Assembly (NCBI GenBank): GCA_902776435.1 | Contig: CACYQB010000002.1 | Location: 93,401-157,400, forward strand | Reading direction: 5' to 3' | From: an uncultured Bacteroidales bacterium | GTDB taxonomy: Bacteria; Bacteroidota; Bacteroidia; Bacteroidales; Muribaculaceae | DNA: 64,000 nucleotides | In this document: positions 1 through 64,000 of the stretch, piece by piece | How positions within the stretch are numbered: position 1 is the stretch's first letter | Layout: each line of letters starts with the position of its first letter | The notes under the pieces: generated by a model | The model's database searches: none | The model's input: only the letters and a program-made list of their open reading frames with translations | What the model was told of the DNA's origin: nothing | Translations under genes and position numbers: made by a program

Positions 1-34
1 TGACAAAAAATCGGATTTTTAGGAAACAAATTAG

Positions 35-42
35 TAATTTTG
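35..42 (+). promoter_or_regulatory. Promoter -7 box for the MlaD-like gene
   Basis: TAATTTTG matches the Bacteroidetes -7 consensus TAnnTTTG and lies 36 bases before the start codon at 79. No clear -33 element is visible. Bases 1-34 hold nothing else; the TGA at 1-3 could be the stop of a gene outside the window. Confidence 0.5.
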
Positions 43-78
43 CCGTTTAAAGCAAGAAAAGAACTAGATTGATTAAAA

Positions 79-981
79 ATGAAGTTTCTCAATAAGAATG
101 TAAAAATTGCGCTCACCGTGCTTGTGGGCCTGGCTTTGCTCTACTGGGGCGTCAACTATCTCAAGGGTGTTAACCTGTTGACTCCTGTTAATCATTTTTA
201 TACCGAGGTCGAGAGTGTTGACGGACTGCTCGAATCAGCCCCCATTACTGTCAATGGATTTACTGTGGGACAAGTGAGGGAAATCAATTATGACTACGCA
301 AATAACAAAATCTCTATCCAGCTCGCCTTTGAGCCCAAGATGAAGATTCCCGAGGGCAGTACACTGAACATGGTGTCGGGATTGATGGGTGGAGCTTCGC
401 TTGTCCTTAATCTGGGAACCGGACCGGCCTTGCCATCAGGCAGCATGATACCCACAACGGACACTCCGGGCTTGATTGATAATGTCAAGGATAACGTCAT
501 TCCCATGGTGACCGACATGATTCCTAAGGTGGATTCCATCATGAGTAATGTCAATGGTCTGACCAGTGATCCCGCACTGCTTGCTGCACTGGCACGTCTT
601 GACGGCATCACTCGTCAGATTCAGATCAGCGCTCAACAGCTCACTACGCTCATGAATGGTTTGAACCGCAGTGTGCCGGGCGTGATGAACAACGTGAACG
701 GCATTACCAATAATCTGAATGGTACCACAGGAAACCTGACTGACTTTTCGACATCACTCAAGCAGTTGCCCCTGGACTCGACCATCAATACCCTTAATGC
801 CACATTGGCCAATCTGCAAGCTCTCAGCGAGCAGTTGAACGACAAGAATTCAACCCTGGGCAAGGTCGTGAACGACCGCGAGCTGTATGACAATGCCAAC
901 CATGCCATTGCCAGTCTCGACTCCCTGTTGACTGACTTCAAAGCCAATCCTAAGCGTTACATTAACATTAAAGTGTTCTAA
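79..981 (+). CDS. MlaD/MCE-family lipid transport protein
   Basis: This 300-residue protein has a short cytoplasmic start, one membrane segment at about residues 9-27, and then an MCE domain (about 35-115) with the pattern GLLESAPITVNGFTVGQV and a later GLMGGASLVLNLG. The rest (about 130-290) is a helical, Asn-rich region typical of the substrate-tunnel part of MCE proteins. The family holds the periplasmic subunit of Mla-type phospholipid transport between inner and outer membrane. In Bacteroidetes such genes sit alone or next to an amidase gene; here the partner MlaE and MlaF genes are not in view. A strong terminator follows at 1055. The ATG at 79 is the only start that gives a normal N-terminal anchor. 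The lipid substrate is inferred from the family only. Confidence 0.85.
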   Translation: MKFLNKNVKIALTVLVGLALLYWGVNYLKGVNLLTPVNHFYTEVESVDGLLESAPITVNGFTVGQVREINYDYANNKISIQLAFEPKMKIPEGSTLNMVSGLMGGASLVLNLGTGPALPSGSMIPTTDTPGLIDNVKDNVIPMVTDMIPKVDSIMSNVNGLTSDPALLAALARLDGITRQIQISAQQLTTLMNGLNRSVPGVMNNVNGITNNLNGTTGNLTDFSTSLKQLPLDSTINTLNATLANLQALSEQLNDKNSTLGKVVNDRELYDNANHAIASLDSLLTDFKANPKRYINIKVF

Positions 982-1403
982 TGTGCTGACATGTTTGGAT
1001 ATAACAAGGAAATATCATTCTGAGAGACCATTTTCTCTCTTTTGAATGGGGTGAAAAACTCTATTTGGATTGTGTCCAAATAGAGTTTTTTTTGATTTTT
1101 ATTGTTTTCGGGATTTGCAAAATCAAACCCCTGCAATTACAGCCATTTGCGAGTTTGATAAATGAAACAGGCAAAAGATGCATAAAACGTAACTTGTTGA
1201 TTATTAGGTGTATTGATAAAGTTAATCGCCATAAAATGCAAAAAAAATATAATGATGTTCTAACCCTTTGTTTTTCAACATCGTTACACTCAAAATGATA
1301 TTTCCAAATTTTTTAAGCATTTTTTTATAAGAAAATATTGGGCGAAATTTGTACTGCTAAAAAGCACAAAACAAACCAACCGTTACTAAGAAAATATTAG
1401 AAA
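982..1403. other. Intergenic region between the MlaD-like gene and dnaA
   Basis: This 422 bp AT-rich stretch holds the terminator at 1055-1093 and then about 300 bp of low-GC sequence before dnaA. I looked for clustered DnaA boxes (TTATCCACA-like) on both strands and saw no convincing set, so I do not call an origin. No -7 box as clean as those elsewhere is present; CGAAATTTGTAC near 1344 is a weak candidate. The open frame at 1065-1298 is not credible as a gene because it starts inside the terminator stem. Confidence 0.6.
1055..1093 (+). terminator. Rho-independent terminator after the MlaD-like gene
   Basis: The arms AAAACTCTATTTGGA and TCCAAATAGAGTTTT are perfect inverted repeats separated by 5 bases and followed by a run of T. 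Confidence 0.9.
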
Positions 1404-2807
1404 ATGTTTAACGTTGCACAACAGTGGAACCGTTGCCTTGACGTCATTAAGGCAAACATTCCGGCCGAGCAGTTCAATGCTTGGTTCGCACCCATTGTTG
1501 CCGTTGACTTTGACCCTGAAACCGACCGTGTGACACTCCGTGTGCCCTCGCAGTTCTTTGTGGAAAAGATCGAGGACCGCTATATTACTATTCTCTCGGC
1601 AGCCTTGAGGAAGGTTTTCGGTGAGAATGTAAAGCTCAATTATAAATATAATGTGGTGGGCGCCGACGACGCAAGCGCTGTGGAGCAGACCGAGGACAAC
1701 TCGAGTGTAAAACTCAAGCAGGAACTCAAGATCCGCAAACCCCGTGTCGCCAATCCCTTCCACCAGGATGACACGTTCGACGACATTGATCCGCAACTTA
1801 ATCCGAAATACACCTTCGAGAACTATTGCAGCAGCATGAGCAACAGGCTTGCTGTGAGCATCGGTCAGGCGATAACCGACCACCCGGAGATGAAGACCTA
1901 TAATCCCTTATTCGTCTTTGGCTCGACGGGTGTCGGCAAGACTCACCTCTTGCAGGCCATCGGCATTAAGTTCAAGGAGCAGAATCCGCGCCTGCGAGTG
2001 CTCTATGTCAATGCCAGAGTCTTTGAGAGCCAGTACACGACAGCTGTGATACAGAAGAAAGTCAACGACTTCATCAATTTTTATCAGAGTATCGACGTCC
2101 TCTTGCTCGACGACATTCAGGAGTTTGCAGGCAAGGAGAAGACTCAGAATACCTTCTTCCACATCTTCAATCACCTGCACCTGCACCAGCGCCAGTTGGT
2201 GATGTCCAGTGACTGCCGCCCCAGTGATTTGGACGGCATGGTGCCCAGGCTCATCTCCCGCTTCAAGTGGGGCATGACGGTAGAGCTGGAGAAACCGGAC
2301 TTCGAGTTACGCCGCAAGTTCCTGGCCATGAAAGCGGCTCAGGATGGACTCAACATCAGTGACGAGGTTCTTGACTTTATTGCCACTAATGTTACTGAAA
2401 GCGTGCGTGTGCTCGAGGGTGTCATGGTCGCATTATTGGCTCACGCCACCATGTTGGGGCAGGACATCACGATCGACTTGGCGCGCAGTATCATCGGCAA
2501 CACCGTCAAGGTAAGCCAGAAACAGGTGACCTTTGAGTCGATCGCCGAAACCGTGGCCGATTTCTATAACCTGCCCACCGAACTCATTTACGGCAAATCC
2601 CGCAAGCGCGAAATCAGCGACGCCCGACAACTGGTGATGTATTTGGCCAAGAAGGAGGCCCAGATGTCCTCGCCAAGCATTGGCGCAAAACTTGATCGCA
2701 CCCATGCGACGGTATTGCATGCTTGTATCCAGATTGAACAACGCATGTCGATAGAAAAAGATTTCTCAAGAGAAGTTCAGGCAATTACTGCCAGCCTGAC
2801 TCAATAA
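1404..2807 (+). CDS. dnaA: Chromosomal replication initiator protein DnaA
   Basis: DnaA opens the replication origin by binding DnaA boxes as an ATP complex. All four domains are visible in 467 residues: an N-terminal interaction domain (1-85) beginning VAQQWNRCLDVIK, a variable linker (85-135), an AAA+ ATPase (about 140-350) with Walker A GSTGVGKTH near residue 172 and Walker B LLLDDIQEF near 233, and a C-terminal DNA-binding domain with the DnaA signature DRTHATVLHA near 430. Length is normal. dnaN and recF do not follow, so the classical dnaA-dnaN order is absent, as is usual in Bacteroidales. A separate terminator follows, so the gene is probably transcribed alone. Confidence 0.98.
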   Translation: MFNVAQQWNRCLDVIKANIPAEQFNAWFAPIVAVDFDPETDRVTLRVPSQFFVEKIEDRYITILSAALRKVFGENVKLNYKYNVVGADDASAVEQTEDNSSVKLKQELKIRKPRVANPFHQDDTFDDIDPQLNPKYTFENYCSSMSNRLAVSIGQAITDHPEMKTYNPLFVFGSTGVGKTHLLQAIGIKFKEQNPRLRVLYVNARVFESQYTTAVIQKKVNDFINFYQSIDVLLLDDIQEFAGKEKTQNTFFHIFNHLHLHQRQLVMSSDCRPSDLDGMVPRLISRFKWGMTVELEKPDFELRRKFLAMKAAQDGLNISDEVLDFIATNVTESVRVLEGVMVALLAHATMLGQDITIDLARSIIGNTVKVSQKQVTFESIAETVADFYNLPTELIYGKSRKREISDARQLVMYLAKKEAQMSSPSIGAKLDRTHATVLHACIQIEQRMSIEKDFSREVQAITASLTQ

Positions 2808-2828
2808 CTCAAGTCAAGAGAATCGTGT

Positions 2829-2872
2829 AATGAGGATGGACCCAGCGGCTGCGGGTCCATCCTCATTCTGTT
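2829..2872 (+). terminator. Terminator after dnaA
   Basis: AATGAGGATGGACCC and GGGTCCATCCTCATT form a 15 bp perfect stem with a 9-base loop. The T run after it is short, so termination may be partial. Confidence 0.8.
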
Positions 2873-2996
2873 ACATTACACCTTTTGAGCAGCTAAAATA
2901 GCCTATTCATTGGGAATTTACTCGCGTTGACAGAGAAAAATCATGGCCTTTTAAACATTTTGGCACATCGGTAGTCAAAAAGTGGCGCAAAACGAA

Positions 2997-3026
2997 TTGC
3001 CATATGAGAAATTATGCGTAAATTTG
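2997..3026 (+). promoter_or_regulatory. gyrA promoter
   Basis: TTG at 2997-2999 and TAAATTTG at 3019-3026 are separated by 19 bases, the expected -33/-7 spacing for the Bacteroidetes primary sigma factor. Confidence 0.7.
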
Positions 3027-3121
3027 TAGGTTAAACCTAATGTCGTGGCACGCGTGCTAGCCTGGGGCGGAATTTTGCCTGCGGTGCGGTGCCCGGAACA
3101 GATTTAAAAGAAGTAATAATA

Positions 3122-5692
3122 ATGGACAACGATCGAATTTTAGAGATCAACATTGAGAACGAAATGAAGTCCAGTTACATCGATTATTCGATGTCGGTCA
3201 TCGTTTCGCGTGCGCTACCCGATGTGCGCGACGGCTTCAAGCCGGTGCACCGCAGGGTACTCTATGGCATGGACAAGTTGCGTAACTATTCTAATGCCCC
3301 CTACAAGAAATCGGCCCGTATCGTGGGTGATGTGCTTGGTAAGTACCATCCCCATGGCGATTCTTCGGTTTACTTTGCCATGGTTCGTCTGGCCCAGGAG
3401 TGGGCAATGCGTTATCCGCTGGTAGATGGCCAGGGTAACTTCGGTTCGGTGGATGGTGACAGCCCCGCTGCCATGCGTTACACCGAGGTGCGTCTCGACA
3501 AGATGGGCGAGAGCATGATGGAGGACATGGACAAGGATACCGTGGACTTTGTGCCTAACTTCGACAACACGCTTGAGGAGCCTTCTGTATTGCCCACCCG
3601 CATCCCTAACCTGCTGGTGAACGGTGCGACGGGTATTGCCGTGGGTATGGCGACCAACATGGCGCCCCACAACCTGGGCGAATGCATCGACGCCTGCCTG
3701 GCACTGCTCGAGGATCCCGAACTGTCGGTTAGCGACCTGATGAACTATATCAAGGCGCCTGACTTCCCCACTGGTGGCATCATCTATGGCTATCAGGGTG
3801 TGAAAGATGCCTTTGAGACTGGTCGCGGACGCATCGTAGTTCGTGCTAAGGCCGAAATTGAAACTGAACATAACCACGAGCGCATCGTGGTCAACGAGAT
3901 TCCTTATAATGTCAACAAGAAGGATCTCATCGAGAATATCGCGCGCCTGGTAGAGGAAAAGAGGCTCGACGGTATCGCCGACATTAACGACGAGAGCGAC
4001 CGTCACGGTATGCGCATCGTTATCGACGTGAAGAAGGACTTCAACCCCAATGTGCTGCTCAACAAGCTGTACAAGATGACCGAGCTGCAGTCGTCCTTCA
4101 GCGTCAACAACGTCTGCTTGGTGAACGGACGTCCCATGCTCCTCAACCTCAAGCAGTTGTTGCACTACTTCCTGGAGCACCGCCACGAGGTGGTTATCCG
4201 CCGCACTCAGTTTGACCTCAAAAAGGCCATGGAACGCGCACACATCCTGGAAGGACTCATCATCGCCAGCGACAATATCGACGAGGTGATCGCTATCATC
4301 AAGAGCAGTGACTCGACCGACCACGCAATTCAGCGTCTGTGTGAGCGCTTCAACCTGTCCGATGTACAAGCCCGCGCCATTGTCGAGATGCGTCTGCGTC
4401 AGCTCACTGGATTGGAGCAGGAGAAACTGCACAACGAGTTGGCCGAGGTGCGCAAGACCATCGAGCACCTGCAGGCCGTTCTCGACGATCCTGCCGAGTG
4501 CCGCAAGGTCATCGAGGAGGAATTGCTCGAAGTCAAGGCTAAATTCGGCGACGAGCGCCGCACCCAGATTGTTTATTCCAGCGAGGAGATGAATGCTGAG
4601 GACTTCTACAGCGATGATCCCATGATTATCACTATCTCCCACTTCGGTTATATCAAGCGCACCCCGCTCAAGGAATACCGTGCTCAGGCACGTGGTGGCG
4701 TGGGCGCTAGAGGCAGTGACACGCGCGATGAGGACTTCATCGAGTATGTCTATGAAGCCACCAACCACAATTACATGTTGTTCTTCACTGCAACGGGACG
4801 TTGCTTCTGGTTGCGTGTGTTCGAGATTCCCGAGGGCACCAAGAACAGCAAGGGACGTGCTATCCAGAACCTGCTCAACCTGGATGCCGAGAACCGCATC
4901 ATGGCCTTTGTCCGTGCGACGGCTCTTACCGATCCTGAATATAATCAGTCACATTATATTGTATTTGCCACTAAGAACGGTATCGTTAAGCGTACGAGCC
5001 TGAGTGCATACTCTCGTCCTCGTGCCAATGGCGTTAGGGCACTCAATATTGCCGAGGACGACCAACTCGTGGGCGCCATTCTCACCGAGGGTGACAGCGA
5101 AGTGATTCTGGCCAATAGCAAGGGCTATGCCATCCGCTTCCCCGAAACCAAGGTGCGCGCTATGGGACGTACCGCTACCGGTGTCAAGGGCATGACCTTG
5201 AGCGAAGGTGATGAAGTCATCGGCATGATCTGCATGCGTGCCGGTACCCGTGACGACGTACTCGTCGTTTCAGAGCAGGGTATGGGCAAGCGCAGCGCTC
5301 TCGATGACTACCGTGTGACCAACCGTGGCGGTAAAGGTGTTAAAACTATTAACATTACCCCCAAGACTGGCAAGCTAATTGCAATTAAGAATGTGAACGA
5401 CGATAACGACCTTGTCATCATCAACAAGAGTGGCATCGCAATCAGGCTACGGGTTAGCTCTCTCCGCATTGTCGGTCGCGCCACTCAGGGCGTAAGGCTG
5501 ATCAACCTGGAAAAGAAAAACGACGAGATAGCAAGCGTTTGCAAGGTGGATACCGAGCCCGAGTCGACTGATGAGGAAAGCGTTCGCGAAGCTTTCAACC
5601 AGGAGGTGGTTGAAGACCAGAACATCCAGAATGACCAGGATGTACCGAGTGAAGATAATGAACAACAAAACGATAACGAACAAACATTATAA
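3122..5692 (+). CDS. gyrA: DNA gyrase subunit A
   Basis: GyrA cuts and rejoins DNA in the A2B2 gyrase that introduces negative supercoils. The breakage-reunion domain begins [22 protein letters not shown] and holds the catalytic Tyr in AAMRYTEVR; the quinolone region reads [14 protein letters not shown], with Ser at the E. coli Ser83 position and Phe at the Asp87 position, as I recall is usual in Bacteroides. Six beta-pinwheel blades follow, with a GyrA-box-like QARGGVG. The last ~45 residues are a strongly acidic Glu/Asp/Asn/Gln tail. I start the gene at ATG 3122 (856 residues) because the upstream TTG-type extension is not conserved-looking. gyrB is not in the window. ParC is an alternative, but the pinwheel box fits GyrA better. 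Confidence 0.96.
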
Positions 5693-5714
5693 ACCAACTT
5701 AATTGTTAACAAAA

Positions 5715-6851
5715 ATGAAAAAGATGATTCTTTTCGCCGCTGCCATCATGATGGCGTTCGGCGCATCGGCTCAGATGAGCCTCGTGAAAGACCTCGCCAA
5801 GAAGGCTGGTTCGGGCAACCCTCAAGATCTGATGGAGGTGCTTCAGAACATTGAGCCTGCTTTCACCAACCCTGAGAGTGCCAACGACGTGCTCACTTGG
5901 GTCACCGCAGGTAAGGCAGCTTTTGCTCTGTATGATGAGCTCTACAAGATGAAACTCATGCAGCAGCCCGTTGATGACACCATGATGAACCAGGTGCTCA
6001 GTGGTGCTTATGAGTATTACATGAAGGCTCTGCCTCTGGACAGTATCGTCGAGATGGACAAGAAAACCGGTATGCCCAAGCTGAACAGTGACGGCACCAA
6101 GAAGGTGAAGACCAAATACAGCAAGGACATCATCGGTGCGCTCACCTCACACATGGGTGACATTGCCAATGCCGGTAACGTTTATCTGCAGAACAGCGAT
6201 TGGAACAATGCTGCTGACGCTTTTGGCAACTATGCCGATCTCGCTGTATCTGATTTCGCTGTTAAGAATGGCGTTGCTGCTCCCGATAGCACACTGGCTC
6301 AAGTGCGTTTCTTCCAGGCTTACTCACAGTATCAGGTTCAGAAGTTTGCCGAGGCTTACGACAACTTCACCAAGGCCCGCAAACTGGGTTACACCGACAA
6401 TAACATCGTGGACTTCCAGACTTCTTCACTGGCCAACATGGTACAGGGCATGCTTGACAAGAATGAGTATGACAAGGCCAACAACTTTATCGACAACGCT
6501 CTGAAGGGTGATCCCATGAACGGTACCCTCCATGACATCAAGGGCTTCACTGTTGAGCTGATGAATGGTGTTGATGCTGCTTTGCCCTTCTATCGCAAGG
6601 CAACCGAGGTTGATCCCGACTATGCTAACGGATTCTTTGATGTTGGTCGTTGCCTCTACCTGCAGGCCCAGAAGATTATCGATGATAATCCCAATGCCAC
6701 CAACAAGGAACTCGTTCCCAAGATCAAACCGATCTATGACGAGGCTATTCCTTTCTTGCAGAAGGCTGCTGCCCTTAACCCCGATGACACCAAGGCTAAG
6801 AACGTCCTTGATGATATCCTCTACAAATTTGAGGTGATGGGCGTGAAGTAA
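5715..6851 (+). CDS. Periplasmic TPR-repeat protein
   Basis: This 378-residue protein starts with a signal peptide (KKMILFAAAIMMAFGASAQ) and then has tetratricopeptide-type helix pairs, clearest at about 195-330 (ARFFQAYSQYQVQKF, FYRKATEVDPDYANGFFDVG, FLQKAAALNPDDTKAK). It is a paralog of the next gene; both share the phrase KVKTKYSK in the middle and a similar ending. TPR proteins act as scaffolds for protein complexes; no enzymatic motif is visible. The ATG at 5715 is chosen over a TTG 12 bases upstream because the signal peptide begins there. It follows gyrA by 22 bases and could be read through from it, and it ends at a strong terminator. Confidence 0.8.
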   Translation: MKKMILFAAAIMMAFGASAQMSLVKDLAKKAGSGNPQDLMEVLQNIEPAFTNPESANDVLTWVTAGKAAFALYDELYKMKLMQQPVDDTMMNQVLSGAYEYYMKALPLDSIVEMDKKTGMPKLNSDGTKKVKTKYSKDIIGALTSHMGDIANAGNVYLQNSDWNNAADAFGNYADLAVSDFAVKNGVAAPDSTLAQVRFFQAYSQYQVQKFAEAYDNFTKARKLGYTDNNIVDFQTSSLANMVQGMLDKNEYDKANNFIDNALKGDPMNGTLHDIKGFTVELMNGVDAALPFYRKATEVDPDYANGFFDVGRCLYLQAQKIIDDNPNATNKELVPKIKPIYDEAIPFLQKAAALNPDDTKAKNVLDDILYKFEVMGVK

Positions 6852-6875
6852 TACGGTATTAATCATAAACTATAA

Positions 6876-6905
6876 GGCGGTGGGGCATTGCTTCACCGCC
6901 TGTTT
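6876..6905 (+). terminator. Terminator after the first TPR gene
   Basis: GGCGGTG and CACCGCC pair across an 11-base loop, followed by TGTTTGTT. Confidence 0.75.
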
Positions 6906-6927
6906 GTTGGGAAGAGAATGGTAAGAA

Positions 6928-6959
6928 TTTGCAGGGGATGTGAAAAAAGAGTAATTTTG
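6928..6959 (+). promoter_or_regulatory. Promoter of the second TPR gene
   Basis: TTTG at 6928-6931 and TAATTTTG at 6952-6959 are 20 bases apart, matching the Bacteroidetes -33/-7 pair. A purine-rich AGGAGAGA at 6973-6980 looks like one of the few Shine-Dalgarno sites in the window. Confidence 0.7.
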
Positions 6960-6985
6960 CAGCGGTTTTAATAGGAGAGACTATT

Positions 6986-8227
6986 GTGAAAAAGAACATA
7001 TTACTATTAACTGCGGCATTAATAGCGTCATTGACTGTGTCCGGTCAGCATCTGCTTGTTGACCAGACCAAAAAGATGATCAGTGGACTCACGATGACCG
7101 TGGACAGTTATGAGAAAGCGTTCAACAAGTTGAAGCCTGCGTTGACCAACGACGAGACGCGCAACCGTGCCGAGACTTGGGCGCTTGCCAACCGCATCAA
7201 GGTTGAACAGTATGACAAGTACATGGATAACCGCCGTGTGGGCAAGAAAATGGATGTCAAAGCAATGGGACATACGCTTATCGACGCCTATGACTATAGC
7301 CTGATTGCTCTCAAACTCGATACCATTCGCGTCTTGGACAAGAAGGGGAATCCCGCCATTGACAAGAAAACCCGCAAGCAGCAAGTCAAGACCAAGTACA
7401 GCAAGGAAGTCGTGAACCGCCTGGTGGAGCATCATGATGACTACCGCCTCGTGGGCAGCGAGTTATATAATGTCAAGGATTGGGATGGCGCTTACAAGGC
7501 TTGGGACTACTACTGCCAGATGGCTGCCCGTACGGATGACCCTCGCTGGATCAAGCCTGACAGTCTTGTGGCCGAAGCGCGTTACTATCAAGGCATCGCC
7601 TCCTGGCAGAAAGGTGATACCATCGATGCCGTTCGGTTGTTCAGTGTCGCCCGCCATTCGGGATATAACCACAAGGAGGCATATGATTATGCACTCGTCT
7701 GCCTCAGCGACATGGGTAATGATGCTGAGGTGGTGAAACTTGCATGGGATGCTTTTCTTAAATTTGGTGTCTCTGATCCCCAGTATATCCGTATCCTCAT
7801 CAACGACTTCGTCAGCCGTGAGGATTATACAGGAGCCAACGACTTGATTGACGACGCAATGGCAGCTAATCCCGATGATGATGAACTGTATAACCTTAAG
7901 GGGCTGGTTATCGAAAGCTATCAGAACATCTATGATGCTTTTCCTTACTACCAGCGTTGCATCGAGCTCAACGACAGCAATGCCAATGGTCTGTTCAATG
8001 CGGGACGATTCTTCTACAACAAGGCAATGGAAACCCGCCAAAACAGCCACCTCTATGGCAAGAAATTAGCCGATCTTGTCAACCCCATCTATCGTGAGGC
8101 CCTGCCTTATTTCGAGAAATCTTACGCCATCAACCCCCGCAACACAGAACTGGTAAATGCCTTGCGCGACATCTACTATAAACTGGGCGAAGCCGACAAA
8201 CTACAATCCATAGAATCCGCCCAATAA
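6986..8227 (+). CDS. Periplasmic TPR-repeat protein (paralog)
   Basis: The 413-residue product has a signal peptide (KKNILLLTAALIASLTVSGQ) and TPR-like helical repeats, clearest from about 190 to 400 (ARYYQGIASWQKGDTIDAVRL is one helix pair, LPYFEKSYAINPRN another). It matches the preceding gene along its length, so the two arose by duplication, but this copy has its own promoter. Translation starts at GTG 6986, supported by AGGAGAGA six bases upstream and by the signal peptide. No catalytic motif is seen. A role in envelope protein complexes is only inferred from TPR folds. Confidence 0.8.
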   Translation: MKKNILLLTAALIASLTVSGQHLLVDQTKKMISGLTMTVDSYEKAFNKLKPALTNDETRNRAETWALANRIKVEQYDKYMDNRRVGKKMDVKAMGHTLIDAYDYSLIALKLDTIRVLDKKGNPAIDKKTRKQQVKTKYSKEVVNRLVEHHDDYRLVGSELYNVKDWDGAYKAWDYYCQMAARTDDPRWIKPDSLVAEARYYQGIASWQKGDTIDAVRLFSVARHSGYNHKEAYDYALVCLSDMGNDAEVVKLAWDAFLKFGVSDPQYIRILINDFVSREDYTGANDLIDDAMAANPDDDELYNLKGLVIESYQNIYDAFPYYQRCIELNDSNANGLFNAGRFFYNKAMETRQNSHLYGKKLADLVNPIYREALPYFEKSYAINPRNTELVNALRDIYYKLGEADKLQSIESAQ

Positions 8228-8246
8228 TACATTTATTAAAAAAACA

Positions 8247-8294
8247 ACTAGCCCTATGTTTGACTATGAGGAGCAAACATAGGGCTAGTCTTAT
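8247..8294. terminator. Bidirectional terminator between convergent genes
   Basis: ACTAGCCCTATGTTTG (8247-8262) and CAAACATAGGGCTAGT (8274-8289) are 16 bp perfect inverted repeats, with T-rich sequence on the right and A-rich on the left. It separates the TPR gene from lpxA, which converge. Confidence 0.9.
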
Positions 8295-8329
8295 TGTATT
8301 CTGTGTAATCTGAAAACCGAATGAGGGAA

Positions 8330-9103
8330 TTACGGCTTGCGGACGATACCGCGCTTGCTGGCACGCACGAAATTGATAATGATGTCTCGCTCAGGGCTTG
8401 CCGGCAGTTTTTCAGCCTCGGCCAGCGACTGGGTGACATTCAGCCCTGAATCGTAGATAGTGCGGTAAACGTCGGCAATGGCGTCTATCTGTTCGCTGGT
8501 GTATCCACGACGATGCAGGCCCACCTTGTTCACGCCTTCATAGGCGATGGGGTAGCGTGCAGCCATACAATAGGGCGGGATGTCCTTGTTGACAAGTGCT
8601 CCACCTTGAATCATGACGTGGCAACCGATCAAGGTGAATTGATGCACGAGTGCTCCACCGCCAATAATTGCCCAATCACCGGCTTCAACCTCACCGGCAA
8701 GTTGCGAAGCATTTGACATGATGACGTGGTCACCTACGATGCAGTCATGAGCCACATGGCAGTAAGCCATAATCAGGCAGTTGTTGCCCACGACGGTTTT
8801 GCCCTTGGAAGCAGTGCCACGGTGAATGGTGACGAACTCACGGATAACCGTGTTGTCTCCGATAATAGCCAGCGTGTCCTCGCCTTGGAACTTGAGGTCC
8901 TGGGGAATGTCGCCGACAACAGCATTGGAGTGAATGTGGCAGTTCTTGCCGATGCGTGCGCCACTGCGCACGACTGCGCCACTGTCTATGATGGTGCCGT
9001 CACCAATCTCTACGTTGGCGTCAATGGTCACAAAAGGACCTATTTTAACGTCTTTCCCGATTTTTGCGTCAGGGTGAACTACGGCATACTGATGAATGTT
9101 CAT
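8330..9103 (-). CDS. lpxA: Acyl-ACP-UDP-N-acetylglucosamine O-acyltransferase LpxA
   Basis: LpxA puts a 3-hydroxyacyl chain on UDP-GlcNAc, the first step of lipid A synthesis, in the cytoplasm. The 257 residues open HQYAVVHPDAKIGKDVKIGP and run through left-handed beta-helix hexapeptide repeats; the catalytic His lies in the MAYCHVAHDC block, and the C-terminal helical part carries GVNKVGLHRRGYT, diagnostic of LpxA. Length is normal for the family. It is the last gene of lpxD-lpxC/fabZ-lpxA, 21 bases after lpxC/fabZ. Confidence 0.97.
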   Translation of the reverse strand: MNIHQYAVVHPDAKIGKDVKIGPFVTIDANVEIGDGTIIDSGAVVRSGARIGKNCHIHSNAVVGDIPQDLKFQGEDTLAIIGDNTVIREFVTIHRGTASKGKTVVGNNCLIMAYCHVAHDCIVGDHVIMSNASQLAGEVEAGDWAIIGGGALVHQFTLIGCHVMIQGGALVNKDIPPYCMAARYPIAYEGVNKVGLHRRGYTSEQIDAIADVYRTIYDSGLNVTQSLAEAEKLPASPERDIIINFVRASKRGIVRKP

Positions 9104-9124
9104 TATTGTGTTTTGATTATAGTG

Positions 9125-10519
9125 TTATTCGGGATTCTTTACGATTTGTGCCATGAACTCGGCCTCGGTGACAATCTTCTCGCCCACAAAGGCGTAACCC
9201 TTCATGATGGCAGTACCGCGGCGGATGGGCGTCATCAGCGACAGGTGGAAGATGAGCGTGTCGCCAGGGACAACCTTGTGACGGAACTTGACGTTATCAA
9301 TCTTGAGGAAGTAGGTAGAGTAATTCTCGGGATCATCCACACTGCTCAGCACGAGGATGCCACCCACTTGTGCCATCGCCTCGACTTGCAGAACGCCAGG
9401 CATGATGGGCTCATTAGGAAAATGGCCCTGGAAGAATGGTTCGTTGGCTGTTACGTTCTTGATGCCCACGATGTGCTTCTTGCCCTTCTCGATAATCTTG
9501 TCAACGAGGAGCATGGGGTAGCGGTGAGGCAACATGGAGCGAATCTGGTTGATATCGTAGAGCGGTTCCTTGTTCGGGTCATAGATAGGGGCCTGAACAT
9601 TCTGGTAACGCAACTCCTGACGTATCTTCTTGGACAGTTGGGTGTTGATGGTGTGACCGGGGCGAGTGGCAACGATACGTCCCTTCAAGGGGCGGCCGAT
9701 CAGTGCCAGGTCTCCCATGACGTCAAGCAATTTGTGACGGGCAGGTTCGTTCTTGAATGCCAAGGGCTTGTTGTTCAGGTAACCCAATTCATTGGCTGGC
9801 TTATGAGGCACTTTCATCACATCAGCCATGTGGTCCAGATCATCCTGCTTCATGGGTGAATCATAGATAACAATGGCGTTATCCAAGTCTCCGCCCTTAA
9901 TGAGGCCCAATTGGATGAGTGGCAATACCTCGCGCACGAAAACAAAGGTGCGGCTGGCAGCAATCTGGTTCTTGAACTGTCGGATGTCGGTCAACGAAGC
10001 AAACTGGTTGCCAAGCACTGGAGAATCAAACTCAATCATGCAGTCAATCGACAAATCATCGTCGGGGAGGACGATAAGCGATGAGCCCGTTTCTTTGTCA
10101 ACAACCTTGATGCGCTGTTTCACAACATAGAATTCCTTCTCGGCTTCCTGCTCAACGATGCCGGCTTTCTCAATCTCCTCACACCAGATGATGGCGCTAC
10201 CGTCAAGAATTGGCACCTCGCCACAATTCACTTCAATCAAGCAGTTGTCAATGCCCGCAGCATACAGGGCGGCAAGCGCATGCTCGATAGTGCTCACGCG
10301 CACTTCCTTGTTGCTCTTGCTGGCAATCACCGTGCCGCGCGTTGTCTCGATAACGTGCTCGGCAAGGGCTTGAATCGTGGGCTCTCCTTCCAAATCAATG
10401 CGCTTGAACACATAACCCGTGTTCACATCGGCAGGCTTGAAAGTTGCCGTCGACAGCTGTCCCGTGTGAAGTCCTTTGCCCGTCACCGTGAAGGCATTCT
10501 TCAATGTTGTCTGTTTCAT
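9125..10519 (-). CDS. lpxC/fabZ: Bifunctional LpxC deacetylase / FabZ dehydratase
   Basis: One polypeptide of 464 residues carries two enzymes. The first part (about 1-300) is LpxC, the zinc UDP-3-O-acyl-GlcNAc deacetylase that commits the cell to lipid A; visible marks are the STIEHALAALYAAGIDN motif with a zinc-binding His and the HKLLDVMGDLALIG block with another. The last ~145 residues are FabZ, the 3-hydroxyacyl-ACP dehydratase of fatty acid synthesis, with LPHRYPMLLVDKI and the catalytic GHFPNEPIMPGVLQVEAMAQ. This fusion is a known trait of Bacteroidetes, where it couples the two uses of hydroxyacyl-ACP. It lies between lpxD and lpxA in one - strand operon. Confidence 0.97.
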   Translation of the reverse strand: MKQTTLKNAFTVTGKGLHTGQLSTATFKPADVNTGYVFKRIDLEGEPTIQALAEHVIETTRGTVIASKSNKEVRVSTIEHALAALYAAGIDNCLIEVNCGEVPILDGSAIIWCEEIEKAGIVEQEAEKEFYVVKQRIKVVDKETGSSLIVLPDDDLSIDCMIEFDSPVLGNQFASLTDIRQFKNQIAASRTFVFVREVLPLIQLGLIKGGDLDNAIVIYDSPMKQDDLDHMADVMKVPHKPANELGYLNNKPLAFKNEPARHKLLDVMGDLALIGRPLKGRIVATRPGHTINTQLSKKIRQELRYQNVQAPIYDPNKEPLYDINQIRSMLPHRYPMLLVDKIIEKGKKHIVGIKNVTANEPFFQGHFPNEPIMPGVLQVEAMAQVGGILVLSSVDDPENYSTYFLKIDNVKFRHKVVPGDTLIFHLSLMTPIRRGTAIMKGYAFVGEKIVTEAEFMAQIVKNPE

Positions 10520-10555
10520 TATCTCGTTTGTCTTTACTTCGTTCTTGATAACCGA

Positions 10556-10576
10556 CCTAAAGCCTAAAGCCTACTG
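10556..10576 (+). repeat. Short CCTAAAG heptamer array (three units)
   Basis: CCTAAAG, CCTAAAG and CCTACTG occur in tandem on the + strand, overlapping the end of lpxD. They are related to the five-unit arrays at 28417, 53990, 56474 and 59369, but this one is shorter and partly coding. Confidence 0.6.
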
Positions 10577-11590
10577 AATCTTCTTCTTCAGGTCCTTGAT
10601 GTCACTGTACATCTCTCCTAAGCGTTTCAGATAGACCGTTTGGCGGGCAAACTCCATCGCAGGTTGTACGGGAGCACCTAACCACTTGCCATTACTGCCG
10701 ATGCTGTTGTCAACGCCTGTCTGGGCACCGATGCCGTTCTTGTCACCGACGGTGATATGTCCGGCAAAACCGACTTGTCCACCGATCATGTTGTATTTAC
10801 CGATCTTGGTAGAACCGGCGACACCCACCTGGGCTGCCATGACAGTGCTTTCGCCCACCTCAACGTTATGGGCAATCTGGATCAGGTTATCGAGTTTAGC
10901 GCCTCTCTTGACCACGGTAGCACCCATGGTGGCTCGGTCAATCGTCGTGTTTGCGCCGATTTCCACGTCATCTTCGAGGATGACAATACCCACCTGGGAA
11001 ATCTTCTCATAGGTGCCGTCTTCCTTGGGTGCGAAGCCAAAGCCGTCACCACCGATGATGGCACCACCCTGCACAATGCAGCGGTTGCCGATGCGGCAGC
11101 CGTGGTAAATTTTCACACCAGGATACAGGATAACGTTGTCACCGAGGGTCACGCCATCACCCACATACACCTGCGGATAAATCTTGACGTTCTTACCGAT
11201 GGTGACACCGTCGCCAATATAAGCAAAAGCACCCACATACACGTCATCGGGCAGGGTAGTGCCTTGACCGACGTGGACGGGTTGCTCCACACCGCGTTTT
11301 TCAGGACGCTGGCTGTTGACAAAGTTCAGCAGGTCAGCGAGCGTCTTATAGGGATCATCTACACGAATCAATGTCGCTTTCACTTCTTGCTCGGCAACAA
11401 AATCCTTGCTCACAAGCACGGCAGATGCTTGAGTCGTGTAAATAAAATGCGTGTATTTGGGATTGGCCAGGAATGTCAAGCATCCAGGCGTAGCCTCTTC
11501 GATTTTAGCATAGTTGTTGATGACGGTCGTGGGGTCACCATCAACCGTACCGTTTACCATCGCTGCAAGTTGTTGTGCAGTAATCTCCAT
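10571..11590 (-). CDS. lpxD: UDP-3-O-acylglucosamine N-acyltransferase LpxD
   Basis: LpxD adds the second, amide-linked hydroxyacyl chain to the lipid A precursor. The 339 residues show the N-terminal uridine-binding domain ([18 protein letters not shown]), then about ten hexapeptide turns, with the catalytic His in [11 protein letters not shown] and a C-terminal helix ([23 protein letters not shown]). It is the first gene of the lpx operon and has its own promoter at 11635-11666. The stop codon overlaps a heptamer repeat. Confidence 0.96.
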
Positions 11591-11634
11591 GATGTAGCTA
11601 TATATTGACTAAACTGTTATTTCAAAATCGGCTG

Positions 11635-11666
11635 CAAAGGTACGAAAAATCAAGCAATAAGCCAAA
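11635..11666 (-). promoter_or_regulatory. lpxD promoter
   Basis: On the - strand TTTG (11666-11663) and TACCTTTG (11642-11635) are 20 bases apart. The expected transcript start lies about 40 bases before the lpxD ATG at 11590. Confidence 0.75.
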
Positions 11667-11667
11667 T

Positions 11668-12129
11668 TTAATTTGCACTGCGGGTGAGCAGTTCGGCAAT
11701 CTTGGCCTCAATGACGGGAGCCTCTTGATAACCCATAATGGATTGATACTCGCCTTTAGGCGTGACAAACAGCAGCATAGGAATGGCTTCGACATTGAAT
11801 TCCTGAGCCAATTCGGGTTCCTTGTCAACGTCAATGCGCTGAAAGATGACATCGCCCTTGTGTTTCTGTTCCAACTCATCCAGAATGGGGGCGAGTTCTT
11901 TGCAGGGGCCGCACCAGGTAGCGAAAAAATCAATAACCATGGGCTTGGAGCTCATGATAGTGGTTTGCTTGTTCCACTCGGTTTGACCCTCGTCTTCGGA
12001 ATTGGCGACGGGCATCTCACTCTTTACGGTCTCATTGCCATCAATAGCCTCATTGGCGTTCTGTTCACTCTTGCTGTTGCATGATACCAGCACTACGAGT
12101 GCTGCCATATAAATGAATAATTTCTTCAT
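11668..12129 (-). CDS. Thioredoxin-like lipoprotein
   Basis: This 153-residue protein has a lipoprotein signal ending LVSC, with Cys17 as the lipid-bearing residue, then a thioredoxin fold with the redox motif WCGPCKEL near residue 75 and a cis-Pro region VEAIPMLLF. It is likely anchored in the envelope and acts as a disulfide reductase or oxidase; CGPC is the thioredoxin-type active site. Between the lipobox and the fold lies a ~40-residue acidic linker. It precedes lpxD in the same direction, but lpxD has its own promoter, so the two are not obligatorily linked. Confidence 0.88.
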   Translation of the reverse strand: MKKLFIYMAALVVLVSCNSKSEQNANEAIDGNETVKSEMPVANSEDEGQTEWNKQTTIMSSKPMVIDFFATWCGPCKELAPILDELEQKHKGDVIFQRIDVDKEPELAQEFNVEAIPMLLFVTPKGEYQSIMGYQEAPVIEAKIAELLTRSAN

Positions 12130-12161
12130 CGTCTTGAATAATACTTTATTTTGTACTGTAA

Positions 12162-12767
12162 TTAACTAACAAGTTTCCCTTTTCCGACGCGGGTGATTTC
12201 GGGTTCGCCATTGGTGCAGTCCACAATGGTAGAGGGCAGCAACTGGCCACGGCCGGAGTCGATCACGATGTCGACCTGGGACTCGAAGGCTTCGGCCATT
12301 AAGCCGGGTTCGCAACGGTAATCCTCATCATCACCGGGAACCGATGTCGTCAGGATGGGACCTCCCAAAGTGCGCACGATAGCCAAGGCTACCTCGTTAT
12401 CGGGAATACGGATGCCCACTGTGCGGCGGCCCTTGAATGCCTTGGGCAACTTGGATAGGGCAGGGAAGATAAAGGTGAACGGGCCAGGCAGGTTTGACTT
12501 CATCATGCGGAATTGTGTGTTGTCAAACTTAGCGTACTGTGCCACCTGCGAAATGTCGTCACAGATGATGGACAGATTGGTCTTGGCTGACTTCATCAGT
12601 TTGATTGCACAAATGCGCTCAATGGCCTGATTGTTAAGCGCGTCACAGCCAAGCGCATAGACGGTGTCCGTCGGATAGATGATGAGACCGCCGTCCTTGA
12701 GCGTTCTGACCACCTGGTCAATGTGACGTTGATTGATGTTGTTTTCTAATATTTCGAGAATTTCCAT
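12162..12767 (-). CDS. tsaC: L-threonylcarbamoyladenylate synthase (TsaC/YwlC/Sua5 family)
   Basis: The enzyme makes threonylcarbamoyl-AMP from threonine, bicarbonate and ATP, the first step of the t6A37 modification of ANN-decoding tRNAs. The 201 residues show the YrdC fold marks GGLIIYPTDTVYALGCDA at 27-44, KTNLSIICDD, GPFTFIFPA and VGIRIPDN, and a C-terminal SGRGQLLPSTIVD block. It is of the short form without the C-terminal Sua5 domain. It lies 32 bases from the thioredoxin-like gene and 38 from the B3/B4 gene in the same direction, so an operon is possible. The gene symbol follows the family, not a species record. Confidence 0.92.
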   Translation of the reverse strand: MEILEILENNINQRHIDQVVRTLKDGGLIIYPTDTVYALGCDALNNQAIERICAIKLMKSAKTNLSIICDDISQVAQYAKFDNTQFRMMKSNLPGPFTFIFPALSKLPKAFKGRRTVGIRIPDNEVALAIVRTLGGPILTTSVPGDDEDYRCEPGLMAEAFESQVDIVIDSGRGQLLPSTIVDCTNGEPEITRVGKGKLVS

Positions 12768-12805
12768 ATTCAGTTATTTGTTAATATTAATACACGATTG
12801 AACTC

Positions 12806-13480
12806 CTATTGCCCAAAATCTACAACCTCGGTTTCCACATGGGTGGCACAGGCATATTTCTTCAAGAGGTCAGCCATCCAGTCCACGGCTTCCTTGATGG
12901 GCATTTCGGGAGCAAAGGCATTGATGTTGATTTGTGCCGTTACCGTATCCTCGGTGAACTTAGTCCGCTCCTCGTCACTCGTCGGGGTGGCAATGGGGCC
13001 AGCGGCATCACGGTAGACGGGCATTCCTTCGATGTTGAGAGGACCTCGCCCGATGCCATTAAACACGTCATCATGCCTGCCTACACTCATCGTCAACGTA
13101 TCGCCCACGATGCGGTCGCCGTCCAAGCCGCTGATGGCATAGCCGCTCTTGATAGACACTAGATTGACCACGTCGATGAGTGTTGTCAGACGGTAGATGC
13201 CCAACCCACGAATGAGTCGGCGGCACAGGGCCTCACTGGACACGCGGTAGCGGCTCGGGTCTTTCCCTAAAAACTTGTACAGGTGACGTGTGCCGGCAAT
13301 AGCGGGTCGCTGGTTGATTTCCAGCAGTTCGTAGCGTTGACGGATTTCCTCGGCAGCAGCCTCGATTTCAGCCCACAGTTCATCACTCGTCGGTCCGTTG
13401 ACGACCGTCGCGCGGATGAGTCCGATACAGCATTTCGGGCAAGCCTCGAGTATCCTCGGGTCTATTTTGACGTTAATCAT
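12806..13480 (-). CDS. B3/B4 tRNA-binding-domain protein
   Basis: This 224-residue cytosolic protein resembles the B3/B4 domain of the phenylalanyl-tRNA synthetase beta chain, the part that edits mischarged tRNA. Marks are RHLYKFLGKDPSRYRVSSEAL, RLIRGLGIYRLTTLIDVVNLVS and GPLNIEGMPVYRDAAGPIATP. Stand-alone proteins of this type are common in bacteria and are thought to act on mischarged aminoacyl-tRNA, but substrates are mostly unknown. It is the first gene of the - strand group beginning at a -7 box at 13505-13512. Confidence 0.85.
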   Translation of the reverse strand: MINVKIDPRILEACPKCCIGLIRATVVNGPTSDELWAEIEAAAEEIRQRYELLEINQRPAIAGTRHLYKFLGKDPSRYRVSSEALCRRLIRGLGIYRLTTLIDVVNLVSIKSGYAISGLDGDRIVGDTLTMSVGRHDDVFNGIGRGPLNIEGMPVYRDAAGPIATPTSDEERTKFTEDTVTAQININAFAPEMPIKEAVDWMADLLKKYACATHVETEVVDFGQ

Positions 13481-13504
13481 TGCTATCTATCTAAAAAATC
13501 GCTG

Positions 13505-13512
13505 CAAAGATA
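13505..13512 (-). promoter_or_regulatory. -7 box for the B3/B4 gene group
   Basis: TATCTTTG on the - strand lies 25 bases before the start codon at 13480. It is divergent from the box at 13537-13544. Confidence 0.6.
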
Positions 13513-13536
13513 CAACTTTATATCCAAAAAAGTCCC

Positions 13537-13544
13537 TATCTTTG
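13537..13544 (+). promoter_or_regulatory. -7 box directly before the serine hydrolase start
   Basis: TATCTTTG ends only four bases before the ATG at 13549. Because transcripts start about seven bases after this box in Bacteroidetes, the message would be leaderless or nearly so. Confidence 0.55.
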
Positions 13545-13548
13545 CCGC

Positions 13549-14661
13549 ATGAAGAAGTTTTTTTTGATGATTGCGGTGTTGATGATATCTTTTTCCGCCG
13601 CCCATGGACATGAAATGAATGACGAGATAGCGAAACGCATCGACCAAGTATTCGGAACAGTGTATAATAATGCAGATGAACCTGGTGCCGCTGTGCTTAT
13701 TATGCAAGGCAAGGATATCATCTACAGCAAGTGCTTTGGCTTGGCCGATATGGAGACCAAGGAACCTGTAACGCTGGAGACGAATTTCTGTATCGCTTCG
13801 GTATCCAAGCAGTTCTCGGCTGTAGCCTTGTTGCAGTTGGCCGAAGAAGGCAAACTCTCGCTGAACGATCCGTTGTCCAAGTTCTTCCCCGAGTTCCAGG
13901 CTCCATTCTTCAAGGAAATCACCTTGCATCACATCTTGAGTCACACCTCAGGTATTCCTGACGCACGTCCTCGCGATGACCGTAACTTTGTACTGTATTC
14001 AACCGATGTCAATTCGGTTCAATATATGCGTACACTCGACCATCTCAATTTCCAGCCAGGCTCAAAATATGAGTATATCAATCCGACTTTCCAACTGATA
14101 TACCAGATTGTGGAGCGGGTTTCAGGCGTCCCCTTCGAAACCTATATGCAAAATAACATTTTCGGCAGGATTGGAATGCGGACTTGCCAATATTTTGAGC
14201 CTAACCGCAAGATTGCCAATATGGCCCATGGTTACGAGCGTAATAGCGACGGCACTTGGCGTGAGTATGACTACGGCGAGGAAAGTTTCTTTGCCACCAA
14301 GGCTGATGGCGCCCTCTACTGCTCGATTAGCGATTTCGTTCGTTGGGAGCACGCATTGCGTGATAACCGCGTGTGGATTGCTTCCAGTAAACGTCAGGCC
14401 TATACACCATGGATCAGGATTCCTGCCGACGCTGAATATGGCTACCAGCCTTATACGGGCTATGGTTATGGCTTCTTCATCCAGGATTACCCTGGTCAGC
14501 CCACCCATGTCTATCATCTGGGGGACAACGGCGGCTTCACTATCTATGCTGGCAAAATCCCCGAACGTGACCTGATTTTCCTTTTCTTCTCAACGCGTCC
14601 CGACATCGAACGCCTTAACATTGTCAATCAGGTCTATCATATCCTTGGCTTTGACTTCTGA
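13549..14661 (+). CDS. Secreted serine hydrolase, class C beta-lactamase family
   Basis: The 370-residue product has a signal peptide (KKFFLMIAVLMISFSAAHG) and a penicillin-binding-protein/esterase fold. The nucleophile motif SxxK is seen as SVSK near residue 84, the YxN motif as YIN in SKYEYINPTFQL, and the third element as HLGDNGGFTIY near the end, where HxG replaces KTG, typical of esterase and D-aminopeptidase-like members rather than true beta-lactamases. It probably acts in the periplasm on peptidoglycan peptides or small esters; the substrate is unknown. The start codon is almost on top of the promoter box, and an alternative start is Met7. Confidence 0.85.
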   Translation: MKKFFLMIAVLMISFSAAHGHEMNDEIAKRIDQVFGTVYNNADEPGAAVLIMQGKDIIYSKCFGLADMETKEPVTLETNFCIASVSKQFSAVALLQLAEEGKLSLNDPLSKFFPEFQAPFFKEITLHHILSHTSGIPDARPRDDRNFVLYSTDVNSVQYMRTLDHLNFQPGSKYEYINPTFQLIYQIVERVSGVPFETYMQNNIFGRIGMRTCQYFEPNRKIANMAHGYERNSDGTWREYDYGEESFFATKADGALYCSISDFVRWEHALRDNRVWIASSKRQAYTPWIRIPADAEYGYQPYTGYGYGFFIQDYPGQPTHVYHLGDNGGFTIYAGKIPERDLIFLFFSTRPDIERLNIVNQVYHILGFDF

Positions 14662-14800
14662 TCCAGAACTGTATCATTTTAGGCTTCTGGTTTTTAAACG
14701 GCCTAGTGGCTGTGAAATTTGTTATTTCTCGCGCGGAGGGCGATTCAATTAGCTGCAGATGAATTATGACACAGCCTGGTGGGTAATCTGCGAGGTTGTT

Positions 14801-15811
14801 TCATGGCTTCATAACTCCGTTCCACACCGTGTTGCGCAACGTGCCGACTTCATCGTCACATCGGTATTCCCAGTACATTGCGCCGCGCATTCCTGTCTCG
14901 TGGATGAACTTGCATTTCCAGGCAAGTGACTCTTCGTCTTCATAGGTGCAGACACATTCTCCGTCGTCATTGACCAGATAGGGCGCCTTGGCTATATCAT
15001 CCCACCTGCGCGTTACGTCGGTGCGTTTTTTAAGGGCGCCATAGGATGTGTCACCAAATCCTTTGACCGAACGGCCATAAAATGGCACACCCAGCACCAG
15101 TTTGTTGGCGGGCATTCCTGCGTCAAGATGCGCTTGCAAGGCTTCTTGGGCAGTCACACGGCCCGACATCTCACTGCGGTATAGCGCCGCGTGGTGATAG
15201 GGTGGGTTGTCCACGTCATACATCATGATGTTCACCAGGTCAACGTAGGGTTCTATCGCCTTGAAATCCACATAGCGGGCATCGGCAATCGTAGCGCATG
15301 ACAATAGGTAACTCTTACCTAGAGCCTTGCGCAGTTCCTTCATCAGCAGTGTGAAATTGTCGATATCGGCTGGCGATGATGAGATCCCGGCTTCGTTGCT
15401 GCTGGGATATTCCCAATCGATGTCAATGCCGTCGAGCCCAAAATCTTTTACAATGCGCTTGCAGTCCTTAGCAAACGCCTTGCGCCGCCGATCGGTCGAT
15501 GCCATCTCACTGAACCCGCCAGCCGTCCAGCCACCGATGCTCAGTACAATATAGATATCGTTATTTTTCTTCAGTTCGACCAGTTGACGCAGCCGCTCAG
15601 GATGCTGAATGGTAACCCCGTCATAAGTCTTGTTCACGTTCCCGAACGCGTAGTTGATATGGGTGAGCACCGTGCAGTCAGGCAACTCCATGGTTTCGTT
15701 CCATCCCGTCACATAGGCAGCCACAACTGGCCCGTTATCCTTATGCTTCCCTGCCTGCAACGGTAGGACAAGTGCCAACAAGCACCCCAAAATTAATACC
15801 CTCTTCATCAT
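14801..15811 (-). CDS. Secreted GH18 glycoside hydrolase
   Basis: The 336 residues begin with a signal peptide (KRVLILGCLLALVLPLQAG) and form a GH18 barrel. The catalytic motif DGIDIDWEYP near residue 130 has the full DxxDxDxE, so the enzyme should be active on GlcNAc-beta-1,4 linkages of chitin-like or N-glycan substrates. Other marks are VVLSIGGWTAGGFSEMAS and the closing MYWEYRCDDE. The family uses substrate-assisted catalysis. The gene stands alone; no carbohydrate transporter is beside it. Confidence 0.88.
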   Translation of the reverse strand: MMKRVLILGCLLALVLPLQAGKHKDNGPVVAAYVTGWNETMELPDCTVLTHINYAFGNVNKTYDGVTIQHPERLRQLVELKKNNDIYIVLSIGGWTAGGFSEMASTDRRRKAFAKDCKRIVKDFGLDGIDIDWEYPSSNEAGISSSPADIDNFTLLMKELRKALGKSYLLSCATIADARYVDFKAIEPYVDLVNIMMYDVDNPPYHHAALYRSEMSGRVTAQEALQAHLDAGMPANKLVLGVPFYGRSVKGFGDTSYGALKKRTDVTRRWDDIAKAPYLVNDDGECVCTYEDEESLAWKCKFIHETGMRGAMYWEYRCDDEVGTLRNTVWNGVMKP

Positions 15812-15959
15812 TTTCTTTCTTTTATAAAATGTTTGTCAAAGATAATGATTTTTGCCAAGTGAAGCGTCATACATGTCACCAAATGATTGTCTTTGCCCTC
15901 AAAAATCGTTTTTTTGAATGAATATCTATGAAAAAGGGCATTAGTTCAAGAAATTGTAG

Positions 15960-15995
15960 TACCTTTGCAGATTGAAATGTCCTCTTATGAGGACA
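15960..15995 (+). promoter_or_regulatory. mutAB promoter box and 5' leader hairpin
   Basis: TACCTTTG at 15960-15967 is a clean -7 box. Just past the expected start site, TGTCCTC (15978-15984) and GAGGACA (15989-15995) form a 7 bp stem with a TTAT loop at the very 5' end of a roughly 90-base leader. Such a hairpin may protect the message. It is far too small to be a cobalamin riboswitch. Confidence 0.65.
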
Positions 15996-16063
15996 CATTG
16001 ATCAACATAGACTATACTGACAAAAATAAAAATTTTTAAGGTTACTATATAATTTTCATTTTT

Positions 16064-17908
16064 ATGGCAGAAACAAAAAAATTGTTCGACCAATTCGCGC
16101 CTGTCACTCCCGAGGAGTGGCGTGCCAAGGCCGAAGTTGACCTCAAAGGGGCCGACTTTGAGAAGAAAATGGTTTGGCGGACAAACGAGGGTTTCAATGC
16201 CCAGCCGCTGTATCGCAGCGTGGACATTGCTGACCTGAAGCAGACCAAATCACTCCCCGGCGAGTTCCCCTATGTCCGCGGAACACGCCACAACAACGAC
16301 TGGAAGGTTCGCCAGGACATCGACGTTGACGATGTGAAGGCAGCCAATGCCAAGGCGGTCGAGGTGCTCAACAAGGGCATTAATTCGATTGGTTTCCACA
16401 TGCACAATGGTGATGTGGACCTGAAGGAACTCTTCAAGGGTATTTCCCTTCCCGCTTGTGAAATCAACCTGATGTGCTGCCCCAAGTGTGCAATCAAGTA
16501 TGCCAAGGAACTCGTTGAACTCTGCAAGGAGGCTGGTTGCGAAGACACTTTTGTCGGTTCAATCAACTTCAACCCGTTCAAGCGCACTTTCAAGCACGGT
16601 GAGCCCTTCCCTGGCGACATCGTTGCTATGGCTACCGAGTTGATGAATGCCGTCAAGCCCGTCGCCCACCTGCGCGTGCTCAGCGTTGACTCGCTGGCAT
16701 TGAACAACGCTGGTGCCTACATTTACCAGGAGTTGGGTTATGCCCTCGCTTGGGGTGCCGAGTGGATGGCTATGCTGACCGAAGCCGGCTTCACTGCCGA
16801 TGAGGTGGCTAACCGCATCAAGTTCAACATGGGTGTTTCGACTGTTTACTTCATGGAGATTGCCAAGTTCCGTGCTGCACGTGAGCTGTGGGCTCTTATC
16901 GTGAAGCAGTTCAATCCCGCTAACGACTACTCGTGCATGATGAATGTCAATGCCGTGACCAGTTGTTTCAACCTGACAATCTACGACAGCTATGTGAACC
17001 TCCTGCGTTCGCAGACCGAGGCCATGAGTGCAGCTCTCGCATGCGTTGACTCAATTGTCGTTACCCCGTTTGACGCTCCCTACAAGAAGAGCGACGACTT
17101 CAGCGAGCGCATCGCCCGCAATCAGCAGATCCTGCTCAAGGAAGAGAGCCACCTCGACAAGGTCGTTGACCCCGCCGGCGGTTCCTACTATGTGGAGATG
17201 CTGACCAAGAACCTCGCCGAACAGGGTTGGAAACTCTTCCTCGACGTGGAGGACAAGGGTGGCTTCAAGGCTGCGCTTGAGAGCGGCGACATCATCAATG
17301 CCGTCAACGCTACCGCCAAGGAGCGCTTCGACAAGGTGGCTAAGCGCCGTGAGCAGTTGCTGGGTACCAACCAGTTCCCCAACTTCACCGAGAAGGCTGC
17401 CGACAAGGCCGACGCCCGTGAGGCTTGCTGCTGCCACTGCGGTTGCAACCACGAGGAGGCTGAGGGTGCCGTAACGCTCAACACCAAGCGTCTGGCTGAG
17501 CAGTTCGAGGAGGTTCGCCTCGCAACCGAACATGCCGCTAACACGCCCAAGGTGTTCATGCTCACCATCGGCAACCTGGCTATGCGTCTGGCTCGTGCCC
17601 AGTTCAGCGATAACTTCTTCGCTTGCGCTGGCTATGAGCTCATCGACAACAACGGTTTCAAGACCGTCAAGGAGGGTATGGATGCCGCTATGGAGAAGAA
17701 GGCCGACGTTGTCGTGCTCTGCTCCAGCGATGACGAGTATGCAGCCCTCATTCCCGAGGCAGTGAAGGAACTCAACGGCCGTGCCGAGCTCGTGCTCGCT
17801 GGTCCTGAGACCGACGAATTCAAGGCTATGGGCATCACTAACTTTATCAATGTACGCACCAACGTGCTTGCTACGTTAAAAGCCTTCAACGCTAAACTTT
17901 TAAAATGA
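16064..17908 (+). CDS. mutA: Methylmalonyl-CoA mutase small subunit
   Basis: MutA is the non-catalytic partner of MutB in the adenosylcobalamin enzyme that interconverts succinyl-CoA and methylmalonyl-CoA on the route to propionate. The 614 residues hold a barrel domain (about 20-430) that aligns by eye with MutB in [19 protein letters not shown] and [14 protein letters not shown], and a C-terminal pseudo-B12 domain (about 495-614) that lacks the DxHxxG cobalamin motif, as expected. The inter-domain linker carries the unusual run CCCHCGCNH at residues 455-463. mutB starts 10 bases downstream, so the two are co-transcribed from the promoter at 15960. Confidence 0.95.
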
Positions 17909-17918
17909 CGAGACGACT

Positions 17919-20057
17919 ATGAGACCGAATTTTAAGAATATAGATATTGCAAATGATGCTTTTAATGTAAAGCACAATCCCCTGCCCAAGGGCGAAGTGT
18001 GGAAGAATGCCGAGTTGATCGACATCAAGCCCATTTATACTCATGAGGACATCGAGGGTCTGGAGCACCTGGAATTCGTTGCCGGTATTCCTCCCTTCCT
18101 GGGTGGCCCCTATTCACTGATGTACCCGTTCCGTCCGTGGACCGTCCGTCAGTACGCTGGCTTCTCGACCGCTGCCGAGTCCAATGCTTTCTATCGCCGC
18201 AACCTGGCTTCTGGTCAGAAAGGTCTTTCCGTGGCCTTTGACCTTCCCACCCACCGTGGCTATAACGCCGACAACCAGCGAGTGGTCGGTGATGTTGGTA
18301 AGGCTGGTGTGTCCATCTGCTCTGTAGAGGACATGAAGGTCCTGTTCGATGGTATCCCCTTGAACAAGATGTCAGTTTCCATGACCATGAACGGTGCCGT
18401 GCTGCCCATCATGGCGTTCTACATCGTTTCAGGTCTGGAGCAGGGTGCTAAGCTCGAAGAGATGGCCGGTACCATCCAGAACGATATCTTGAAGGAGTTC
18501 ATGGTGCGTAACACCTATATCTATCCTCCCAAGTTCTCGATGCAGATTATCGCCAGCATCTTTGAGTACACCTCAAAGTATATGCCCAAGTTCAACTCTA
18601 TCTCCATCTCGGGTTACCACATGCAGGAAGCCGGTGCTACCGCCGACATCGAGCTGGCTTACACCTTGGCCGATGGTATGGACTACATCCGCACGGGTGT
18701 TAATGCAGGTTTGTCGGTTGACGCTTTTGCTCCCCGTCTGTCGTTCTTCTGGGGTATCTCGATGAACTTCTTCACCGAGATTGCCAAGATGCGTGCAGGT
18801 CGTCTGTTGTGGGCCAAGATCGTGAAGAGCTTTGGCGCTGAAAATCCCAAGTCGATGTCACTGCGCACCCACAGCCAGACCTCTGGCTGGTCGCTGACGG
18901 CTCAGGATCCCTTCAACAACGTTGGCCGCACTTGTATCGAGGCTATGGCTGCCGCACAGGGTCACACCCAGTCGCTGCACACCAACGCTCTCGACGAGGC
19001 CATCGCACTGCCCACTGACTTCTCGGCTCGTATCGCTCGTAACACCCAGATCTACATCCAACAGGAAACCTATATCACCAAGGTGATTGACCCGTGGGCT
19101 GGTTCCTACTATGTAGAGGCTCTGACCAACGAACTCGTGCAGAAGGCATGGGCTCACATCGAGGAGATCGAGAAGCTTGGCGGTATGGCCAAGGCTATTG
19201 AGACCGGCGTGCCCAAGATGCGTATCGAGGAAGCTGCCGCTCGTACCCAGGCTCGTATCGACAGTGGCCGCCAAACCATCGTCGGCATCAACAAGTATGC
19301 CCTCGAGAAGGAGGCTCCCATCGACATCCTGGAGATCGACAACACCGAGGTTCGCAAGGAACAGGTTGAAGGACTTGAGAAACTGCGTGCTAACCGTGAC
19401 GAGGCAAAGGTTAAGGCCGACCTCGCTGCTATCACCGAGTGCGTGAAGACCGGTAAGGGCAACCTGCTCGAACTTGCTGTCGAGGCCGCTAAGGACCGTG
19501 CTTCGCTGGGTGAGATTTCGGATGCCTGCGAGGAAATCGTGGGACGTTATAAAGCAGTCGTTAAAACCATTTCAGGCGTGTATTCAGCAGAAACCAAATC
19601 AGATCCCGACCTGGAAGAGGCTCGTCGCTTGACCGCCCTCTTTGCCAGGAAGGAAGGCCGTCAGCCCCGTATCATGATTGCCAAGATGGGTCAGGACGGT
19701 CACGACCGTGGCGCCAAGGTTGTTGCCACTGGCTATGCCGACTGTGGCTTTGACGTGGACATGGGTCCCTTGTTCCAGACTCCCGAAGAGAGTGCCCGCG
19801 AGGCTGTCGAGAACGACGTGAATGTTCTCGGTGTATCTTCGCTTGCCGCTGGTCACAAGACCCTCGTTCCCGCTGTTATTGAGGAACTCAAGAAGTTAGG
19901 TCGTGAGGATATCATCGTTACAGCTGGTGGTGTAATCCCCATGCAGGACTATGACTACCTTTATAAGGCTGGTGTAGCTGCCATCTTCGGCCCTGGCACT
20001 AACGTCATGAAGAGTGCCATCGAGGTGATGCACATCCTCCTCGACGATCAGGAGTAA
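17919..20057 (+). CDS. mutB: Methylmalonyl-CoA mutase large (catalytic) subunit
   Basis: MutB carries the active site and the adenosylcobalamin. In 712 residues there is an N-terminal CoA-binding barrel ([22 protein letters not shown], then [12 protein letters not shown]), [19 protein letters not shown] in the substrate pocket, and the C-terminal B12 domain with [12 protein letters not shown] near residue 590, whose His replaces the lower ligand of cobalt. Length is normal. With MutA it forms the heterodimer. Neither the epimerase nor the MeaB chaperone is next to it. A terminator follows at 20095. Confidence 0.97.
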
Positions 20058-20094
20058 TCCTATCCTTCACTGAGTATTACATTATGTAAATAAT

Positions 20095-20137
20095 CGAGAG
20101 CGCCGTGACGTAGATGCCGTGGCGCTCTCGTTATATT
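20095..20137 (+). terminator. Terminator after mutB
   Basis: CGAGAGCGCC and GGCGCTCTCG form a 10 bp perfect stem over a 16-base loop, followed by TTATATTT. Confidence 0.85.
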
Positions 20138-20223
20138 TCCTGATAATACATCGAAGAAGATTTCCAAAATAAGCTGATTGATCAAAATCACTCGAAAACA
20201 AATGGTAATTGAGAATTAATCAT

Positions 20224-20231
20224 TAATTTTG
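20224..20231 (+). promoter_or_regulatory. -7 box for the small membrane protein gene
   Basis: TAATTTTG lies 32 bases before the ATG at 20264. Confidence 0.5.
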
Positions 20232-20263
20232 CGTGAAATTATTCACCGAAACGATTCAGAGAT

Positions 20264-21031
20264 ATGAATGTTAAAGTACATACTCCCAGCACGCTTAAGA
20301 CAGGCAGCGGAATGTCATCATTCAAACAGTTCCTTTTGTCACTTCTAGCCACTACGGTTTCTATTGTGCTTACTTTTGGTACCGCAGCTATTATCGACTA
20401 TCGCAAGAATCAAGCCGCCAAGAGGGAGATGACAATGATGATCATTAGCGACTTTGACAATACCATAGCGTTAGTAAAGAAAATTGACACCTCGCTGCGT
20501 GAATGCAGGCGAATACAGCATAATATTGCTTGCCACCCTGAATTTTTTGATACGCTGCAGTACAATATTCCTACACAAATGGCGTCGTGGATTATAGATG
20601 AGTTTCCTGAAACTACCGAAAAAATCTTCTCTTCAAACATCGAGACATTCAATATCATCGGTGATGTCAACTTTGTCAATGAGGTTTCATCGTTCTATAT
20701 GAAGCGCCGCAAGTACAAGGAGTTGATTATGACAGAAATTAAGGATGAAGTGTTAGAAGAAGACAGTTTTGAATCGTTAGACTCGCTATTAGAAATTGAC
20801 TTTCCCCAATATGTTTTCTTGAATATGGGTAATCTGGCTTCTTTCAAAGATTCACGTAAAAAATGTATGGAGTTGATGAATGTAAGCGAGGAAGATATCG
20901 CTGCTTTCAACAGAGAACGTAAAATAAAACATGACAAATCCAGGACAAAAGCCCAAATTGATAAGGCATTAGATGAATATATGAAATATGAGGAAGCCCT
21001 TGAACAAGCAAGGGAAAAACTCAAGAAATGA
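20264..21031 (+). CDS. Membrane-anchored protein of unknown function
   Basis: I do not recognise this 255-residue protein with certainty. It has a single membrane segment at about 22-45 (SFKQFLLSLLATTVSIVLTFG then AAIIDY) and a charged, mostly helical remainder with heptad-like Leu/Lys/Glu at both ends of it, suggesting coiled coil. The layout (N-terminal TM then helical sensor-like domain) resembles small Bacteroidetes proteins annotated only as DUFs. Codon use is more AT-rich than in mutB or the glycosidase genes around it. It stands alone between mutAB and the convergent GH3 gene. Confidence 0.7.
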   Translation: MNVKVHTPSTLKTGSGMSSFKQFLLSLLATTVSIVLTFGTAAIIDYRKNQAAKREMTMMIISDFDNTIALVKKIDTSLRECRRIQHNIACHPEFFDTLQYNIPTQMASWIIDEFPETTEKIFSSNIETFNIIGDVNFVNEVSSFYMKRRKYKELIMTEIKDEVLEEDSFESLDSLLEIDFPQYVFLNMGNLASFKDSRKKCMELMNVSEEDIAAFNRERKIKHDKSRTKAQIDKALDEYMKYEEALEQAREKLKK

Positions 21032-21049
21032 CGTAAAGGCACGTGATCT

Positions 21050-23317
21050 CTATCTGAGGAATATGTGCTGACCTTCGACAATCCATTGCATCTTGTCGTT
21101 GACAATCTTCAGGTCGATGTCCTTGAATAGGAAAGTCACTCTGCGGGTTTCTCCTGGTTCCAGAGTGATGCGCTTGAAAGCCTTCAACTGACGTTCGGGT
21201 TGCACCACCGTTGTTCCCGTATTCTTTACATACAACTGTACCACCTCATCACCTTTTCTCGTTCCGGTATTGGTTATATTATATGAGATTCCATCTGGTG
21301 TGGTAATAGAGTCACTGTATTCAAATGTCGTGTAGCTCAATCCGTAGCCGAAGGGGTAGAGGGGTTGTGCACTCATCTCCACGTAATCGTGAGCCGCTGG
21401 GCGGGGTTTGTTGTAGTATACAGGCAGTTGGCCCACATGACGAGGAACGCTCACTGGCAGTCTGCCCGATGGGTTGTAGTCGCCGAACAGCACATCGGCA
21501 ATGGCGCTGCCACCCTGTTCGCCAGGGTAGTAGGCGGTGAGCAGGGCATCGGCGTTTTCATCTGCCCAATTCTTATTGAGCGGACGTCCTTCGATATATA
21601 CAACAACCAAGGGCTTGCCTGTCTTTTTCAATGCTTCAAGTAAATCAATCTGTTTACCAAGCAGGTCCAGCGTGGCGCGGTCAAAGCCCTCACCGCATTC
21701 CATGTCACTGATGAAATTCTGCTCGGCAGTGGCGGCACCCGTGTCCTCGTATGAAGTCTTGAAATCCCTGGCCGATGAGCCTCCCACAACGGCAATCACC
21801 ACATCGACTTGTCGGGCGGCTTCGACAGCAGCGGGAATGTCGCAGTCCATCGTGTCGCGGATGGCACAACCCTTGGCATAAATGCACTGGTTGGAACCTA
21901 ACATCGATTTGATACCCTGATAGACGGTGATGACCTTACCCTCGGGCTGCGGTGCGGTATAGTCCCCTAACATATTATATAAATTGTCGGCATTGGGGCC
22001 AATGACTGCCACTTTCTTATCTTTGCTCAATGGTAAGATGCCATCGTTCTTGAGCAAAGTAATGGATTGCTGCGCCACTTGTCGAGCCAGCGCAATGGCA
22101 TTGGTATTATTCACTTCTTTACCAGCCGTTTTGCTATCGACGTAGGGGTGTTCAAACAGTCCCATCTCAAATTTCAGCCTCAATACCCGCCTAACGGCTT
22201 GATCAAGTGCTGTCTCATCCACTTTACCGCTGCGAACGGCCTCGACGAGTTGAGCGTAGCAGTTACCGCCCAGATCCACGTCAACACCTGCCAGCAAGGC
22301 TTGAATAGCGGCCTCCTGGGAACTGGTTGCAGTGCGGTGTGTGCCCTTGAGCCCGTCGATACTGAAAAGGTCACTCACGACAAAACCGCGGTCAAATCCC
22401 CATTCTTCCCTGAGCATCTCGGTCAATAATTGTTTGTTTGATGTGCACGGCACGCCGTCAAGTGAATTATAAGAGGTCATCACCGACAAGGCGCCAGCAT
22501 CAATCGCCCGTTTGAAAGGCGGGAGGAATACCTGTTTCATTTCCCTTGGACCCACAATGCTGCGTGCCCCGTTCTGTCCTCCCTCACTGATTCCGTAAGC
22601 TATAAAATGCTTCAGCGTGGCAGTGGTTGAGTAGGGGAGACTCAGATTTCCACCGCCCAAGCCTTTAATCATTGCGGCTGCCATTTCGCCGCTCAGATAA
22701 TGGTCCTCGCCCAGTGTCTCTTCAACTCGTGACCAACGAGGTTCGCGTGCTAAATCCAGCACTGGCCCGTAACTGATGTGTCCGCCTTGCAGCCTGATTT
22801 CCTTACCAATCACTTCACCCACTTGCTGCATCAGCTCTGTATTCCATGTGGCAGCCATGCCCAGTCCCGTCGGGAAAACGGTTGATCCGATTGCCATGTG
22901 CCCGTGAGGGGCTTCCTCGGCAAGGAAGATGGGAATACCCAGACGGGTGTGTTCGATGGCATATCGTTGCATGGCATTTGCCGCTTCGGCAGCGAGCGTT
23001 GGGTTCAAGCCGTTTGCAATCGTCTTGCGGGTCCAGGGATCGGCTCGAAAGACCGCCCAATACATCCCCACGTGCAGGCTATCCACTTCATGGCGGAATT
23101 TATCGCTTGTGGTCACTTTTTTGCCATTGATTTGGTAGGAATCCCAACCCATGAGGCACACGAGTTGTCCCGCTTTCTCTTCAATAGTCATGTGCGACAG
23201 CAGGTCCTCAACCCGTTGGTCAATAGGTAGATTAGCATCCCGATAGGGATATTTTCCCGCTGCACTGCCTATCAGGGCAATGAGAGCAAGGGCTATGGTG
23301 ACGAGAGGTCTCTTCAT
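21050..23317 (-). CDS. Secreted GH3 beta-glycosidase
   Basis: This 755-residue enzyme has a signal peptide (KRPLVTIALALIALIGSAAG), the GH3 barrel with the nucleophile Asp in GFVVSDLFSIDG (near residue 313) and KHFIAYG, the alpha/beta sandwich with CGEGFDRATLDLLG, and a fibronectin-III-like C-terminus. GH3 enzymes release beta-linked glucose, xylose or GlcNAc from chain ends; this order of domains fits beta-glucosidase or xylosidase. Its ATG overlaps the stop of the upstream GH2 gene by 4 bp (23314-23317), so the two are translationally coupled and probably act on the same glycan. Confidence 0.93.
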   Translation of the reverse strand: MKRPLVTIALALIALIGSAAGKYPYRDANLPIDQRVEDLLSHMTIEEKAGQLVCLMGWDSYQINGKKVTTSDKFRHEVDSLHVGMYWAVFRADPWTRKTIANGLNPTLAAEAANAMQRYAIEHTRLGIPIFLAEEAPHGHMAIGSTVFPTGLGMAATWNTELMQQVGEVIGKEIRLQGGHISYGPVLDLAREPRWSRVEETLGEDHYLSGEMAAAMIKGLGGGNLSLPYSTTATLKHFIAYGISEGGQNGARSIVGPREMKQVFLPPFKRAIDAGALSVMTSYNSLDGVPCTSNKQLLTEMLREEWGFDRGFVVSDLFSIDGLKGTHRTATSSQEAAIQALLAGVDVDLGGNCYAQLVEAVRSGKVDETALDQAVRRVLRLKFEMGLFEHPYVDSKTAGKEVNNTNAIALARQVAQQSITLLKNDGILPLSKDKKVAVIGPNADNLYNMLGDYTAPQPEGKVITVYQGIKSMLGSNQCIYAKGCAIRDTMDCDIPAAVEAARQVDVVIAVVGGSSARDFKTSYEDTGAATAEQNFISDMECGEGFDRATLDLLGKQIDLLEALKKTGKPLVVVYIEGRPLNKNWADENADALLTAYYPGEQGGSAIADVLFGDYNPSGRLPVSVPRHVGQLPVYYNKPRPAAHDYVEMSAQPLYPFGYGLSYTTFEYSDSITTPDGISYNITNTGTRKGDEVVQLYVKNTGTTVVQPERQLKAFKRITLEPGETRRVTFLFKDIDLKIVNDKMQWIVEGQHIFLR

Positions 23318-26300
23318 AACTTGAGTGTAGATTTTGCGATGTTTGTGCCAGAGATTTCAAGAATTGGCTTCGTGCCGCGTGCATCCTCAGCTTTCCATTC
23401 GATGTCAATGGTGCGGACCTCGCCTGGCATCAGGTGGAAGTAATTATCGCTATAGATGACAGGCAAAGTCTGTTCACCGTCATCTCCCTTGAGGTTGAGC
23501 CTCAGCATCACGGCGGGCACATTGGCGCTATTAGATAATGTAATGCTCTTGCCATCGACGGCGGTAGTAACTTGAGCGCGTCGCAGGTCATGAAGCGAAG
23601 TGCGGTCATTCTCATCGGTGGTGTTCACATAATCGTTCATCGAGCGCATTTGTCCCTTGTCGTCAATCAATGTCAGGCGCAGGAAATAGGCTCCGGCAAT
23701 CTCTTCAGGCACCTCCACCTGCATCATGTCAAGCGTCATGTCCTCATCGCAGACGTAGCCTTGCGTCTGTTCCCACAAGGTATTGCCGTTCAGGTCGATG
23801 ATGGTGGCCTTGGCAGTGCCTTGCTGGCGGCCTGCCGAGCGGTTAACCACCTCGACATAATTGGTCACTGGATTCCATTGCACGTGCAGCGGTTCGCAAG
23901 CGTGTTTCACGCCATAGTATGCTGCCGTGGGTTCCAGATAGTAGTCATAGGTCTGCCATACCATCGATGGCCAGCAGGGATGACTCATCCAGATAAGCAG
24001 TCCCATTCGGTCCTTGCTGCCGCTCTCGTACATAGCACGATAGCCCTCGTAGTTGATCCATTGTGCCCATTCACAGAACTCTTGAGCCGATGTCGGCTCA
24101 CCGAAATTGTCGGCAATTAATTGGTTGAACGAGGCACCGCGCTGCGCTCCTTCCTTCGTGTAGTCGTGGCGTCCCCAATAGAGGTTCTGCGGCCACAGGT
24201 GTTCGGCGTTAAGCGTGCGGCTCAAGCCTTCAAAGGTCATCACGTTGGGCATGCCGCGTTCAGTGTGCAGTTTGCCCGTCTGTTTCTCAAAATATTCCTT
24301 GGCGCTTATAGCCCAATACGGTCCGTGGCCGCTCACGCCATCGTCAGCCGAACTGGAAATGTAGTCCAGGCCAGGATGCAGCGTTGCAATGGTGTTACGC
24401 AGTCCCTCGTCAAGCGTTTTGGGAGGATATCCCTCGTTGCGCCCACAGTAGATGCCGATGCACGGGTGGTTGCGGATTTTCAGCACAAAGTCACGGGCGT
24501 TATCCATGAACATGGCGTTATCATCGGGGTCGGGACCGTCGGCGGGGTTGGCCAGCCAAAAGTCCTGCCAAACCATAATGCCATAGCGGTCACAGGCTTC
24601 AAAGAATTCCTTGTCGCCGGTCATGCCCACCCAGTTGCGAATCATGTTGTAGTTCATCTCCTTGTGGTGACGCACGGCAGCGTCAAATTCTCGACCACGG
24701 TAATTCAGGTTGTTCTCGCTGAATGCCCAATTGCCGCCCAAGGGAATTAGCCTGCGGTGGTTAATATAGATTCTCAGCTCTGTGTCTTTATCTGTGGTTT
24801 TTACCTCACGGATGCCTGCCTTGTAGTTGACGGCATCGCTCTGCACACCATCAACCGTGAACGAGAAACTGGCGTCATACAGGTAGGGCTCTCCATAACC
24901 ATTGGGCCACCATAAGCGCATCCGTTGGTCTTTAAGTTGTGTGAATTCGTTCGGATTAAAGGATTCCTCGATTGTCTTTCCAGCATCAATTGAGACCTGT
25001 TTATCAAAACAAATTTCACCGATATGTCCGTGTAGTGTTCCAGTAATTGCCTTGTCGCTATGATTGGTGAGCATAACGGCAGGTCTCATAGAGGCAAGGG
25101 TATCGCCCTCGGCCAGCGTAGTGGTCACGATGGGGTCGCTCACGGTCACGTCGCTGGCAGTCGTCAAGTAAACGTCATCCCAGATGCCGATGTTTCGGCC
25201 TCGAATGGTAGAAATCCAGTCCCAGCCAATGGTAGCGTGGAACGTGGGATTATCAGCCCCGAGGATACCGCCGTTATAGTCGGTATTTTTCTCGGTCTTG
25301 ACCTTCACGCCACCTGGATTGGCATTAGCGATAACGAGTACCTGTAACTCGTTGCCAACGGGCTTGAGATAGGGTGTGATATCAAATTTTCCACGCTTGA
25401 AGGCTCCCTCTATACGTCCCAAATTGGTGTCGTTGAGCGTCACTTCGGCTTTCCAGTTGATGCCGTCAAAGTTGAGGAATACGCGCTTGCCCTGTATTTC
25501 CTTGGGCAAGTCAAAATGTCTCGTGTAAATGAAATCACCATTAAAGAATGACTCCGATGCCAGCATCAGGTTATCATCAAAATTCATGTCGGGTAGCGCC
25601 CCAGCATTGACATAACTCGACAATACCGTGGCTGGAACGGTGGCAGTGATGGATGGCCATTTGTACCGTGGTTTTGTCGAAGAATAGATGTGTGATGCCC
25701 GCTGTAATTGCCAGTCGCCTCCATTGAGCAGCCACTTGCCATCTTGCCAACCACCCTCAGCATGTGCCTTGACTATCAACCCGCCAGGGCTATTACCACC
25801 GATGTTAATCTCTCTTAGGCAAAAGGGTTGACCGTTTTTGTTAGGTTCGATCATATTGATGCGAACATACCTGCCTTGGCCTTCTAGCAAGATTTGATCA
25901 TGTTTTTTGTTCCAATTTCCTTTTTGTTTGGATAGCTCACCGATAGTTTGCCAGTGGATATTATCCTCGCTGACCTGAATGTTTCCACTTGATGGTCTAT
26001 TCACCCACCGTAAATAAATCTCTTTAAATTTAGTGCTGACGCCCAAGTCCACAGTGACCCATTCATCCCTATTGCCCAGGCTGCGCCAGGCGCTGACGAA
26101 ATGCTCTGACGGCAGAATGCCTGTGGCACGCTTACCGTCTTTCTTCATCTTCAATTCGGTGATGGTCCAGTGTACAGCACTGGGGGTGACCATTTCAAGT
26201 TTCATGTGCGAGAATTGTTTCCCGTTCAAGTGGAATGTATGGTCTATGTTGCGAGTGGGCAACAGGTCATCGCCCGAGTTTTTGTTGGGATCACTATGGA

Positions 26301-26853
26301 CGCGGTTCCATGACGGTTCGCCGGGCAGTGAGTCGCCTTTCCATTCATCGGCGACTTTCCATTTCTTTCCGTTTGTTGACGTGAGAAGCCTAATCTTGAA
26401 TCCACGTGGTGCCTCCTCACGGTAGGCCATGCTGCACACCATCTCTACTTCATCAATGTCAATGGCCATGTTTTCCCAGTCATATTGTAGCCAGGTGTCA
26501 CCGCCCATCAGGATGTTGCTGGTCCACTCATTTCCGTCAATGCAGGCTTCTCGCTTGTGTGGTGGCAACGGCCCTTCTGGCGTGGTAACGTTCAGCCAAG
26601 CGGGCGATTCTTTATCATAAATGCCATCGGTGAGCAGTTGTGATGTCAAGTTAAAATCCCATGATGAGGATTGATAGACTGTGCGGAATAGTGCAAGATT
26701 ACGGTAACCGTAACCATTGTCTTGAACCAATTCTGGCCCATAATACTCATTAGGATTCCCTGGATATTGTCCGATAGGACGGTTCATCACCTGCGCTGTA
26801 GTGCCCAATGCCATTACTGCCATTAATATAAAAAAGAATCGTTTCTGTTTCAT
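23314..26853 (-). CDS. Secreted GH2-family glycosidase with discoidin domain(s)
   Basis: About 1179 residues. After a signal peptide (KQKRFFFILMAVMALGTTAQ) there are one or two F5/8-type (discoidin-like) carbohydrate-binding regions in the first ~370 residues (WVTVDLGVSTKFKEIYLRW, GRYVRINMIEPNKNGQPFCL), then a GH2 sugar-binding jelly roll, an Ig-like domain, and a barrel with the acid/base Glu in YCGRNEGYPP (near 804) and a likely nucleophile in VMTFEGLSR (near 874). The domain order and the FDITPYLKPVGNELQVLV-type motif resemble exo-beta-D-glucosaminidase and beta-mannosidase branches of GH2. I start at ATG 26853, not the upstream TTG, because the -7 box at 26874-26881 leaves the TTG almost at the transcript start. 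It is co-transcribed with the GH3 gene. Confidence 0.88.
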   Translation of the reverse strand: MKQKRFFFILMAVMALGTTAQVMNRPIGQYPGNPNEYYGPELVQDNGYGYRNLALFRTVYQSSSWDFNLTSQLLTDGIYDKESPAWLNVTTPEGPLPPHKREACIDGNEWTSNILMGGDTWLQYDWENMAIDIDEVEMVCSMAYREEAPRGFKIRLLTSTNGKKWKVADEWKGDSLPGEPSWNRVHSDPNKNSGDDLLPTRNIDHTFHLNGKQFSHMKLEMVTPSAVHWTITELKMKKDGKRATGILPSEHFVSAWRSLGNRDEWVTVDLGVSTKFKEIYLRWVNRPSSGNIQVSEDNIHWQTIGELSKQKGNWNKKHDQILLEGQGRYVRINMIEPNKNGQPFCLREINIGGNSPGGLIVKAHAEGGWQDGKWLLNGGDWQLQRASHIYSSTKPRYKWPSITATVPATVLSSYVNAGALPDMNFDDNLMLASESFFNGDFIYTRHFDLPKEIQGKRVFLNFDGINWKAEVTLNDTNLGRIEGAFKRGKFDITPYLKPVGNELQVLVIANANPGGVKVKTEKNTDYNGGILGADNPTFHATIGWDWISTIRGRNIGIWDDVYLTTASDVTVSDPIVTTTLAEGDTLASMRPAVMLTNHSDKAITGTLHGHIGEICFDKQVSIDAGKTIEESFNPNEFTQLKDQRMRLWWPNGYGEPYLYDASFSFTVDGVQSDAVNYKAGIREVKTTDKDTELRIYINHRRLIPLGGNWAFSENNLNYRGREFDAAVRHHKEMNYNMIRNWVGMTGDKEFFEACDRYGIMVWQDFWLANPADGPDPDDNAMFMDNARDFVLKIRNHPCIGIYCGRNEGYPPKTLDEGLRNTIATLHPGLDYISSSADDGVSGHGPYWAISAKEYFEKQTGKLHTERGMPNVMTFEGLSRTLNAEHLWPQNLYWGRHDYTKEGAQRGASFNQLIADNFGEPTSAQEFCEWAQWINYEGYRAMYESGSKDRMGLLIWMSHPCWPSMVWQTYDYYLEPTAAYYGVKHACEPLHVQWNPVTNYVEVVNRSAGRQQGTAKATIIDLNGNTLWEQTQGYVCDEDMTLDMMQVEVPEEIAGAYFLRLTLIDDKGQMRSMNDYVNTTDENDRTSLHDLRRAQVTTAVDGKSITLSNSANVPAVMLRLNLKGDDGEQTLPVIYSDNYFHLMPGEVRTIDIEWKAEDARGTKPILEISGTNIAKSTLKL

Positions 26854-26873
26854 AATTTCTTGCAATTAAGTCG

Positions 26874-26881
26874 CAAATATA
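26874..26881 (-). promoter_or_regulatory. Promoter -7 box for the GH2-GH3 operon
   Basis: TATATTTG on the - strand, 20 bases before the chosen ATG. Confidence 0.6.
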
Positions 26882-26967
26882 CTCATTAAAGGGCAAATTT
26901 CAAACTATTTACCACCTGTTTCAAGAAAAAGCAGTACCTTTAGGGGCAAATTCTGATATGAAATCCC

Positions 26968-28380
26968 ATGACGTTAAACCTTGACGCCCTCAATAATATA
27001 ATCACATCGGTCAACGATGCCTTATGGGCCTATCTGCTGATAGGGGCCCTTATCCTGTGTGGATTGTATTTCTCAATTCGAACGCGATTTGTCCAGTTCA
27101 CAATGATTGGCGATATGTTCCGCCAACTCGTGGACTCGTCTTCTAAGAGTAACAAGAGGCACATTTCTTCGTTCCAGGCCTTTGCAGTTTCGATGGCTAC
27201 TCGTGTGGGCACTGGCAACTTGGCCGGTGTGGCAACGGCTATTGCTGTGGGTGGTCCAGGTGCCATCTTTTGGATGTGGTTGATTGCACTTTTCGGTTCG
27301 GCGACAGCCTTTGTCGAGGCGACGCTTGCTCAGTTGTTCAAGCGTCCGTCAAGTGAATCCTTTATAGGCGGCCCAGCCTATTACATTAGCCGTGGTCTAC
27401 ACAGCAAGTGGATGGCAGGACTGTTTGCGGTGCTCATCACGCTTACGTTTGGCCTCTCCTATAATTCCATCCAGAGCAACGCCATCTGCGGAGCTTTGAA
27501 TAAGGCTTTTGGCTTTGATCCTTTGGTGGTCGGCTGCATTATCACTGCGATAGCCCTGTTTATCGCGTTCGGCGGCATTCGGCGTATTGCTCATGTGAGC
27601 AGTGTTCTTGTGCCTATTATGGCAATAGGCTATTTCATCCTTGCTCTGTATGTCGTTATCATGAACATCAACATGGTGCCTCATGTGTTCAAACTGATTA
27701 TCGAGAACGCATTCGGTTTTAATCAGGTGGCTGGCGGCGGCTTGGGCATGACTATCATGGTGGGTATCAAACGAGGCCTATTCAGTAACGAGGCGGGCGA
27801 GGGTAGTGCCCCTAATGTTGCCGCTACTGCCGATGTCTCGCATCCTGTCAAGCAGGGACTGATACAAGCTCTCGGTGTTTTCACCGATACCTTGCTCGTG
27901 TGCAGTTGCACCGCTTTCATGGTGCTTGTCAGCGGTTTTTACAACACCCAAGGCCTTGAGGGTATCCAACTCACTCAAGCTTCACTGGAGTCGCAGGTGG
28001 GCAGTTGGGGAACTATATTTGTTGCCATTGCCCTTTTCCTGTTCGCCTTCAGCAGCATCATCGGCAACTATTATTATGGCGAGGCCAACATCCGCTTTTT
28101 GACTGATAAGAAATGGGTGCTCACGGTTTTCCGCTTCCTCTCGGGTGGCGCTTTTGTTTTCCTCGGTGCCGTGGCCAGTTTTGAGTTTGTGTGGAACCTC
28201 GGTGACTTGTTCATGGCACTTGTTACCTTGTGCAACTTGGTTGCTTTGGTGTTCCTCTGCAAATATGCCTTCAAGTTGTTGAAAAACTATCGTGACCAGC
28301 GTCGTCGTGGCATCAAGGATCCTGAATTCCACCGCAGTGACCTCCCCGAGATTGCCGACGAACTCGACGCTTGGGAATAA
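26968..28380 (+). CDS. Sodium:alanine/glycine symporter (AGCS family)
   Basis: The 470-residue protein has about 11 hydrophobic segments and the AGCS signatures GTGNLAGVATAIAVGGPGAIFWMW, FVEATLAQLF and GLFSNEAGEGSAPNVAATA, which mark the Na+/amino-acid binding site in this family. It should import alanine or glycine with Na+ across the inner membrane. A variant -7 box TACCTTTA lies at 26935-26942, divergent from the GH2 promoter. The last 40 residues are a charged cytoplasmic tail. Confidence 0.93.
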   Translation: MTLNLDALNNIITSVNDALWAYLLIGALILCGLYFSIRTRFVQFTMIGDMFRQLVDSSSKSNKRHISSFQAFAVSMATRVGTGNLAGVATAIAVGGPGAIFWMWLIALFGSATAFVEATLAQLFKRPSSESFIGGPAYYISRGLHSKWMAGLFAVLITLTFGLSYNSIQSNAICGALNKAFGFDPLVVGCIITAIALFIAFGGIRRIAHVSSVLVPIMAIGYFILALYVVIMNINMVPHVFKLIIENAFGFNQVAGGGLGMTIMVGIKRGLFSNEAGEGSAPNVAATADVSHPVKQGLIQALGVFTDTLLVCSCTAFMVLVSGFYNTQGLEGIQLTQASLESQVGSWGTIFVAIALFLFAFSSIIGNYYYGEANIRFLTDKKWVLTVFRFLSGGAFVFLGAVASFEFVWNLGDLFMALVTLCNLVALVFLCKYAFKLLKNYRDQRRRGIKDPEFHRSDLPEIADELDAWE

Positions 28381-28416
28381 ATGCTTGATGCGCGTACGGA
28401 TTCATTTAATAAATAA

Positions 28417-28451
28417 ACTAAGGACTAAGGACTAAAAACTAAGGACTAAAT
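28417..28451 (+). repeat. Array of five ACTAAGG-type heptamers
   Basis: Units ACTAAGG, ACTAAGG, ACTAAAA, ACTAAGG, ACTAAAT lie in exact register and end two bases before the rsgA ATG at 28454. They belong to the same type as the CCTAAAR arrays at 53990, 56474 and 59369. Confidence 0.85.
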
Positions 28452-28453
28452 CA

Positions 28454-29389
28454 ATGAAAGGACTAGTCATAAAGAATACTGGCAGCTGGGTAACCGTGCG
28501 TCTCGATGATGGCAACACGGTGAACTGCAAGATGCGCGGTGTGCTGCGCCTCAAGGGGCTGCGTTGCACCAATCCTGTGGCTGTGGGCGACATGGTCCAG
28601 GTCGAGGACAAAGGTGGCGATGCTCCTGTCGTGGGTGCCATCGAGCCACGCAAGAATTACATCATCCGCCGCGCAAGCAACCTGTCTAAGGAATTCCAGA
28701 TTATCGCTGCCAACCTTGACCAGGCTGTCCTTGTTGCCACACTCATCAACCCAGAAACCAGCACCACGTTTATCGACCGCTTTTTGGCCACGGCCGAGGC
28801 CTACCAGGTGCCCGCCGTCCTTGCATTCAACAAGGTCGATTTGCTCACCACCGATGAACTGCGTCAGCAGGTGGAGGATTTAAAGACCATGTATGAGCAC
28901 ATCGGCTATCCTGTTATCACCATGTCGGCGGCAACGGGTGAGGGAACCGACCAGTTGCGCGCCCTCTTGCAAGGCAAGATGTCGCTCCTCTCGGGCAACA
29001 GCGGCGTGGGCAAGTCATCCATTATCAATCTGCTGGTGCCCGACGCCCATGTCAAGGTGGGAGATGTGAGCCACACCCATCACAAGGGAATGCACACGAC
29101 TACGTTCAGCGAATTGCTTGACCTCCCGGGCGGGGGCGCCATCATTGACACCCCGGGCGTGAAGGCTTTCGGCACCATCGACTTTGAGAGAGCCCAAGTA
29201 GCCCATTATTTCCCTGAGATTTTCAGGATTTCAGACGATTGCCGTTTCAACAACTGTACCCATACCCATGAACCTGGCTGTGCAGTGCGTGATGCCGTTG
29301 AACAGGGCCAAATTTCCATGTCGCGCTACACCAGCTACTTGAGCATCCTCGACGAGGATCCTAACAACAAATACCGAAAACCTTTCTAA
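28454..29389 (+). CDS. rsgA: Ribosome small-subunit biogenesis GTPase RsgA
   Basis: RsgA checks late 30S assembly and is released on GTP hydrolysis. The 311 residues show an N-terminal OB fold (TGSWVTVRLDDGNTVNCKMRG), a circularly permuted GTPase with G4 FNKVDLL before G1 GNSGVGKSSIINLL (near 180) and G3 DTPGVKAFG, and a C-terminal zinc knuckle CRFNNCTHTHEPGCAV. Length is normal. A heptamer array directly abuts the start codon and would lie in the ribosome-binding region of the message. Confidence 0.97.
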   Translation: MKGLVIKNTGSWVTVRLDDGNTVNCKMRGVLRLKGLRCTNPVAVGDMVQVEDKGGDAPVVGAIEPRKNYIIRRASNLSKEFQIIAANLDQAVLVATLINPETSTTFIDRFLATAEAYQVPAVLAFNKVDLLTTDELRQQVEDLKTMYEHIGYPVITMSAATGEGTDQLRALLQGKMSLLSGNSGVGKSSIINLLVPDAHVKVGDVSHTHHKGMHTTTFSELLDLPGGGAIIDTPGVKAFGTIDFERAQVAHYFPEIFRISDDCRFNNCTHTHEPGCAVRDAVEQGQISMSRYTSYLSILDEDPNNKYRKPF

Positions 29390-29432
29390 CCTCTTAATGA
29401 AAAGAGAGTGAAACTGGACCAAGGACACGTGA

Positions 29433-32243
29433 TCAATTCATGACAATTCTAAGCCGCGTGTGCGGTCGGAGCGCTTCGATGTAATTATTGAAGCGTTCTT
29501 GTGTTAGGGTGGGGAACAGGTGATCAAAACCGTTAATGATGTCAACACCTAATGCACGCATTTGTAAAGCATGGAGCCAATAGGCATTGCTTTTCAAGGC
29601 TACCTCATGTTGATGGCTGACTCTTTCCTTCATCTTAGCAAACAAATCCTCGCTCACACCATTATAGAAGATGGCATTGACGGCATAGTCGGCATAGACA
29701 AGCATACTGTCCCGGTCTGCCGTACTGGTCTCAAATTCATAGTTGATCATCCATCGGTTGTGATAAATGGATAAGGACCCGTCTGAAGCCACGTCATAGG
29801 TGCCGTGTTTCTCGTGGCGAAGGAAAGTGAGCAATGCTGTCCCTACTGATTCGCCCACGAGATCCATCATGAACTCATCATCAAAACTGTACTGCTTGTC
29901 ACCCATGATAGAAACATAGATGCTTGATTTAGGATTACGCATGGGTATCTCAAAGAAGTTATCCACAGCGCCCGTCGCCATCTTGGGTAGGTAACCGCTG
30001 CCGTAAGTCTCACGCACGCCATAATCAGGCAATGACGCAAGATATTTCCTGATGAGCAGCCTCACCTGGTCAATGTCGAACGCGCCCACCAGCGAGAAAG
30101 TGAAATCGCCAGCATTGGCAACACGTTGGCGGTAGAGTTCCAGCACTCGTTGGCCGTCAAGGTGATCCACTTCCTCGGGGCGGATGTTGCGGTACATCGC
30201 ATTACCTTGATAGATCGTGCTGCCAATCGAGTCACTATAGATCATCTTGGGATCATACATGGCCTGTGACGCTTGGGACTGGATTCTTGTCTTTATACTC
30301 TGGAAAGCGTCCTCGTCAAGGGTGACGTCAGTAAAGTAGAGATAGCATAACTGGAACAGGAGTTCCAAATCACTACTCAGGCATCCTCCAGCCAATTGTT
30401 CATTGGCGTCGTTGAGAACAAATTCAAGCCCTAACTGGTGACCGCTCAATATCCTGTATAGTTGGTTGAGAGTGTGACCACCGAAGGTGCACTCTTCAAC
30501 GACCTGGTCCATGAGACGTACATTGATATCAGCAGAGTCGCCGTAGGCCCACTTGCCGCCTAAACTGAAAGCGTTGAACAACACCTCGTTGTTCTTGAAT
30601 GTGGTGGGTTTGAGTCGAACAGTGGCACCGTTTCTCAACGTCATCGTGGTGATGCCCGTCGATTCGTCATAGGTTTCAGTGATGATGCTTCCTGGAGTGG
30701 GTTCATTTTCTATTAATCGCTCACTAGATACCTGGTCGATGTAGGGTGTCTGTGGCGTATTCATGATTCGCCCGAAGTGTCCTATCACATCCCGGGATGT
30801 GGGGTAGCGGCTAGTACCTGATATTGTTTGTGGTCCTGAAATAAGGACACTCACATTATCTTTGCCGACAATGTCTCTCAGATAGTTGTTCACATCATCA
30901 AGGGTGATCAGTTGTAAAGCGTTGATGAGCAACTGGGACTCTGCAATCACGCCTGGGATATAACCTCCATGCTCGTAGTGGTCGATGTATTCATCGGTAT
31001 ATTGACGGTTGGTGCGTGTGCTGGCTTCAATTCGAAGGTTGGCGTAAAAGGATTGTAGGTCACGTTTGGCTCGCTCCAGTTCAGTGGCTGTAAATCCATG
31101 TTGAAGGGCTCGTGCGGCATGGGTAATGAGCGAGTCGAGGGTTTCCAGAGTGCGCCCTTCCTTGCTCAACGCCACCATCGTGAGGGCATCACAAGTGGTC
31201 GCAACGAGGTATTTGCGGTCATACACCATGCTATAGTCGATGGGTGACGACTGGGTGCGCGACATCTCTTCAAGGCGATTGGAGAGCATCTCTTGCACCA
31301 GGTTGGAAATGATATTGTGTTTAAGGAAAACCTCAGTGTTGCGCAACGCCAGCGGAACTTGCTGATGCTTGAACATCAAGTACGTCATTGAATTTGATGC
31401 CTCCGGGTCGGTATGAAGGGCATAGTTGACACCCGCATGATCAGGGACAGCGCTGATGGCATCATCTAATTGTTCGTCGTTCACCTTGGGGATGAGTGAC
31501 ATGGTCTGTTTGACCATACGCTCCATGCGGTCGGGATCAAAGTCGCCCACAATGACCAAGGCTTGATGCCCTGGAGTGTACCAGCGATGATAGAATGAAA
31601 GCAACTTGCCGCGGGTAACGTTACGGATAACCGCCATGTCGCCGATGGGGATACGATAAGCGTAACGGCTGCCTGACAACAGGATGGGTAGTGCGTTCTC
31701 ATACATACGCATCGTTTGGTCGGCGTGCATGCGCCATTCTTCCTGAACCACGCCGCGTTCTTCTTCAATAGCGCGGTCATCAAAGTTGAGCTCACAGGAC
31801 AGGTCCCTGAGCATCAGCAGTACAGTATCGAGCAATTCAACGCGGCTGGTAGGCACATTGGATATTTGAAAACGGGTGTCATCAAACCCCGTCGAGGCAT
31901 TGATGTCAGCACCGTAGGACACACCGTTGTTCTGCAAGATATCCACCATGTCGATATCTGGGAAGTTTCGAGTGCCCTGAAAGGCGATATGCTCAATAAA
32001 GTGGGCCAGTCCTCGCTCGTCTTCTTCTTCAACGAGGGATCCGGTATTCTGCACCAGCCAGAATTCGGCGCGCCCTTTGGGTTGCTCGTTGTGGCGGATA
32101 TAATATGTCATGCCGTTATCCAGCCTGCCTATCCTTAATTCCGGATCCACGGGCAACTCTCGATCATCTCTTGCAACGGCCGCGAGCGATATAGCGGCAA
32201 TAAACGCCAACAATATCGTTTTTCTCAAGTTCATATGTGTCAT
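29433..32243 (-). CDS. Secreted M16-family zinc metallopeptidase
   Basis: The 936 residues have a signal peptide (RKTILLAFIAAISLAAVA) and two M16 modules. The first holds the inverted zinc motif HFIEH in RGLAHFIEHIAFQGTRNFP near residue 80, with the third ligand Glu in IEEERGVVQEEWR; the second half lacks the motif, as in pitrilysin and PqqL. It likely degrades peptides in the periplasm or at the outer membrane. Two ATG codons (32243 and 32234) both give good signal peptides. It follows the cyclo-ligase gene by 28 bases and probably shares its message. Confidence 0.9.
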   Translation of the reverse strand: MTHMNLRKTILLAFIAAISLAAVARDDRELPVDPELRIGRLDNGMTYYIRHNEQPKGRAEFWLVQNTGSLVEEEDERGLAHFIEHIAFQGTRNFPDIDMVDILQNNGVSYGADINASTGFDDTRFQISNVPTSRVELLDTVLLMLRDLSCELNFDDRAIEEERGVVQEEWRMHADQTMRMYENALPILLSGSRYAYRIPIGDMAVIRNVTRGKLLSFYHRWYTPGHQALVIVGDFDPDRMERMVKQTMSLIPKVNDEQLDDAISAVPDHAGVNYALHTDPEASNSMTYLMFKHQQVPLALRNTEVFLKHNIISNLVQEMLSNRLEEMSRTQSSPIDYSMVYDRKYLVATTCDALTMVALSKEGRTLETLDSLITHAARALQHGFTATELERAKRDLQSFYANLRIEASTRTNRQYTDEYIDHYEHGGYIPGVIAESQLLINALQLITLDDVNNYLRDIVGKDNVSVLISGPQTISGTSRYPTSRDVIGHFGRIMNTPQTPYIDQVSSERLIENEPTPGSIITETYDESTGITTMTLRNGATVRLKPTTFKNNEVLFNAFSLGGKWAYGDSADINVRLMDQVVEECTFGGHTLNQLYRILSGHQLGLEFVLNDANEQLAGGCLSSDLELLFQLCYLYFTDVTLDEDAFQSIKTRIQSQASQAMYDPKMIYSDSIGSTIYQGNAMYRNIRPEEVDHLDGQRVLELYRQRVANAGDFTFSLVGAFDIDQVRLLIRKYLASLPDYGVRETYGSGYLPKMATGAVDNFFEIPMRNPKSSIYVSIMGDKQYSFDDEFMMDLVGESVGTALLTFLRHEKHGTYDVASDGSLSIYHNRWMINYEFETSTADRDSMLVYADYAVNAIFYNGVSEDLFAKMKERVSHQHEVALKSNAYWLHALQMRALGVDIINGFDHLFPTLTQERFNNYIEALRPHTRLRIVMN

Positions 32244-32271
32244 TCGGTATTGTGTGATTCTATCACGCTCG

Positions 32272-32853
32272 TTATTTGAACAGTTCTAGCTTCTCGTCGT
32301 CAGCGATGACGACATCACTAGTGACCACGCAATCCAATGGGCGGTCATGAGGCTCAACGGGCACTTCGTCAACCAACTGGAAATCACAGGCCACGCCGAT
32401 AGTCGGGCAATGGGTAGTACTCAGCAAACGGTCGTAAAAGCCTTTACCGCGGCCCAAGCGGTTACGCTTCTCGTCAAGTGCTACAGCGGGCACGATGATA
32501 AGTTCCAGACAAGAGGGGTCAACAGGTTCTCCCACGGGCTCACCGATGTGAAACTTGTTATTGTCGTCCAGACTCTGGGCACCATGGTAGGGCACAATCT
32601 CCAAGTCATCACCCTTGACGCGTGGCAGGTAAATGTTCTTGCCGTCGGCCAGCCACTGGTTAACGCTCTCGTGAGTGGGCAGTTCATCAGGCAGTGACCA
32701 GTAGCACAGGATGTGCTGCGCCTGCTGCCACACGGGCATTGTCCGTATCGTATTAAACACCATATCGGCCTCCACCTTGCGCACGGCCACAGGGGTCATC
32801 CCCTTCAACTGCTTAATCTGTTGCCTCAATTCTTTCTTCGTCATTTCGTGCAT
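32272..32853 (-). CDS. 5-formyltetrahydrofolate cyclo-ligase
   Basis: The enzyme turns 5-formyl-THF into 5,10-methenyl-THF with ATP, returning stored folate to the one-carbon pool. In 193 residues the N-terminal KKELRQQIKQLK and the diagnostic NRLGRGKGFYDRLL near the C-terminal third are clear. Met1 (32853) and Met4 (32844) are both possible starts; the promoter box at 32869-32876 leaves a leader of about 9 or 18 bases. Confidence 0.94.
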   Translation of the reverse strand: MHEMTKKELRQQIKQLKGMTPVAVRKVEADMVFNTIRTMPVWQQAQHILCYWSLPDELPTHESVNQWLADGKNIYLPRVKGDDLEIVPYHGAQSLDDNNKFHIGEPVGEPVDPSCLELIIVPAVALDEKRNRLGRGKGFYDRLLSTTHCPTIGVACDFQLVDEVPVEPHDRPLDCVVTSDVVIADDEKLELFK

Positions 32854-32868
32854 CTGTTATAATCGCTG

Positions 32869-32876
32869 CAAAGGTA
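32869..32876 (-). promoter_or_regulatory. -7 box for the cyclo-ligase/M16 pair
   Basis: TACCTTTG on the - strand, 16 bases before the first ATG. Confidence 0.6.
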
Positions 32877-32951
32877 ACTCATTTTTCAGTTAATCAGTTG
32901 CAATGAATACATTTTTCAGACATTCTGTGATATTATTTCAGATAAATCCGC

Positions 32952-32959
32952 TATTTTTG
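32952..32959 (+). promoter_or_regulatory. -7 box for the dockerin/FGE-like gene
   Basis: TATTTTTG lies 80 bases before the ATG at 33040, giving a leader of about 70 bases. Confidence 0.5.
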
Positions 32960-33039
32960 CAGATTGACCAAAAATAGGGTGATCTATTTGTGGCAACTTT
33001 AAAAAGTATTACTTTATAAATTATTCAATAGACGCGAAA

Positions 33040-33945
33040 ATGAAAAAGACTGCAATCTTATTTTGTGTGTTGTCGTTGATGTTGGCCTCATTCACTGCGG
33101 GTGTTGAGTATCAGCGAGGAGATGTGAACCAGGATGGTCAAGTGACTATCAGTGATGTGACTACTTTGATTGACTACCTGTTAGCTGGAACATGGGGAGA
33201 TGAGCCCGGTAACCCAGGTGGAGGAAATGAGACCTATACCGTTAATGGTGTTTCATTCAAGATGGTCGGTGTCGAGGGTGGCACATTCACGATGGGGGCG
33301 ACTGCCGAGCAAGGCAGTGATGCCGACGATATAGAGACACCCGCCCACGAGGTGACGTTGTCATCGTTCAGCATCGGCGAGACCGAGGTGACCCAGGCTC
33401 TGTGGCAGGCCGTGATGGGATGGAACCTGAGTTATTTCACGGGCGACTTGAACCGTCCAGTTGAACGTGTTTCCTGGAACGAATGCCAGACGTTTATCAC
33501 CAAGTTGAATGAAATGACGGGCAAGACCTTCCGCCTGCCCACCGAGGCCGAGTGGGAATTTGCTGCCCGTGGCGGTAACCTTAGCCAGGGCTACAAGTAT
33601 GCGGGCAGCAACACCATCGGTGATGTAGCATGGTACTATGGTAACAGTTATGCACTTGGCAGCAGTCATCCCGATTATGGTACTCACCCCGTTGGCACCA
33701 AGGCTCCCAATGAATTGGGCTTGTATGACATGACTGGCAACGTCTGGGAGTGGTGTCAAGATTGGTATAGTAGTTATAGCAGTTCGCCATCTACAAACCC
33801 AACAGGCCCTGCATCGGGCTCTTACCGCGTGTACCGTAGTGGCAGTTGGGGCGACGGCGCCATGTACTGCCGCGTGTCGAGCCGGCGCAGCAACGACCCG
33901 TCGGAAACGTTCACCAGTTACCTTGGCTTGCGTCTTGCTCTATAG
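33040..33945 (+). CDS. Secreted dockerin / FGE-sulfatase-like protein
   Basis: This 301-residue protein has a signal peptide (KKTAILFCVLSLMLASFTAG), one dockerin-type repeat at about 27-50 (GDVNQDGQVTISDVTTLIDYLL), a short Gly/Pro linker, and a formylglycine-generating-enzyme-like (C-type lectin-like) domain at about 70-301 with GGTFTMGAT, ETEVTQALWQAVMG, LPTEAEWEFAARGG and NVWEWCQDWY. In human FGE two active-site Cys lie near the C-terminus; here the pattern is YRSGSWGDGAMYCRVSSR, so only the second Cys position is filled. It is therefore unlikely to be a true copper FGE and may be a binding domain. The same domain pair recurs in the large gene at 41645. Confidence 0.85.
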   Translation: MKKTAILFCVLSLMLASFTAGVEYQRGDVNQDGQVTISDVTTLIDYLLAGTWGDEPGNPGGGNETYTVNGVSFKMVGVEGGTFTMGATAEQGSDADDIETPAHEVTLSSFSIGETEVTQALWQAVMGWNLSYFTGDLNRPVERVSWNECQTFITKLNEMTGKTFRLPTEAEWEFAARGGNLSQGYKYAGSNTIGDVAWYYGNSYALGSSHPDYGTHPVGTKAPNELGLYDMTGNVWEWCQDWYSSYSSSPSTNPTGPASGSYRVYRSGSWGDGAMYCRVSSRRSNDPSETFTSYLGLRLAL

Positions 33946-33969
33946 TTCTTCCCTAAAAAAACAAGCGAG

Positions 33970-34173
33970 TTGTTGAAATGCGCTCAAAAAAGCGCATTAG
34001 CGCAAACAAGAGCGCATTTCAACAATGAGCCTCCAAACCTAAAATTAAGGTAACGATATAGCAGTTGACCCTGCGCTGAAACGTCTCTGCATCAAACCGT
34101 GCTAACGCACGGGAAATTAAAAGAAAATTAAATTTTAAAATTAATTTGCTTAATTTCCCGCCCGACAGGGCGG
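33970..34173. other. Cluster of four adjoining hairpins after the FGE-like gene
   Basis: Inverted repeats follow one another: TTGTTGAAATGCGCTC (33970-33985) with GAGCGCATTTCAACAA (34010-34025), the loop itself holding GCGCATTAGCGC; CCGTGC/GCACGG (34097-34112); GGGAAATTAA/TTAATTTCCC (34111-34120 with 34150-34159); and CCGCCC/GGGCGG (34158-34173). The first can serve as terminator for the gene ending at 33945. The others have no gene to end on the + strand, so they may belong to a structured RNA or a decayed element. This and the two entries that follow account for most of the 660 bp gap before rpsA. Confidence 0.6.
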
Positions 34174-34191
34174 TTAATACCACCAATGGGC

Positions 34192-34440
34192 CAACTTCTA
34201 TATCATTGCCAAAATTAATCACCATGCAATTCAAATCATTTAGAATTAGTATCTCCATGCCCGAATACATCTCCTGCTCATTCAGCAGTGGTTTGGCTCG
34301 GATGGCAAAAGCATAACTGCCTGTGCAGTGTCGTTAGTAAAGCCGTAATCTCAAAAACATCGCTCATTATTTCTTGATACCCAACGCCTTTATAAGGTTT
34401 TCCCCACAGGATTTGAGTCAACTTCTATATCATTGCCAAT
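34192..34440 (-). pseudogene. Possible remains of a small protein gene
   Basis: Read on the - strand, overlapping frames give coherent-looking pieces: MSDVFEITALL, then NDTAQAVM, then AIRAKPLLNEQEMYSGMEIL leading to ILNDLNCMVINFGNDIEVG. Joining them needs frameshifts. A 21 bp sequence encoding GNDIEV occurs twice in direct repeat, at 34192-34212 and 34419-34439; the upstream copy continues DSNPVGKTL and a stop. This would fit two decayed tandem copies of a ~65-residue gene. I do not know the family, and chance is not excluded. Confidence 0.25.
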
Positions 34441-34512
34441 TCAAATAACGCGGATGCCATCAGATTTTTCAGATAAATCAGTTGTTTTTTAGAAAAATCG
34501 TGGTGTTTTTGC

Positions 34513-34541
34513 TTGTGTATCAGGAATTTTTTGTACCTTTG
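34513..34541 (+). promoter_or_regulatory. rpsA promoter
   Basis: TTG at 34513-34515 and TACCTTTG at 34534-34541 are 18 bases apart. Confidence 0.75.
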
Positions 34542-34549
34542 CAGTCGCG

Positions 34550-34573
34550 CTTTTCGGGAACGTGTCCGAAAAG
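34550..34573 (+). promoter_or_regulatory. Hairpin in the rpsA leader
   Basis: CTTTTCGG and CCGAAAAG form an 8 bp stem with an 8-base loop close to the transcript start, about 30 bases before the ATG at 34606. In E. coli the S1 gene is autoregulated through structure in its leader; a similar role here is inference. Confidence 0.5.
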
Positions 34574-34605
34574 GCTGTTTAACTAACTTATTATTAACAA
34601 TTTAA

Positions 34606-36492
34606 ATGAGCGAAGAATTAAAAAATTCTCCAATCGCCGATTTTGATTGGGACGCCTATGAGAAAGGCGAGACCAAAAGAGACAAATCTTTTGAAGAACT
34701 GGAAAAAACCTACGACAACTCCCTGAACAAGTTCCAGGAGGATGAGGTGACCGAAGGTACTGTTATCTCGATTAACAAGCGCGAGGTAGTGGTTAACATC
34801 GGTGCTAAGTCGGACGGCATCATTCCCGTTAGCGAATTCCGTTACAACCCCGACCTCAAGGTGGGTGACACTGTGGAAGTGTATGTAGAGAACCGTGAGG
34901 ACAAGAAGGGTCAGCTCGTGCTGTCACACCGCAAGGCTCGTCAGGCCAAGAGCTGGGATCGCGTTAACGAAGCGCTTGAGAAGAACGAAATCATCAAGGG
35001 TTACATCAAGTGCCGCACTAAGGGTGGTATGATCGTCGATGTATTTGGTATCGAGGCCTTCTTGCCCGGTTCACAGATCGACGTACGCCCCATCCGCAAC
35101 TACGATGATTACGTTGACAAGACCATGGAGTTCAAGATCGTGAAGATCAACCAGGACTTCCGCAATGTTGTTGTTTCGCACAAGGCTCTTATCGAGGCCG
35201 AGCTCGAACAGCAGAAGAAAGAGATCATGTCCAAGCTCGAGAAGGGTCAGGTACTCGAGGGTACCGTTAAGAACATCACCAACTACGGTGTGTTCATCGA
35301 CCTGGGTGGCGTGGATGGTCTGATTCACATCACCGACCTGTCGTGGGGTCGTGTTAACAATCCTGCCGACATCGTTGAACCCGAGCAGAAGCTCAACGTG
35401 GTAATCCTCGACTTCAATGAGGAGAAGAACCGCATCGCTTTGGGTCTGAAGCAGCTCCAGCCGCATCCCTGGGATGCTCTGGATCCCGACCTCAAAGTGG
35501 GTGACCACATCAAGGGTAAAGTTGTCGTTATGTACGACTACGGTGCATTCGTCGAGGTTGCTCCTGGCGTTGAGGGCCTGATCCATGTGAGTGAGATGAG
35601 CTGGTCACAGCGCCTGCGTCCTGCTCAGGACTTCATGAAGGTGGGCGACGAGGTCGAGGCCGTTATCCTGGCTCTGGACCGCGAGGACCGCAAGATGTCG
35701 CTGGGCGTTAAGCAGCTCACCAATGATCCTTGGGACACCATCGAGGAGAAGTATCCCGTTGGCAGCAAGCACACCGCTAAGGTTCGCAACTTCACCAACT
35801 TCGGTATCTTCGTTGAGATGGAAGAGGGCGTTGAGGGTCTGATTCACATCAGTGACCTCTCCTGGACCAAGAAGATCAAACACCCGAGCGAGTTCACCAA
35901 GGTTGACGCTCCCATCGACGTTGTCGTTCTCGACATCGACAAGGAGAACCGTCGCTTGAGCCTTGGCCACAAGCAGCTCGAGGAGAACCCCTGGGAGACC
36001 TATGAGACTATCTTCACCAAGGGTAGCGTGCACGAGGGTACTATCAGCGAGCTCACTGAGCGTGGTGGCCAGGTACGTCTGGATCCCTACGGTGTTGAGG
36101 GCTTTGCTACTCCCAAGCACCTGACCAAGGAAGACGGTACCACTGCCAAGCAGGGTGAGACCTTGATGTTCAAGGTTATCGACTTCAACAAGGACAGCAA
36201 GCACATCATTCTGTCTCACAGCCGTATCTTCGAGGATGAGCAGCGCAACGAGGCCCGCAAGGCCCGTCGTCAGGCTGCCGCCAGCAAGCCCGCCGCTGAG
36301 GCTGCTCCCGCAGTTCCTCAGGTAGAAAAGACTACCCTGGGCGACGTGACCGGTCTGGCCGCTCTGAAGGCTAAGCTCGAGAAGGCAGAAGCTAAGGCTG
36401 AACCCAAGGCCAAGAAGGCTGAAGAGCCCAAGGCCGAGGCTCCTGTAGAGGAGGCTCCCAAGGCTGACGAAACTCCCAAGACTGAGGAGTAA
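34606..36492 (+). CDS. rpsA: 30S ribosomal protein S1
   Basis: S1 helps the ribosome bind and unfold messages. The 628 residues contain about six S1 (OB-fold) repeats from ~50 to 550, with recurring phrases such as TNYGVFIDLGGVDGLIHITD, YGAFVEVAPGVEGLIHVSEM and FGIFVEMEEGVEGLIHISD, each followed by LSWG/SWSQ/LSWT. The last ~80 residues are an Ala/Lys/Glu-rich disordered tail. Shine-Dalgarno sites are rare in Bacteroidetes, so S1-dependent initiation may matter more than usual. It is followed by a strong terminator. Confidence 0.96.
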   Translation: MSEELKNSPIADFDWDAYEKGETKRDKSFEELEKTYDNSLNKFQEDEVTEGTVISINKREVVVNIGAKSDGIIPVSEFRYNPDLKVGDTVEVYVENREDKKGQLVLSHRKARQAKSWDRVNEALEKNEIIKGYIKCRTKGGMIVDVFGIEAFLPGSQIDVRPIRNYDDYVDKTMEFKIVKINQDFRNVVVSHKALIEAELEQQKKEIMSKLEKGQVLEGTVKNITNYGVFIDLGGVDGLIHITDLSWGRVNNPADIVEPEQKLNVVILDFNEEKNRIALGLKQLQPHPWDALDPDLKVGDHIKGKVVVMYDYGAFVEVAPGVEGLIHVSEMSWSQRLRPAQDFMKVGDEVEAVILALDREDRKMSLGVKQLTNDPWDTIEEKYPVGSKHTAKVRNFTNFGIFVEMEEGVEGLIHISDLSWTKKIKHPSEFTKVDAPIDVVVLDIDKENRRLSLGHKQLEENPWETYETIFTKGSVHEGTISELTERGGQVRLDPYGVEGFATPKHLTKEDGTTAKQGETLMFKVIDFNKDSKHIILSHSRIFEDEQRNEARKARRQAAASKPAAEAAPAVPQVEKTTLGDVTGLAALKAKLEKAEAKAEPKAKKAEEPKAEAPVEEAPKADETPKTEE

Positions 36493-36520
36493 ACCCATCC
36501 AATCAAAATCAAAATGATGC

Positions 36521-36559
36521 TGCCGGCATCCCGTTTTCAGGGGATGTCGGCACTTTTTA
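36521..36559 (+). terminator. Terminator after rpsA
   Basis: TGCCGGCATCCC and GGGATGTCGGCA pair (one G-T) over a loop of about 8 bases and are followed by CTTTTTAT. Confidence 0.85.
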
Positions 36560-36693
36560 TGTGATTTTTAACCGTTTTGAATAAATATTTGCCGAAATAT
36601 TTCCGTAATCCAAAAAATGGAGGTAATTTTACACCCTGAAAGCCGAACATAAACTACTATACAAATAACTAATAACTAATTCATTTCTACAAC

Positions 36694-38601
36694 GTGAAAA
36701 TACTTTCTATTAACGACCTCAATAACTTGAGGAAGCGTGCGCAACAAGCTTTGGCGCTGCGCGAGGAAAGTTCTGACCAGTCGTCAGAGCAGTGTTGTGG
36801 TCTTGCAACGGGAGCCGAGCATCTGCAAGTGCTGTGCTGCGGCGGTACTGGTTGCAAGGCTTCAAACAGCCACAAAATCGTAGATAACCTGAATGCCTGT
36901 CTTGATGAGAATGGCATTGCCGACAAGGTGGATGTCATCACCACGGGTTGCTTCGGTTTCTGCGAGAAGGGTCCCATCGTGAAGATTATCCCCGACAACA
37001 CCTTCTATACTCAGGTGAAGCCCGAGGATGCTGCCGAAATCGTTAAGGAACACATCATTGGTGGCCGTCGCGTGGAGCGTCTGCTCTATGTTGACCCCAA
37101 GACCAACAAGACGGTGAGCGACAGCAAGCACATGGACTTCTATCGCAAGCAGATGCGTATCGCCTTGCGTAACTGCGGTCTCATCGACCCCGAGAACATT
37201 GAGGAATACATTGCCCGTGACGGTTATCAGGGTATCGCCAACGCATTGCTCAACCAGACCCCCGAAGAGGTGATTGAGATCATCAAGGCCTCAGGTCTGC
37301 GTGGCCGTGGTGGCGCTGGCTTCCCCACCGGTATGAAGTGGGGCTTTGCTCGTGGCTATGACGCTGATGAGAAGTACGTGGTTTGTAACGCTGACGAGGG
37401 TGACCCCGGTGCGTTCATGGATCGCTCCATCATGGAGGGTGACCCCAACTCGGTGATTGAGGCAATGACCGTCTGCGGTTACTGCATCAACTCCCACAAG
37501 GGTCTGATTTACATCCGCGCTGAGTATCCCCTGGCTGTACACCGCCTGAAGATTGCTATCCAGCAGGCTCGTGAATATGGCTTGCTCGGCAAGAGAATTC
37601 TGGGCACCGACTTCGACTTTGATATTGAGATCCGTTACGGTGCTGGTGCATTCGTTTGCGGTGAGGAGACTGCTCTTATCCACTCGATGGAAGGTAAGCG
37701 TGGTGAGCCCACCTTGAAGCCTCCCTTCCCCGCCGAGGCTGGTTATAACATGAAGCCCACCAACGTGAACAACGTTGAGACCCTCGCCAATGTGCCCATC
37801 ATCCTGACCAAGGGCGCTGACTGGTTTGCCTCGATCGGCACCGAGAAGAGCAAGGGTACCAAGGTATTCGCTCTGGCTGGTAAAATTAATAATGTGGGCC
37901 TTATCGAGGTTCCCATGGGTACCACCCTGCGTGAGATTATCTACGACATCGGTGGTGGCGTGAAGAATGGTAAGGAATTCAAGGCTGTGCAGACTGGTGG
38001 CCCCTCTGGTGGCTGCTTGACTCAGAAGCACTTGGATACCCCCATCGACTATGAGCATCTTGCCGCTTCTGGCTCAATGATGGGCTCTGGTGGTATGATC
38101 GTTATGGATGAGGACGACTGTATGGTAAGCGTTGCCAAGTTCTATCTCGAGTTCACTTGTGATGAGAGCTGCGGTAAGTGCACTCCCTGCCGCATCGGCA
38201 ACAAGCGTATGCTGGAGATTCTTACCCGCATCACCGAGGGCAAGGGCACTATGGAAGACCTTGATCGCCTCAAAGAGCTGGGTGAGATCATTAAGGACAC
38301 CGCCCTGTGCGGTCTGGGCCAGACCTCTCCCAATCCTGTGTTATCGACTATCAACAACTTCTGGGACGAGTATGTGGAGCACGTGAAGCAGCACACCTGC
38401 CGCGCTAAGCAGTGCAAGGCCCTCGTTACCTATAGCATTGAAGCCTCCAAGTGTAAGGGTTGCGGTGCTTGCGCCCGCAAGTGCCCCGCCAACGCCATCA
38501 TGGGCGACATTCGCAAACCTCACATTATTAACCCCTTCGAGTGCATCCGCTGCGGTATGTGTAAGTCTAATTGCCGCTTCGACGCCATCTCGGTTTATTA
38601 A
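36694..38601 (+). CDS. hydB: [FeFe] hydrogenase NADH/flavin subunit HydB (NuoF-like)
   Basis: This 635-residue subunit carries FMN and the NAD(H) site of the trimeric electron-bifurcating [FeFe] hydrogenase, which couples NADH and reduced ferredoxin to H2. Domains: N-terminal thioredoxin-like [2Fe-2S] (about 40-140; LCCGGTGCKAS and GCFGFCEKGP), NuoF core (about 170-540; GRGGAGFPTGMKWGFA, NADEGDPGAFMDRS, YGAGAFVCGEETAL), a [4Fe-4S] site in ESCGKCTPCR, and a C-terminal 2[4Fe-4S] ferredoxin (about 585-635; CKGCGACARKC, CIRCGMCKSNC). Translation starts at GTG 36694. hydA starts 14 bases after the stop, and hydC follows: one operon. A weak -7 variant TAATTTTA is at 36624. Confidence 0.95.
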   Translation: MKILSINDLNNLRKRAQQALALREESSDQSSEQCCGLATGAEHLQVLCCGGTGCKASNSHKIVDNLNACLDENGIADKVDVITTGCFGFCEKGPIVKIIPDNTFYTQVKPEDAAEIVKEHIIGGRRVERLLYVDPKTNKTVSDSKHMDFYRKQMRIALRNCGLIDPENIEEYIARDGYQGIANALLNQTPEEVIEIIKASGLRGRGGAGFPTGMKWGFARGYDADEKYVVCNADEGDPGAFMDRSIMEGDPNSVIEAMTVCGYCINSHKGLIYIRAEYPLAVHRLKIAIQQAREYGLLGKRILGTDFDFDIEIRYGAGAFVCGEETALIHSMEGKRGEPTLKPPFPAEAGYNMKPTNVNNVETLANVPIILTKGADWFASIGTEKSKGTKVFALAGKINNVGLIEVPMGTTLREIIYDIGGGVKNGKEFKAVQTGGPSGGCLTQKHLDTPIDYEHLAASGSMMGSGGMIVMDEDDCMVSVAKFYLEFTCDESCGKCTPCRIGNKRMLEILTRITEGKGTMEDLDRLKELGEIIKDTALCGLGQTSPNPVLSTINNFWDEYVEHVKQHTCRAKQCKALVTYSIEASKCKGCGACARKCPANAIMGDIRKPHIINPFECIRCGMCKSNCRFDAISVY

Positions 38602-38615
38602 AATTCGATAGCATC

Positions 38616-40385
38616 ATGGAAGAAAAGAATATGATCACTTTGACGATTGATAAACACGAGGTAACTGTTCCCGCAGGGACCATGCTGCTTGATGCCGCCA
38701 AGACCGTTGGCATCAGCATTCCCACCCTGTGCCACATTGATCTGGAGGGTACTTGTGTACAGAACATGCCCGCCTCGTGCCGCATTTGTGTTGTTGAGAT
38801 CGAAGGCCGTCGCAACCTGGCTCCCGCCTGCGCAACCCGCGTGACTCCGGGTATGGTGGTTCACACCAACAGCGCCCGCGTTATCCGCGCCCGCAAGACC
38901 GTTGCCGAGCTCATGCTCAGCGACCACCCCAACGATTGCTTGACTTGCCCCAAGTGCAGCGACTGTGAATTGCAGCGCCTGGTAATGCGCTTCAATATCC
39001 GCCAGATGCCCTATAACGGTGGCGAACAGAGCGAGCGCAAGCAGGAGTTGACTCCCGCTATCTCCCGCAACATGGAGAAGTGCGTTTACTGCCGCCGTTG
39101 CGAGAGCGTCTGCAACAACGTTCAGTCAGTAGGTGTATTGAGCGCTATCCGTCGTGGTTTCAACACCACCATCGCTCCCACCTTCGACAAGATGTTCACC
39201 GACACCAACTGTACCTACTGCGGCCAGTGCGTTGCCGTTTGTCCTACTGGTGCCCTCACCGAGCATGACTATACCAACCAGCTCATGGACGACCTCACCA
39301 ACCCCGACAAGGTGGTTGTGGCTCAGCCTGCTCCCGCCGTTCGTTTCGCTCTTGGCGAGGAATTCGGCATGCCCGCTGGAACTATCGTTACCGGCAAGAT
39401 GGCTACGGCTCTGCGTGACCTTGGCTTTGATTACGCATTCGATACCGACTTCGCTGCCGACCTTACCATCATGGAGGAAGGCACAGAGATCCTGCAACGC
39501 CTCAACAAGTTCCTTGCTGGCGATAAGGATGTGAAGTTGCCGATCATGACTTCGTGCTGCCCCGCTTGGGTTAACTTCTATGAGCACGAGTTCCCCGATC
39601 TGCTCGACTATCCTTCAACCGCCAAGTCGCCTGCTCAGATGTTTGGTGCTATTGCCAAGACCTACTGGGCCGAGAAGATGGGTATCCCCCGCGAGAAACT
39701 CGTGGTTGTTTCCATCATGCCCTGCTTGGCTAAGAAGTATGAGGCTGGTCGTGAGGAGTTCAAGGTGGATGGCAATCCCGACGTGGATTACAGCATCTCA
39801 ACCCGCGAGTTGGGCCGCTTGATCAAGCGTGCTAACATTGATTTCGCCAACCTGCCCGAGAGTGACTTTGACTCGCCCCTCGGTGAATCGACCGGTGCTG
39901 GTGCCATCTTCGGCATCACTGGTGGTGTGATGGAGGCTGCTTTGCGTACCGTTTATGAGGTACACACTGGCAAGACCCTGCCTCACCTCGAGTTCAACGA
40001 TGTGCGTGGTTTCGAAGGCATCAAGGAGGCTACCATCGACCTCAACGGCTTCGAGCTGAAGGTCTGCGTGGCTCACACCCTGAGCAACGCCCGCAAGGTG
40101 ATGAACGCTCTGCGTGCTGGCAAGCTCAACTACCACGTGGTTGAGGTGATGGCTTGTCCCGGTGGTTGCATCGGTGGCGCTGGTCAGCCCTATCACCATG
40201 GCAACATTGAGATTCTTAAGGCACGTGCTGCTGCCGTTTACCGCGAGGACGAGGGCAAGAAGCTGCGCAAGAGCCACGAGAATCCCGATATCCAGAAGCT
40301 TTACAAGGAATTCCTGGGTGAACCCTGTGGCGAGAAGTCTCACCACCTGCTTCACACGCATTACTTTGATAAGTCTATTCACTAA
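38616..40385 (+). CDS. hydA: [FeFe] hydrogenase catalytic subunit HydA
   Basis: The 589-residue catalytic subunit evolves or consumes H2 at its H-cluster. In order: plant-type [2Fe-2S] (CHIDLEGTCVQ, ASCRICVVEIEG), His-ligated cluster HPNDCLTCPKCSDC, two [4Fe-4S] (CVYCRRCESVC, CTYCGQCVAVC), then the H-cluster motifs TSCCPAW (near 311), MPCLAKKYE (near 367) and EVMACPGGCIGGAGQP (near 511). This is the M3-like architecture of bifurcating enzymes. ATG 38616 is chosen because the ferredoxin fold begins there; an upstream in-frame extension would overlap hydB. Confidence 0.97.
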   Translation: MEEKNMITLTIDKHEVTVPAGTMLLDAAKTVGISIPTLCHIDLEGTCVQNMPASCRICVVEIEGRRNLAPACATRVTPGMVVHTNSARVIRARKTVAELMLSDHPNDCLTCPKCSDCELQRLVMRFNIRQMPYNGGEQSERKQELTPAISRNMEKCVYCRRCESVCNNVQSVGVLSAIRRGFNTTIAPTFDKMFTDTNCTYCGQCVAVCPTGALTEHDYTNQLMDDLTNPDKVVVAQPAPAVRFALGEEFGMPAGTIVTGKMATALRDLGFDYAFDTDFAADLTIMEEGTEILQRLNKFLAGDKDVKLPIMTSCCPAWVNFYEHEFPDLLDYPSTAKSPAQMFGAIAKTYWAEKMGIPREKLVVVSIMPCLAKKYEAGREEFKVDGNPDVDYSISTRELGRLIKRANIDFANLPESDFDSPLGESTGAGAIFGITGGVMEAALRTVYEVHTGKTLPHLEFNDVRGFEGIKEATIDLNGFELKVCVAHTLSNARKVMNALRAGKLNYHVVEVMACPGGCIGGAGQPYHHGNIEILKARAAAVYREDEGKKLRKSHENPDIQKLYKEFLGEPCGEKSHHLLHTHYFDKSIH

Positions 40386-40411
40386 TTTCGAATCAAAACA
40401 ACAATAACGAT

Positions 40412-40906
40412 ATGAAGAAGAAAGAAGAAATCAAACTGGCGTGTACCGTTGTTCAACAGGTTGAAGAAATCTGCGACAAGCACGGCAATAAGCCCGGTGA
40501 ACTGATTAACGTCCTGCATGAGTGCCAGGCTTTGCACGGCTATCTCCCCGAGGAGATGCAGCGCATCATCGCACGCAAGCTGGGCGTGCCCGCTTCTAAG
40601 GTTTATGGCGTGGTGACGTTCTACTCGTTCTTCACCATGACTCCTAAAGGCAAGCACCCGATTTCGGTCTGCCTGGGTACCGCTTGTTATGTGCGCGGTT
40701 CCGAGCGTCTGCTTGAGGAAATCAAGCGCATCCTGGGCATCGAGGTAGGTGAGACTACCCCCGACGGCAAGTTCTCACTCGACTGCCTGCGTTGCGTGGG
40801 TGCCTGCGGTCTTGCTCCCGTTGTCATGATTGGTGAGCACGTCTATGGCCGTCTCGACGTCAAGGACGTTCGCCAGATCCTCGAGAACGCTGCTGCTCAA
40901 GACTAA
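40412..40906 (+). CDS. hydC: [FeFe] hydrogenase subunit HydC (NuoE-like)
   Basis: The 164 residues match the NuoE-type [2Fe-2S] thioredoxin-like subunit that passes electrons to the flavin subunit. Four Cys ligands are seen in SVCLGTACYVRGS and LRCVGACGLAPVV. It is 26 bases after hydA and ends the hydB-hydA-hydC operon at a strong terminator. With the two larger subunits it makes the HydABC complex typical of fermenting anaerobes. Confidence 0.94.
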   Translation: MKKKEEIKLACTVVQQVEEICDKHGNKPGELINVLHECQALHGYLPEEMQRIIARKLGVPASKVYGVVTFYSFFTMTPKGKHPISVCLGTACYVRGSERLLEEIKRILGIEVGETTPDGKFSLDCLRCVGACGLAPVVMIGEHVYGRLDVKDVRQILENAAAQD

Positions 40907-40931
40907 GAACACTAAACATCACTAATTACCC

Positions 40932-40978
40932 GAAAGCGGGAGGACTCAATCTGGAAGAGCCCTCCCGCTTTCTATTAT
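40932..40978 (+). terminator. Terminator after hydC
   Basis: GAAAGCGGGAGG and CCTCCCGCTTTC form a 12 bp perfect stem over a 17-base loop, followed by TATTATT. Confidence 0.9.
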
Positions 40979-40993
40979 TGCCCGAGGTATTTC

Positions 40994-41468
40994 AATGCGA
41001 ATTGCGCTAATGAGCTGAATTTCACGAAATAGGATTAAACATTCGCAATCATTGGATAAATTCCATTAGAGTCCGGGGAAAACACATAGTTACTCTGTAA
41101 TAGTTTGAAAAATAAGATAAATGTAGGTCACTTCTGAATCATGGGCTTGGCTTTTGCCTCGAAGAGGCAGGTCGGGTCGAAGACTCGACTTTTATGGAAA
41201 ACACCATGCCAGCTCATCGAACATGAGCGCAGCTTGGTGATAGCCATATCAAGTGGAAAGTGCGTCGGAGACGAACTTCTGCATCCGTCAAAAGCCTATA
41301 AATCAATAAGTTCCTCTTCGATGCACCTGTAGTGTTTTGCTCTATGACCAAGCTGCGAACCTCTCCGAGGTTCTTGCATGGTCTTACTCATTGAAATCGG
41401 TTCTTCGAACCGCTAACATCTACGATGTTTCACCAGACAAAAATAGATAAATTCGTGTAATTCGCATT
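40994..41468. repeat. 475 bp segment bounded by 10 bp inverted repeats
   Basis: AATGCGAATT (40994-41003) and AATTCGCATT (41459-41468) are perfect inverted repeats, and both lie inside longer copies of the TTAGCGCAATTCG-type dispersed repeat in opposite orientation. They enclose the hairpin cluster at 41155-41429. This would fit a small non-autonomous element; no transposase is visible, and no target duplication is clear. This segment makes up most of the 738 bp gap between hydC and the BspA-like gene. Confidence 0.4.
41155..41429. ncRNA. Candidate structured RNA or structured DNA element
   Basis: At least six small hairpins follow one another: TGCCTC-GAA-GAGGCA (41155), GTCGGGTC-GAA-GACTCGAC (41171), GCTCAT-CGAAC-ATGAGC (41212), GAACCTC-TCC-GAGGTTC (41357), CGGTTC-TTC-GAACCG (41398) and AACATC-TAC-GATGTT (41415). 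CGCAGCTTGGT (41228-41238) pairs with ACCAAGCTGCG (41347-41357), extended inward by ATAG/CTAT past one mismatch, enclosing an inner stem TGCATC/GATGCA (41280, 41320) and an imperfect hairpin at 41258-41278. Most hairpins have three-base loops. The 63-codon frame at 41141-41332 is not convincing as a gene. Strand is unknown; no promoter is obvious. Confidence 0.4.
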
Positions 41469-41550
41469 AGCCCCGCAGGGATTGGGCCACAATTCATTTC
41501 AATAGTTAATATTTTTTCATGTTTTGGTGTGATTTTCTTAGTACTTTTAT

Positions 41551-41615
41551 TATATTTGCACATTCGAGTAAATTTTTGGTTATCGCTCTCTCGAGCGAGC
41601 CCGTGAGGGCGATAA
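41551..41615 (+). promoter_or_regulatory. Promoter box and leader hairpin of the BspA-like gene
   Basis: TATATTTG at 41551-41558 is a -7 box. In the ~80-base leader TTATCGC (41580-41586) and GCGATAA (41609-41615) pair and enclose a second small stem CTCGAGCGAG-like. The start codon is at 41645. Confidence 0.55.
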
Positions 41616-41644
41616 CGTTTATCCCATTAATCACTGTTCATTCT

Positions 41645-44600
41645 ATGAAAACATCTACATTAACATCTAGGTTGCTTGCCATTGTGGCAGCCTTCTCGTT
41701 TGTGTTCAGTGCTGCTGCCTACGACTTCACTGTCGATGGTGTGTACTACAACATCACGGGCGACAACACAGTCGAGGTCACTAGTAAGACTACCTCTTCG
41801 GGCGGTTACACTGGCGAAGTAACAGTACCCGCCACGGTCACCAATGGCGGCGTGAACTATCAGGTCACTGCTGTGGGCGACAAAGCTTTCTATGTATGCA
41901 GCAACGTGACTGCAGTTCACTTGCCGGCTACCATCACCTCAATTGGTGAGAATGCCTTCTACCGCTGCTACAGTTTGGCCGACGTGAACATCCCAGACGG
42001 GGTCGTCACGATTGCCTATAGAGCCTTCGATGAATGTAAGGGATTGACAACAGTAACCATCCCGTCATCGGTGGTCAGCATCGGCAATATGGCCTTCTAT
42101 CAGTGCATTGCGATGACTCAGGTCAATTTCAATGAGGGGTTGCAGACCATCGGTACCAGCGCATTCTCTTATTGTAAAGCATTGACCCAGGTGGAGTTTC
42201 CTGTCTCGGTCACCTCGATTGGCCAAAATGTATTTGAAAATTGCACCGGCTTGACCGACGTGACATTTAACGGAGCCACCAGCATCGGCCTCTATGCATT
42301 TGCTTATGACAGTGCCATCACCTCGGTGACCTGCCTGAGCGAGACCCCGCCGTCGATGTATAACAGTGCCTGCTTCAATAGCGCGGTCTATGAAAACGCT
42401 GAGCTGCACGTGGCCTCCCGTGCATTGCATGACGTGTATGCCAGCGCTGCCAATTGGATGAATTTCACACATATCCTTAGCCCGTGTGACTTTGAAGACG
42501 AGGGCTGCTATTTCCTGAGACTTGGAGACGACAGAGCTATCATCACCTACAAGGATGAGAACTACAACAGTTATAGCGGTAATGTGATCATTCCTTTAAC
42601 TGTGTACGACGGCGGTACCGAACGCATAGTGGTCAAAGTGGACAAAAACGCATTCAAGAATTGTGACGCAATGACTAGTGTGGATATTACTATGTATATA
42701 GAAAGGATTGAGGCCACCGCTTTTGCCGGTTGCTCTGCCTTGACTGCCGTGTATGTGTACCCCTTTCCTCCCACCATGGCCGGCAGCGATGTATTCGACA
42801 ACGACACTTACAGCAATGCTACGCTCTATGTGCCTTTCTATGCGATAGACGACTTTAAATCTGCTAATTATTGGCGTCTTTTCAACACGATAAAGAGTAT
42901 GGATGAACCTGATTTTGTCGTTGATGGTATTTATTATGCGAAATGGAATGTTACAACTGTAGCTGTCATGCATGGACCGGAGAAGGGCTGTTATAGCGGC
43001 CATGTGACTATCCCGCCAGTGGTGCTATGGGAGGGCAATTTCTATAACGTGAAATGTATAGAATGGGGAGCCTTCTATGGTTGTCCCGACGTGACCGATG
43101 TGACAATACCAACGAGCGTCCAATCGTTTGGCTCATATTGCTTTGCGGGAACAGGATTAACATCCACTATCCATCCTGATTATGCCATGGGAATTGCTGA
43201 AGGTGCATATAAAGACTGCACCCAGTTGAAGACTATAACAATTAATGCTAACATGGTTAAAGTGGAAAAGTATGCGTTTGCGGGTTGCACGGCAGTGGAG
43301 ACAGTCATCTGCAAGGCTGTCACTCCTCCCCTGATTAGATTCGATTACAATTGCTTTTCCGAAGAAGCCTACAACAACGCCACGCTCTATGTGCCCGGTG
43401 CCAGTTACAATGACTATAAAGTTGCTTCAGGGTGGAGGCGTTTCGCCAATATCGTAGGCGTCCTCCACGACTTTGAGGTGGGCGGCGTCTATTATGCCAT
43501 TACCGATGCTAACACCGTTGCTGTGACGGCCAGGGACAACCGTTACAATAGCTATAGCGGCAGTATAGAGATTCCGTCAATGGTGACCTATAATGGCACC
43601 GATTATGTTGTTGCCTCCATAGCCCAGTATGCCTTCTACAACTGTACCGGCTTGACCAGTGTGACGATTCCCATGAGTGTGACCGAGATTGGCAATTACG
43701 CTTTCCTTGGCTGCACCAATGTTTCTCGGGTCATCTGCAACAGTTACACGCCTCCCGTTATGGCCAACTACTATGCATTCGATCCCACCTGCTATCAGAA
43801 CGCAACCCTGATTGTGCCCGATGGAGCGGAAGGACTGTATCAGTCCACCGACTGGTGGAACCAGTTCACTCAAGTAAAGCTCATTTTGCGCGGTGATGTG
43901 AATGGAGACGGCACTGTCAGCATCGCCGATGTGACGGCTTTGATTGACTACCTGTTAAGTGGTGATGAATCGAACGCTCTTTTAATCAATGCTGACGTCA
44001 ATAAAGACGGCACTGTCAGCATCGCTGATGTGACAGCGCTGATTGACTACCTGCTCAGTGGCGCCTGGCCTTTCGATGGTACGGTTACAATTCAAGGCAT
44101 AACTTTTAATATGGTTGCCGTTGAGGGCGGTACCTTCACTATGGGTGCAACACCAGAACAAGGTAGCTATCCTAATGATAATGAGAAGCCTGCTCATCAG
44201 GTAACCTTATCTGATTATTATATCGGTGAAACTGAGGTTACACAAGCGCTATGGTTAGCAGTGATGGGTAGCAACCCCAGTCAGCATCAAGGGGATTTGA
44301 ATTATCCTGTAGAACGAGTATCATGGAATGAATGTCAAATATTTATATCCAGATTGAATGAGATGACAGGATTGAATTTCCGAATGCCTACCGAGGCCGA
44401 ATGGGAATATGCTGCTCGAGGCGGTAAATACAGTCATTCCCATATGTATGCTGGAAGTGATCTTGTTGATGAAGTGGCATGGAATTACGATAACTCAGGT
44501 AATTTGACTCATTTGGTTGCAACGAAGAGGGCAAACGAGTTAGGACTTTATGATATGTCCGGCAATGTAGGTGAATGGTGCCAAGATTGGTTTGGCCCTT

Positions 44601-44767
44601 ATAGCGAAGTTAGTCAAACCAATCCTACGGGTCCAGAAACGGGCAGCAACCGTGCTTATCGTGGTGGATTCTTTCAGGTCCAGGCTCCATTATGTCGAGT
44701 AGCAACGAGGTTCCAGTTTTACCCGTCAGCAACACCGCCTTATGTAGGTCTGCGTCTTGCCCTATAG
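41645..44767 (+). CDS. BspA-like leucine-rich-repeat protein with dockerin and FGE-like domains
   Basis: About 1040 residues. After a signal peptide (KTSTLTSRLLAIVAAFSFVFS) come many LRR_5 (BspA-type) repeats to about residue 745, for example VTIPSSVVSIGNMAFYQC and VTIPMSVTEIGNYAFLGC. Then a two-repeat dockerin at about 751-805 (DVNGDGTVSIADVTALIDYL, DVNKDGTVSIADVTALIDYL) and an FGE-sulfatase-like domain at about 812-1040 (GGTFTMGAT, ETEVTQALW, MPTEAEWEYAARGG). The end reads YRGGFFQVQAPLCRVATR, so one of the two FGE Cys positions is empty. BspA-type repeats bind host or matrix proteins. Codons of the last domain are visibly more AT-rich than those of the repeats. The ATG at 41645 is chosen from the signal peptide; an upstream open frame has none. 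Confidence 0.88.
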   Translation: MKTSTLTSRLLAIVAAFSFVFSAAAYDFTVDGVYYNITGDNTVEVTSKTTSSGGYTGEVTVPATVTNGGVNYQVTAVGDKAFYVCSNVTAVHLPATITSIGENAFYRCYSLADVNIPDGVVTIAYRAFDECKGLTTVTIPSSVVSIGNMAFYQCIAMTQVNFNEGLQTIGTSAFSYCKALTQVEFPVSVTSIGQNVFENCTGLTDVTFNGATSIGLYAFAYDSAITSVTCLSETPPSMYNSACFNSAVYENAELHVASRALHDVYASAANWMNFTHILSPCDFEDEGCYFLRLGDDRAIITYKDENYNSYSGNVIIPLTVYDGGTERIVVKVDKNAFKNCDAMTSVDITMYIERIEATAFAGCSALTAVYVYPFPPTMAGSDVFDNDTYSNATLYVPFYAIDDFKSANYWRLFNTIKSMDEPDFVVDGIYYAKWNVTTVAVMHGPEKGCYSGHVTIPPVVLWEGNFYNVKCIEWGAFYGCPDVTDVTIPTSVQSFGSYCFAGTGLTSTIHPDYAMGIAEGAYKDCTQLKTITINANMVKVEKYAFAGCTAVETVICKAVTPPLIRFDYNCFSEEAYNNATLYVPGASYNDYKVASGWRRFANIVGVLHDFEVGGVYYAITDANTVAVTARDNRYNSYSGSIEIPSMVTYNGTDYVVASIAQYAFYNCTGLTSVTIPMSVTEIGNYAFLGCTNVSRVICNSYTPPVMANYYAFDPTCYQNATLIVPDGAEGLYQSTDWWNQFTQVKLILRGDVNGDGTVSIADVTALIDYLLSGDESNALLINADVNKDGTVSIADVTALIDYLLSGAWPFDGTVTIQGITFNMVAVEGGTFTMGATPEQGSYPNDNEKPAHQVTLSDYYIGETEVTQALWLAVMGSNPSQHQGDLNYPVERVSWNECQIFISRLNEMTGLNFRMPTEAEWEYAARGGKYSHSHMYAGSDLVDEVAWNYDNSGNLTHLVATKRANELGLYDMSGNVGEWCQDWFGPYSEVSQTNPTGPETGSNRAYRGGFFQVQAPLCRVATRFQFYPSATPPYVGLRLAL

Positions 44768-44783
44768 TTCTATCTTATAACAA

Positions 44784-44823
44784 AAAAAAGGGTCATCAGA
44801 GTGGTCTTTGATGATCCTTTTTT
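44784..44823 (+). terminator. Terminator after the BspA-like gene
   Basis: AAAAAAGGGTCATCA and TGATGATCCTTTTTT pair with one G-T over a 10-base loop. It could stop transcription from both sides. Confidence 0.85.
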
Positions 44824-45009
44824 ACGTGGGTTCCAAAGATGTAGAGACGCAAAATTTTGCGTCTCAAGGGCAGTCAATTTTGTGTTTCGCGACTGGGGCC
44901 GCCATCACGGGCGGGGTAGCAGGTCTATCAGCCTTCACAGTCTGCCCAGGGTATGCCTTCCCGAATTATACTTTATTTTTATTGAATTCACCTTAATTGA
45001 TTCAATTAA
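44824..45009. other. Remainder of the gap before the second hydrogenase gene
   Basis: Apart from the palindrome at 44844-44865 this part of the 339 bp gap holds GC-rich sequence to about 44960 without a credible gene, then an AT-rich stretch leading into the promoter at 45010. Confidence 0.5.
44844..44865. repeat. 22 bp perfect palindrome GAGACGCAAAA/TTTTGCGTCTC
   Basis: The arms GAGACGCAAAA and TTTTGCGTCTC meet without a loop. As I recall, near-identical GTAGAGACGCAAAATTTTGC palindromes are scattered in many Bacteroidetes genomes; this copy is preceded by GTA. Confidence 0.8.
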
Positions 45010-45040
45010 TTGCAGGATTGGAAGAAAATTCGTAATTTTG
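45010..45040 (+). promoter_or_regulatory. Promoter of the second hydrogenase
   Basis: TTG (45010-45012) and TAATTTTG (45033-45040) are 20 bases apart. The ATG lies at 45107. Confidence 0.65.
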
Positions 45041-45106
45041 TGAGTTAATTTGGGTAGATATCCATCATTCTCCCAACCCTGTCAATGATTAATTTGCTAA
45101 TTGTCA

Positions 45107-46915
45107 ATGGAATCTCAACAAGATAAATCACTAAACAATCCGAAAGGAGAAGTGCAGTCGGACAATGCCGCTGTGGCTTACGGTTTGATTGCTAACGCCC
45201 ACGTCCAGGTCCTGTGTTGCTGCGGCTCGGCCTGCTACAACTCGGGCAGTTTGAAAATCATTGACAATTTCATTCGAGTCATTGCCGAGTATGGTTTGGG
45301 CAGCCGTGTTGACGTGGTGGCTACGGGGTGCTTCGGCTTTTGTGCCAAGGGTCCCATCGTCAGAATCATGCCTGACAACACGACTTACGTACAGGTGCAC
45401 CCCGAGGATGTTGAGGATATCGTTAAGACACACATCATCGATGGCCGTCTTCTCGAGGAACGCTTGCAGTATGTGGACTTCACGGCCCATCAGCTGATGG
45501 ATGACTCCAAGCACTGGAGCTCTTATCCCAAGCAGCTGTCGATGGACGCCATGTTGCATGACTACATCTACGAGATTGGCGGCAAGAAGTTCTTGTCGGT
45601 GATGTCCTACAAGATTGATGCTGACAAGTGCAAGGGTTGTGGTGCCTGCAAGCGCGGCTGCTCCAGCCAGGCCATCGTGGGCGATTTGCGCCACCCCCAT
45701 GTGGTCAATCCTTATAAATGCACCTGCTGCGGCCATTGCACAACCAAATGCAAGTTCGACGCCATCCACGGACCCGTAGGCGCCCTGAGCGAGCGCAACT
45801 ATGTTGAGGATCTACTGGTCGATGTGGCTGACCCAGACAAGATTGTTGTGGCCCAGACAGCTCCGGCTGTACGTTACGCGCTGGGCGAGGAATTCGGTAT
45901 GCCGCCGGGTACCATTGTGACGGGCAAGATGATTTCTGCCTTGCGCAAGGTGGGCGTGGACTACGTGTTTGATACTGACTTCGGTGCCGACATCACGATT
46001 ATGGAGGAAGCAGCCGAAATTGTTGACCGCCTTCGCAAATTCATCGCTGGCGACAAGACGGTACGTATCCCCATCACCACCTCGTGCTGCCCTGCATGGG
46101 TTAATTTCTTTGAGAACGATTATCCCGATTTGAGGGAATATCCCTCGACCTGCAAGTCACCTGCCCAGATGCTGGGTGCTGTGCTCAAGAGCTATTGGGC
46201 CGAGCGAATGGGCATCCCTCGTGACAAACTTGTTGTGGTGTCTGTGATGCCATGCTTGTCCAAGAAATATGAATGTGCCCGCGACGAGTTCATCACCAAT
46301 GGCAACCCCGATGTGGACTACTCGGTCACCACGATTGAGTTGGCCGAACTGATCAAGCGCATGAACATCGACTTTGACGAGTTGCAGGACGGCGAGTTTG
46401 ATATGCCGCTGGGCGACTCCAGTGGCGCTGGTGCTATCTTCGGCACGACTGGCGGTGTCATGGAGGCCGCTTTACGCACGGTCTATGAGGAATTTACAGG
46501 AAAGGAGTTGGCGTATGTCGAGTTTGAGCAGGTGCGTGGCCTGGATGGTATCCATGAGGCTGTCATCGACCTCGATGGTTTTGAGTTGAAGGTCTGTGTG
46601 GTAAACACGTTAGCCAATGCCCGCATCGTCATGGACAAACTGCGTGCAGGTGAAATAGAATATCATGTCATTGAGGTGATGGCATGTCCTGGTGGTTGCA
46701 TCGGTGGCACAGGTCAGCCCTACCACCATGGTGACATTGAGGTCATCAAAGCGCGCCAGCGCGCCATATACAGCGAGGACGTCGGCAAGAAATTGCGCAA
46801 GAGCCACGAGAATCCTGTCATCCAGCGCCTCTACAAGGAGTTCTTGGGCAAACCGTTGCACGGCAAGGCCCACGAAATACTGCATACCAAGTACCGCGAT
46901 AAATCTATCCTTTAG
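45107..46915 (+). CDS. Second [FeFe] hydrogenase, chimeric HydB-HydA type
   Basis: 602 residues. The N-terminus is the HydB-type thioredoxin-like [2Fe-2S] domain (about 25-130; LCCCGSACYNS, GCFGFCAKGPIVRIMPDN), followed after a ~40-residue linker by the HydB-type 2[4Fe-4S] ferredoxin (about 174-222; CKGCGACKRGC, CTCCGHCTTKC), and then the HydA catalytic domain with TSCCPAW (near 324), MPCLSKKYE (near 380) and EVMACPGGCIGGTGQP (near 524). The NuoF flavin domain is absent, and so are the plant-type [2Fe-2S] and His-ligated clusters of HydA. All H-cluster Cys are kept, so it should be active, probably with ferredoxin or a thiol-type donor, or as a sensor. The ATG at 45107 is used rather than TTG 45101. 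Its 3' end overlaps hydF by 4 bp, tail to tail. Confidence 0.93.
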   Translation: MESQQDKSLNNPKGEVQSDNAAVAYGLIANAHVQVLCCCGSACYNSGSLKIIDNFIRVIAEYGLGSRVDVVATGCFGFCAKGPIVRIMPDNTTYVQVHPEDVEDIVKTHIIDGRLLEERLQYVDFTAHQLMDDSKHWSSYPKQLSMDAMLHDYIYEIGGKKFLSVMSYKIDADKCKGCGACKRGCSSQAIVGDLRHPHVVNPYKCTCCGHCTTKCKFDAIHGPVGALSERNYVEDLLVDVADPDKIVVAQTAPAVRYALGEEFGMPPGTIVTGKMISALRKVGVDYVFDTDFGADITIMEEAAEIVDRLRKFIAGDKTVRIPITTSCCPAWVNFFENDYPDLREYPSTCKSPAQMLGAVLKSYWAERMGIPRDKLVVVSVMPCLSKKYECARDEFITNGNPDVDYSVTTIELAELIKRMNIDFDELQDGEFDMPLGDSSGAGAIFGTTGGVMEAALRTVYEEFTGKELAYVEFEQVRGLDGIHEAVIDLDGFELKVCVVNTLANARIVMDKLRAGEIEYHVIEVMACPGGCIGGTGQPYHHGDIEVIKARQRAIYSEDVGKKLRKSHENPVIQRLYKEFLGKPLHGKAHEILHTKYRDKSIL

Positions 46916-48108
46916 GGTAGCGATACTTTTTCTAGAATACCTTTGATGTGAGCGATGGTGATGCCATAGTTGGTCATCGGTGTGCCCTGTTGTCTGCATT
47001 GCATCACACGCGAGAGCATGAACCGGTTGTTGAACATACAACCTCCGCAATGGATAACGAGGTCATAGGATGTCACATCTTTAGGGAAATCCTTGCCAGC
47101 CACGATATCAATGGTCAAACCTTCGCCAACACGCTGACGCAACAGACGTGGAATCTTCACCCTGCCGATATCTTCAGACAGTGGTGCATGGGTACAGGCT
47201 TCGGCGATGAGCACGCATGACTGTTCGGTGAGACGGTCAATGGTCCGCGCGCTCTTGACAAAGAAACGGATATCACCCTTGTGAGCTGCCATCAAAACTG
47301 AAAATGAGGTGAGCAGGCTCCCAGCAGGCTTTTTCTGAGCCACGACATCAAACACCTGGGAATCAGTGATGATGAGTCTTGGCGGTTCTCGCAGGGCCGC
47401 GAGCGTTCGGTCAATATCTCCAGTCGTGCAACACACGGCTACACAACCCTTGTCCATCAGGTCACGCAAGGTCTGGACTTGAGGAAGAATGAGTCGGCCC
47501 TTGGGCGCTTGGGGGTCTTGTGGCATGACTAGCAACACTGTGTCGCCTGCCTGGGCAAGATTACCGGTGAGCGATTGGCTGTCGGTTTCAGGCAACAGGC
47601 CAACCAGTGTTTTTCGCAATACATCAAGTCCTGTCCCGTTCAAAGCGCTGACGGGAATAACATCACATCCCAGTCGCTTGGCAATGTCGGTGAGTAGGGT
47701 AGAGGGGACTTCTTGCATCAGGTCCACCTTATTTAATACGGCAACATAGGGGACGTTAGCCTGCTTGAGTTGTCCAGCCCATGCCGTTTCTTCATCGAGT
47801 GCAGTTCCGTCAGTCACAAGGATGGCGATGTCGGCCTGCTTGATGACCTCACGGGTGCGCTCGGTGCGCAGGTCACCCACCTTGCCTGTGTCATCAAATC
47901 CAGCAGTGTCAATCAGTACACACGGGCCCAGCGGCAGTATCTCCATTGCCTTGCTCACAGGATCAGTAGTCGTCCCTGCCACGTCGCTCACGATGGCAAT
48001 CTGCTGCCCAGTAAGCGCATTGATAAGCGATGACTTACCCACATTGCGCCGCCCAAACAACGCAATATGCACCCTCTCACTCCGCGGAGTATCAATCAAT
48101 CCGTTCAC
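46912..48108 (-). CDS. hydF: [FeFe] hydrogenase maturation GTPase HydF
   Basis: HydF is the scaffold that carries the 2Fe precursor and delivers it to HydA. The 398 residues show the N-terminal GTPase (GRRNVGKSSLINALTGQ at about 19, DTAGFDD, LNKVDLM) and a C-terminal iron-sulfur part with ACTHAP and IHCGGC, matching the CxH...HCxxC cluster ligands of HydF. Length is normal. It lies between hydG, 95 bases upstream on the same strand, and the convergent second hydrogenase. Confidence 0.96.
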   Translation of the reverse strand: MNGLIDTPRSERVHIALFGRRNVGKSSLINALTGQQIAIVSDVAGTTTDPVSKAMEILPLGPCVLIDTAGFDDTGKVGDLRTERTREVIKQADIAILVTDGTALDEETAWAGQLKQANVPYVAVLNKVDLMQEVPSTLLTDIAKRLGCDVIPVSALNGTGLDVLRKTLVGLLPETDSQSLTGNLAQAGDTVLLVMPQDPQAPKGRLILPQVQTLRDLMDKGCVAVCCTTGDIDRTLAALREPPRLIITDSQVFDVVAQKKPAGSLLTSFSVLMAAHKGDIRFFVKSARTIDRLTEQSCVLIAEACTHAPLSEDIGRVKIPRLLRQRVGEGLTIDIVAGKDFPKDVTSYDLVIHCGGCMFNNRFMLSRVMQCRQQGTPMTNYGITIAHIKGILEKVSLP

Positions 48109-48124
48109 AACAAATTAATGGATG

Positions 48125-48197
48125 AAAACAAGAAATACAAGAAACACAATTATGTCATTAAAATGCTTTCATTTGTATTTCTTGTATTTCTTGTTTT
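48125..48197. terminator. 20 bp perfect inverted repeat between hydG and hydF
   Basis: AAAACAAGAAATACAAGAAA (48125-48144) and its exact complement (48178-48197) are separated by 33 bases. On the - strand it lies just after the hydG stop and in the hydF leader, so it may weaken read-through or stabilise hydG mRNA. The arms contain an internal ACAAGAAAT repeat. Confidence 0.7.
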
Positions 48198-48203
48198 TAA
48201 AAG

Positions 48204-49619
48204 TTAGAAGTAGAAGTCGCGTTGGCCGCCGGCGATGTCGTTGATGTGTTGGGCAGCGATTTCCCGAACGCGCTGATTGGATATTTTGGCCAACTCTTGC
48301 TGGATGAGGGCGTTGCCCTTTGCAATGGTGTCCTCGCTGGCAAAGTCCATGAGGTACTCCTTGAGCGTCATCAGTGCATTAGGAGTGCAGATGTCGCCAA
48401 TCTTGCCGGCCTTGCACAGTTCCATGAAGCGGTCGCCAGTGCGGCCCGAACGGTAGCATGCCGTGCAGAAACTGGGAAGATAACCGATGGACAGCAACCA
48501 GTTGATGACTTCATCAAGGGTGCGCGTGTCACTCACGTCGAACTGAGCCGTCTCGTCATGACGCTCGACAGTCGTGTAGCCACCAACGCTGGTACGGCTA
48601 CCGCCGCTGATCTGCGATACACCCAGGTCAAGCACCTTAGTGCGCACGCTCTGGCTCTCGCGAGTGGAGATAATCATGCCGGTATAGGGCACGGCCAGAC
48701 GGATGACGGCGATAATGCGGCAGAAAATGTCGTCGGGCAGCACATCGGGGAACTCATCGAGGGTGATATCCTCGGCGGGACAGATGCGTGGAACACTGAT
48801 GGTGTGAGGGCCAACGCCGAATTTAGCCTCCAGGTGCTCGGCATGCATGAGCAGACCCACGAAGTCATAGCGGTAGGTTGTCAAGCCATACAATACGCCG
48901 ATGCCCACATCGTCACATCCGCCCATCTGGGCACGGTCCATCGCTTCGGTGTGGTAGCAGTAGTCGCTTTTGGGGCCTGTTGGATGCAACGCCTCGTAGT
49001 TCTTGCGGTTATAAGTCTCCTGGAACAGGATGTAGGTGCCGATTCCCGCTGCCTTCAATTTCTCGTAGGCTTCGACTGTGGTAGCGGCAATATTCACGTT
49101 CAAGCGACGGATTTCGCCATTGCCCACCTTAGTATTATAAATAGTGTGGATCGATTCCAGGATATACTCCAGCGGATTCATCACGGGGTGTTCGCCTGCC
49201 TCAAGGGCAATGCGCTTGTGGCCCATTTTGACCAACGCTTCAACCTCGGCTCGAATCTCGTCCTGCGACAGTTTCTTGCGCGGAATGGTCTTGTTCTTGG
49301 CATGATAGGGGCAATAGACACACCCGTTAATGCAGTAATTGGACAGATAGAGTGGAGCAAACATCACGATGCGGTTGCCGTAGAAGCGTTTTTTCACATC
49401 CTTGGCCAACTGCTCATAACGCTCAATGAGGTCGGGCTGGTCACAGTCGAGCAACACGGCAGCCTCACGATGGGTCAAGCCCTTGCACAGGGCGGCTTTG
49501 TTGATAATCTCTTCAATCAGAGCACGATTGCTCTTGTTCTTCTCAGCGTAGGCTAAGGTATCCAGTATTTCACTGTCGTCGATAAATTCATCGGCGTGGT
49601 TAGACTTGACGTTATACAT
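48204..49619 (-). CDS. hydG: [FeFe] hydrogenase maturation radical-SAM enzyme HydG
   Basis: HydG cleaves tyrosine to make the CO and CN ligands of the H-cluster. The radical-SAM motif CINGCVYC (CX3CX2C) lies near residues 95-102, the C-terminal cluster motif in FCTACYRSGRTGDRFMELC carries the second CX2C cluster ligands, and the rest (EAGEHPVMNPLEYI, FQETYNRKNYEALHP, SQISGGSRTSVGGY) is typical. I use ATG 49619 (471 residues); the TTG at 49655 falls inside the -7 promoter box, so translation cannot start there. Confidence 0.96.
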   Translation of the reverse strand: MYNVKSNHADEFIDDSEILDTLAYAEKNKSNRALIEEIINKAALCKGLTHREAAVLLDCDQPDLIERYEQLAKDVKKRFYGNRIVMFAPLYLSNYCINGCVYCPYHAKNKTIPRKKLSQDEIRAEVEALVKMGHKRIALEAGEHPVMNPLEYILESIHTIYNTKVGNGEIRRLNVNIAATTVEAYEKLKAAGIGTYILFQETYNRKNYEALHPTGPKSDYCYHTEAMDRAQMGGCDDVGIGVLYGLTTYRYDFVGLLMHAEHLEAKFGVGPHTISVPRICPAEDITLDEFPDVLPDDIFCRIIAVIRLAVPYTGMIISTRESQSVRTKVLDLGVSQISGGSRTSVGGYTTVERHDETAQFDVSDTRTLDEVINWLLSIGYLPSFCTACYRSGRTGDRFMELCKAGKIGDICTPNALMTLKEYLMDFASEDTIAKGNALIQQELAKISNQRVREIAAQHINDIAGGQRDFYF

Positions 49620-49652
49620 GATATTACAGTAGTTATTAGTTGTTTCAACCTG

Positions 49653-49660
49653 CAAATATA
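49653..49660 (-). promoter_or_regulatory. hydG(-hydF) promoter -7 box
   Basis: TATATTTG on the - strand leaves a leader of about 27 bases before ATG 49619. Confidence 0.65.
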
Positions 49661-49744
49661 ATCAAAAGTTGTCACAACTCATCAATGGCTTGCTAAAAAA
49701 AGATAATAAAATTAAAACTTGCTTGCAGTGCTATCAATTTGCAC

Positions 49745-49752
49745 TATCTTTG
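49745..49752 (+). promoter_or_regulatory. -7 box for the LptD-like gene
   Basis: TATCTTTG lies 18 bases before the TTG start at 49771 and 48 bases before the next in-frame ATG at 49801. Confidence 0.65.
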
Positions 49753-49770
49753 CACGTTTAAAGGTAAAAT

Positions 49771-52491
49771 TTGACGACGAGAGGGCTCCATATCATCGGT
49801 ATGTTGTTGGCGGCAGTGATGCTGTTGCCATTGCTTTCACATGGTCAGGTCAGGGGAGATGTCCTTGACCTAAATCAGGCCGTGGACTCTATTGTCAAGG
49901 CTGAAACCGATTCCTCGCCAGAGCAAGTCATGCCTCGTGATACCAGCCGCTTTATCCGCGAGCGGGTGGATCTGGATCATGTAGTGGAGTTCACCGCCAA
50001 GGACAGTATCATCCTCATGGGCCGTAACCATGCGGTGATGTATGGCGGCAGCAAAATCATCTATGGCGACATTGATGTGAGTGCTTCCCAGATTAGCATG
50101 GACATGGACAGCAGCCAGGTGCATGCCATCGGCGTGCCCGACAGCGTGGGTGAATTGATAGGCAATCCTGTCTTCAAGGACAATAGCGGCGAATATGAGT
50201 CACGGGTGATGAAGTACAACTTCAAGTCCAAACGCGGCTATATCACCGACATTGTCACCGAACAGGGCGAAGGCTATCTCACGGGCGGCGTCACCAAGAA
50301 GACCGAGGATGACTATTATTACATCAAGGATGGCCGCTATACCACCTGTGACAACCATGAGCATCCTCACTTCTATTTCCAGCTGACCAAAGCTAAGGTC
50401 AAACCCAAGAAAAATGTGGTAACGGGACCCGCCTTTATGGTTCTTGAGGACTTGCCGCTACCCATTGCGGTACCCTTCGGCTACTTCCCGTTCAGCGAAA
50501 AGTATCAGAGCGGTATCCTGGTGCCCACCTTTGGTGAGGATTACAACCGTGGCTTCTATTTGAGGAATGGCGGTTACTATTTGGCCCTCGGTCAGTATGC
50601 CGACCTGGCGTTGACGGGCGAAATCTATACGCGCGGCTCATGGGGTGTGTCAGCTCAGTCTTCCTATGCCAAGCGATACAAGTTCAGCGGCTCATTCAGT
50701 GTCAATTACCTCACAACGATAACTGGCCTGAAAGGAGACCCCGACTACAACAAGATGCACAATTTCCAGGTTGTATGGAGCCACAGCCAGAACCAGAAGG
50801 CCAACCCCTACTTGACCTTCTCGGCCAGCGTGAACTTCGCTACCACGGGCTATACCCGCAATAGCTTGAACACCTACTATACAAATGCCTTTACCGAGAA
50901 TACCAAGAGCAGTTCCATCAACTTGACCTACAAGATACCTAACAGCAAGTGGTCAATCTCGACGACTGCCAATGTATCACAGCGCACATCCGACTCAACC
51001 ATCACCGTCTCATTCCCCAACTTTACCATCAACATGAGCCAGACGGCGCCATTCAAGCGCAAGCGTGTCGTGGGCGAAGAACGCTGGTATGAGAAAATCA
51101 AGGTGAGCTACAATGGTAAATTCCAGAATTCGTTGACAGCCAAGCAGAATGTCTTTTTCCGCAAGAGCCTGGTCAAGGACTGGCGCAATGGCATGAGTCA
51201 CACGGTGCCGATTCAGGCAACATTCAACGTGCTGAAGTATTTCAACATCACCCCGTCGATTACGCTCAATGACCGCATGTACACGAGCAAAATCCGACAA
51301 CAGTGGGATCCCAATGCCAGCGCGGTGGTGAGGGACACGTCTTATAGTTTCTATAATGTGTTTGACTTTAACGCTGCTATTTCGCTCAGCACCAAGGTTT
51401 ATGGTTTCTTCAAGCCTTTCAAGTTCCTAGGCAAACTGAGCGAGAAACTGCAGATGGTACGTCACGTGATGACGCCGACAATCTCGTTCTCGGCGTCTCC
51501 GGATTTTGGCTCGCCGTTCTGGGGCTACTATGGCAACTATGAATATGTGGATGCTACCGGTAAACGCCGCACTCAGCGTTACAGCTACTTCCAGCATGGG
51601 GTTTATGGTAGTGCGCCCAATACCAAGTCTGGTACTATCATGTTCAACATTGCCAACAATCTGGAGGCCAAGATTAAGAGCGACAATGACAGCACTGGTT
51701 TCAAGAAAATCTCATTGATTGAGAATTTCACCCTCAGCCAGTCTTGCAACCTGGCTGCCGACTCGATGAAGTGGAGCAACCTCAATACCAGCATCATGCT
51801 GCGATTGACCAAGGGCTTCAACTTGAACTTGAGTGCCACCTGGGATGTCTATAAATACGCCCTTAACGAGGCTGGTAATCCCGTTAGGATCAACAAACTG
51901 CGTCTGTTCAACGGCGGTGGCTGGGGACGACTTTCTAGCACAGGAACCTCATTCTCCTATACATTCAACAACGATACCTTCAAGCGCAAGGGCAATAAGG
52001 ACAAGGACAAAAAGAATGAGGATCCCAAGCTACGAGGACAATTAAACCGGAATAATGATGAGGAAGGGGAGGAGCAGGAAGGAACAGGCCCGACGACCGA
52101 TCTGGAACTGATTGACGGCTATGCAAAGTGGGATTGCCCATGGAGCTTAACGGTCAACTATTCTTTGTCCTACGGCTACGGCTCATTCAATTACGACAAG
52201 TTGGAGTATAATGGCCGTTGGACTCAGAACTTGAGCCTTAACGCCAACATCCGCCCCACTAAGAACTGGTCGCTTACGGCTTCGGCCAGCTACAATTTCG
52301 ATACCCACAAGATCGCTTACATGAACTGCAGCATCTCGCGCCAGATGCACTGCTTCGAGATGAGCGCCAGCTTTGTGCCGGTCGGCCCCTACAAGAGTTA
52401 CAATTTCCACATCGCTGTCAAGTCGTCCATCCTCCAGGATGTGAAATATGACAAGCATTCCAGCATTAACAATGGTGTCACTTGGTATTAA
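49771..52491 (+). CDS. LPS-assembly protein LptD-like outer-membrane protein
   Basis: LptD inserts lipopolysaccharide into the outer leaflet. The 906 residues begin with a signal peptide ending LLSHGQ, then an OstA-type beta-jellyroll (about 60-190; VVEFTAKDSIILMGRNHAVM, GYLTGGVTKK), the conserved TTCDNHEHPHFYFQLTKAKV with its single Cys, LPLPIAVPFGYFP, and a long barrel of alternating strands to an aromatic C-terminal residue. The family is the Bacteroidetes LptD type. Translation may start at TTG 49771 (basic n-region) or ATG 49801. The following gene overlaps its end. LptE is not in view. Confidence 0.88.
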   Translation: MTTRGLHIIGMLLAAVMLLPLLSHGQVRGDVLDLNQAVDSIVKAETDSSPEQVMPRDTSRFIRERVDLDHVVEFTAKDSIILMGRNHAVMYGGSKIIYGDIDVSASQISMDMDSSQVHAIGVPDSVGELIGNPVFKDNSGEYESRVMKYNFKSKRGYITDIVTEQGEGYLTGGVTKKTEDDYYYIKDGRYTTCDNHEHPHFYFQLTKAKVKPKKNVVTGPAFMVLEDLPLPIAVPFGYFPFSEKYQSGILVPTFGEDYNRGFYLRNGGYYLALGQYADLALTGEIYTRGSWGVSAQSSYAKRYKFSGSFSVNYLTTITGLKGDPDYNKMHNFQVVWSHSQNQKANPYLTFSASVNFATTGYTRNSLNTYYTNAFTENTKSSSINLTYKIPNSKWSISTTANVSQRTSDSTITVSFPNFTINMSQTAPFKRKRVVGEERWYEKIKVSYNGKFQNSLTAKQNVFFRKSLVKDWRNGMSHTVPIQATFNVLKYFNITPSITLNDRMYTSKIRQQWDPNASAVVRDTSYSFYNVFDFNAAISLSTKVYGFFKPFKFLGKLSEKLQMVRHVMTPTISFSASPDFGSPFWGYYGNYEYVDATGKRRTQRYSYFQHGVYGSAPNTKSGTIMFNIANNLEAKIKSDNDSTGFKKISLIENFTLSQSCNLAADSMKWSNLNTSIMLRLTKGFNLNLSATWDVYKYALNEAGNPVRINKLRLFNGGGWGRLSSTGTSFSYTFNNDTFKRKGNKDKDKKNEDPKLRGQLNRNNDEEGEEQEGTGPTTDLELIDGYAKWDCPWSLTVNYSLSYGYGSFNYDKLEYNGRWTQNLSLNANIRPTKNWSLTASASYNFDTHKIAYMNCSISRQMHCFEMSASFVPVGPYKSYNFHIAVKSSILQDVKYDKHSSINNGVTWY

Positions 52492-53122
52492 GGCCCATCG
52501 CTTTGGTGTCATGCTGTTGGCCTCACTCTGTGCCACAGTCGCTATGTCCCAGCAGTTGCGAGAAGGTGACCTGCTGTTCACGTGCAGCGATGTCCCCAAT
52601 GTTATCACGCGCGTGACGAGCGGCACCGATAGCCTGCCCATCGACCACGTCGGCATCGTCCACCGTATCGGGGGGAGCGCCGGACCGTTGTTTGTCATCG
52701 AGGCGGTCAAGCCCATAGTGTGCCTCACGCCCATCGATTCGTTCCTCTGCCGTAACACCAGCGAAGTTGTACCCCAAGTGATTGTGGGGCGTATCAATGT
52801 GGAGTGCGACATGGCGCGTTCTGTCCGACGCTGCCTGATGATGGTCGGCAAACCCTATGACGACCTGTACCTGCCTGGAGATAGCGCCATCTATTGCAGC
52901 GAACTGGTGCAGATGAATTATATCACCGCTGCGGGCGAAGCGGTCTTTGCTCCAATTCCCATGTCTTTTCATGACAGAACAGGGCGGATATTAGACGAAT
53001 GGATTGATTTCTATTCACGCCGCGGCATGCAGGTTCCTGAGGGAGAGCCAGGTAGCAATCCTGGTGAACTGTCCCGTCGGCGCCAAGTCTCCATCATCGG
53101 CCCTTATCCTCTGCTGTTGTGA
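52448..53122 (+). CDS. YiiX/YebB-like NlpC/P60-type cysteine hydrolase, secreted
   Basis: A 224-residue exported protein (LLASLCATVAMSQ) of the YiiX-like papain-fold family. LREGDLLFTCSDV, DHVGIVHRIGG (with the catalytic His) and GKPYDDLYLPGDSAIYCSELV (with the likely Cys) are the three expected blocks. The fold includes peptidoglycan amidases and acyltransferases; the substrate is unknown. It overlaps the LptD-like gene by 44 bp, or by 20 if the start is ATG 52472, which gives a cleaner signal peptide. Translational coupling is likely. Confidence 0.82.
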   Translation: MTSIPALTMVSLGIKAHRFGVMLLASLCATVAMSQQLREGDLLFTCSDVPNVITRVTSGTDSLPIDHVGIVHRIGGSAGPLFVIEAVKPIVCLTPIDSFLCRNTSEVVPQVIVGRINVECDMARSVRRCLMMVGKPYDDLYLPGDSAIYCSELVQMNYITAAGEAVFAPIPMSFHDRTGRILDEWIDFYSRRGMQVPEGEPGSNPGELSRRRQVSIIGPYPLLL

Positions 53123-53220
53123 CTCTCAGCAACCCTCCGCTTTTTTCTCGATATCCACGTTTACCACTTCCTCAAGAGAAAAAACTGTCAACCGAGGACA
53201 GACAACTGAAAACTTTTTAC

Positions 53221-53228
53221 TACCTTTG
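53221..53228 (+). promoter_or_regulatory. -7 box for the LysE-family gene
   Basis: TACCTTTG lies 28 bases before the TTG start at 53257. Confidence 0.6.
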
Positions 53229-53256
53229 TAGTTTGTAAATTGAATAACCTCCAGCA

Positions 53257-53913
53257 TTGGGTACAATTATATCCATAATCATTGGTTGTGTGTCGATTGG
53301 AATTATCCTGTCGGCTCCGATGGGTCCTGTCGGTATCCTATGCATTCAGCGCACCCTGAACCAGGGACGCAATGCGGGTTTCTTCACCGGGGTGGGGGCG
53401 GCCGCCAGCGATTTGTTCTATTGCCTGCTGGTGGGCTTGGGCATATCGCTCGTGACCGATTTCATCGCCGACCACGTCAACGTCCTGCAGATTATCGGTA
53501 GCGTCATCCTCATTGTCTATGCCGTTTACATGATTTTCCACAACCCGGTGAGCCAGATCAAGGAGAATATTGACCAGCGTGATGACCACCTGCGTGATAT
53601 GGTGACGGGATTCCTGTTCACCTTGAGCAATCCGCTCATTATGTTCCTTATTATCCCCTTGTTTGCGCGTTTCGGCTTCCCCTTGCCGGAATACAAGTTC
53701 TACCACGTGATTATCGGTTATGCCTTCATCGTCGTGGGTGCTTTGTTGTGGTGGGGTATGATTACTTTCTTTGTCGATAAGGTGCGCACTCACTTCAACA
53801 TCCGCTCGATGTGGCTCATCAACCGCATCATCGGCTCCATCATCCTCGTTCTGTCGCTCTACGGCCTGGTCACTGGTACCATCGCCTATCTCTATCAACT
53901 CAACATCCTGTAA
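53257..53913 (+). CDS. LysE/RhtB-family exporter
   Basis: The 218 residues form about six membrane segments, with the family mark APMGPVGILCIQRTLNQGRNAGFFTGVGAAASD near the start and FLFTLSNPLIMFLIIPLF in the middle. Members export amino acids or other small metabolites; the substrate is unknown. The only start that keeps the first membrane helix is TTG 53257. Confidence 0.85.
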   Translation: MGTIISIIIGCVSIGIILSAPMGPVGILCIQRTLNQGRNAGFFTGVGAAASDLFYCLLVGLGISLVTDFIADHVNVLQIIGSVILIVYAVYMIFHNPVSQIKENIDQRDDHLRDMVTGFLFTLSNPLIMFLIIPLFARFGFPLPEYKFYHVIIGYAFIVVGALLWWGMITFFVDKVRTHFNIRSMWLINRIIGSIILVLSLYGLVTGTIAYLYQLNIL

Positions 53914-53989
53914 TACACAAAAAACAAGGTGCATCCCCATCATCGGATACACCTTGCTATATTTGGGATAAAGTTAAGATCTTAAGCCC

Positions 53990-54024
53990 CCTAAAGCCTA
54001 AAACCTAATACCTAAAGCCTAATA
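53990..54024 (+). repeat. Array of five CCTAAAR heptamers
   Basis: CCTAAAG, CCTAAAA, CCTAATA, CCTAAAG, CCTAATA in exact register, ending at the base before the buk stop codon (54025, - strand). It lies between the convergent LysE-family and buk genes. Confidence 0.9.
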
Positions 54025-55080
54025 CTAGTACTTCTTCACCTCAATTTCGCCACGCAGGACGGCCTCAGCATTGGCTGCCAGTGCCGACATTTCATCCTCA
54101 CCGGGATAAACATGGACAGGAGCCATCCAGCCGATGCGCTTCTTGAGCTCATCAACCATATATTTCCAGTAGGCGATACCGCCAGTGATGATGATGGCAT
54201 CGATGTTACCGCACAGGACAGCGCCCTTCTCGGCGATGGCCTTGGCAATATGGTAGATCATCGCATTGATTACGAGTGTGGCTTTCTCATCACCTTCATT
54301 CATGCGGCGCTCAGCCTCAATCATGTCGGTTGTTCCCAGGTGTGAGAACACACCACCCTTACCGGAAATCATCTTGAGAATCTCATCTTTGGTATATTCG
54401 CCGCTGAAGCACAGGTTGATCAGGTCGCGGGCGGGCAGGCTGCCTGCGCGCTCGGGAGAGAACGGACCTTCGCCGTCAAGGGCGTTGTTCACGTCAACGG
54501 CACGGCCATGGTCATGAGCAGCTACCGAGATGCCACCTCCCAGGTGGGCAACGATGAGGTTAAGATCCTCATAACGCTTGCCGTGTTCCTTGGCATAGCG
54601 GCGGGCGATGGCGCGCTGGTTCAATGCGTGCCAAATGCTCTCGCGCTTGAACATGGATAAACCGCACACGCGGGCATAATCGTTCAATTCGTCAGTAACC
54701 ACAGGATCTGCAATATAGCAAGGACAATCCAGACCTTTGGCAATCTCGCGGGCAATAACGCAACCCAGGTCGCATGCGTGCTGATGCTCGCTGGCATAAG
54801 TTGCCTGAATCATGTTCTCATCTACTGCATACACGCCACCAGGCAGGGGCTTGGTCAAACTGCCACGAGCGACAATGGCATCAAACTTCACGGGAATACC
54901 GGCTTTTTCCAGCTCACCAAGGATCATCTGGCGGCGGAAATCAAACTGGTCGGTAATCTTGGCATACGGTGCCAACTCCTCTGCGGTGTGACGGATAACT
55001 TTGATCAAGAGGGGTTCGCCGTTCTCAACGACTGCCATTTTGGTGGATGTTGATCCAGGATTGATAACTAAAATCTTCAT
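54025..55080 (-). CDS. buk: Butyrate kinase
   Basis: Buk makes ATP from butyryl phosphate and ADP, the last step of a butyrate (or branched-chain acid) fermentation. In 351 residues the ASKHA fold is clear: NPGSTSTKMAVVENGE at the start, VAHLGGGISVAAHDHGRAVD, and ITGGIAYWKYMVDEL. Length is typical. ptb is 68 bases upstream on the same strand, so the pair is an operon. The real substrate could be propionyl, isobutyryl or isovaleryl phosphate. Confidence 0.95.
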   Translation of the reverse strand: MKILVINPGSTSTKMAVVENGEPLLIKVIRHTAEELAPYAKITDQFDFRRQMILGELEKAGIPVKFDAIVARGSLTKPLPGGVYAVDENMIQATYASEHQHACDLGCVIAREIAKGLDCPCYIADPVVTDELNDYARVCGLSMFKRESIWHALNQRAIARRYAKEHGKRYEDLNLIVAHLGGGISVAAHDHGRAVDVNNALDGEGPFSPERAGSLPARDLINLCFSGEYTKDEILKMISGKGGVFSHLGTTDMIEAERRMNEGDEKATLVINAMIYHIAKAIAEKGAVLCGNIDAIIITGGIAYWKYMVDELKKRIGWMAPVHVYPGEDEMSALAANAEAVLRGEIEVKKY

Positions 55081-55148
55081 TGTTATTTGTTTTAATGATT
55101 GGAGATTAAAGATTGTGGTTTAAAGTAATAGATTAAACTTTTTCCGCG

Positions 55149-56060
55149 TTATTCGGCTGCCATCGTGGCAACGGCCAGGCTGTAGAACTTCGACTGGGCG
55201 CTGTCAGCACGGGAGGGAACCACAGCGGGGCACTTGGCACCTAACAGCAGACCTGCGGTGCTGGCTCCGGCAAACAGGGTGATGGCTTTATAGAACACGT
55301 TTCCTGCCTCGATGTCAGGCATGATGAGCACATCGCTGTCGCCCTGCAGGGGAGAAGTCAGTCCCTTAGCCTCCATGGCGTGCATGCTGCATGCGCACTT
55401 GGCATCCAGGGGACCGTCAACGATGCACTTGCCCAGTTCACCCCTCTTGGCCATCTCGATGATCACGGGATAATCCTCGGTGAAGGGGAAATGCTTGCCG
55501 TTGACCTTCTCGGTGCAGTGGATAAGCGCTACCTTGGGCTCCTCGACACCGAAGTTGCGGGCTACGTTAGACATATATTTCACCATCTCGACACGCTGAG
55601 CCTGATTGGGGTAGGGAATTACAGCAGCATCGGTGAAAATCAACAACTTGTGATAGCTGGGGATATCAGCCACGGCGGCATGAGTCAGCACGTTGCCCTT
55701 GGGCAGGATGCCGGTCTCCTTGTTGAGCACGGCGCGCAGCAGGTTGTCGGTATTGATGAGACCTTTCATCAGCACGTCGGCCTTGTCTTCACGCACCAGA
55801 GCAACGGCCTTGGCAGCAGCATCGTCGGCGTCGGTGGCGTCAACATAGCTGATGTTATCGGCAAAGGGTTTCAATGCCTCGTTGGCTTTGAGCTTTTCCT
55901 CACAGCCTACAAAGATAGCCTGGATGAAGCCGGCTTCCAGCGCCTGAGCACATGCGGCGGGCGTCTTCTCGTCGGCAGGCCATACTACAGCAACACGTTT
56001 TTTAACATTGTTTTCTTTGAGATGAGCAAGCAACTCATCAAAATTCTTAATGGTATTCAT
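55149..56060 (-). CDS. ptb: Phosphate butyryltransferase
   Basis: Ptb exchanges CoA for phosphate on butyryl-CoA. The 303 residues open with NTIKNFDELLAHLKENNVKK and contain VLMKGLINTDNLLRAVLN and the C-terminal GNVFYKAITLFAGASTAGLLLGAKCPAVVPSRAD segment, typical of the Ptb/Pta_AcetylTr family. A -7 box is at 56103-56110. No butyryl-CoA-forming genes are in the window. Confidence 0.94.
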   Translation of the reverse strand: MNTIKNFDELLAHLKENNVKKRVAVVWPADEKTPAACAQALEAGFIQAIFVGCEEKLKANEALKPFADNISYVDATDADDAAAKAVALVREDKADVLMKGLINTDNLLRAVLNKETGILPKGNVLTHAAVADIPSYHKLLIFTDAAVIPYPNQAQRVEMVKYMSNVARNFGVEEPKVALIHCTEKVNGKHFPFTEDYPVIIEMAKRGELGKCIVDGPLDAKCACSMHAMEAKGLTSPLQGDSDVLIMPDIEAGNVFYKAITLFAGASTAGLLLGAKCPAVVPSRADSAQSKFYSLAVATMAAE

Positions 56061-56102
56061 TAGAATAAAATGTATAAGAAGTTAATGGTTTCATTGGATG
56101 CC

Positions 56103-56110
56103 CAAAATTA
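56103..56110 (-). promoter_or_regulatory. ptb-buk promoter -7 box
   Basis: TAATTTTG on the - strand, 42 bases before the ptb ATG. Confidence 0.55.
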
Positions 56111-56164
56111 CTACTTTTTTGCAACATACCACAAAATTTTTATCAACAACTTAAAAAAAATACC

Positions 56165-56172
56165 TACATTTG
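56165..56172 (+). promoter_or_regulatory. tatA promoter -7 box
   Basis: TACATTTG, 33 bases before the tatA ATG at 56206. Confidence 0.6.
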
Positions 56173-56205
56173 CATTCAGTAAGAACGCTTAATCAATTTG
56201 TAATT

Positions 56206-56421
56206 ATGGCACTGAACGGAATATTGGCTTTTTTTAACTTTGGAACGGGCGAAGTTATCGTCATCGTAGCGGTCATATTGCTGCTTTTCGGCGGCAAGAA
56301 AATTCCTGAGTTAATGAAGGGCATCGGCAAGGGCGTCAAGTCTTTCAGGCAGGGCATGAACGAAGTCGAGGATGAGCTGAAGAAGCCCATCGAGGACTCC
56401 GAGTCCGATAAAGATAAATAA
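56206..56421 (+). CDS. tatA: Twin-arginine translocase subunit TatA/E
   Basis: TatA forms the pore for folded proteins. The 71 residues (from ATG 56206) have one membrane helix (GEVIVIVAVILLLFGGKKIP), the FGGKKIPEL hinge and an amphipathic helix (GIGKGVKSFRQGMNEVEDEL), ending in an acidic tail. A longer frame starting upstream is not used because it has no promoter room. tatC follows after 87 bases. Confidence 0.93.
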   Translation: MALNGILAFFNFGTGEVIVIVAVILLLFGGKKIPELMKGIGKGVKSFRQGMNEVEDELKKPIEDSESDKDK

Positions 56422-56473
56422 AGGTGTTCCAGGTGACCTCCAATGGCTCTCCCAAATCCTGTCACCAAACTCA

Positions 56474-56508
56474 CCTAAAGCCTAGAACCTAAAACCTAAA
56501 GCCTAATC
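56474..56508 (+). repeat. Array of five CCTAAAR heptamers before tatC
   Basis: CCTAAAG, CCTAGAA, CCTAAAA, CCTAAAG, CCTAATC end exactly at the base before the tatC ATG at 56509, so the array fills the whole ribosome-binding region. Confidence 0.9.
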
Positions 56509-57294
56509 ATGGAGGAGCTGCAGGAGATGTCGTTTTGGGACCACATCGACGCGTTGCGCGCCGTGCTGATCCGTATTGTCGCTGTCCTGGTGGTGGCGAC
56601 TATTGTTTTGTTCTGCATGATGCCCTCCATCTTTGACTCGGTGATTCTGGCTCCTTGTCATGGCGATTTCGTGCTTTATCGCCTGTTTGAGCGCATGACC
56701 TCGTCGGTCTCATGGCTGCCTCAGTTCACTACCAACGGCTTTGAGGTCGAGTTGATTAACATCAAACTCGCTTCCCAGTTCTTTATCCACATGTCCACCT
56801 CGTTCTGGCTGGCCCTGGTATTGACGTTCCCCTTCGTCCTGTATGAGTTGTGGACGTTTATTTCTCCTGCTCTCTACCACAATGAGAAACAGGGAGTTAA
56901 AATGGCATTCTTCATCGGATGCTTTATGTTTTTCTTGGGTGTACTGGTAGGCTATTTTGTAGTCTTTCCTGTCACCCTGCGTTTTCTGGCCGACTATCAT
57001 GTCAGCCAGATGGTGCCCAACCAGATCTCGCTCGACAGTTACATGGACACCTTCCTGATGCTCATCTTTGTGATGGGTATCATCTTTGAGTTGCCGCTTG
57101 TGGCATGGCTGCTTGGCGTACTCGGCATGCTGCACCGCGGTTTCTTCAGGACCTACCGCCGTCATGCCATCATCGTTTTGCTTGTCCTGGCGGCCCTCAT
57201 CACCCCGACAGGCGACCCCTTCACCCTCATGGTCGTCTTCCTCCCCATTTACCTCCTCTTCGAACTCAGCGCCTACCTGGTACCCAGTGAATAG
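56509..57294 (+). CDS. tatC: Twin-arginine translocase subunit TatC
   Basis: TatC recognises twin-arginine signal peptides. The 261 residues have six membrane segments; the N-terminal MSFWDHIDALRAVLIRI is the LRxRL-type family mark, followed by the FPFVLYELWTFISPALYHNEK loop and ITPTGDPFTLMVVFLPIYLLFE near the end. tatB is not seen; in Bacteroidetes one TatA protein may serve both roles. It is co-directional with tatA. Confidence 0.95.
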   Translation: MEELQEMSFWDHIDALRAVLIRIVAVLVVATIVLFCMMPSIFDSVILAPCHGDFVLYRLFERMTSSVSWLPQFTTNGFEVELINIKLASQFFIHMSTSFWLALVLTFPFVLYELWTFISPALYHNEKQGVKMAFFIGCFMFFLGVLVGYFVVFPVTLRFLADYHVSQMVPNQISLDSYMDTFLMLIFVMGIIFELPLVAWLLGVLGMLHRGFFRTYRRHAIIVLLVLAALITPTGDPFTLMVVFLPIYLLFELSAYLVPSE

Positions 57295-57319
57295 GCTTTA
57301 GGTGGCATTCGCCCTCGAC

Positions 57320-57422
57320 TTCTCAAACAACCATAACAACAAACAAAGTTAACAACATAAATAACCAATTTTTTTAAAAAAAGTTGTTAGTGTTGTTCAG
57401 CGTTGTTCCTGTTGTTTGAGAA
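57320..57422. repeat. Palindromic GTTGTT-rich element, 103 bp
   Basis: TTCTCAAACAAC (57320-57331) and GTTGTTTGAGAA (57411-57422) are 12 bp perfect terminal inverted repeats. The inside is AACAAC-rich on the left half and GTTGTT-rich on the right, so the whole can fold back on itself. The same ends recur at 61425-61513 and 63769-63882. Confidence 0.75.
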
Positions 57423-57519
57423 CGTGAGTGTAAGCCTTTGTATAATTCGTGCAATTCGTGGATTGAATGTTGGCCGGCAGTCAGAGTTGTTAGTATTATA
57501 TAAAAAATGTGGCAATAAG

Positions 57520-57549
57520 TTGTTGATTCACGTTTTTTTATTACTTTTG
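57520..57549 (+). promoter_or_regulatory. Promoter of the first dockerin gene of the cluster
   Basis: TTG (57520-57522) and TACTTTTG (57542-57549) are 19 bases apart, 41 bases before the ATG at 57591. Confidence 0.6.
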
Positions 57550-57590
57550 TCAATTCAATCATTTTTATTAATCATTAAATACATTACATT

Positions 57591-59030
57591 ATGAAGAAAC
57601 TTTTCCTTTTGTTACTTGGCTTGATGGCAGCTGCCAGCGCCCATGCTCTTGTTCCTGCCGACCCCACTAACTTGACGTGGTATGACTGTGGCGACGAGAG
57701 CGGCCATAGCTATTTGACGTTTACTTTGCCTACCGTCGATGTCAACGGCACTCCTCTTGACATCGAGATGATGGGTTATCGCATCTACACCGACGATGAC
57801 CAGATTTTCACCTTCAACAGCGCTCTATATGAAAATATCTTTGGCAGCTCGACCGAAGTCTATTATTACAGCTGGGAGGCAGGTAGCGACCTGCAGAGCA
57901 ACGGTGTTTTCTTCTACCGCACCAACGCCGACGGATTTGAACGCTTCTTTAACACCCGCATTGGTGTCCAGGTGTTCTACGTGAACGATAACTTCAGCAT
58001 CGGCGGCGTTTCTAACATCGTCTATACCTATCTGGAAGATCCAGTGACCGAACTCCCCAAACCTTATCGTCCCTCTGTTGACTACTGGGAGGAGTGGGGC
58101 ACTTCTATGGAAGAACTATCTTTCAATATGGGTACCGACTTGGATGGGAATCCTGTGGCCGATGATTATCCCGGCAAGGCAGCCCAGTTTGTAGCTGAGC
58201 AAAATGGTGAAACTTTAGAATATACTCTTCTTGACCCAGATAAGGTGACCTATAGTATTTATACCGACGATGACCAAATCTTCGTGTTCACGCCTGAAGA
58301 ATTCCCAAATGATGTTCAGGAGCCCACGACCGAGATTCCTTTTGGCTACGCAGGTATTAAGATGGATGCTTCCTATTGCATCTATTTCGAGGATCGTCCT
58401 GCGGTTAACGTAGAAACTGACCGCTTCTTCAACTGGCGCATTGGTGTTCAGATGAACTATACGGTAGATGGGGTGAAGAGCTCATCGGACATCAGGTATC
58501 TGGAAGTGTTCCCGCAGATGCATGAGGCAGACCAAGTGACCTCTACCTCCTTCCTCGCCGACTGGAGCAGCACCGCAAACTCCATGCAGCAGTCGGGTTT
58601 TGTGGGCTATGACTTGTATGTGATTAACAAAAACGACCCCGAGGATAAAGTCGTGGTTACCGATATTCCCTCGCTGGTCAACGACGAAGGCGAGGAAATT
58701 GCAGGTGGCACCTATTTGGTAGAAGGTCTGACTCCTGGTGCTACCTATGAGTACTATGTCGTGGCAAAGCATCACTTTGGTTCTTCGACCACGAGGGATA
58801 TCCAGTCCGTGGTACGCGAGGTGACCCTGCCCGCCGAGGGGCATGGCTATGACTTGGGTGACGTGAACCACGACCACAAGGTGGCTATTGATGACGTGAC
58901 CTTCCTCATCGACTACCTGCTGGGTAGTGACAATGACATTTGCCCCATCTGCGCTAACGTGAACGGCGACAATGGCATCACTATTGCCGATGTCACAGCA
59001 CTCATCGACATCCTGCTCAGCGGCAATTGA
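57591..59030 (+). CDS. Secreted protein with duplicated domain, Fn3-like domain and dockerin
   Basis: 479 residues. After a signal peptide (KKLFLLLLGLMAAASAHA) a domain appears twice (about 15-160 and 160-305), marked by YRIYTDDDQIFTFN and YSIYTDDDQIFVFT and by FFNTRIGVQVFY and FFNWRIGVQMNY. An Fn3-like region follows (about 310-412), then a two-repeat dockerin (GDVNHDHKVAIDDVTFLIDYL, and NVNGDNGITIADVTALIDIL). I do not recognise the repeated domain. No outer-membrane sorting domain is seen. It is followed by a clear terminator. Confidence 0.8.
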   Translation: MKKLFLLLLGLMAAASAHALVPADPTNLTWYDCGDESGHSYLTFTLPTVDVNGTPLDIEMMGYRIYTDDDQIFTFNSALYENIFGSSTEVYYYSWEAGSDLQSNGVFFYRTNADGFERFFNTRIGVQVFYVNDNFSIGGVSNIVYTYLEDPVTELPKPYRPSVDYWEEWGTSMEELSFNMGTDLDGNPVADDYPGKAAQFVAEQNGETLEYTLLDPDKVTYSIYTDDDQIFVFTPEEFPNDVQEPTTEIPFGYAGIKMDASYCIYFEDRPAVNVETDRFFNWRIGVQMNYTVDGVKSSSDIRYLEVFPQMHEADQVTSTSFLADWSSTANSMQQSGFVGYDLYVINKNDPEDKVVVTDIPSLVNDEGEEIAGGTYLVEGLTPGATYEYYVVAKHHFGSSTTRDIQSVVREVTLPAEGHGYDLGDVNHDHKVAIDDVTFLIDYLLGSDNDICPICANVNGDNGITIADVTALIDILLSGN

Positions 59031-59069
59031 TTCCCTGAAGACAGCGACACGACATTAATCAATTAGATT

Positions 59070-59108
59070 TCAGGCGAGGGCACCACCCCCCTCGCCTGAT
59101 TTATTTAT
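59070..59108 (+). terminator. Terminator after the 57591 dockerin gene
   Basis: TCAGGCGAGG and CCTCGCCTGA form a 10 bp perfect stem over a 10-base loop, followed by TTTATTTAT. Confidence 0.85.
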
Positions 59109-59160
59109 AAAAACATAGACCTACCGCAATTCTGTTAACAGGGTGGCAACCTTCGTATAA

Positions 59161-59243
59161 TTAGCGCAACTCGTGGAATAAAATAGACGCGGATGCCAAT
59201 TAGTATTAGCGCAATTCGTGGATTTAAAAAGGACACGGATGCC
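59161..59243 (+). repeat. Two tandem copies of a 38 bp dispersed repeat
   Basis: Copy 1 at 59161-59197 and copy 2 at 59206-59243 both run from TTAGCGCAAyTCGTGGA to CGGATGCC. An inverted copy is at 63644-63681, and part copies are at 34440-34458, 59343-59366 and 63693-63720. Confidence 0.8.
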
Positions 59244-59368
59244 CCCAAAAAAGTTGTTTCGGTTGTTCAATGTTGTACCTGTTGTTTGAAAGAAAAACTT
59301 AGCGTCTTTGCGACTTAGCGTGAGGCCCAATTCTTAGTTTGAATTCGTAATAATTGAACGCGGATGCT

Positions 59369-59403
59369 ACTAAAGCCTAAAGCCTAAAACCTAAAACCTA
59401 ATA
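59369..59403 (+). repeat. Array of five CCTAAAR heptamers
   Basis: ACTAAAG, CCTAAAG, CCTAAAA, CCTAAAA, CCTAATA in exact register, far from any start codon but next to a GAACGCGGATGC repeat. Confidence 0.85.
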
Positions 59404-59556
59404 AACGGGATTTTTATCGCAGTTAACTTGTTATCCTTTATAAATCGAGCCTATCCTGCATACCAAAACACTATTAAAAACAGTAGTTTTTTGATTTCTG
59501 TTATTAAATTATCTAAAATATTTATAAGAAATAAGACATTGTAAAAAAAATAAGTG

Positions 59557-59564
59557 TAAATTTG
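59557..59564 (+). promoter_or_regulatory. -7 box for the first adhesin paralog
   Basis: TAAATTTG followed by GCGCTACTAACC; the paralog at 61729 has TACATTTGTAGCACTAACC, so the promoter was duplicated with the gene. The leader is about 140 bases and ends in a TTATTATTAACTTAAATTT stretch conserved between the two copies. Confidence 0.65.
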
Positions 59565-59709
59565 CGCTACTAACCTAGAATCGCATAGACTGATGCCAAT
59601 TTATTCTTTTTGTCAATAAGTCGAAACGATGTTATTTGGTATATTAACTTGATAGAAAAAACTTGTGTGTAAACTCTTATATTTATTATTAACTTAAATT
59701 TATCATTTT

Positions 59710-61338
59710 ATGAAGAAATTTTTATTCTTAATGTTGAGCGCCGCTGTTGCCGTTTCCGCTTCAGCTGGCATTAATGGTGCTAAGATCAGCAAGAAAGTTG
59801 CTAAGATTGAAGGCAAGTCTAAGACTGAGCAAGTTGCACGTGTTGCAAAGAGTGGTGTAGTTGCAACTCCCGCTCCCAAGTTCAGGGCTCCCGCTAAGGT
59901 GGAAATCCCCGCTGGTATGGTTGCTGTTACTTTGACTGCTGGTGATGTTTGGCAAGATGGCTCTGGCTACCAGATGCTGCTCGATGCTGACGCTACCGCT
60001 TATGGTACCATCATTCCCGAGACTGGTGGTCTGACCACTGGTGGCGATGCTACAGCTGAGACTTATGCAGAGTTTGAGTACAAGATCCCCGAGAACGCTG
60101 ATGGTGCAATGACCACTCAGAATATCGTTCTCAACAACAGCATCACAATCGTAATTCCCGCTGGTACTTATGACTGGTGTATCACTAACCCCACTCCTGG
60201 TGACCGTATTTGGATTGCATCTTCTAATGGCATCGGTGGCCGTTACGATGACTTTGAATTCCTTGAGGGTTACTCTTATGAATTCACGATGACACTTGAT
60301 GACGAAGGCCACGACGTGACCACCCTTACGCTTATTGATCCTAATGGTAATGAAGTGCTTGCTCCTGCTACTCCTGAATTAACAGTAAATCCCGCTGCAA
60401 ATTCTGCTACCGTTACCTGGGCTGCAGACGAGAATGCTACTGGCTGGAACTTGATTTGGAGACCCTTTGTTGACACATCTGGCAATCCTATTGATTGTGA
60501 CTTGAATGGTACCGAAGAGGAAATTGATGCAGACATGGCCGGTTGGCAGATTCTGGATAATGATGGTGACGGCAACACTTGGGGTATTATTACCACTGAA
60601 TCTGGAAGTACTGACTATTTCTTCTATTCACAGTCATATAAGTCTGGTGCTGCTTTGACTCCTGACAATTACCTGATTTCTCCGGTTTGCAAACTGCAAG
60701 GCGTCCTTGAGTTTGATGTGTTTGATTATGGTTATGCCGAGACCATGAGGCCTTATGTAATGACGAGTGACATGACTTCTATTGAAGAGGCTATTCCTCT
60801 GGGCGACGAAGATATCGTAACTCCTGGCGCACAAATGGAGAAGGTTCACTACAGCTTTGACTTGAGCGAGTATGAGGGCCAGATGGGTTCAATTCTTTTC
60901 CGTCACTATAACTGCACTGATGGTTTCTATCTGTTCCTCGACAACATCTTCATTGGCGACCACAATGCTACGATTGTTGAGCCCTACGAGTGGACCTTAG
61001 TTCAGGGGCTGACTACTCCCGAGTACACCATCGAGGGTCTGACTCCCGAGACCACCTATGAGGTAGCAGTACAGGGTTACAATCAGTTCTACACCTCTGA
61101 TGAAATTGGCTATACTACCTTCGTAACTCTGGCCGAGCAGGCTGGCATCCTGGGTGACGTGAACAAGGACGGCAATGTTCTGATCGACGACCTTACCGCT
61201 CTGATCGACGCTCTGCTGGGTGGTGTTGAGCTGGAAGAGACCGACACCTACAGCCCCGACAACGCTAACGTTAATGGTGATGAGACCGTAAGCATCGCTG
61301 ACGTTACCGCTCTGATCGACATGCTGCTTTCCAAGTAA
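59710..61338 (+). CDS. Secreted gingipain-adhesin-like protein with dockerin (copy 1)
   Basis: 542 residues. Signal peptide (KKFLFLMLSAAVAVSASAG), a ~40-residue basic spacer, then a DUF2436-like domain (about 70-210; AVTLTAGDVWQDGSGYQMLL and GDRIWIASS), a short Fn3-like piece, a cleaved-adhesin-like domain (about 290-420; LTPDNYLISPVCKL to FRHYNCTDGFYLFLDNIFIGD), a second Fn3-like part, and a two-repeat dockerin (from about 481; GDVNKDGNVLIDDLTALIDAL). DUF2436 and cleaved-adhesin domains are known from gingipains and haemagglutinins of Porphyromonas, where they bind haem or host matrix. Here the type IX sorting domain is replaced by dockerin repeats. It is one half of a tandem duplication with 61909. 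Confidence 0.85.
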   Translation: MKKFLFLMLSAAVAVSASAGINGAKISKKVAKIEGKSKTEQVARVAKSGVVATPAPKFRAPAKVEIPAGMVAVTLTAGDVWQDGSGYQMLLDADATAYGTIIPETGGLTTGGDATAETYAEFEYKIPENADGAMTTQNIVLNNSITIVIPAGTYDWCITNPTPGDRIWIASSNGIGGRYDDFEFLEGYSYEFTMTLDDEGHDVTTLTLIDPNGNEVLAPATPELTVNPAANSATVTWAADENATGWNLIWRPFVDTSGNPIDCDLNGTEEEIDADMAGWQILDNDGDGNTWGIITTESGSTDYFFYSQSYKSGAALTPDNYLISPVCKLQGVLEFDVFDYGYAETMRPYVMTSDMTSIEEAIPLGDEDIVTPGAQMEKVHYSFDLSEYEGQMGSILFRHYNCTDGFYLFLDNIFIGDHNATIVEPYEWTLVQGLTTPEYTIEGLTPETTYEVAVQGYNQFYTSDEIGYTTFVTLAEQAGILGDVNKDGNVLIDDLTALIDALLGGVELEETDTYSPDNANVNGDETVSIADVTALIDMLLSK

Positions 61339-61376
61339 TCTTAAATAAGGTAATGTAATTTAAGGTTTAAACATTT

Positions 61377-61414
61377 TTGAGGATGCGTCCCAGGATGCAT
61401 CCTCAATTTTTTTA
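61377..61414 (+). terminator. Terminator after adhesin copy 1
   Basis: TTGAGGATGC and GCATCCTCAA form a 10 bp stem with a 10-base loop and a run of T. The same terminator, with one loop change, follows copy 2. Confidence 0.9.
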
Positions 61415-61424
61415 CCCCCATTTC

Positions 61425-61513
61425 TCAAACAACCATAACAACAAACAACATAAACAACATTATTTAATATTTGGTTGTTCATGTTGTGTGATATTATTGT
61501 TCAAGTTGTTTGA
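61425..61513. repeat. Palindromic GTTGTT-rich element, 89 bp
   Basis: TCAAACAAC (61425-61433) and GTTGTTTGA (61505-61513) bound AACAAC-rich and GTTGTT-rich halves. Confidence 0.65.
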
Positions 61514-61728
61514 TAAAATCGGGGGCGGATGCCCCAAAAAAAAAAGTTGTTCTAGTTGTGAAATTTTGTTGTTAGTGTTGTTTGAGAAAACTTAGCGGCC
61601 TGGCGACTTAGCGTGAGGCTGGGGCGGCATACTATTTTTAATTAACCGAAATTGATAATTTTTCTGTATTTTTGCAAAAGCAGTGCAAAAAATTTACAAA
61701 AATTGAATGTTGCTTCTTATAATTGATG

Positions 61729-61736
61729 TACATTTG
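61729..61736 (+). promoter_or_regulatory. -7 box for the second adhesin paralog
   Basis: TACATTTG followed by TAGCACTAACC, as in copy 1. TATTTTTG at 61667-61674 may be a second promoter. Confidence 0.6.
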
Positions 61737-61908
61737 TAGCACTAACCAAGAGTTAACCAAAGTTCCAGTTCTGATTTTCTATGAATGACATCTGTATATT
61801 TGAGTTCCATCTGTATAAATGTTTTAATAGAATTGAATGAATGAAGTGCAATTGGATTTATAGTGTTTTAACTCCATATTTTATTATTAACTTAAATTTT
61901 TCTGTTTT

Positions 61909-63513
61909 ATGAAGAAATTATTATTCTTATTGTTGAGTGCAGCTGTTGCAGTATCTGCTTCGGCTGGTGTTCGCACATCTATTACTCCGCAGATTGCTAA
62001 GGGTCACGCTAAGGCTAATGTTGAGGCTCGCACCGCTACTGGCAAGATCGTTTCAACTCCCGCCGTTATGTTCAAGGCTCCTGCTAAGGTGGATGTGCCC
62101 GAGGGTATGGCAGCAGTTACCCTGACTGCTGGTGATGTATGGGGTGATGGCTCTGGCTACCAGATGCTTCTCGATGCCGATGCTACCGCTTATGGCACCA
62201 TCATTCCCGAGACCGGTGGTCTGACCACTAGTGGTGATGCTTCAGCAGCAACCTATGCTGAGTTTGAGTACAAGATTCCCGAGAATGCTGATGGCTCAAT
62301 GTCCACTCAGAACGTCGTTCTCAACAACAGCATCACGATCTTCGTTCCCGCTGGTGTGTATGACTACTGCATCACCAACCCGACTCCCGGTGATCGTATT
62401 TGGATTGCTTCTAACCAGGGCGATCCCGCTCGTGCTGATAACTTCGAGTTCGCTGAGGGTATGACCTACGTGTTCACTCTGACTCTTGAGGGTTCAAACG
62501 ACTGTGTTACCATGCAGATTCTCGAGCCCGGCGTAGCTGGTACTGTTCCCGAGAACCTGAACGTTGACCCCGCCAGCACCAGTGCTCTCGTAACTTGGGA
62601 CGACAACGACGATATGGGCTGGAACCTCCGCTGGAGGCCCTGGGTTGACACAAGCGGTAACCCCATCAATGTAACTCTGCCTTATGAGGGTTATGAGGAT
62701 CAGATTTCTGACTGGTTCATCTATGACGCTGATCAAGATGGCTACAACTGGGGTCTGGCTTTTACTGACGATGAGCAGACTGACCTGTGCTTCTTAAGCT
62801 ACTCATGGTCAAGCAGTACCGGCGCTCTTAGTCCCGATAACTGGTTGATTTCTCCCGACTTCGTGATCTCTGAGGGTTCAGTGGTTAAGTTCGATGTGTG
62901 GGGCAATAGTTCAAGTTACCCCGAGACGATGAATGTTTATGTTGAGGTTTATGGTGAAGATACCGTAATGTATAAGCTTTTCGAGGAGGATCTGGTTACC
63001 ACCACCACCCAGACCACCTACACCGTTGAACTGGGCGCTCTCGCTGGCGAGAAGGCTTGCATCATCTTCCGTCACTATAACAGCCACGACAATTATGAGA
63101 TGTATCTTGACAACATCTTCATTGGCGATCCCAATGCTGAGGTTGTTGAGCCCTATGAGTGGAACTATGAGAACGGTCTGACCGATACCGAGTTCCCCAT
63201 CAACGGCCTGACTCCCGAGACCAAGTATGAGGTTCAGGTACAGTCTGCTGGTACTTACAGCACTTCTGCATGGACCGACGTTGTTACCTTCGTAACTCTG
63301 GCCGAGGGTCCCGTTGGCATCCTGGGTGACGTGAACAAGGACGGTCAGGTGAAGATCGACGACGTTACCGCTTTGATCGACGCTCTGCTGGGTGGCAACG
63401 CATTAGATGAGACTGATACCTACAGCCCCGACAACGCTAACGTAAACGGTGATGAGACTGTTAACATCGCTGACGTTACCGCTCTGATCGACATGCTTCT
63501 CGGTGGCAACTAA
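61909..63513 (+). CDS. Secreted gingipain-adhesin-like protein with dockerin (copy 2)
   Basis: 534 residues with the same layout as copy 1: signal peptide (KKLLFLLLSAAVAVSASAG), basic spacer, DUF2436-like domain (GDVWGDGSGYQMLLDADATA), Fn3-like piece, cleaved-adhesin-like domain (LSPDNWLISPDFVI to FRHYNSHDNYEMYLDNIFIGD), Fn3-like part and dockerin from about residue 472 (GDVNKDGQVKIDDVTALIDAL, NVNGDETVNIADVTALIDML). The first 200 and last 90 residues are nearly the same as copy 1, whereas the middle (about 215-400) has diverged clearly. The promoter and 3' flank are also duplicated. Function as a surface or secreted adhesin is inferred from the domains. Confidence 0.85.
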   Translation: MKKLLFLLLSAAVAVSASAGVRTSITPQIAKGHAKANVEARTATGKIVSTPAVMFKAPAKVDVPEGMAAVTLTAGDVWGDGSGYQMLLDADATAYGTIIPETGGLTTSGDASAATYAEFEYKIPENADGSMSTQNVVLNNSITIFVPAGVYDYCITNPTPGDRIWIASNQGDPARADNFEFAEGMTYVFTLTLEGSNDCVTMQILEPGVAGTVPENLNVDPASTSALVTWDDNDDMGWNLRWRPWVDTSGNPINVTLPYEGYEDQISDWFIYDADQDGYNWGLAFTDDEQTDLCFLSYSWSSSTGALSPDNWLISPDFVISEGSVVKFDVWGNSSSYPETMNVYVEVYGEDTVMYKLFEEDLVTTTTQTTYTVELGALAGEKACIIFRHYNSHDNYEMYLDNIFIGDPNAEVVEPYEWNYENGLTDTEFPINGLTPETKYEVQVQSAGTYSTSAWTDVVTFVTLAEGPVGILGDVNKDGQVKIDDVTALIDALLGGNALDETDTYSPDNANVNGDETVNIADVTALIDMLLGGN

Positions 63514-63551
63514 TCTTAAACAAGGTAATGTAATTTAAGGTTTAAATAATG

Positions 63552-63588
63552 TTGAGGATGCGTCCCTGGATGCATCCTCAATTTTTTT
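63552..63588 (+). terminator. Terminator after adhesin copy 2
   Basis: TTGAGGATGC and GCATCCTCAA with a 10-base loop and seven T, almost identical to the one at 61377. Confidence 0.9.
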
Positions 63589-63768
63589 ACCCCTATTTCT
63601 CAAACAACCATAACAACAAACAACCAAAACAACAATCTTTATTGGCATCCGCATACAATTTTAAACTACGAATTGCGCTAATTATACTAATAGGCATCCG
63701 CGTTCAATTATAACGAATTAAGACGAAGTATTGCGCCTCACGCTAAGTCGCCAAGCCGCTAAGTTTTA

Positions 63769-63882
63769 TCAAACAACCATAATTATCAATCAAACAACTT
63801 GAACAACAAAAAACAACATTTACAACTCAATATTTTTAATAATAGTTGTTTTTAGTTGTTCATTGTTGTTATGGTTGTTTGA
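63769..63882. repeat. Palindromic GTTGTT-rich element, 114 bp
   Basis: TCAAACAACCATAA (63769-63782) and TTATGGTTGTTTGA (63869-63882) are 14 bp perfect terminal inverted repeats, the best-preserved copy of the family. Confidence 0.8.
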
Positions 63883-63907
63883 AAAGTCGAGGGCGGATGC
63901 CTGTATC

Positions 63908-64000
63908 GTCCTGAAATAGTTTGACAAAAATGTCAGATAAAATCAGGACTAAAATGAGAACAGTAAAACGAAGAACGGATTATGAGATTTTGGAGATACT
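63908..64000 (+). mobile_element. Possible left end of an insertion sequence, cut by the window
   Basis: GTCCTGA (63908) and TCAGGAC (63943), with TGACA/TGTCA inside, form a stem-loop ahead of an open frame from ATG 63954 (MRTVKRRTDYEILEI) that runs off the window; ATG 63930 is in the same frame. The sequence TGTATCGTCCTGAAATAGTT resembles, from memory, ends of IS3-like elements in Bacteroidetes. Too little is present to be sure. Confidence 0.3.

Follow-up and report, generated by a model that had tools for sequence, protein, structure and literature searches.

Each module of the hydrogenase described here has its nearest counterpart in HydABC (group A3; A6 in NCBIfam), the bifurcating complex of Thermotoga maritima and its relatives. 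The Desulfovibrio desulfuricans enzyme and CbA5H of Clostridium beijerinckii, which we take to be M2-type hydrogenases, are comparable in another respect, as in both a 2[4Fe-4S] ferredoxin domain directly precedes the H-cluster domain (H-domain). In T. maritima HydABC, the bridge clusters B3 and B4 of HydB are the proposed ferredoxin site, the [2Fe-2S] cluster B1 of HydB lies 12 Å from the [2Fe-2S] cluster of HydC, and B3 and B4 are more than 30 Å from the next clusters in the bridge-closed structure (PMC9499530). Natural fusions of subunits are also on record: the hydrogenosomal hydrogenase of Nyctotherus ovalis is a single-chain fusion of HydABC-like subunits that retains a NuoF-like NADH module (PMC2216082, PMC7311640), and HydAB of Syntrophus aciditrophicus is a non-bifurcating, NADH-dependent gamma-beta fusion (PMC7311640). 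No description of a single chain made of a thioredoxin-like domain, a ferredoxin domain and an H-domain was found in the portions of the literature covered, a scope that stops short of the classification papers Meyer 2007 and Calusinska 2010.

Such a chain, here called FUS, is encoded in a 64,000-nucleotide stretch (the window) of the genome of an uncultured Bacteroidales bacterium. Unlike HydABC, it is one polypeptide, has neither the FMN/NAD core, nor the CRAKQC segment of HydB, nor the N-terminal clusters of HydA, and scores below the A6 cut-off. In contrast to the D. desulfuricans enzyme and CbA5H, it lacks SLBB and has an extra thioredoxin-like [2Fe-2S] domain at the N-terminus; the ferredoxin domain goes back to the HydB bridge and the H-domain to a bifurcating-type HydA. 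It shares the single-chain layout with the N. ovalis enzyme but, in reverse, drops the NADH module, and it resembles S. aciditrophicus HydAB as a natural, presumably non-bifurcating subunit fusion but lacks the NADH site.

Domain architecture and joints of the fused protein

FUS is a plus-strand open reading frame at 45107-46915, with an ATG at 45107 and a stop codon at 46913-46915, translated in the window to 602 aa; BLASTP, Pfam and alignment with 54 other sequences identify it as a hydrogenase of the layout TRX-[2Fe-2S] / 2[4Fe-4S] / H-domain. The thioredoxin-like (TRX) [2Fe-2S] domain is of HydB type (residues 32-121; 45200..45469), recognized by BLASTP to HydB, by PF01257 and by invariant cysteines (Cys38, 43, 75 and 79, plus Cys37). 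The Pfam model 2Fe-2S_thioredx falls slightly below its cut-off in FUS (24.2 vs 24.8) and exceeds it in the orthologue L016 (28.3). A joint between the two HydB segments (residues 122-167; 45470..45607), from which the HydB CRAKQC segment is gone, is followed by a 2[4Fe-4S] ferredoxin domain of the HydB C-terminal or "bridge" type (residues 168-220; 45608..45766), identified by BLASTP and by its invariant cysteines (Cys175/178/181/185 and 205/208/211/215). The fusion point (residues 216-227, KFDAIHG-PVGAL; 45752..45787), located by alignment with HydB and HydA, leads to the H-domain (residues 245-534; 45839..46708; PF02906, 310.9 bits) and to a small-subunit-like hydrogenase tail (residues 545-599; 46739..46903; PF02256, 86.3 bits). 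Fe_hyd_lg_C, Fe_hyd_SSU and Fer4 all exceed their Pfam cut-offs in FUS. None of the Pfam domains Complex1_51K, SLBB and NADH_4Fe-4S was matched in FUS, whereas HydB matches all three, SLBB below cut-off.

Much of this map had been drawn in the original prediction, and BLASTP agrees with it: the first ~145 residues are HydB-like (FUS 3-144, 49% over 143 columns, E 2e-36), the second module is the C-terminal ferredoxin of HydB (FUS 160-220 vs HydB 572-632, 52% over 61 columns, E 1e-21) and the remainder, from GALSERNY onward, is HydA-like (FUS 173-601, 63% over 442 columns, E 0). The proposed absence of FMN and NAD(H) sites is matched by the want of any Pfam hit to the core domains, and all H-cluster cysteines are retained, as had been noted. 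At the level of the predicted protein, FUS is confirmed as a fusion of HydB and HydA modules without the FMN/NAD core and without the N-terminal clusters of HydA. It is one of two H-domain genes in its genome, the other being hydA.

For residue-level comparison 55 FUS sequences were aligned, comprising the window and 54 of 57 loci; left out were L023 and L106, which are cut by contig ends, and L073, which has the same DNA as L181. Cys38, 43, 75 and 79 of the TRX domain and the eight ferredoxin cysteines are invariant in all 55. The HydA-derived part starts right after the fourth cysteine of HydA's second [4Fe-4S] motif, which gives an exact place to the join that had been predicted at that motif. 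FUS reads ...CKFDAI-HG-PVGALSE, compared with ...C-RFDAI-SVY at the end of HydB and ...C-PTGALTE in HydA; HydA sequence takes over from the HydB end at Pro210, and the segments that follow the cysteine in both parents are retained. As a result, the link between the last ferredoxin cysteine and the H-domain measures 37 residues in two FUS sequences against 30 in three HydA, and these seven additional residues could weaken electron transfer.

The predicted loss of HydB residues ~150-575 is correct for the FMN/NAD core, but its downstream limit needs revision. The second HydB stretch probably resumes near DEYVEHV (HydB residue 558), ahead of 572, as the alignment suggests by placing HDYIYEI of FUS opposite DEYVEHV, with CRAKQC (HydB 569-574) missing. 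No cysteine occurs between FUS positions 80 and 174 in any of the 55 sequences. In HydB, CRAKQC is a zinc-hinge candidate and may hold two of the hinge's ligands.

Distribution, locus and origin

The genus set comprises 101 genomes, counted by hand from matches listed down to E ~3e-37, so that short HydA pieces may be absent from the counts. Among these listed matches FUS occurs in 57 genomes and forms two clades, with 32 genomes at 82-100% identity, 23 with full-length sequences at 63-66% and two in which FUS is cut by a contig end. HydA is present too in 52 of the 57, again among the matches listed, while 19 genomes have HydA without FUS and 25 have neither; in four of the five FUS genomes without a listed HydA, FUS is at or near a contig end. 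The original prediction had proposed a search for the same architecture in other Bacteroidales, and beyond the genus neither the family nor the order sample yielded a full-length relative. Within the family, the N-terminal model has matches in 23 of 247 genomes (E <= 1e-20), all in a single one of 30 genera, that of the window; 19 of these match over the full length and the other four are HydB only. In the order sample (393 genomes, for each of which three candidates were scored), the matches listed include one over 1-601 for the own genome only; the others begin at 144 or beyond and are HydA-like. A phylum sample of 345 genomes (E <= 1e-25) gave the full-length fusion in the own genome only, and additional HydB matches in two genomes.

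No FUS match came from viral contigs, and in plasmid records there was no place covering 80% of the FUS query. Named genome contigs contain at least 79 loci, 55 of which are the fusion (L053-L107, L106 being contig-end-cut) and 24 of which belong to Bacillota or Spirochaete records; the 15 of these 24 that were read, two of them cut by contig ends, are all ordinary HydB without fusion. The records with the 55 fusion loci bear the labels Muribaculaceae, Prevotellaceae, Porphyromonadaceae or Bacteroidales, and several of their titles name the gut of goat, deer, sheep or yak as the site. So far, the layout has been found in a single genus, whose members live in the gut and in many cases come from ruminants.

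In the window, the genes hydB (36694..38601), hydA (38616..40385) and hydC (40412..40906; PF01257, 174 bits) lie upstream of FUS on the same, plus strand. This HydB is related to the protein from which the N-terminal half of FUS came, and HydA, which is above the cut-off of NCBIfam group A6, to the one that supplied the H-domain. The end of hydA is 4.7 kb upstream of FUS, not the 7 kb first given. On the minus strand are the maturase genes hydF (46912..48108; TIGR03918, 539 bits) and hydG (48204..49655; TIGR03955, 848 bits), and FUS and hydF converge with the tail-to-tail overlap of 4 bp (46912-46915) that had been reported. A gene for a protein of 1082 aa sits between hydC and FUS.

A plus-strand hairpin 3' of hydC (40932..40972) has a 12 bp outer stem, in a 61-base stretch that folds at -27.0 kcal/mol, and is likely a terminator dividing hydBAC from the downstream genes; it is not listed by a terminator consensus scan of the window, its loop exceeding the limit of that scan. 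Locus L032 has a 13-pair terminator-like site between hydC and FUS. Ahead of FUS is a promoter-like site (45010..45040, plus strand), with TTG at 45010-45012 and TAATTTTG at 45033-45040, which we take to be of the Bacteroidales -33/-7 type with TAnnTTTG as the -7 consensus. In 49 of the 55 FUS sequences TAnnTTTG was found at a distance of 90-240 bases upstream of the Gly26 codon, against a mean of 3.3 and a maximum of 9 in mononucleotide shuffles of the same stretches, although the sequences are related and do not amount to 49 independent cases. Given the promoter-like site and the terminator-like hairpins after hydC, FUS is probably its own transcription unit.

Twenty FUS loci were read (L013-L032): hydC is upstream of FUS in 15, hydF is convergent in 12 and both hold in 10, and three of the five loci without upstream hydC (L020, L022 and L023) end at a contig border just ahead of FUS. 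In 12 genus loci that lack FUS, hydC heads directly to hydF in two (L160 and L166), hydF is 1 to 6.3 kb past hydC in three (L159, L164 and L167) and outside the fetched stretch in seven; in L168, from another family, hydC likewise abuts convergent hydF. These layouts, with and without FUS and including L168, make the interval between hydC and hydF the most likely ancestral place of FUS.

The DNA of FUS is 72% identical to hydA, 72% to the N-terminal part of hydB and 66% to its ferredoxin part, values which put the fusion far from recent. A tree of the H-domain (56 rows) was built with 13 other HydA of the order and five Bacillota or Spirochaete HydA as comparators; HydA of L114, in which the motif was not found, was omitted. 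FUS forms one clade (100/99), and FUS with the 22 HydA of the genus another (100/100), so the H-domain does not branch far from the neighbouring hydA; a distant branching would have spoken against the predicted local fusion. Within the genus clade FUS joins four HydA of other species with moderate support (93/91), and an AU test did not reject the genus HydA as one clade beside FUS (p 0.248). In a tree of the TRX and ferredoxin parts (55 rows), FUS groups with genus HydB (95/97), in a subset of HydB that excludes the window's own (97/82, further support 90/87; moderate). A tree of the TRX part by itself does not hold FUS and genus HydB together, yet this grouping is not rejected (p 0.316). Both trees that include TRX carry a warning from treekit that long branches meet, and the TRX part of FUS is strongly diverged, with a stem of 0.89 changes per column and then 1.04 between the clades.

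Because the H-domain tree and the TRX-ferredoxin tree group FUS with HydA and HydB of the genus, both halves most likely derive from hydBA of this lineage, before the split of the two FUS clades. The predicted origin from a local hydBA pair is upheld as regards the lineage; as regards the pair of this very genome, the trees and an age before the clade split speak against it, and descent of this old fusion from exactly this copy is not supported. A recent local fusion, considered separately, was ruled out by the 72% DNA identity, the orthologues in 57 of 101 genomes and the trees. On a tree of 22 HydBA rows of the genus, hand-chosen and with many genomes incomplete, the presence of FUS takes at least seven changes, which implies repeated losses or transfers and a gene that is dispensable or mobile.

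The events may be pictured as follows. A tandem duplication of hydBA downstream of hydC would have been followed by one deletion taking out the FMN core of the duplicated hydB, and a second deletion-type event would have joined the hydB 3' end to the part of hydA that encodes the H-domain. The fusion would predate the split of the genus's two FUS clades, with patchy loss or transfer afterwards.

Proposed electron supply and relation to HydABC

We consider it probable, origin included, that FUS is a non-bifurcating, ferredoxin-linked single-chain hydrogenase in which the ferredoxin-side domains of HydABC are wired to the H-cluster. Its electron partner, direction and complex formation are what we infer from the predicted protein, for which direct use of ferredoxin is plausible. 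Reduced ferredoxin made by pyruvate:ferredoxin oxidoreductase (PFOR) would donate electrons, with either the [2Fe-2S] or the [4Fe-4S] clusters as the port of entry; from there they would travel through the two [4Fe-4S] clusters and reduce protons to H2 at the H-cluster. As FUS is predicted to have no flavin, it should perform neither bifurcation nor confurcation, and it could act as a one-donor relief valve under conditions that do not suit HydABC, be it a shortage of NADH or an unfavourable H2 pressure. The TRX part is so divergent that its role in electron transfer may have been lost.

PFOR is encoded in the own genome and in 85 of the 101 genus genomes (E <= 1e-100), and RnfC was found in 0 of 101 (E <= 1e-30), the control Bacteroides ihuae giving a match; RnfB had no match above its cut-off in the own genome. 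These PFOR and RnfC counts agree with an H2 outlet that runs on ferredoxin only. A hydrogenase is nevertheless not an obligatory outlet for ferredoxin in the genus, as PFOR is carried by 18 of the 25 genomes for which neither HydA nor FUS is listed, and these, like the rest, showed no RnfC, so that other ferredoxin outlets exist. The notion that a hydrogenase is needed for want of Rnf was weakened by these 18 genomes.

FUS might instead be an alternative catalytic outlet of HydABC, docking by its TRX or bridge domain onto HydC/HydB and drawing electrons from the bifurcating core, as a fourth subunit or as a substitute for HydA. This we regard as unlikely, although both N-terminal modules derive from HydB, FUS sits in the immediate neighbourhood of hydBAC, and the two enzymes co-occur in the 52 genomes noted above, with four of the remaining FUS genes at or near contig ends. 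Against these stands G019, a genome 85% complete, in which FUS occurs with no listed HydA and no separate hydBAC in the 16 kb before it, as do the 19 genomes that have HydA but no FUS among the matches listed. The separate promoter-like site, preceded by terminator-like hairpins, also argues for independence from hydBAC, as does the structure of the protein: the TRX part, which would bear the docking surface, has diverged far beyond that of HydB, and the CRAKQC segment has been lost.

Catalytic site, selection and place among hydrogenases

All 55 sequences retain the H-cluster ligands Cys328, 383, 527 and 531, with roles assigned by motif and spacing, the proton relay Glu301, Glu304, Arg308, Cys327 and Ser347, and also Met381 and Lys386. 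The relay cysteine, Cys327, was assigned by alignment to CbA5H; the other four relay residues, mapped by motif and spacing, we assume to be the CpI relay positions. Since the cluster cysteines and the group-A relay residues are invariant, the predicted enzyme is most likely active.

FUS exceeds the cut-off of the group A model TIGR02512 (464.6 vs 405.95 bits) and remains below those of the A6 HydA model NF040763 (582.3 vs 765, over residues 171-599 only), the ferredoxin hydrogenase model NF040762 (400.6 vs 900) and the group B model TIGR04105 (162.6 vs 450), so automatic annotation would probably file it among HydA relatives. With the A1/M2 enzymes it has in common a 2[4Fe-4S] domain and an H-domain in one chain; the N-terminal SLBB domain of CbA5H has no Pfam match in FUS, and the traits of the sensory groups C and D are lacking, Cys327 being kept and no PAS domain matched. 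The best reading of the sequence is that of a genus-specific, single-chain group-A [FeFe] hydrogenase. Sequence matches in the PDB are unbroken for CbA5H over FUS 172-597 (2e-127) and for the Desulfovibrio enzyme over 169-600 (4e-113). Two AlphaFold models of FUS are poor, with mean pLDDT of 70.5 and 66.8 and residues about 122-230 below 50, and a fold search matched [FeFe] hydrogenases, with no TRX match among the best 50 listed.

That FUS is an oxygen-protected hydrogenase of the CbA5H kind, in which Cys327 could cap the H-cluster thanks to a flexible TSC loop, would be compatible with a ferredoxin-linked enzyme and is in our view improbable. CbA5H is the top match among solved structures by both sequence and fold, and its P386, H245 and L364 correspond to Pro346, His198 and the small Thr324 in all 55 FUS sequences, positions linked to protection (PMC7854748, PMC13397568). 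However, A561 is replaced by Val521 and C236 by Ala189, the proline is also present in genus HydA (11 of 11), and FUS has no SLBB domain, although one SLBB-less homologue is known (PMC13397568).

The suggestion in the original prediction that FUS is a redox sensor is disfavoured, and we consider a role as an H2 or redox sensor tuning hydrogenase expression very improbable. An extra hydrogenase near a bifurcating one is the usual genomic setting of the sensory groups C and D (PMC3561251, PMC8163306), but in those groups the relay cysteine (CpI C299) is missing, as are the other proton-transfer residues (PMC8163306). FUS retains Cys327, the whole group-A relay and Met381 throughout, scores above the group A model, and has neither a PAS domain by Pfam nor residues beyond the small-subunit tail for a C-terminal FeS domain; no kinase is present among the annotated genes from 34606 to 52491.

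Selection was estimated from ten genomes with both enzymes (45 pairs; FUS dS undefined for 8 and defined for 37). Median omega was 0.081 for the FUS H-domain, 0.083 for the HydA H-domain and 0.083 for HydB, rough values as dS is partly saturated. Median dN of FUS exceeds that of HydA by a factor of ~1.7, and its median dS is also the larger one (1.72 vs 1.00); as both are raised, there is no sign of relaxed selection. Relaxed evolution of FUS, tried as an explanation, was unsupported, omega being equal to that of HydA and HydB, with dS high. Among the window, L027 and L028, synonymous divergence of hydA and hydB is 2.7 to 3.9 times below that of FUS (window-L028: hydA 0.37, hydB 0.43, FUS 1.39), and the near pair L014-L017 shows the opposite (hydA 0.42, hydB 0.44, FUS 0.30); the inequality may stem from expression bias or from an exchange of hydBAC. 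A decaying gene or an assembly artefact, which the divergent N-terminus and patchy presence might suggest, has a negligible chance in view of 54 further distinct near-full-length sequences, omega of ~0.08 and invariant cofactor ligands.

We are evenly divided on whether FUS represents a natural demotion of a bifurcating hydrogenase, in which the flavin site was excised and the ferredoxin-side arm of HydB ([2Fe-2S] and bridge clusters) wired to the H-cluster, giving a new architecture beside the parent complex that would allow a switch between confurcating and ferredoxin-only H2 formation. The route of electrons to ferredoxin in HydABC is debated, and FUS offers a natural tool for asking whether the bridge domain by itself can be reduced by ferredoxin. 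FUS is, moreover, a further hydrogenase for gut Bacteroidales; many of these bacteria come from ruminants, where H2 feeds methanogens (PMC9562222).

Conserved cysteine and synonymous divergence

Within the H-domain of FUS, the single-chain [FeFe] hydrogenase of HydB and HydA modules (602 aa; window positions 45107-46915, + strand), Cys349 lies in the motif PSTCKSP (codon at 46151-46153). This residue is invariant in all 55 aligned FUS sequences, including that of the window, and the corresponding position is occupied by Ala in 11 of 11 HydA proteins compared from the genus. When the window and the related loci L027 and L028 were compared, FUS showed approximately 3-4 times as much synonymous divergence as hydA or hydB (36694-40385), while the pair of loci L014 and L017 exhibited the reverse pattern, with FUS below hydA and hydB.

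Genomes with neither HydA nor FUS listed

By hand count, 25 of the 101 genus genomes have neither HydA nor FUS among the matches listed, and 18 of these encode PFOR (E ≤ 1e-100). RnfC was found in none of the 101 genomes (E ≤ 1e-30).

Gene neighbourhood of FUS

Fifteen relatives have hydC and FUS within the stretch read, and in 12 of them the gap between the two is below 0.5 kb. In the window, hydC and FUS are separated by a gene (41519-44767, + strand) whose 1082-aa product combines leucine-rich repeats of the BspA type with dockerin type I and FGE-sulfatase domains. Genome G047 carries hydB and hydA joined in one open frame of 1226 aa (L176:9018-12698, - strand), either another HydB-HydA fusion that arose naturally or a product of misassembly; FUS is also found nearby. 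At locus L177 of genome G019 (85% complete), FUS is present with no separate hydBAC within 16 kb upstream, no HydA occurs for this genome among the matches listed, and FUS may stand alone there.
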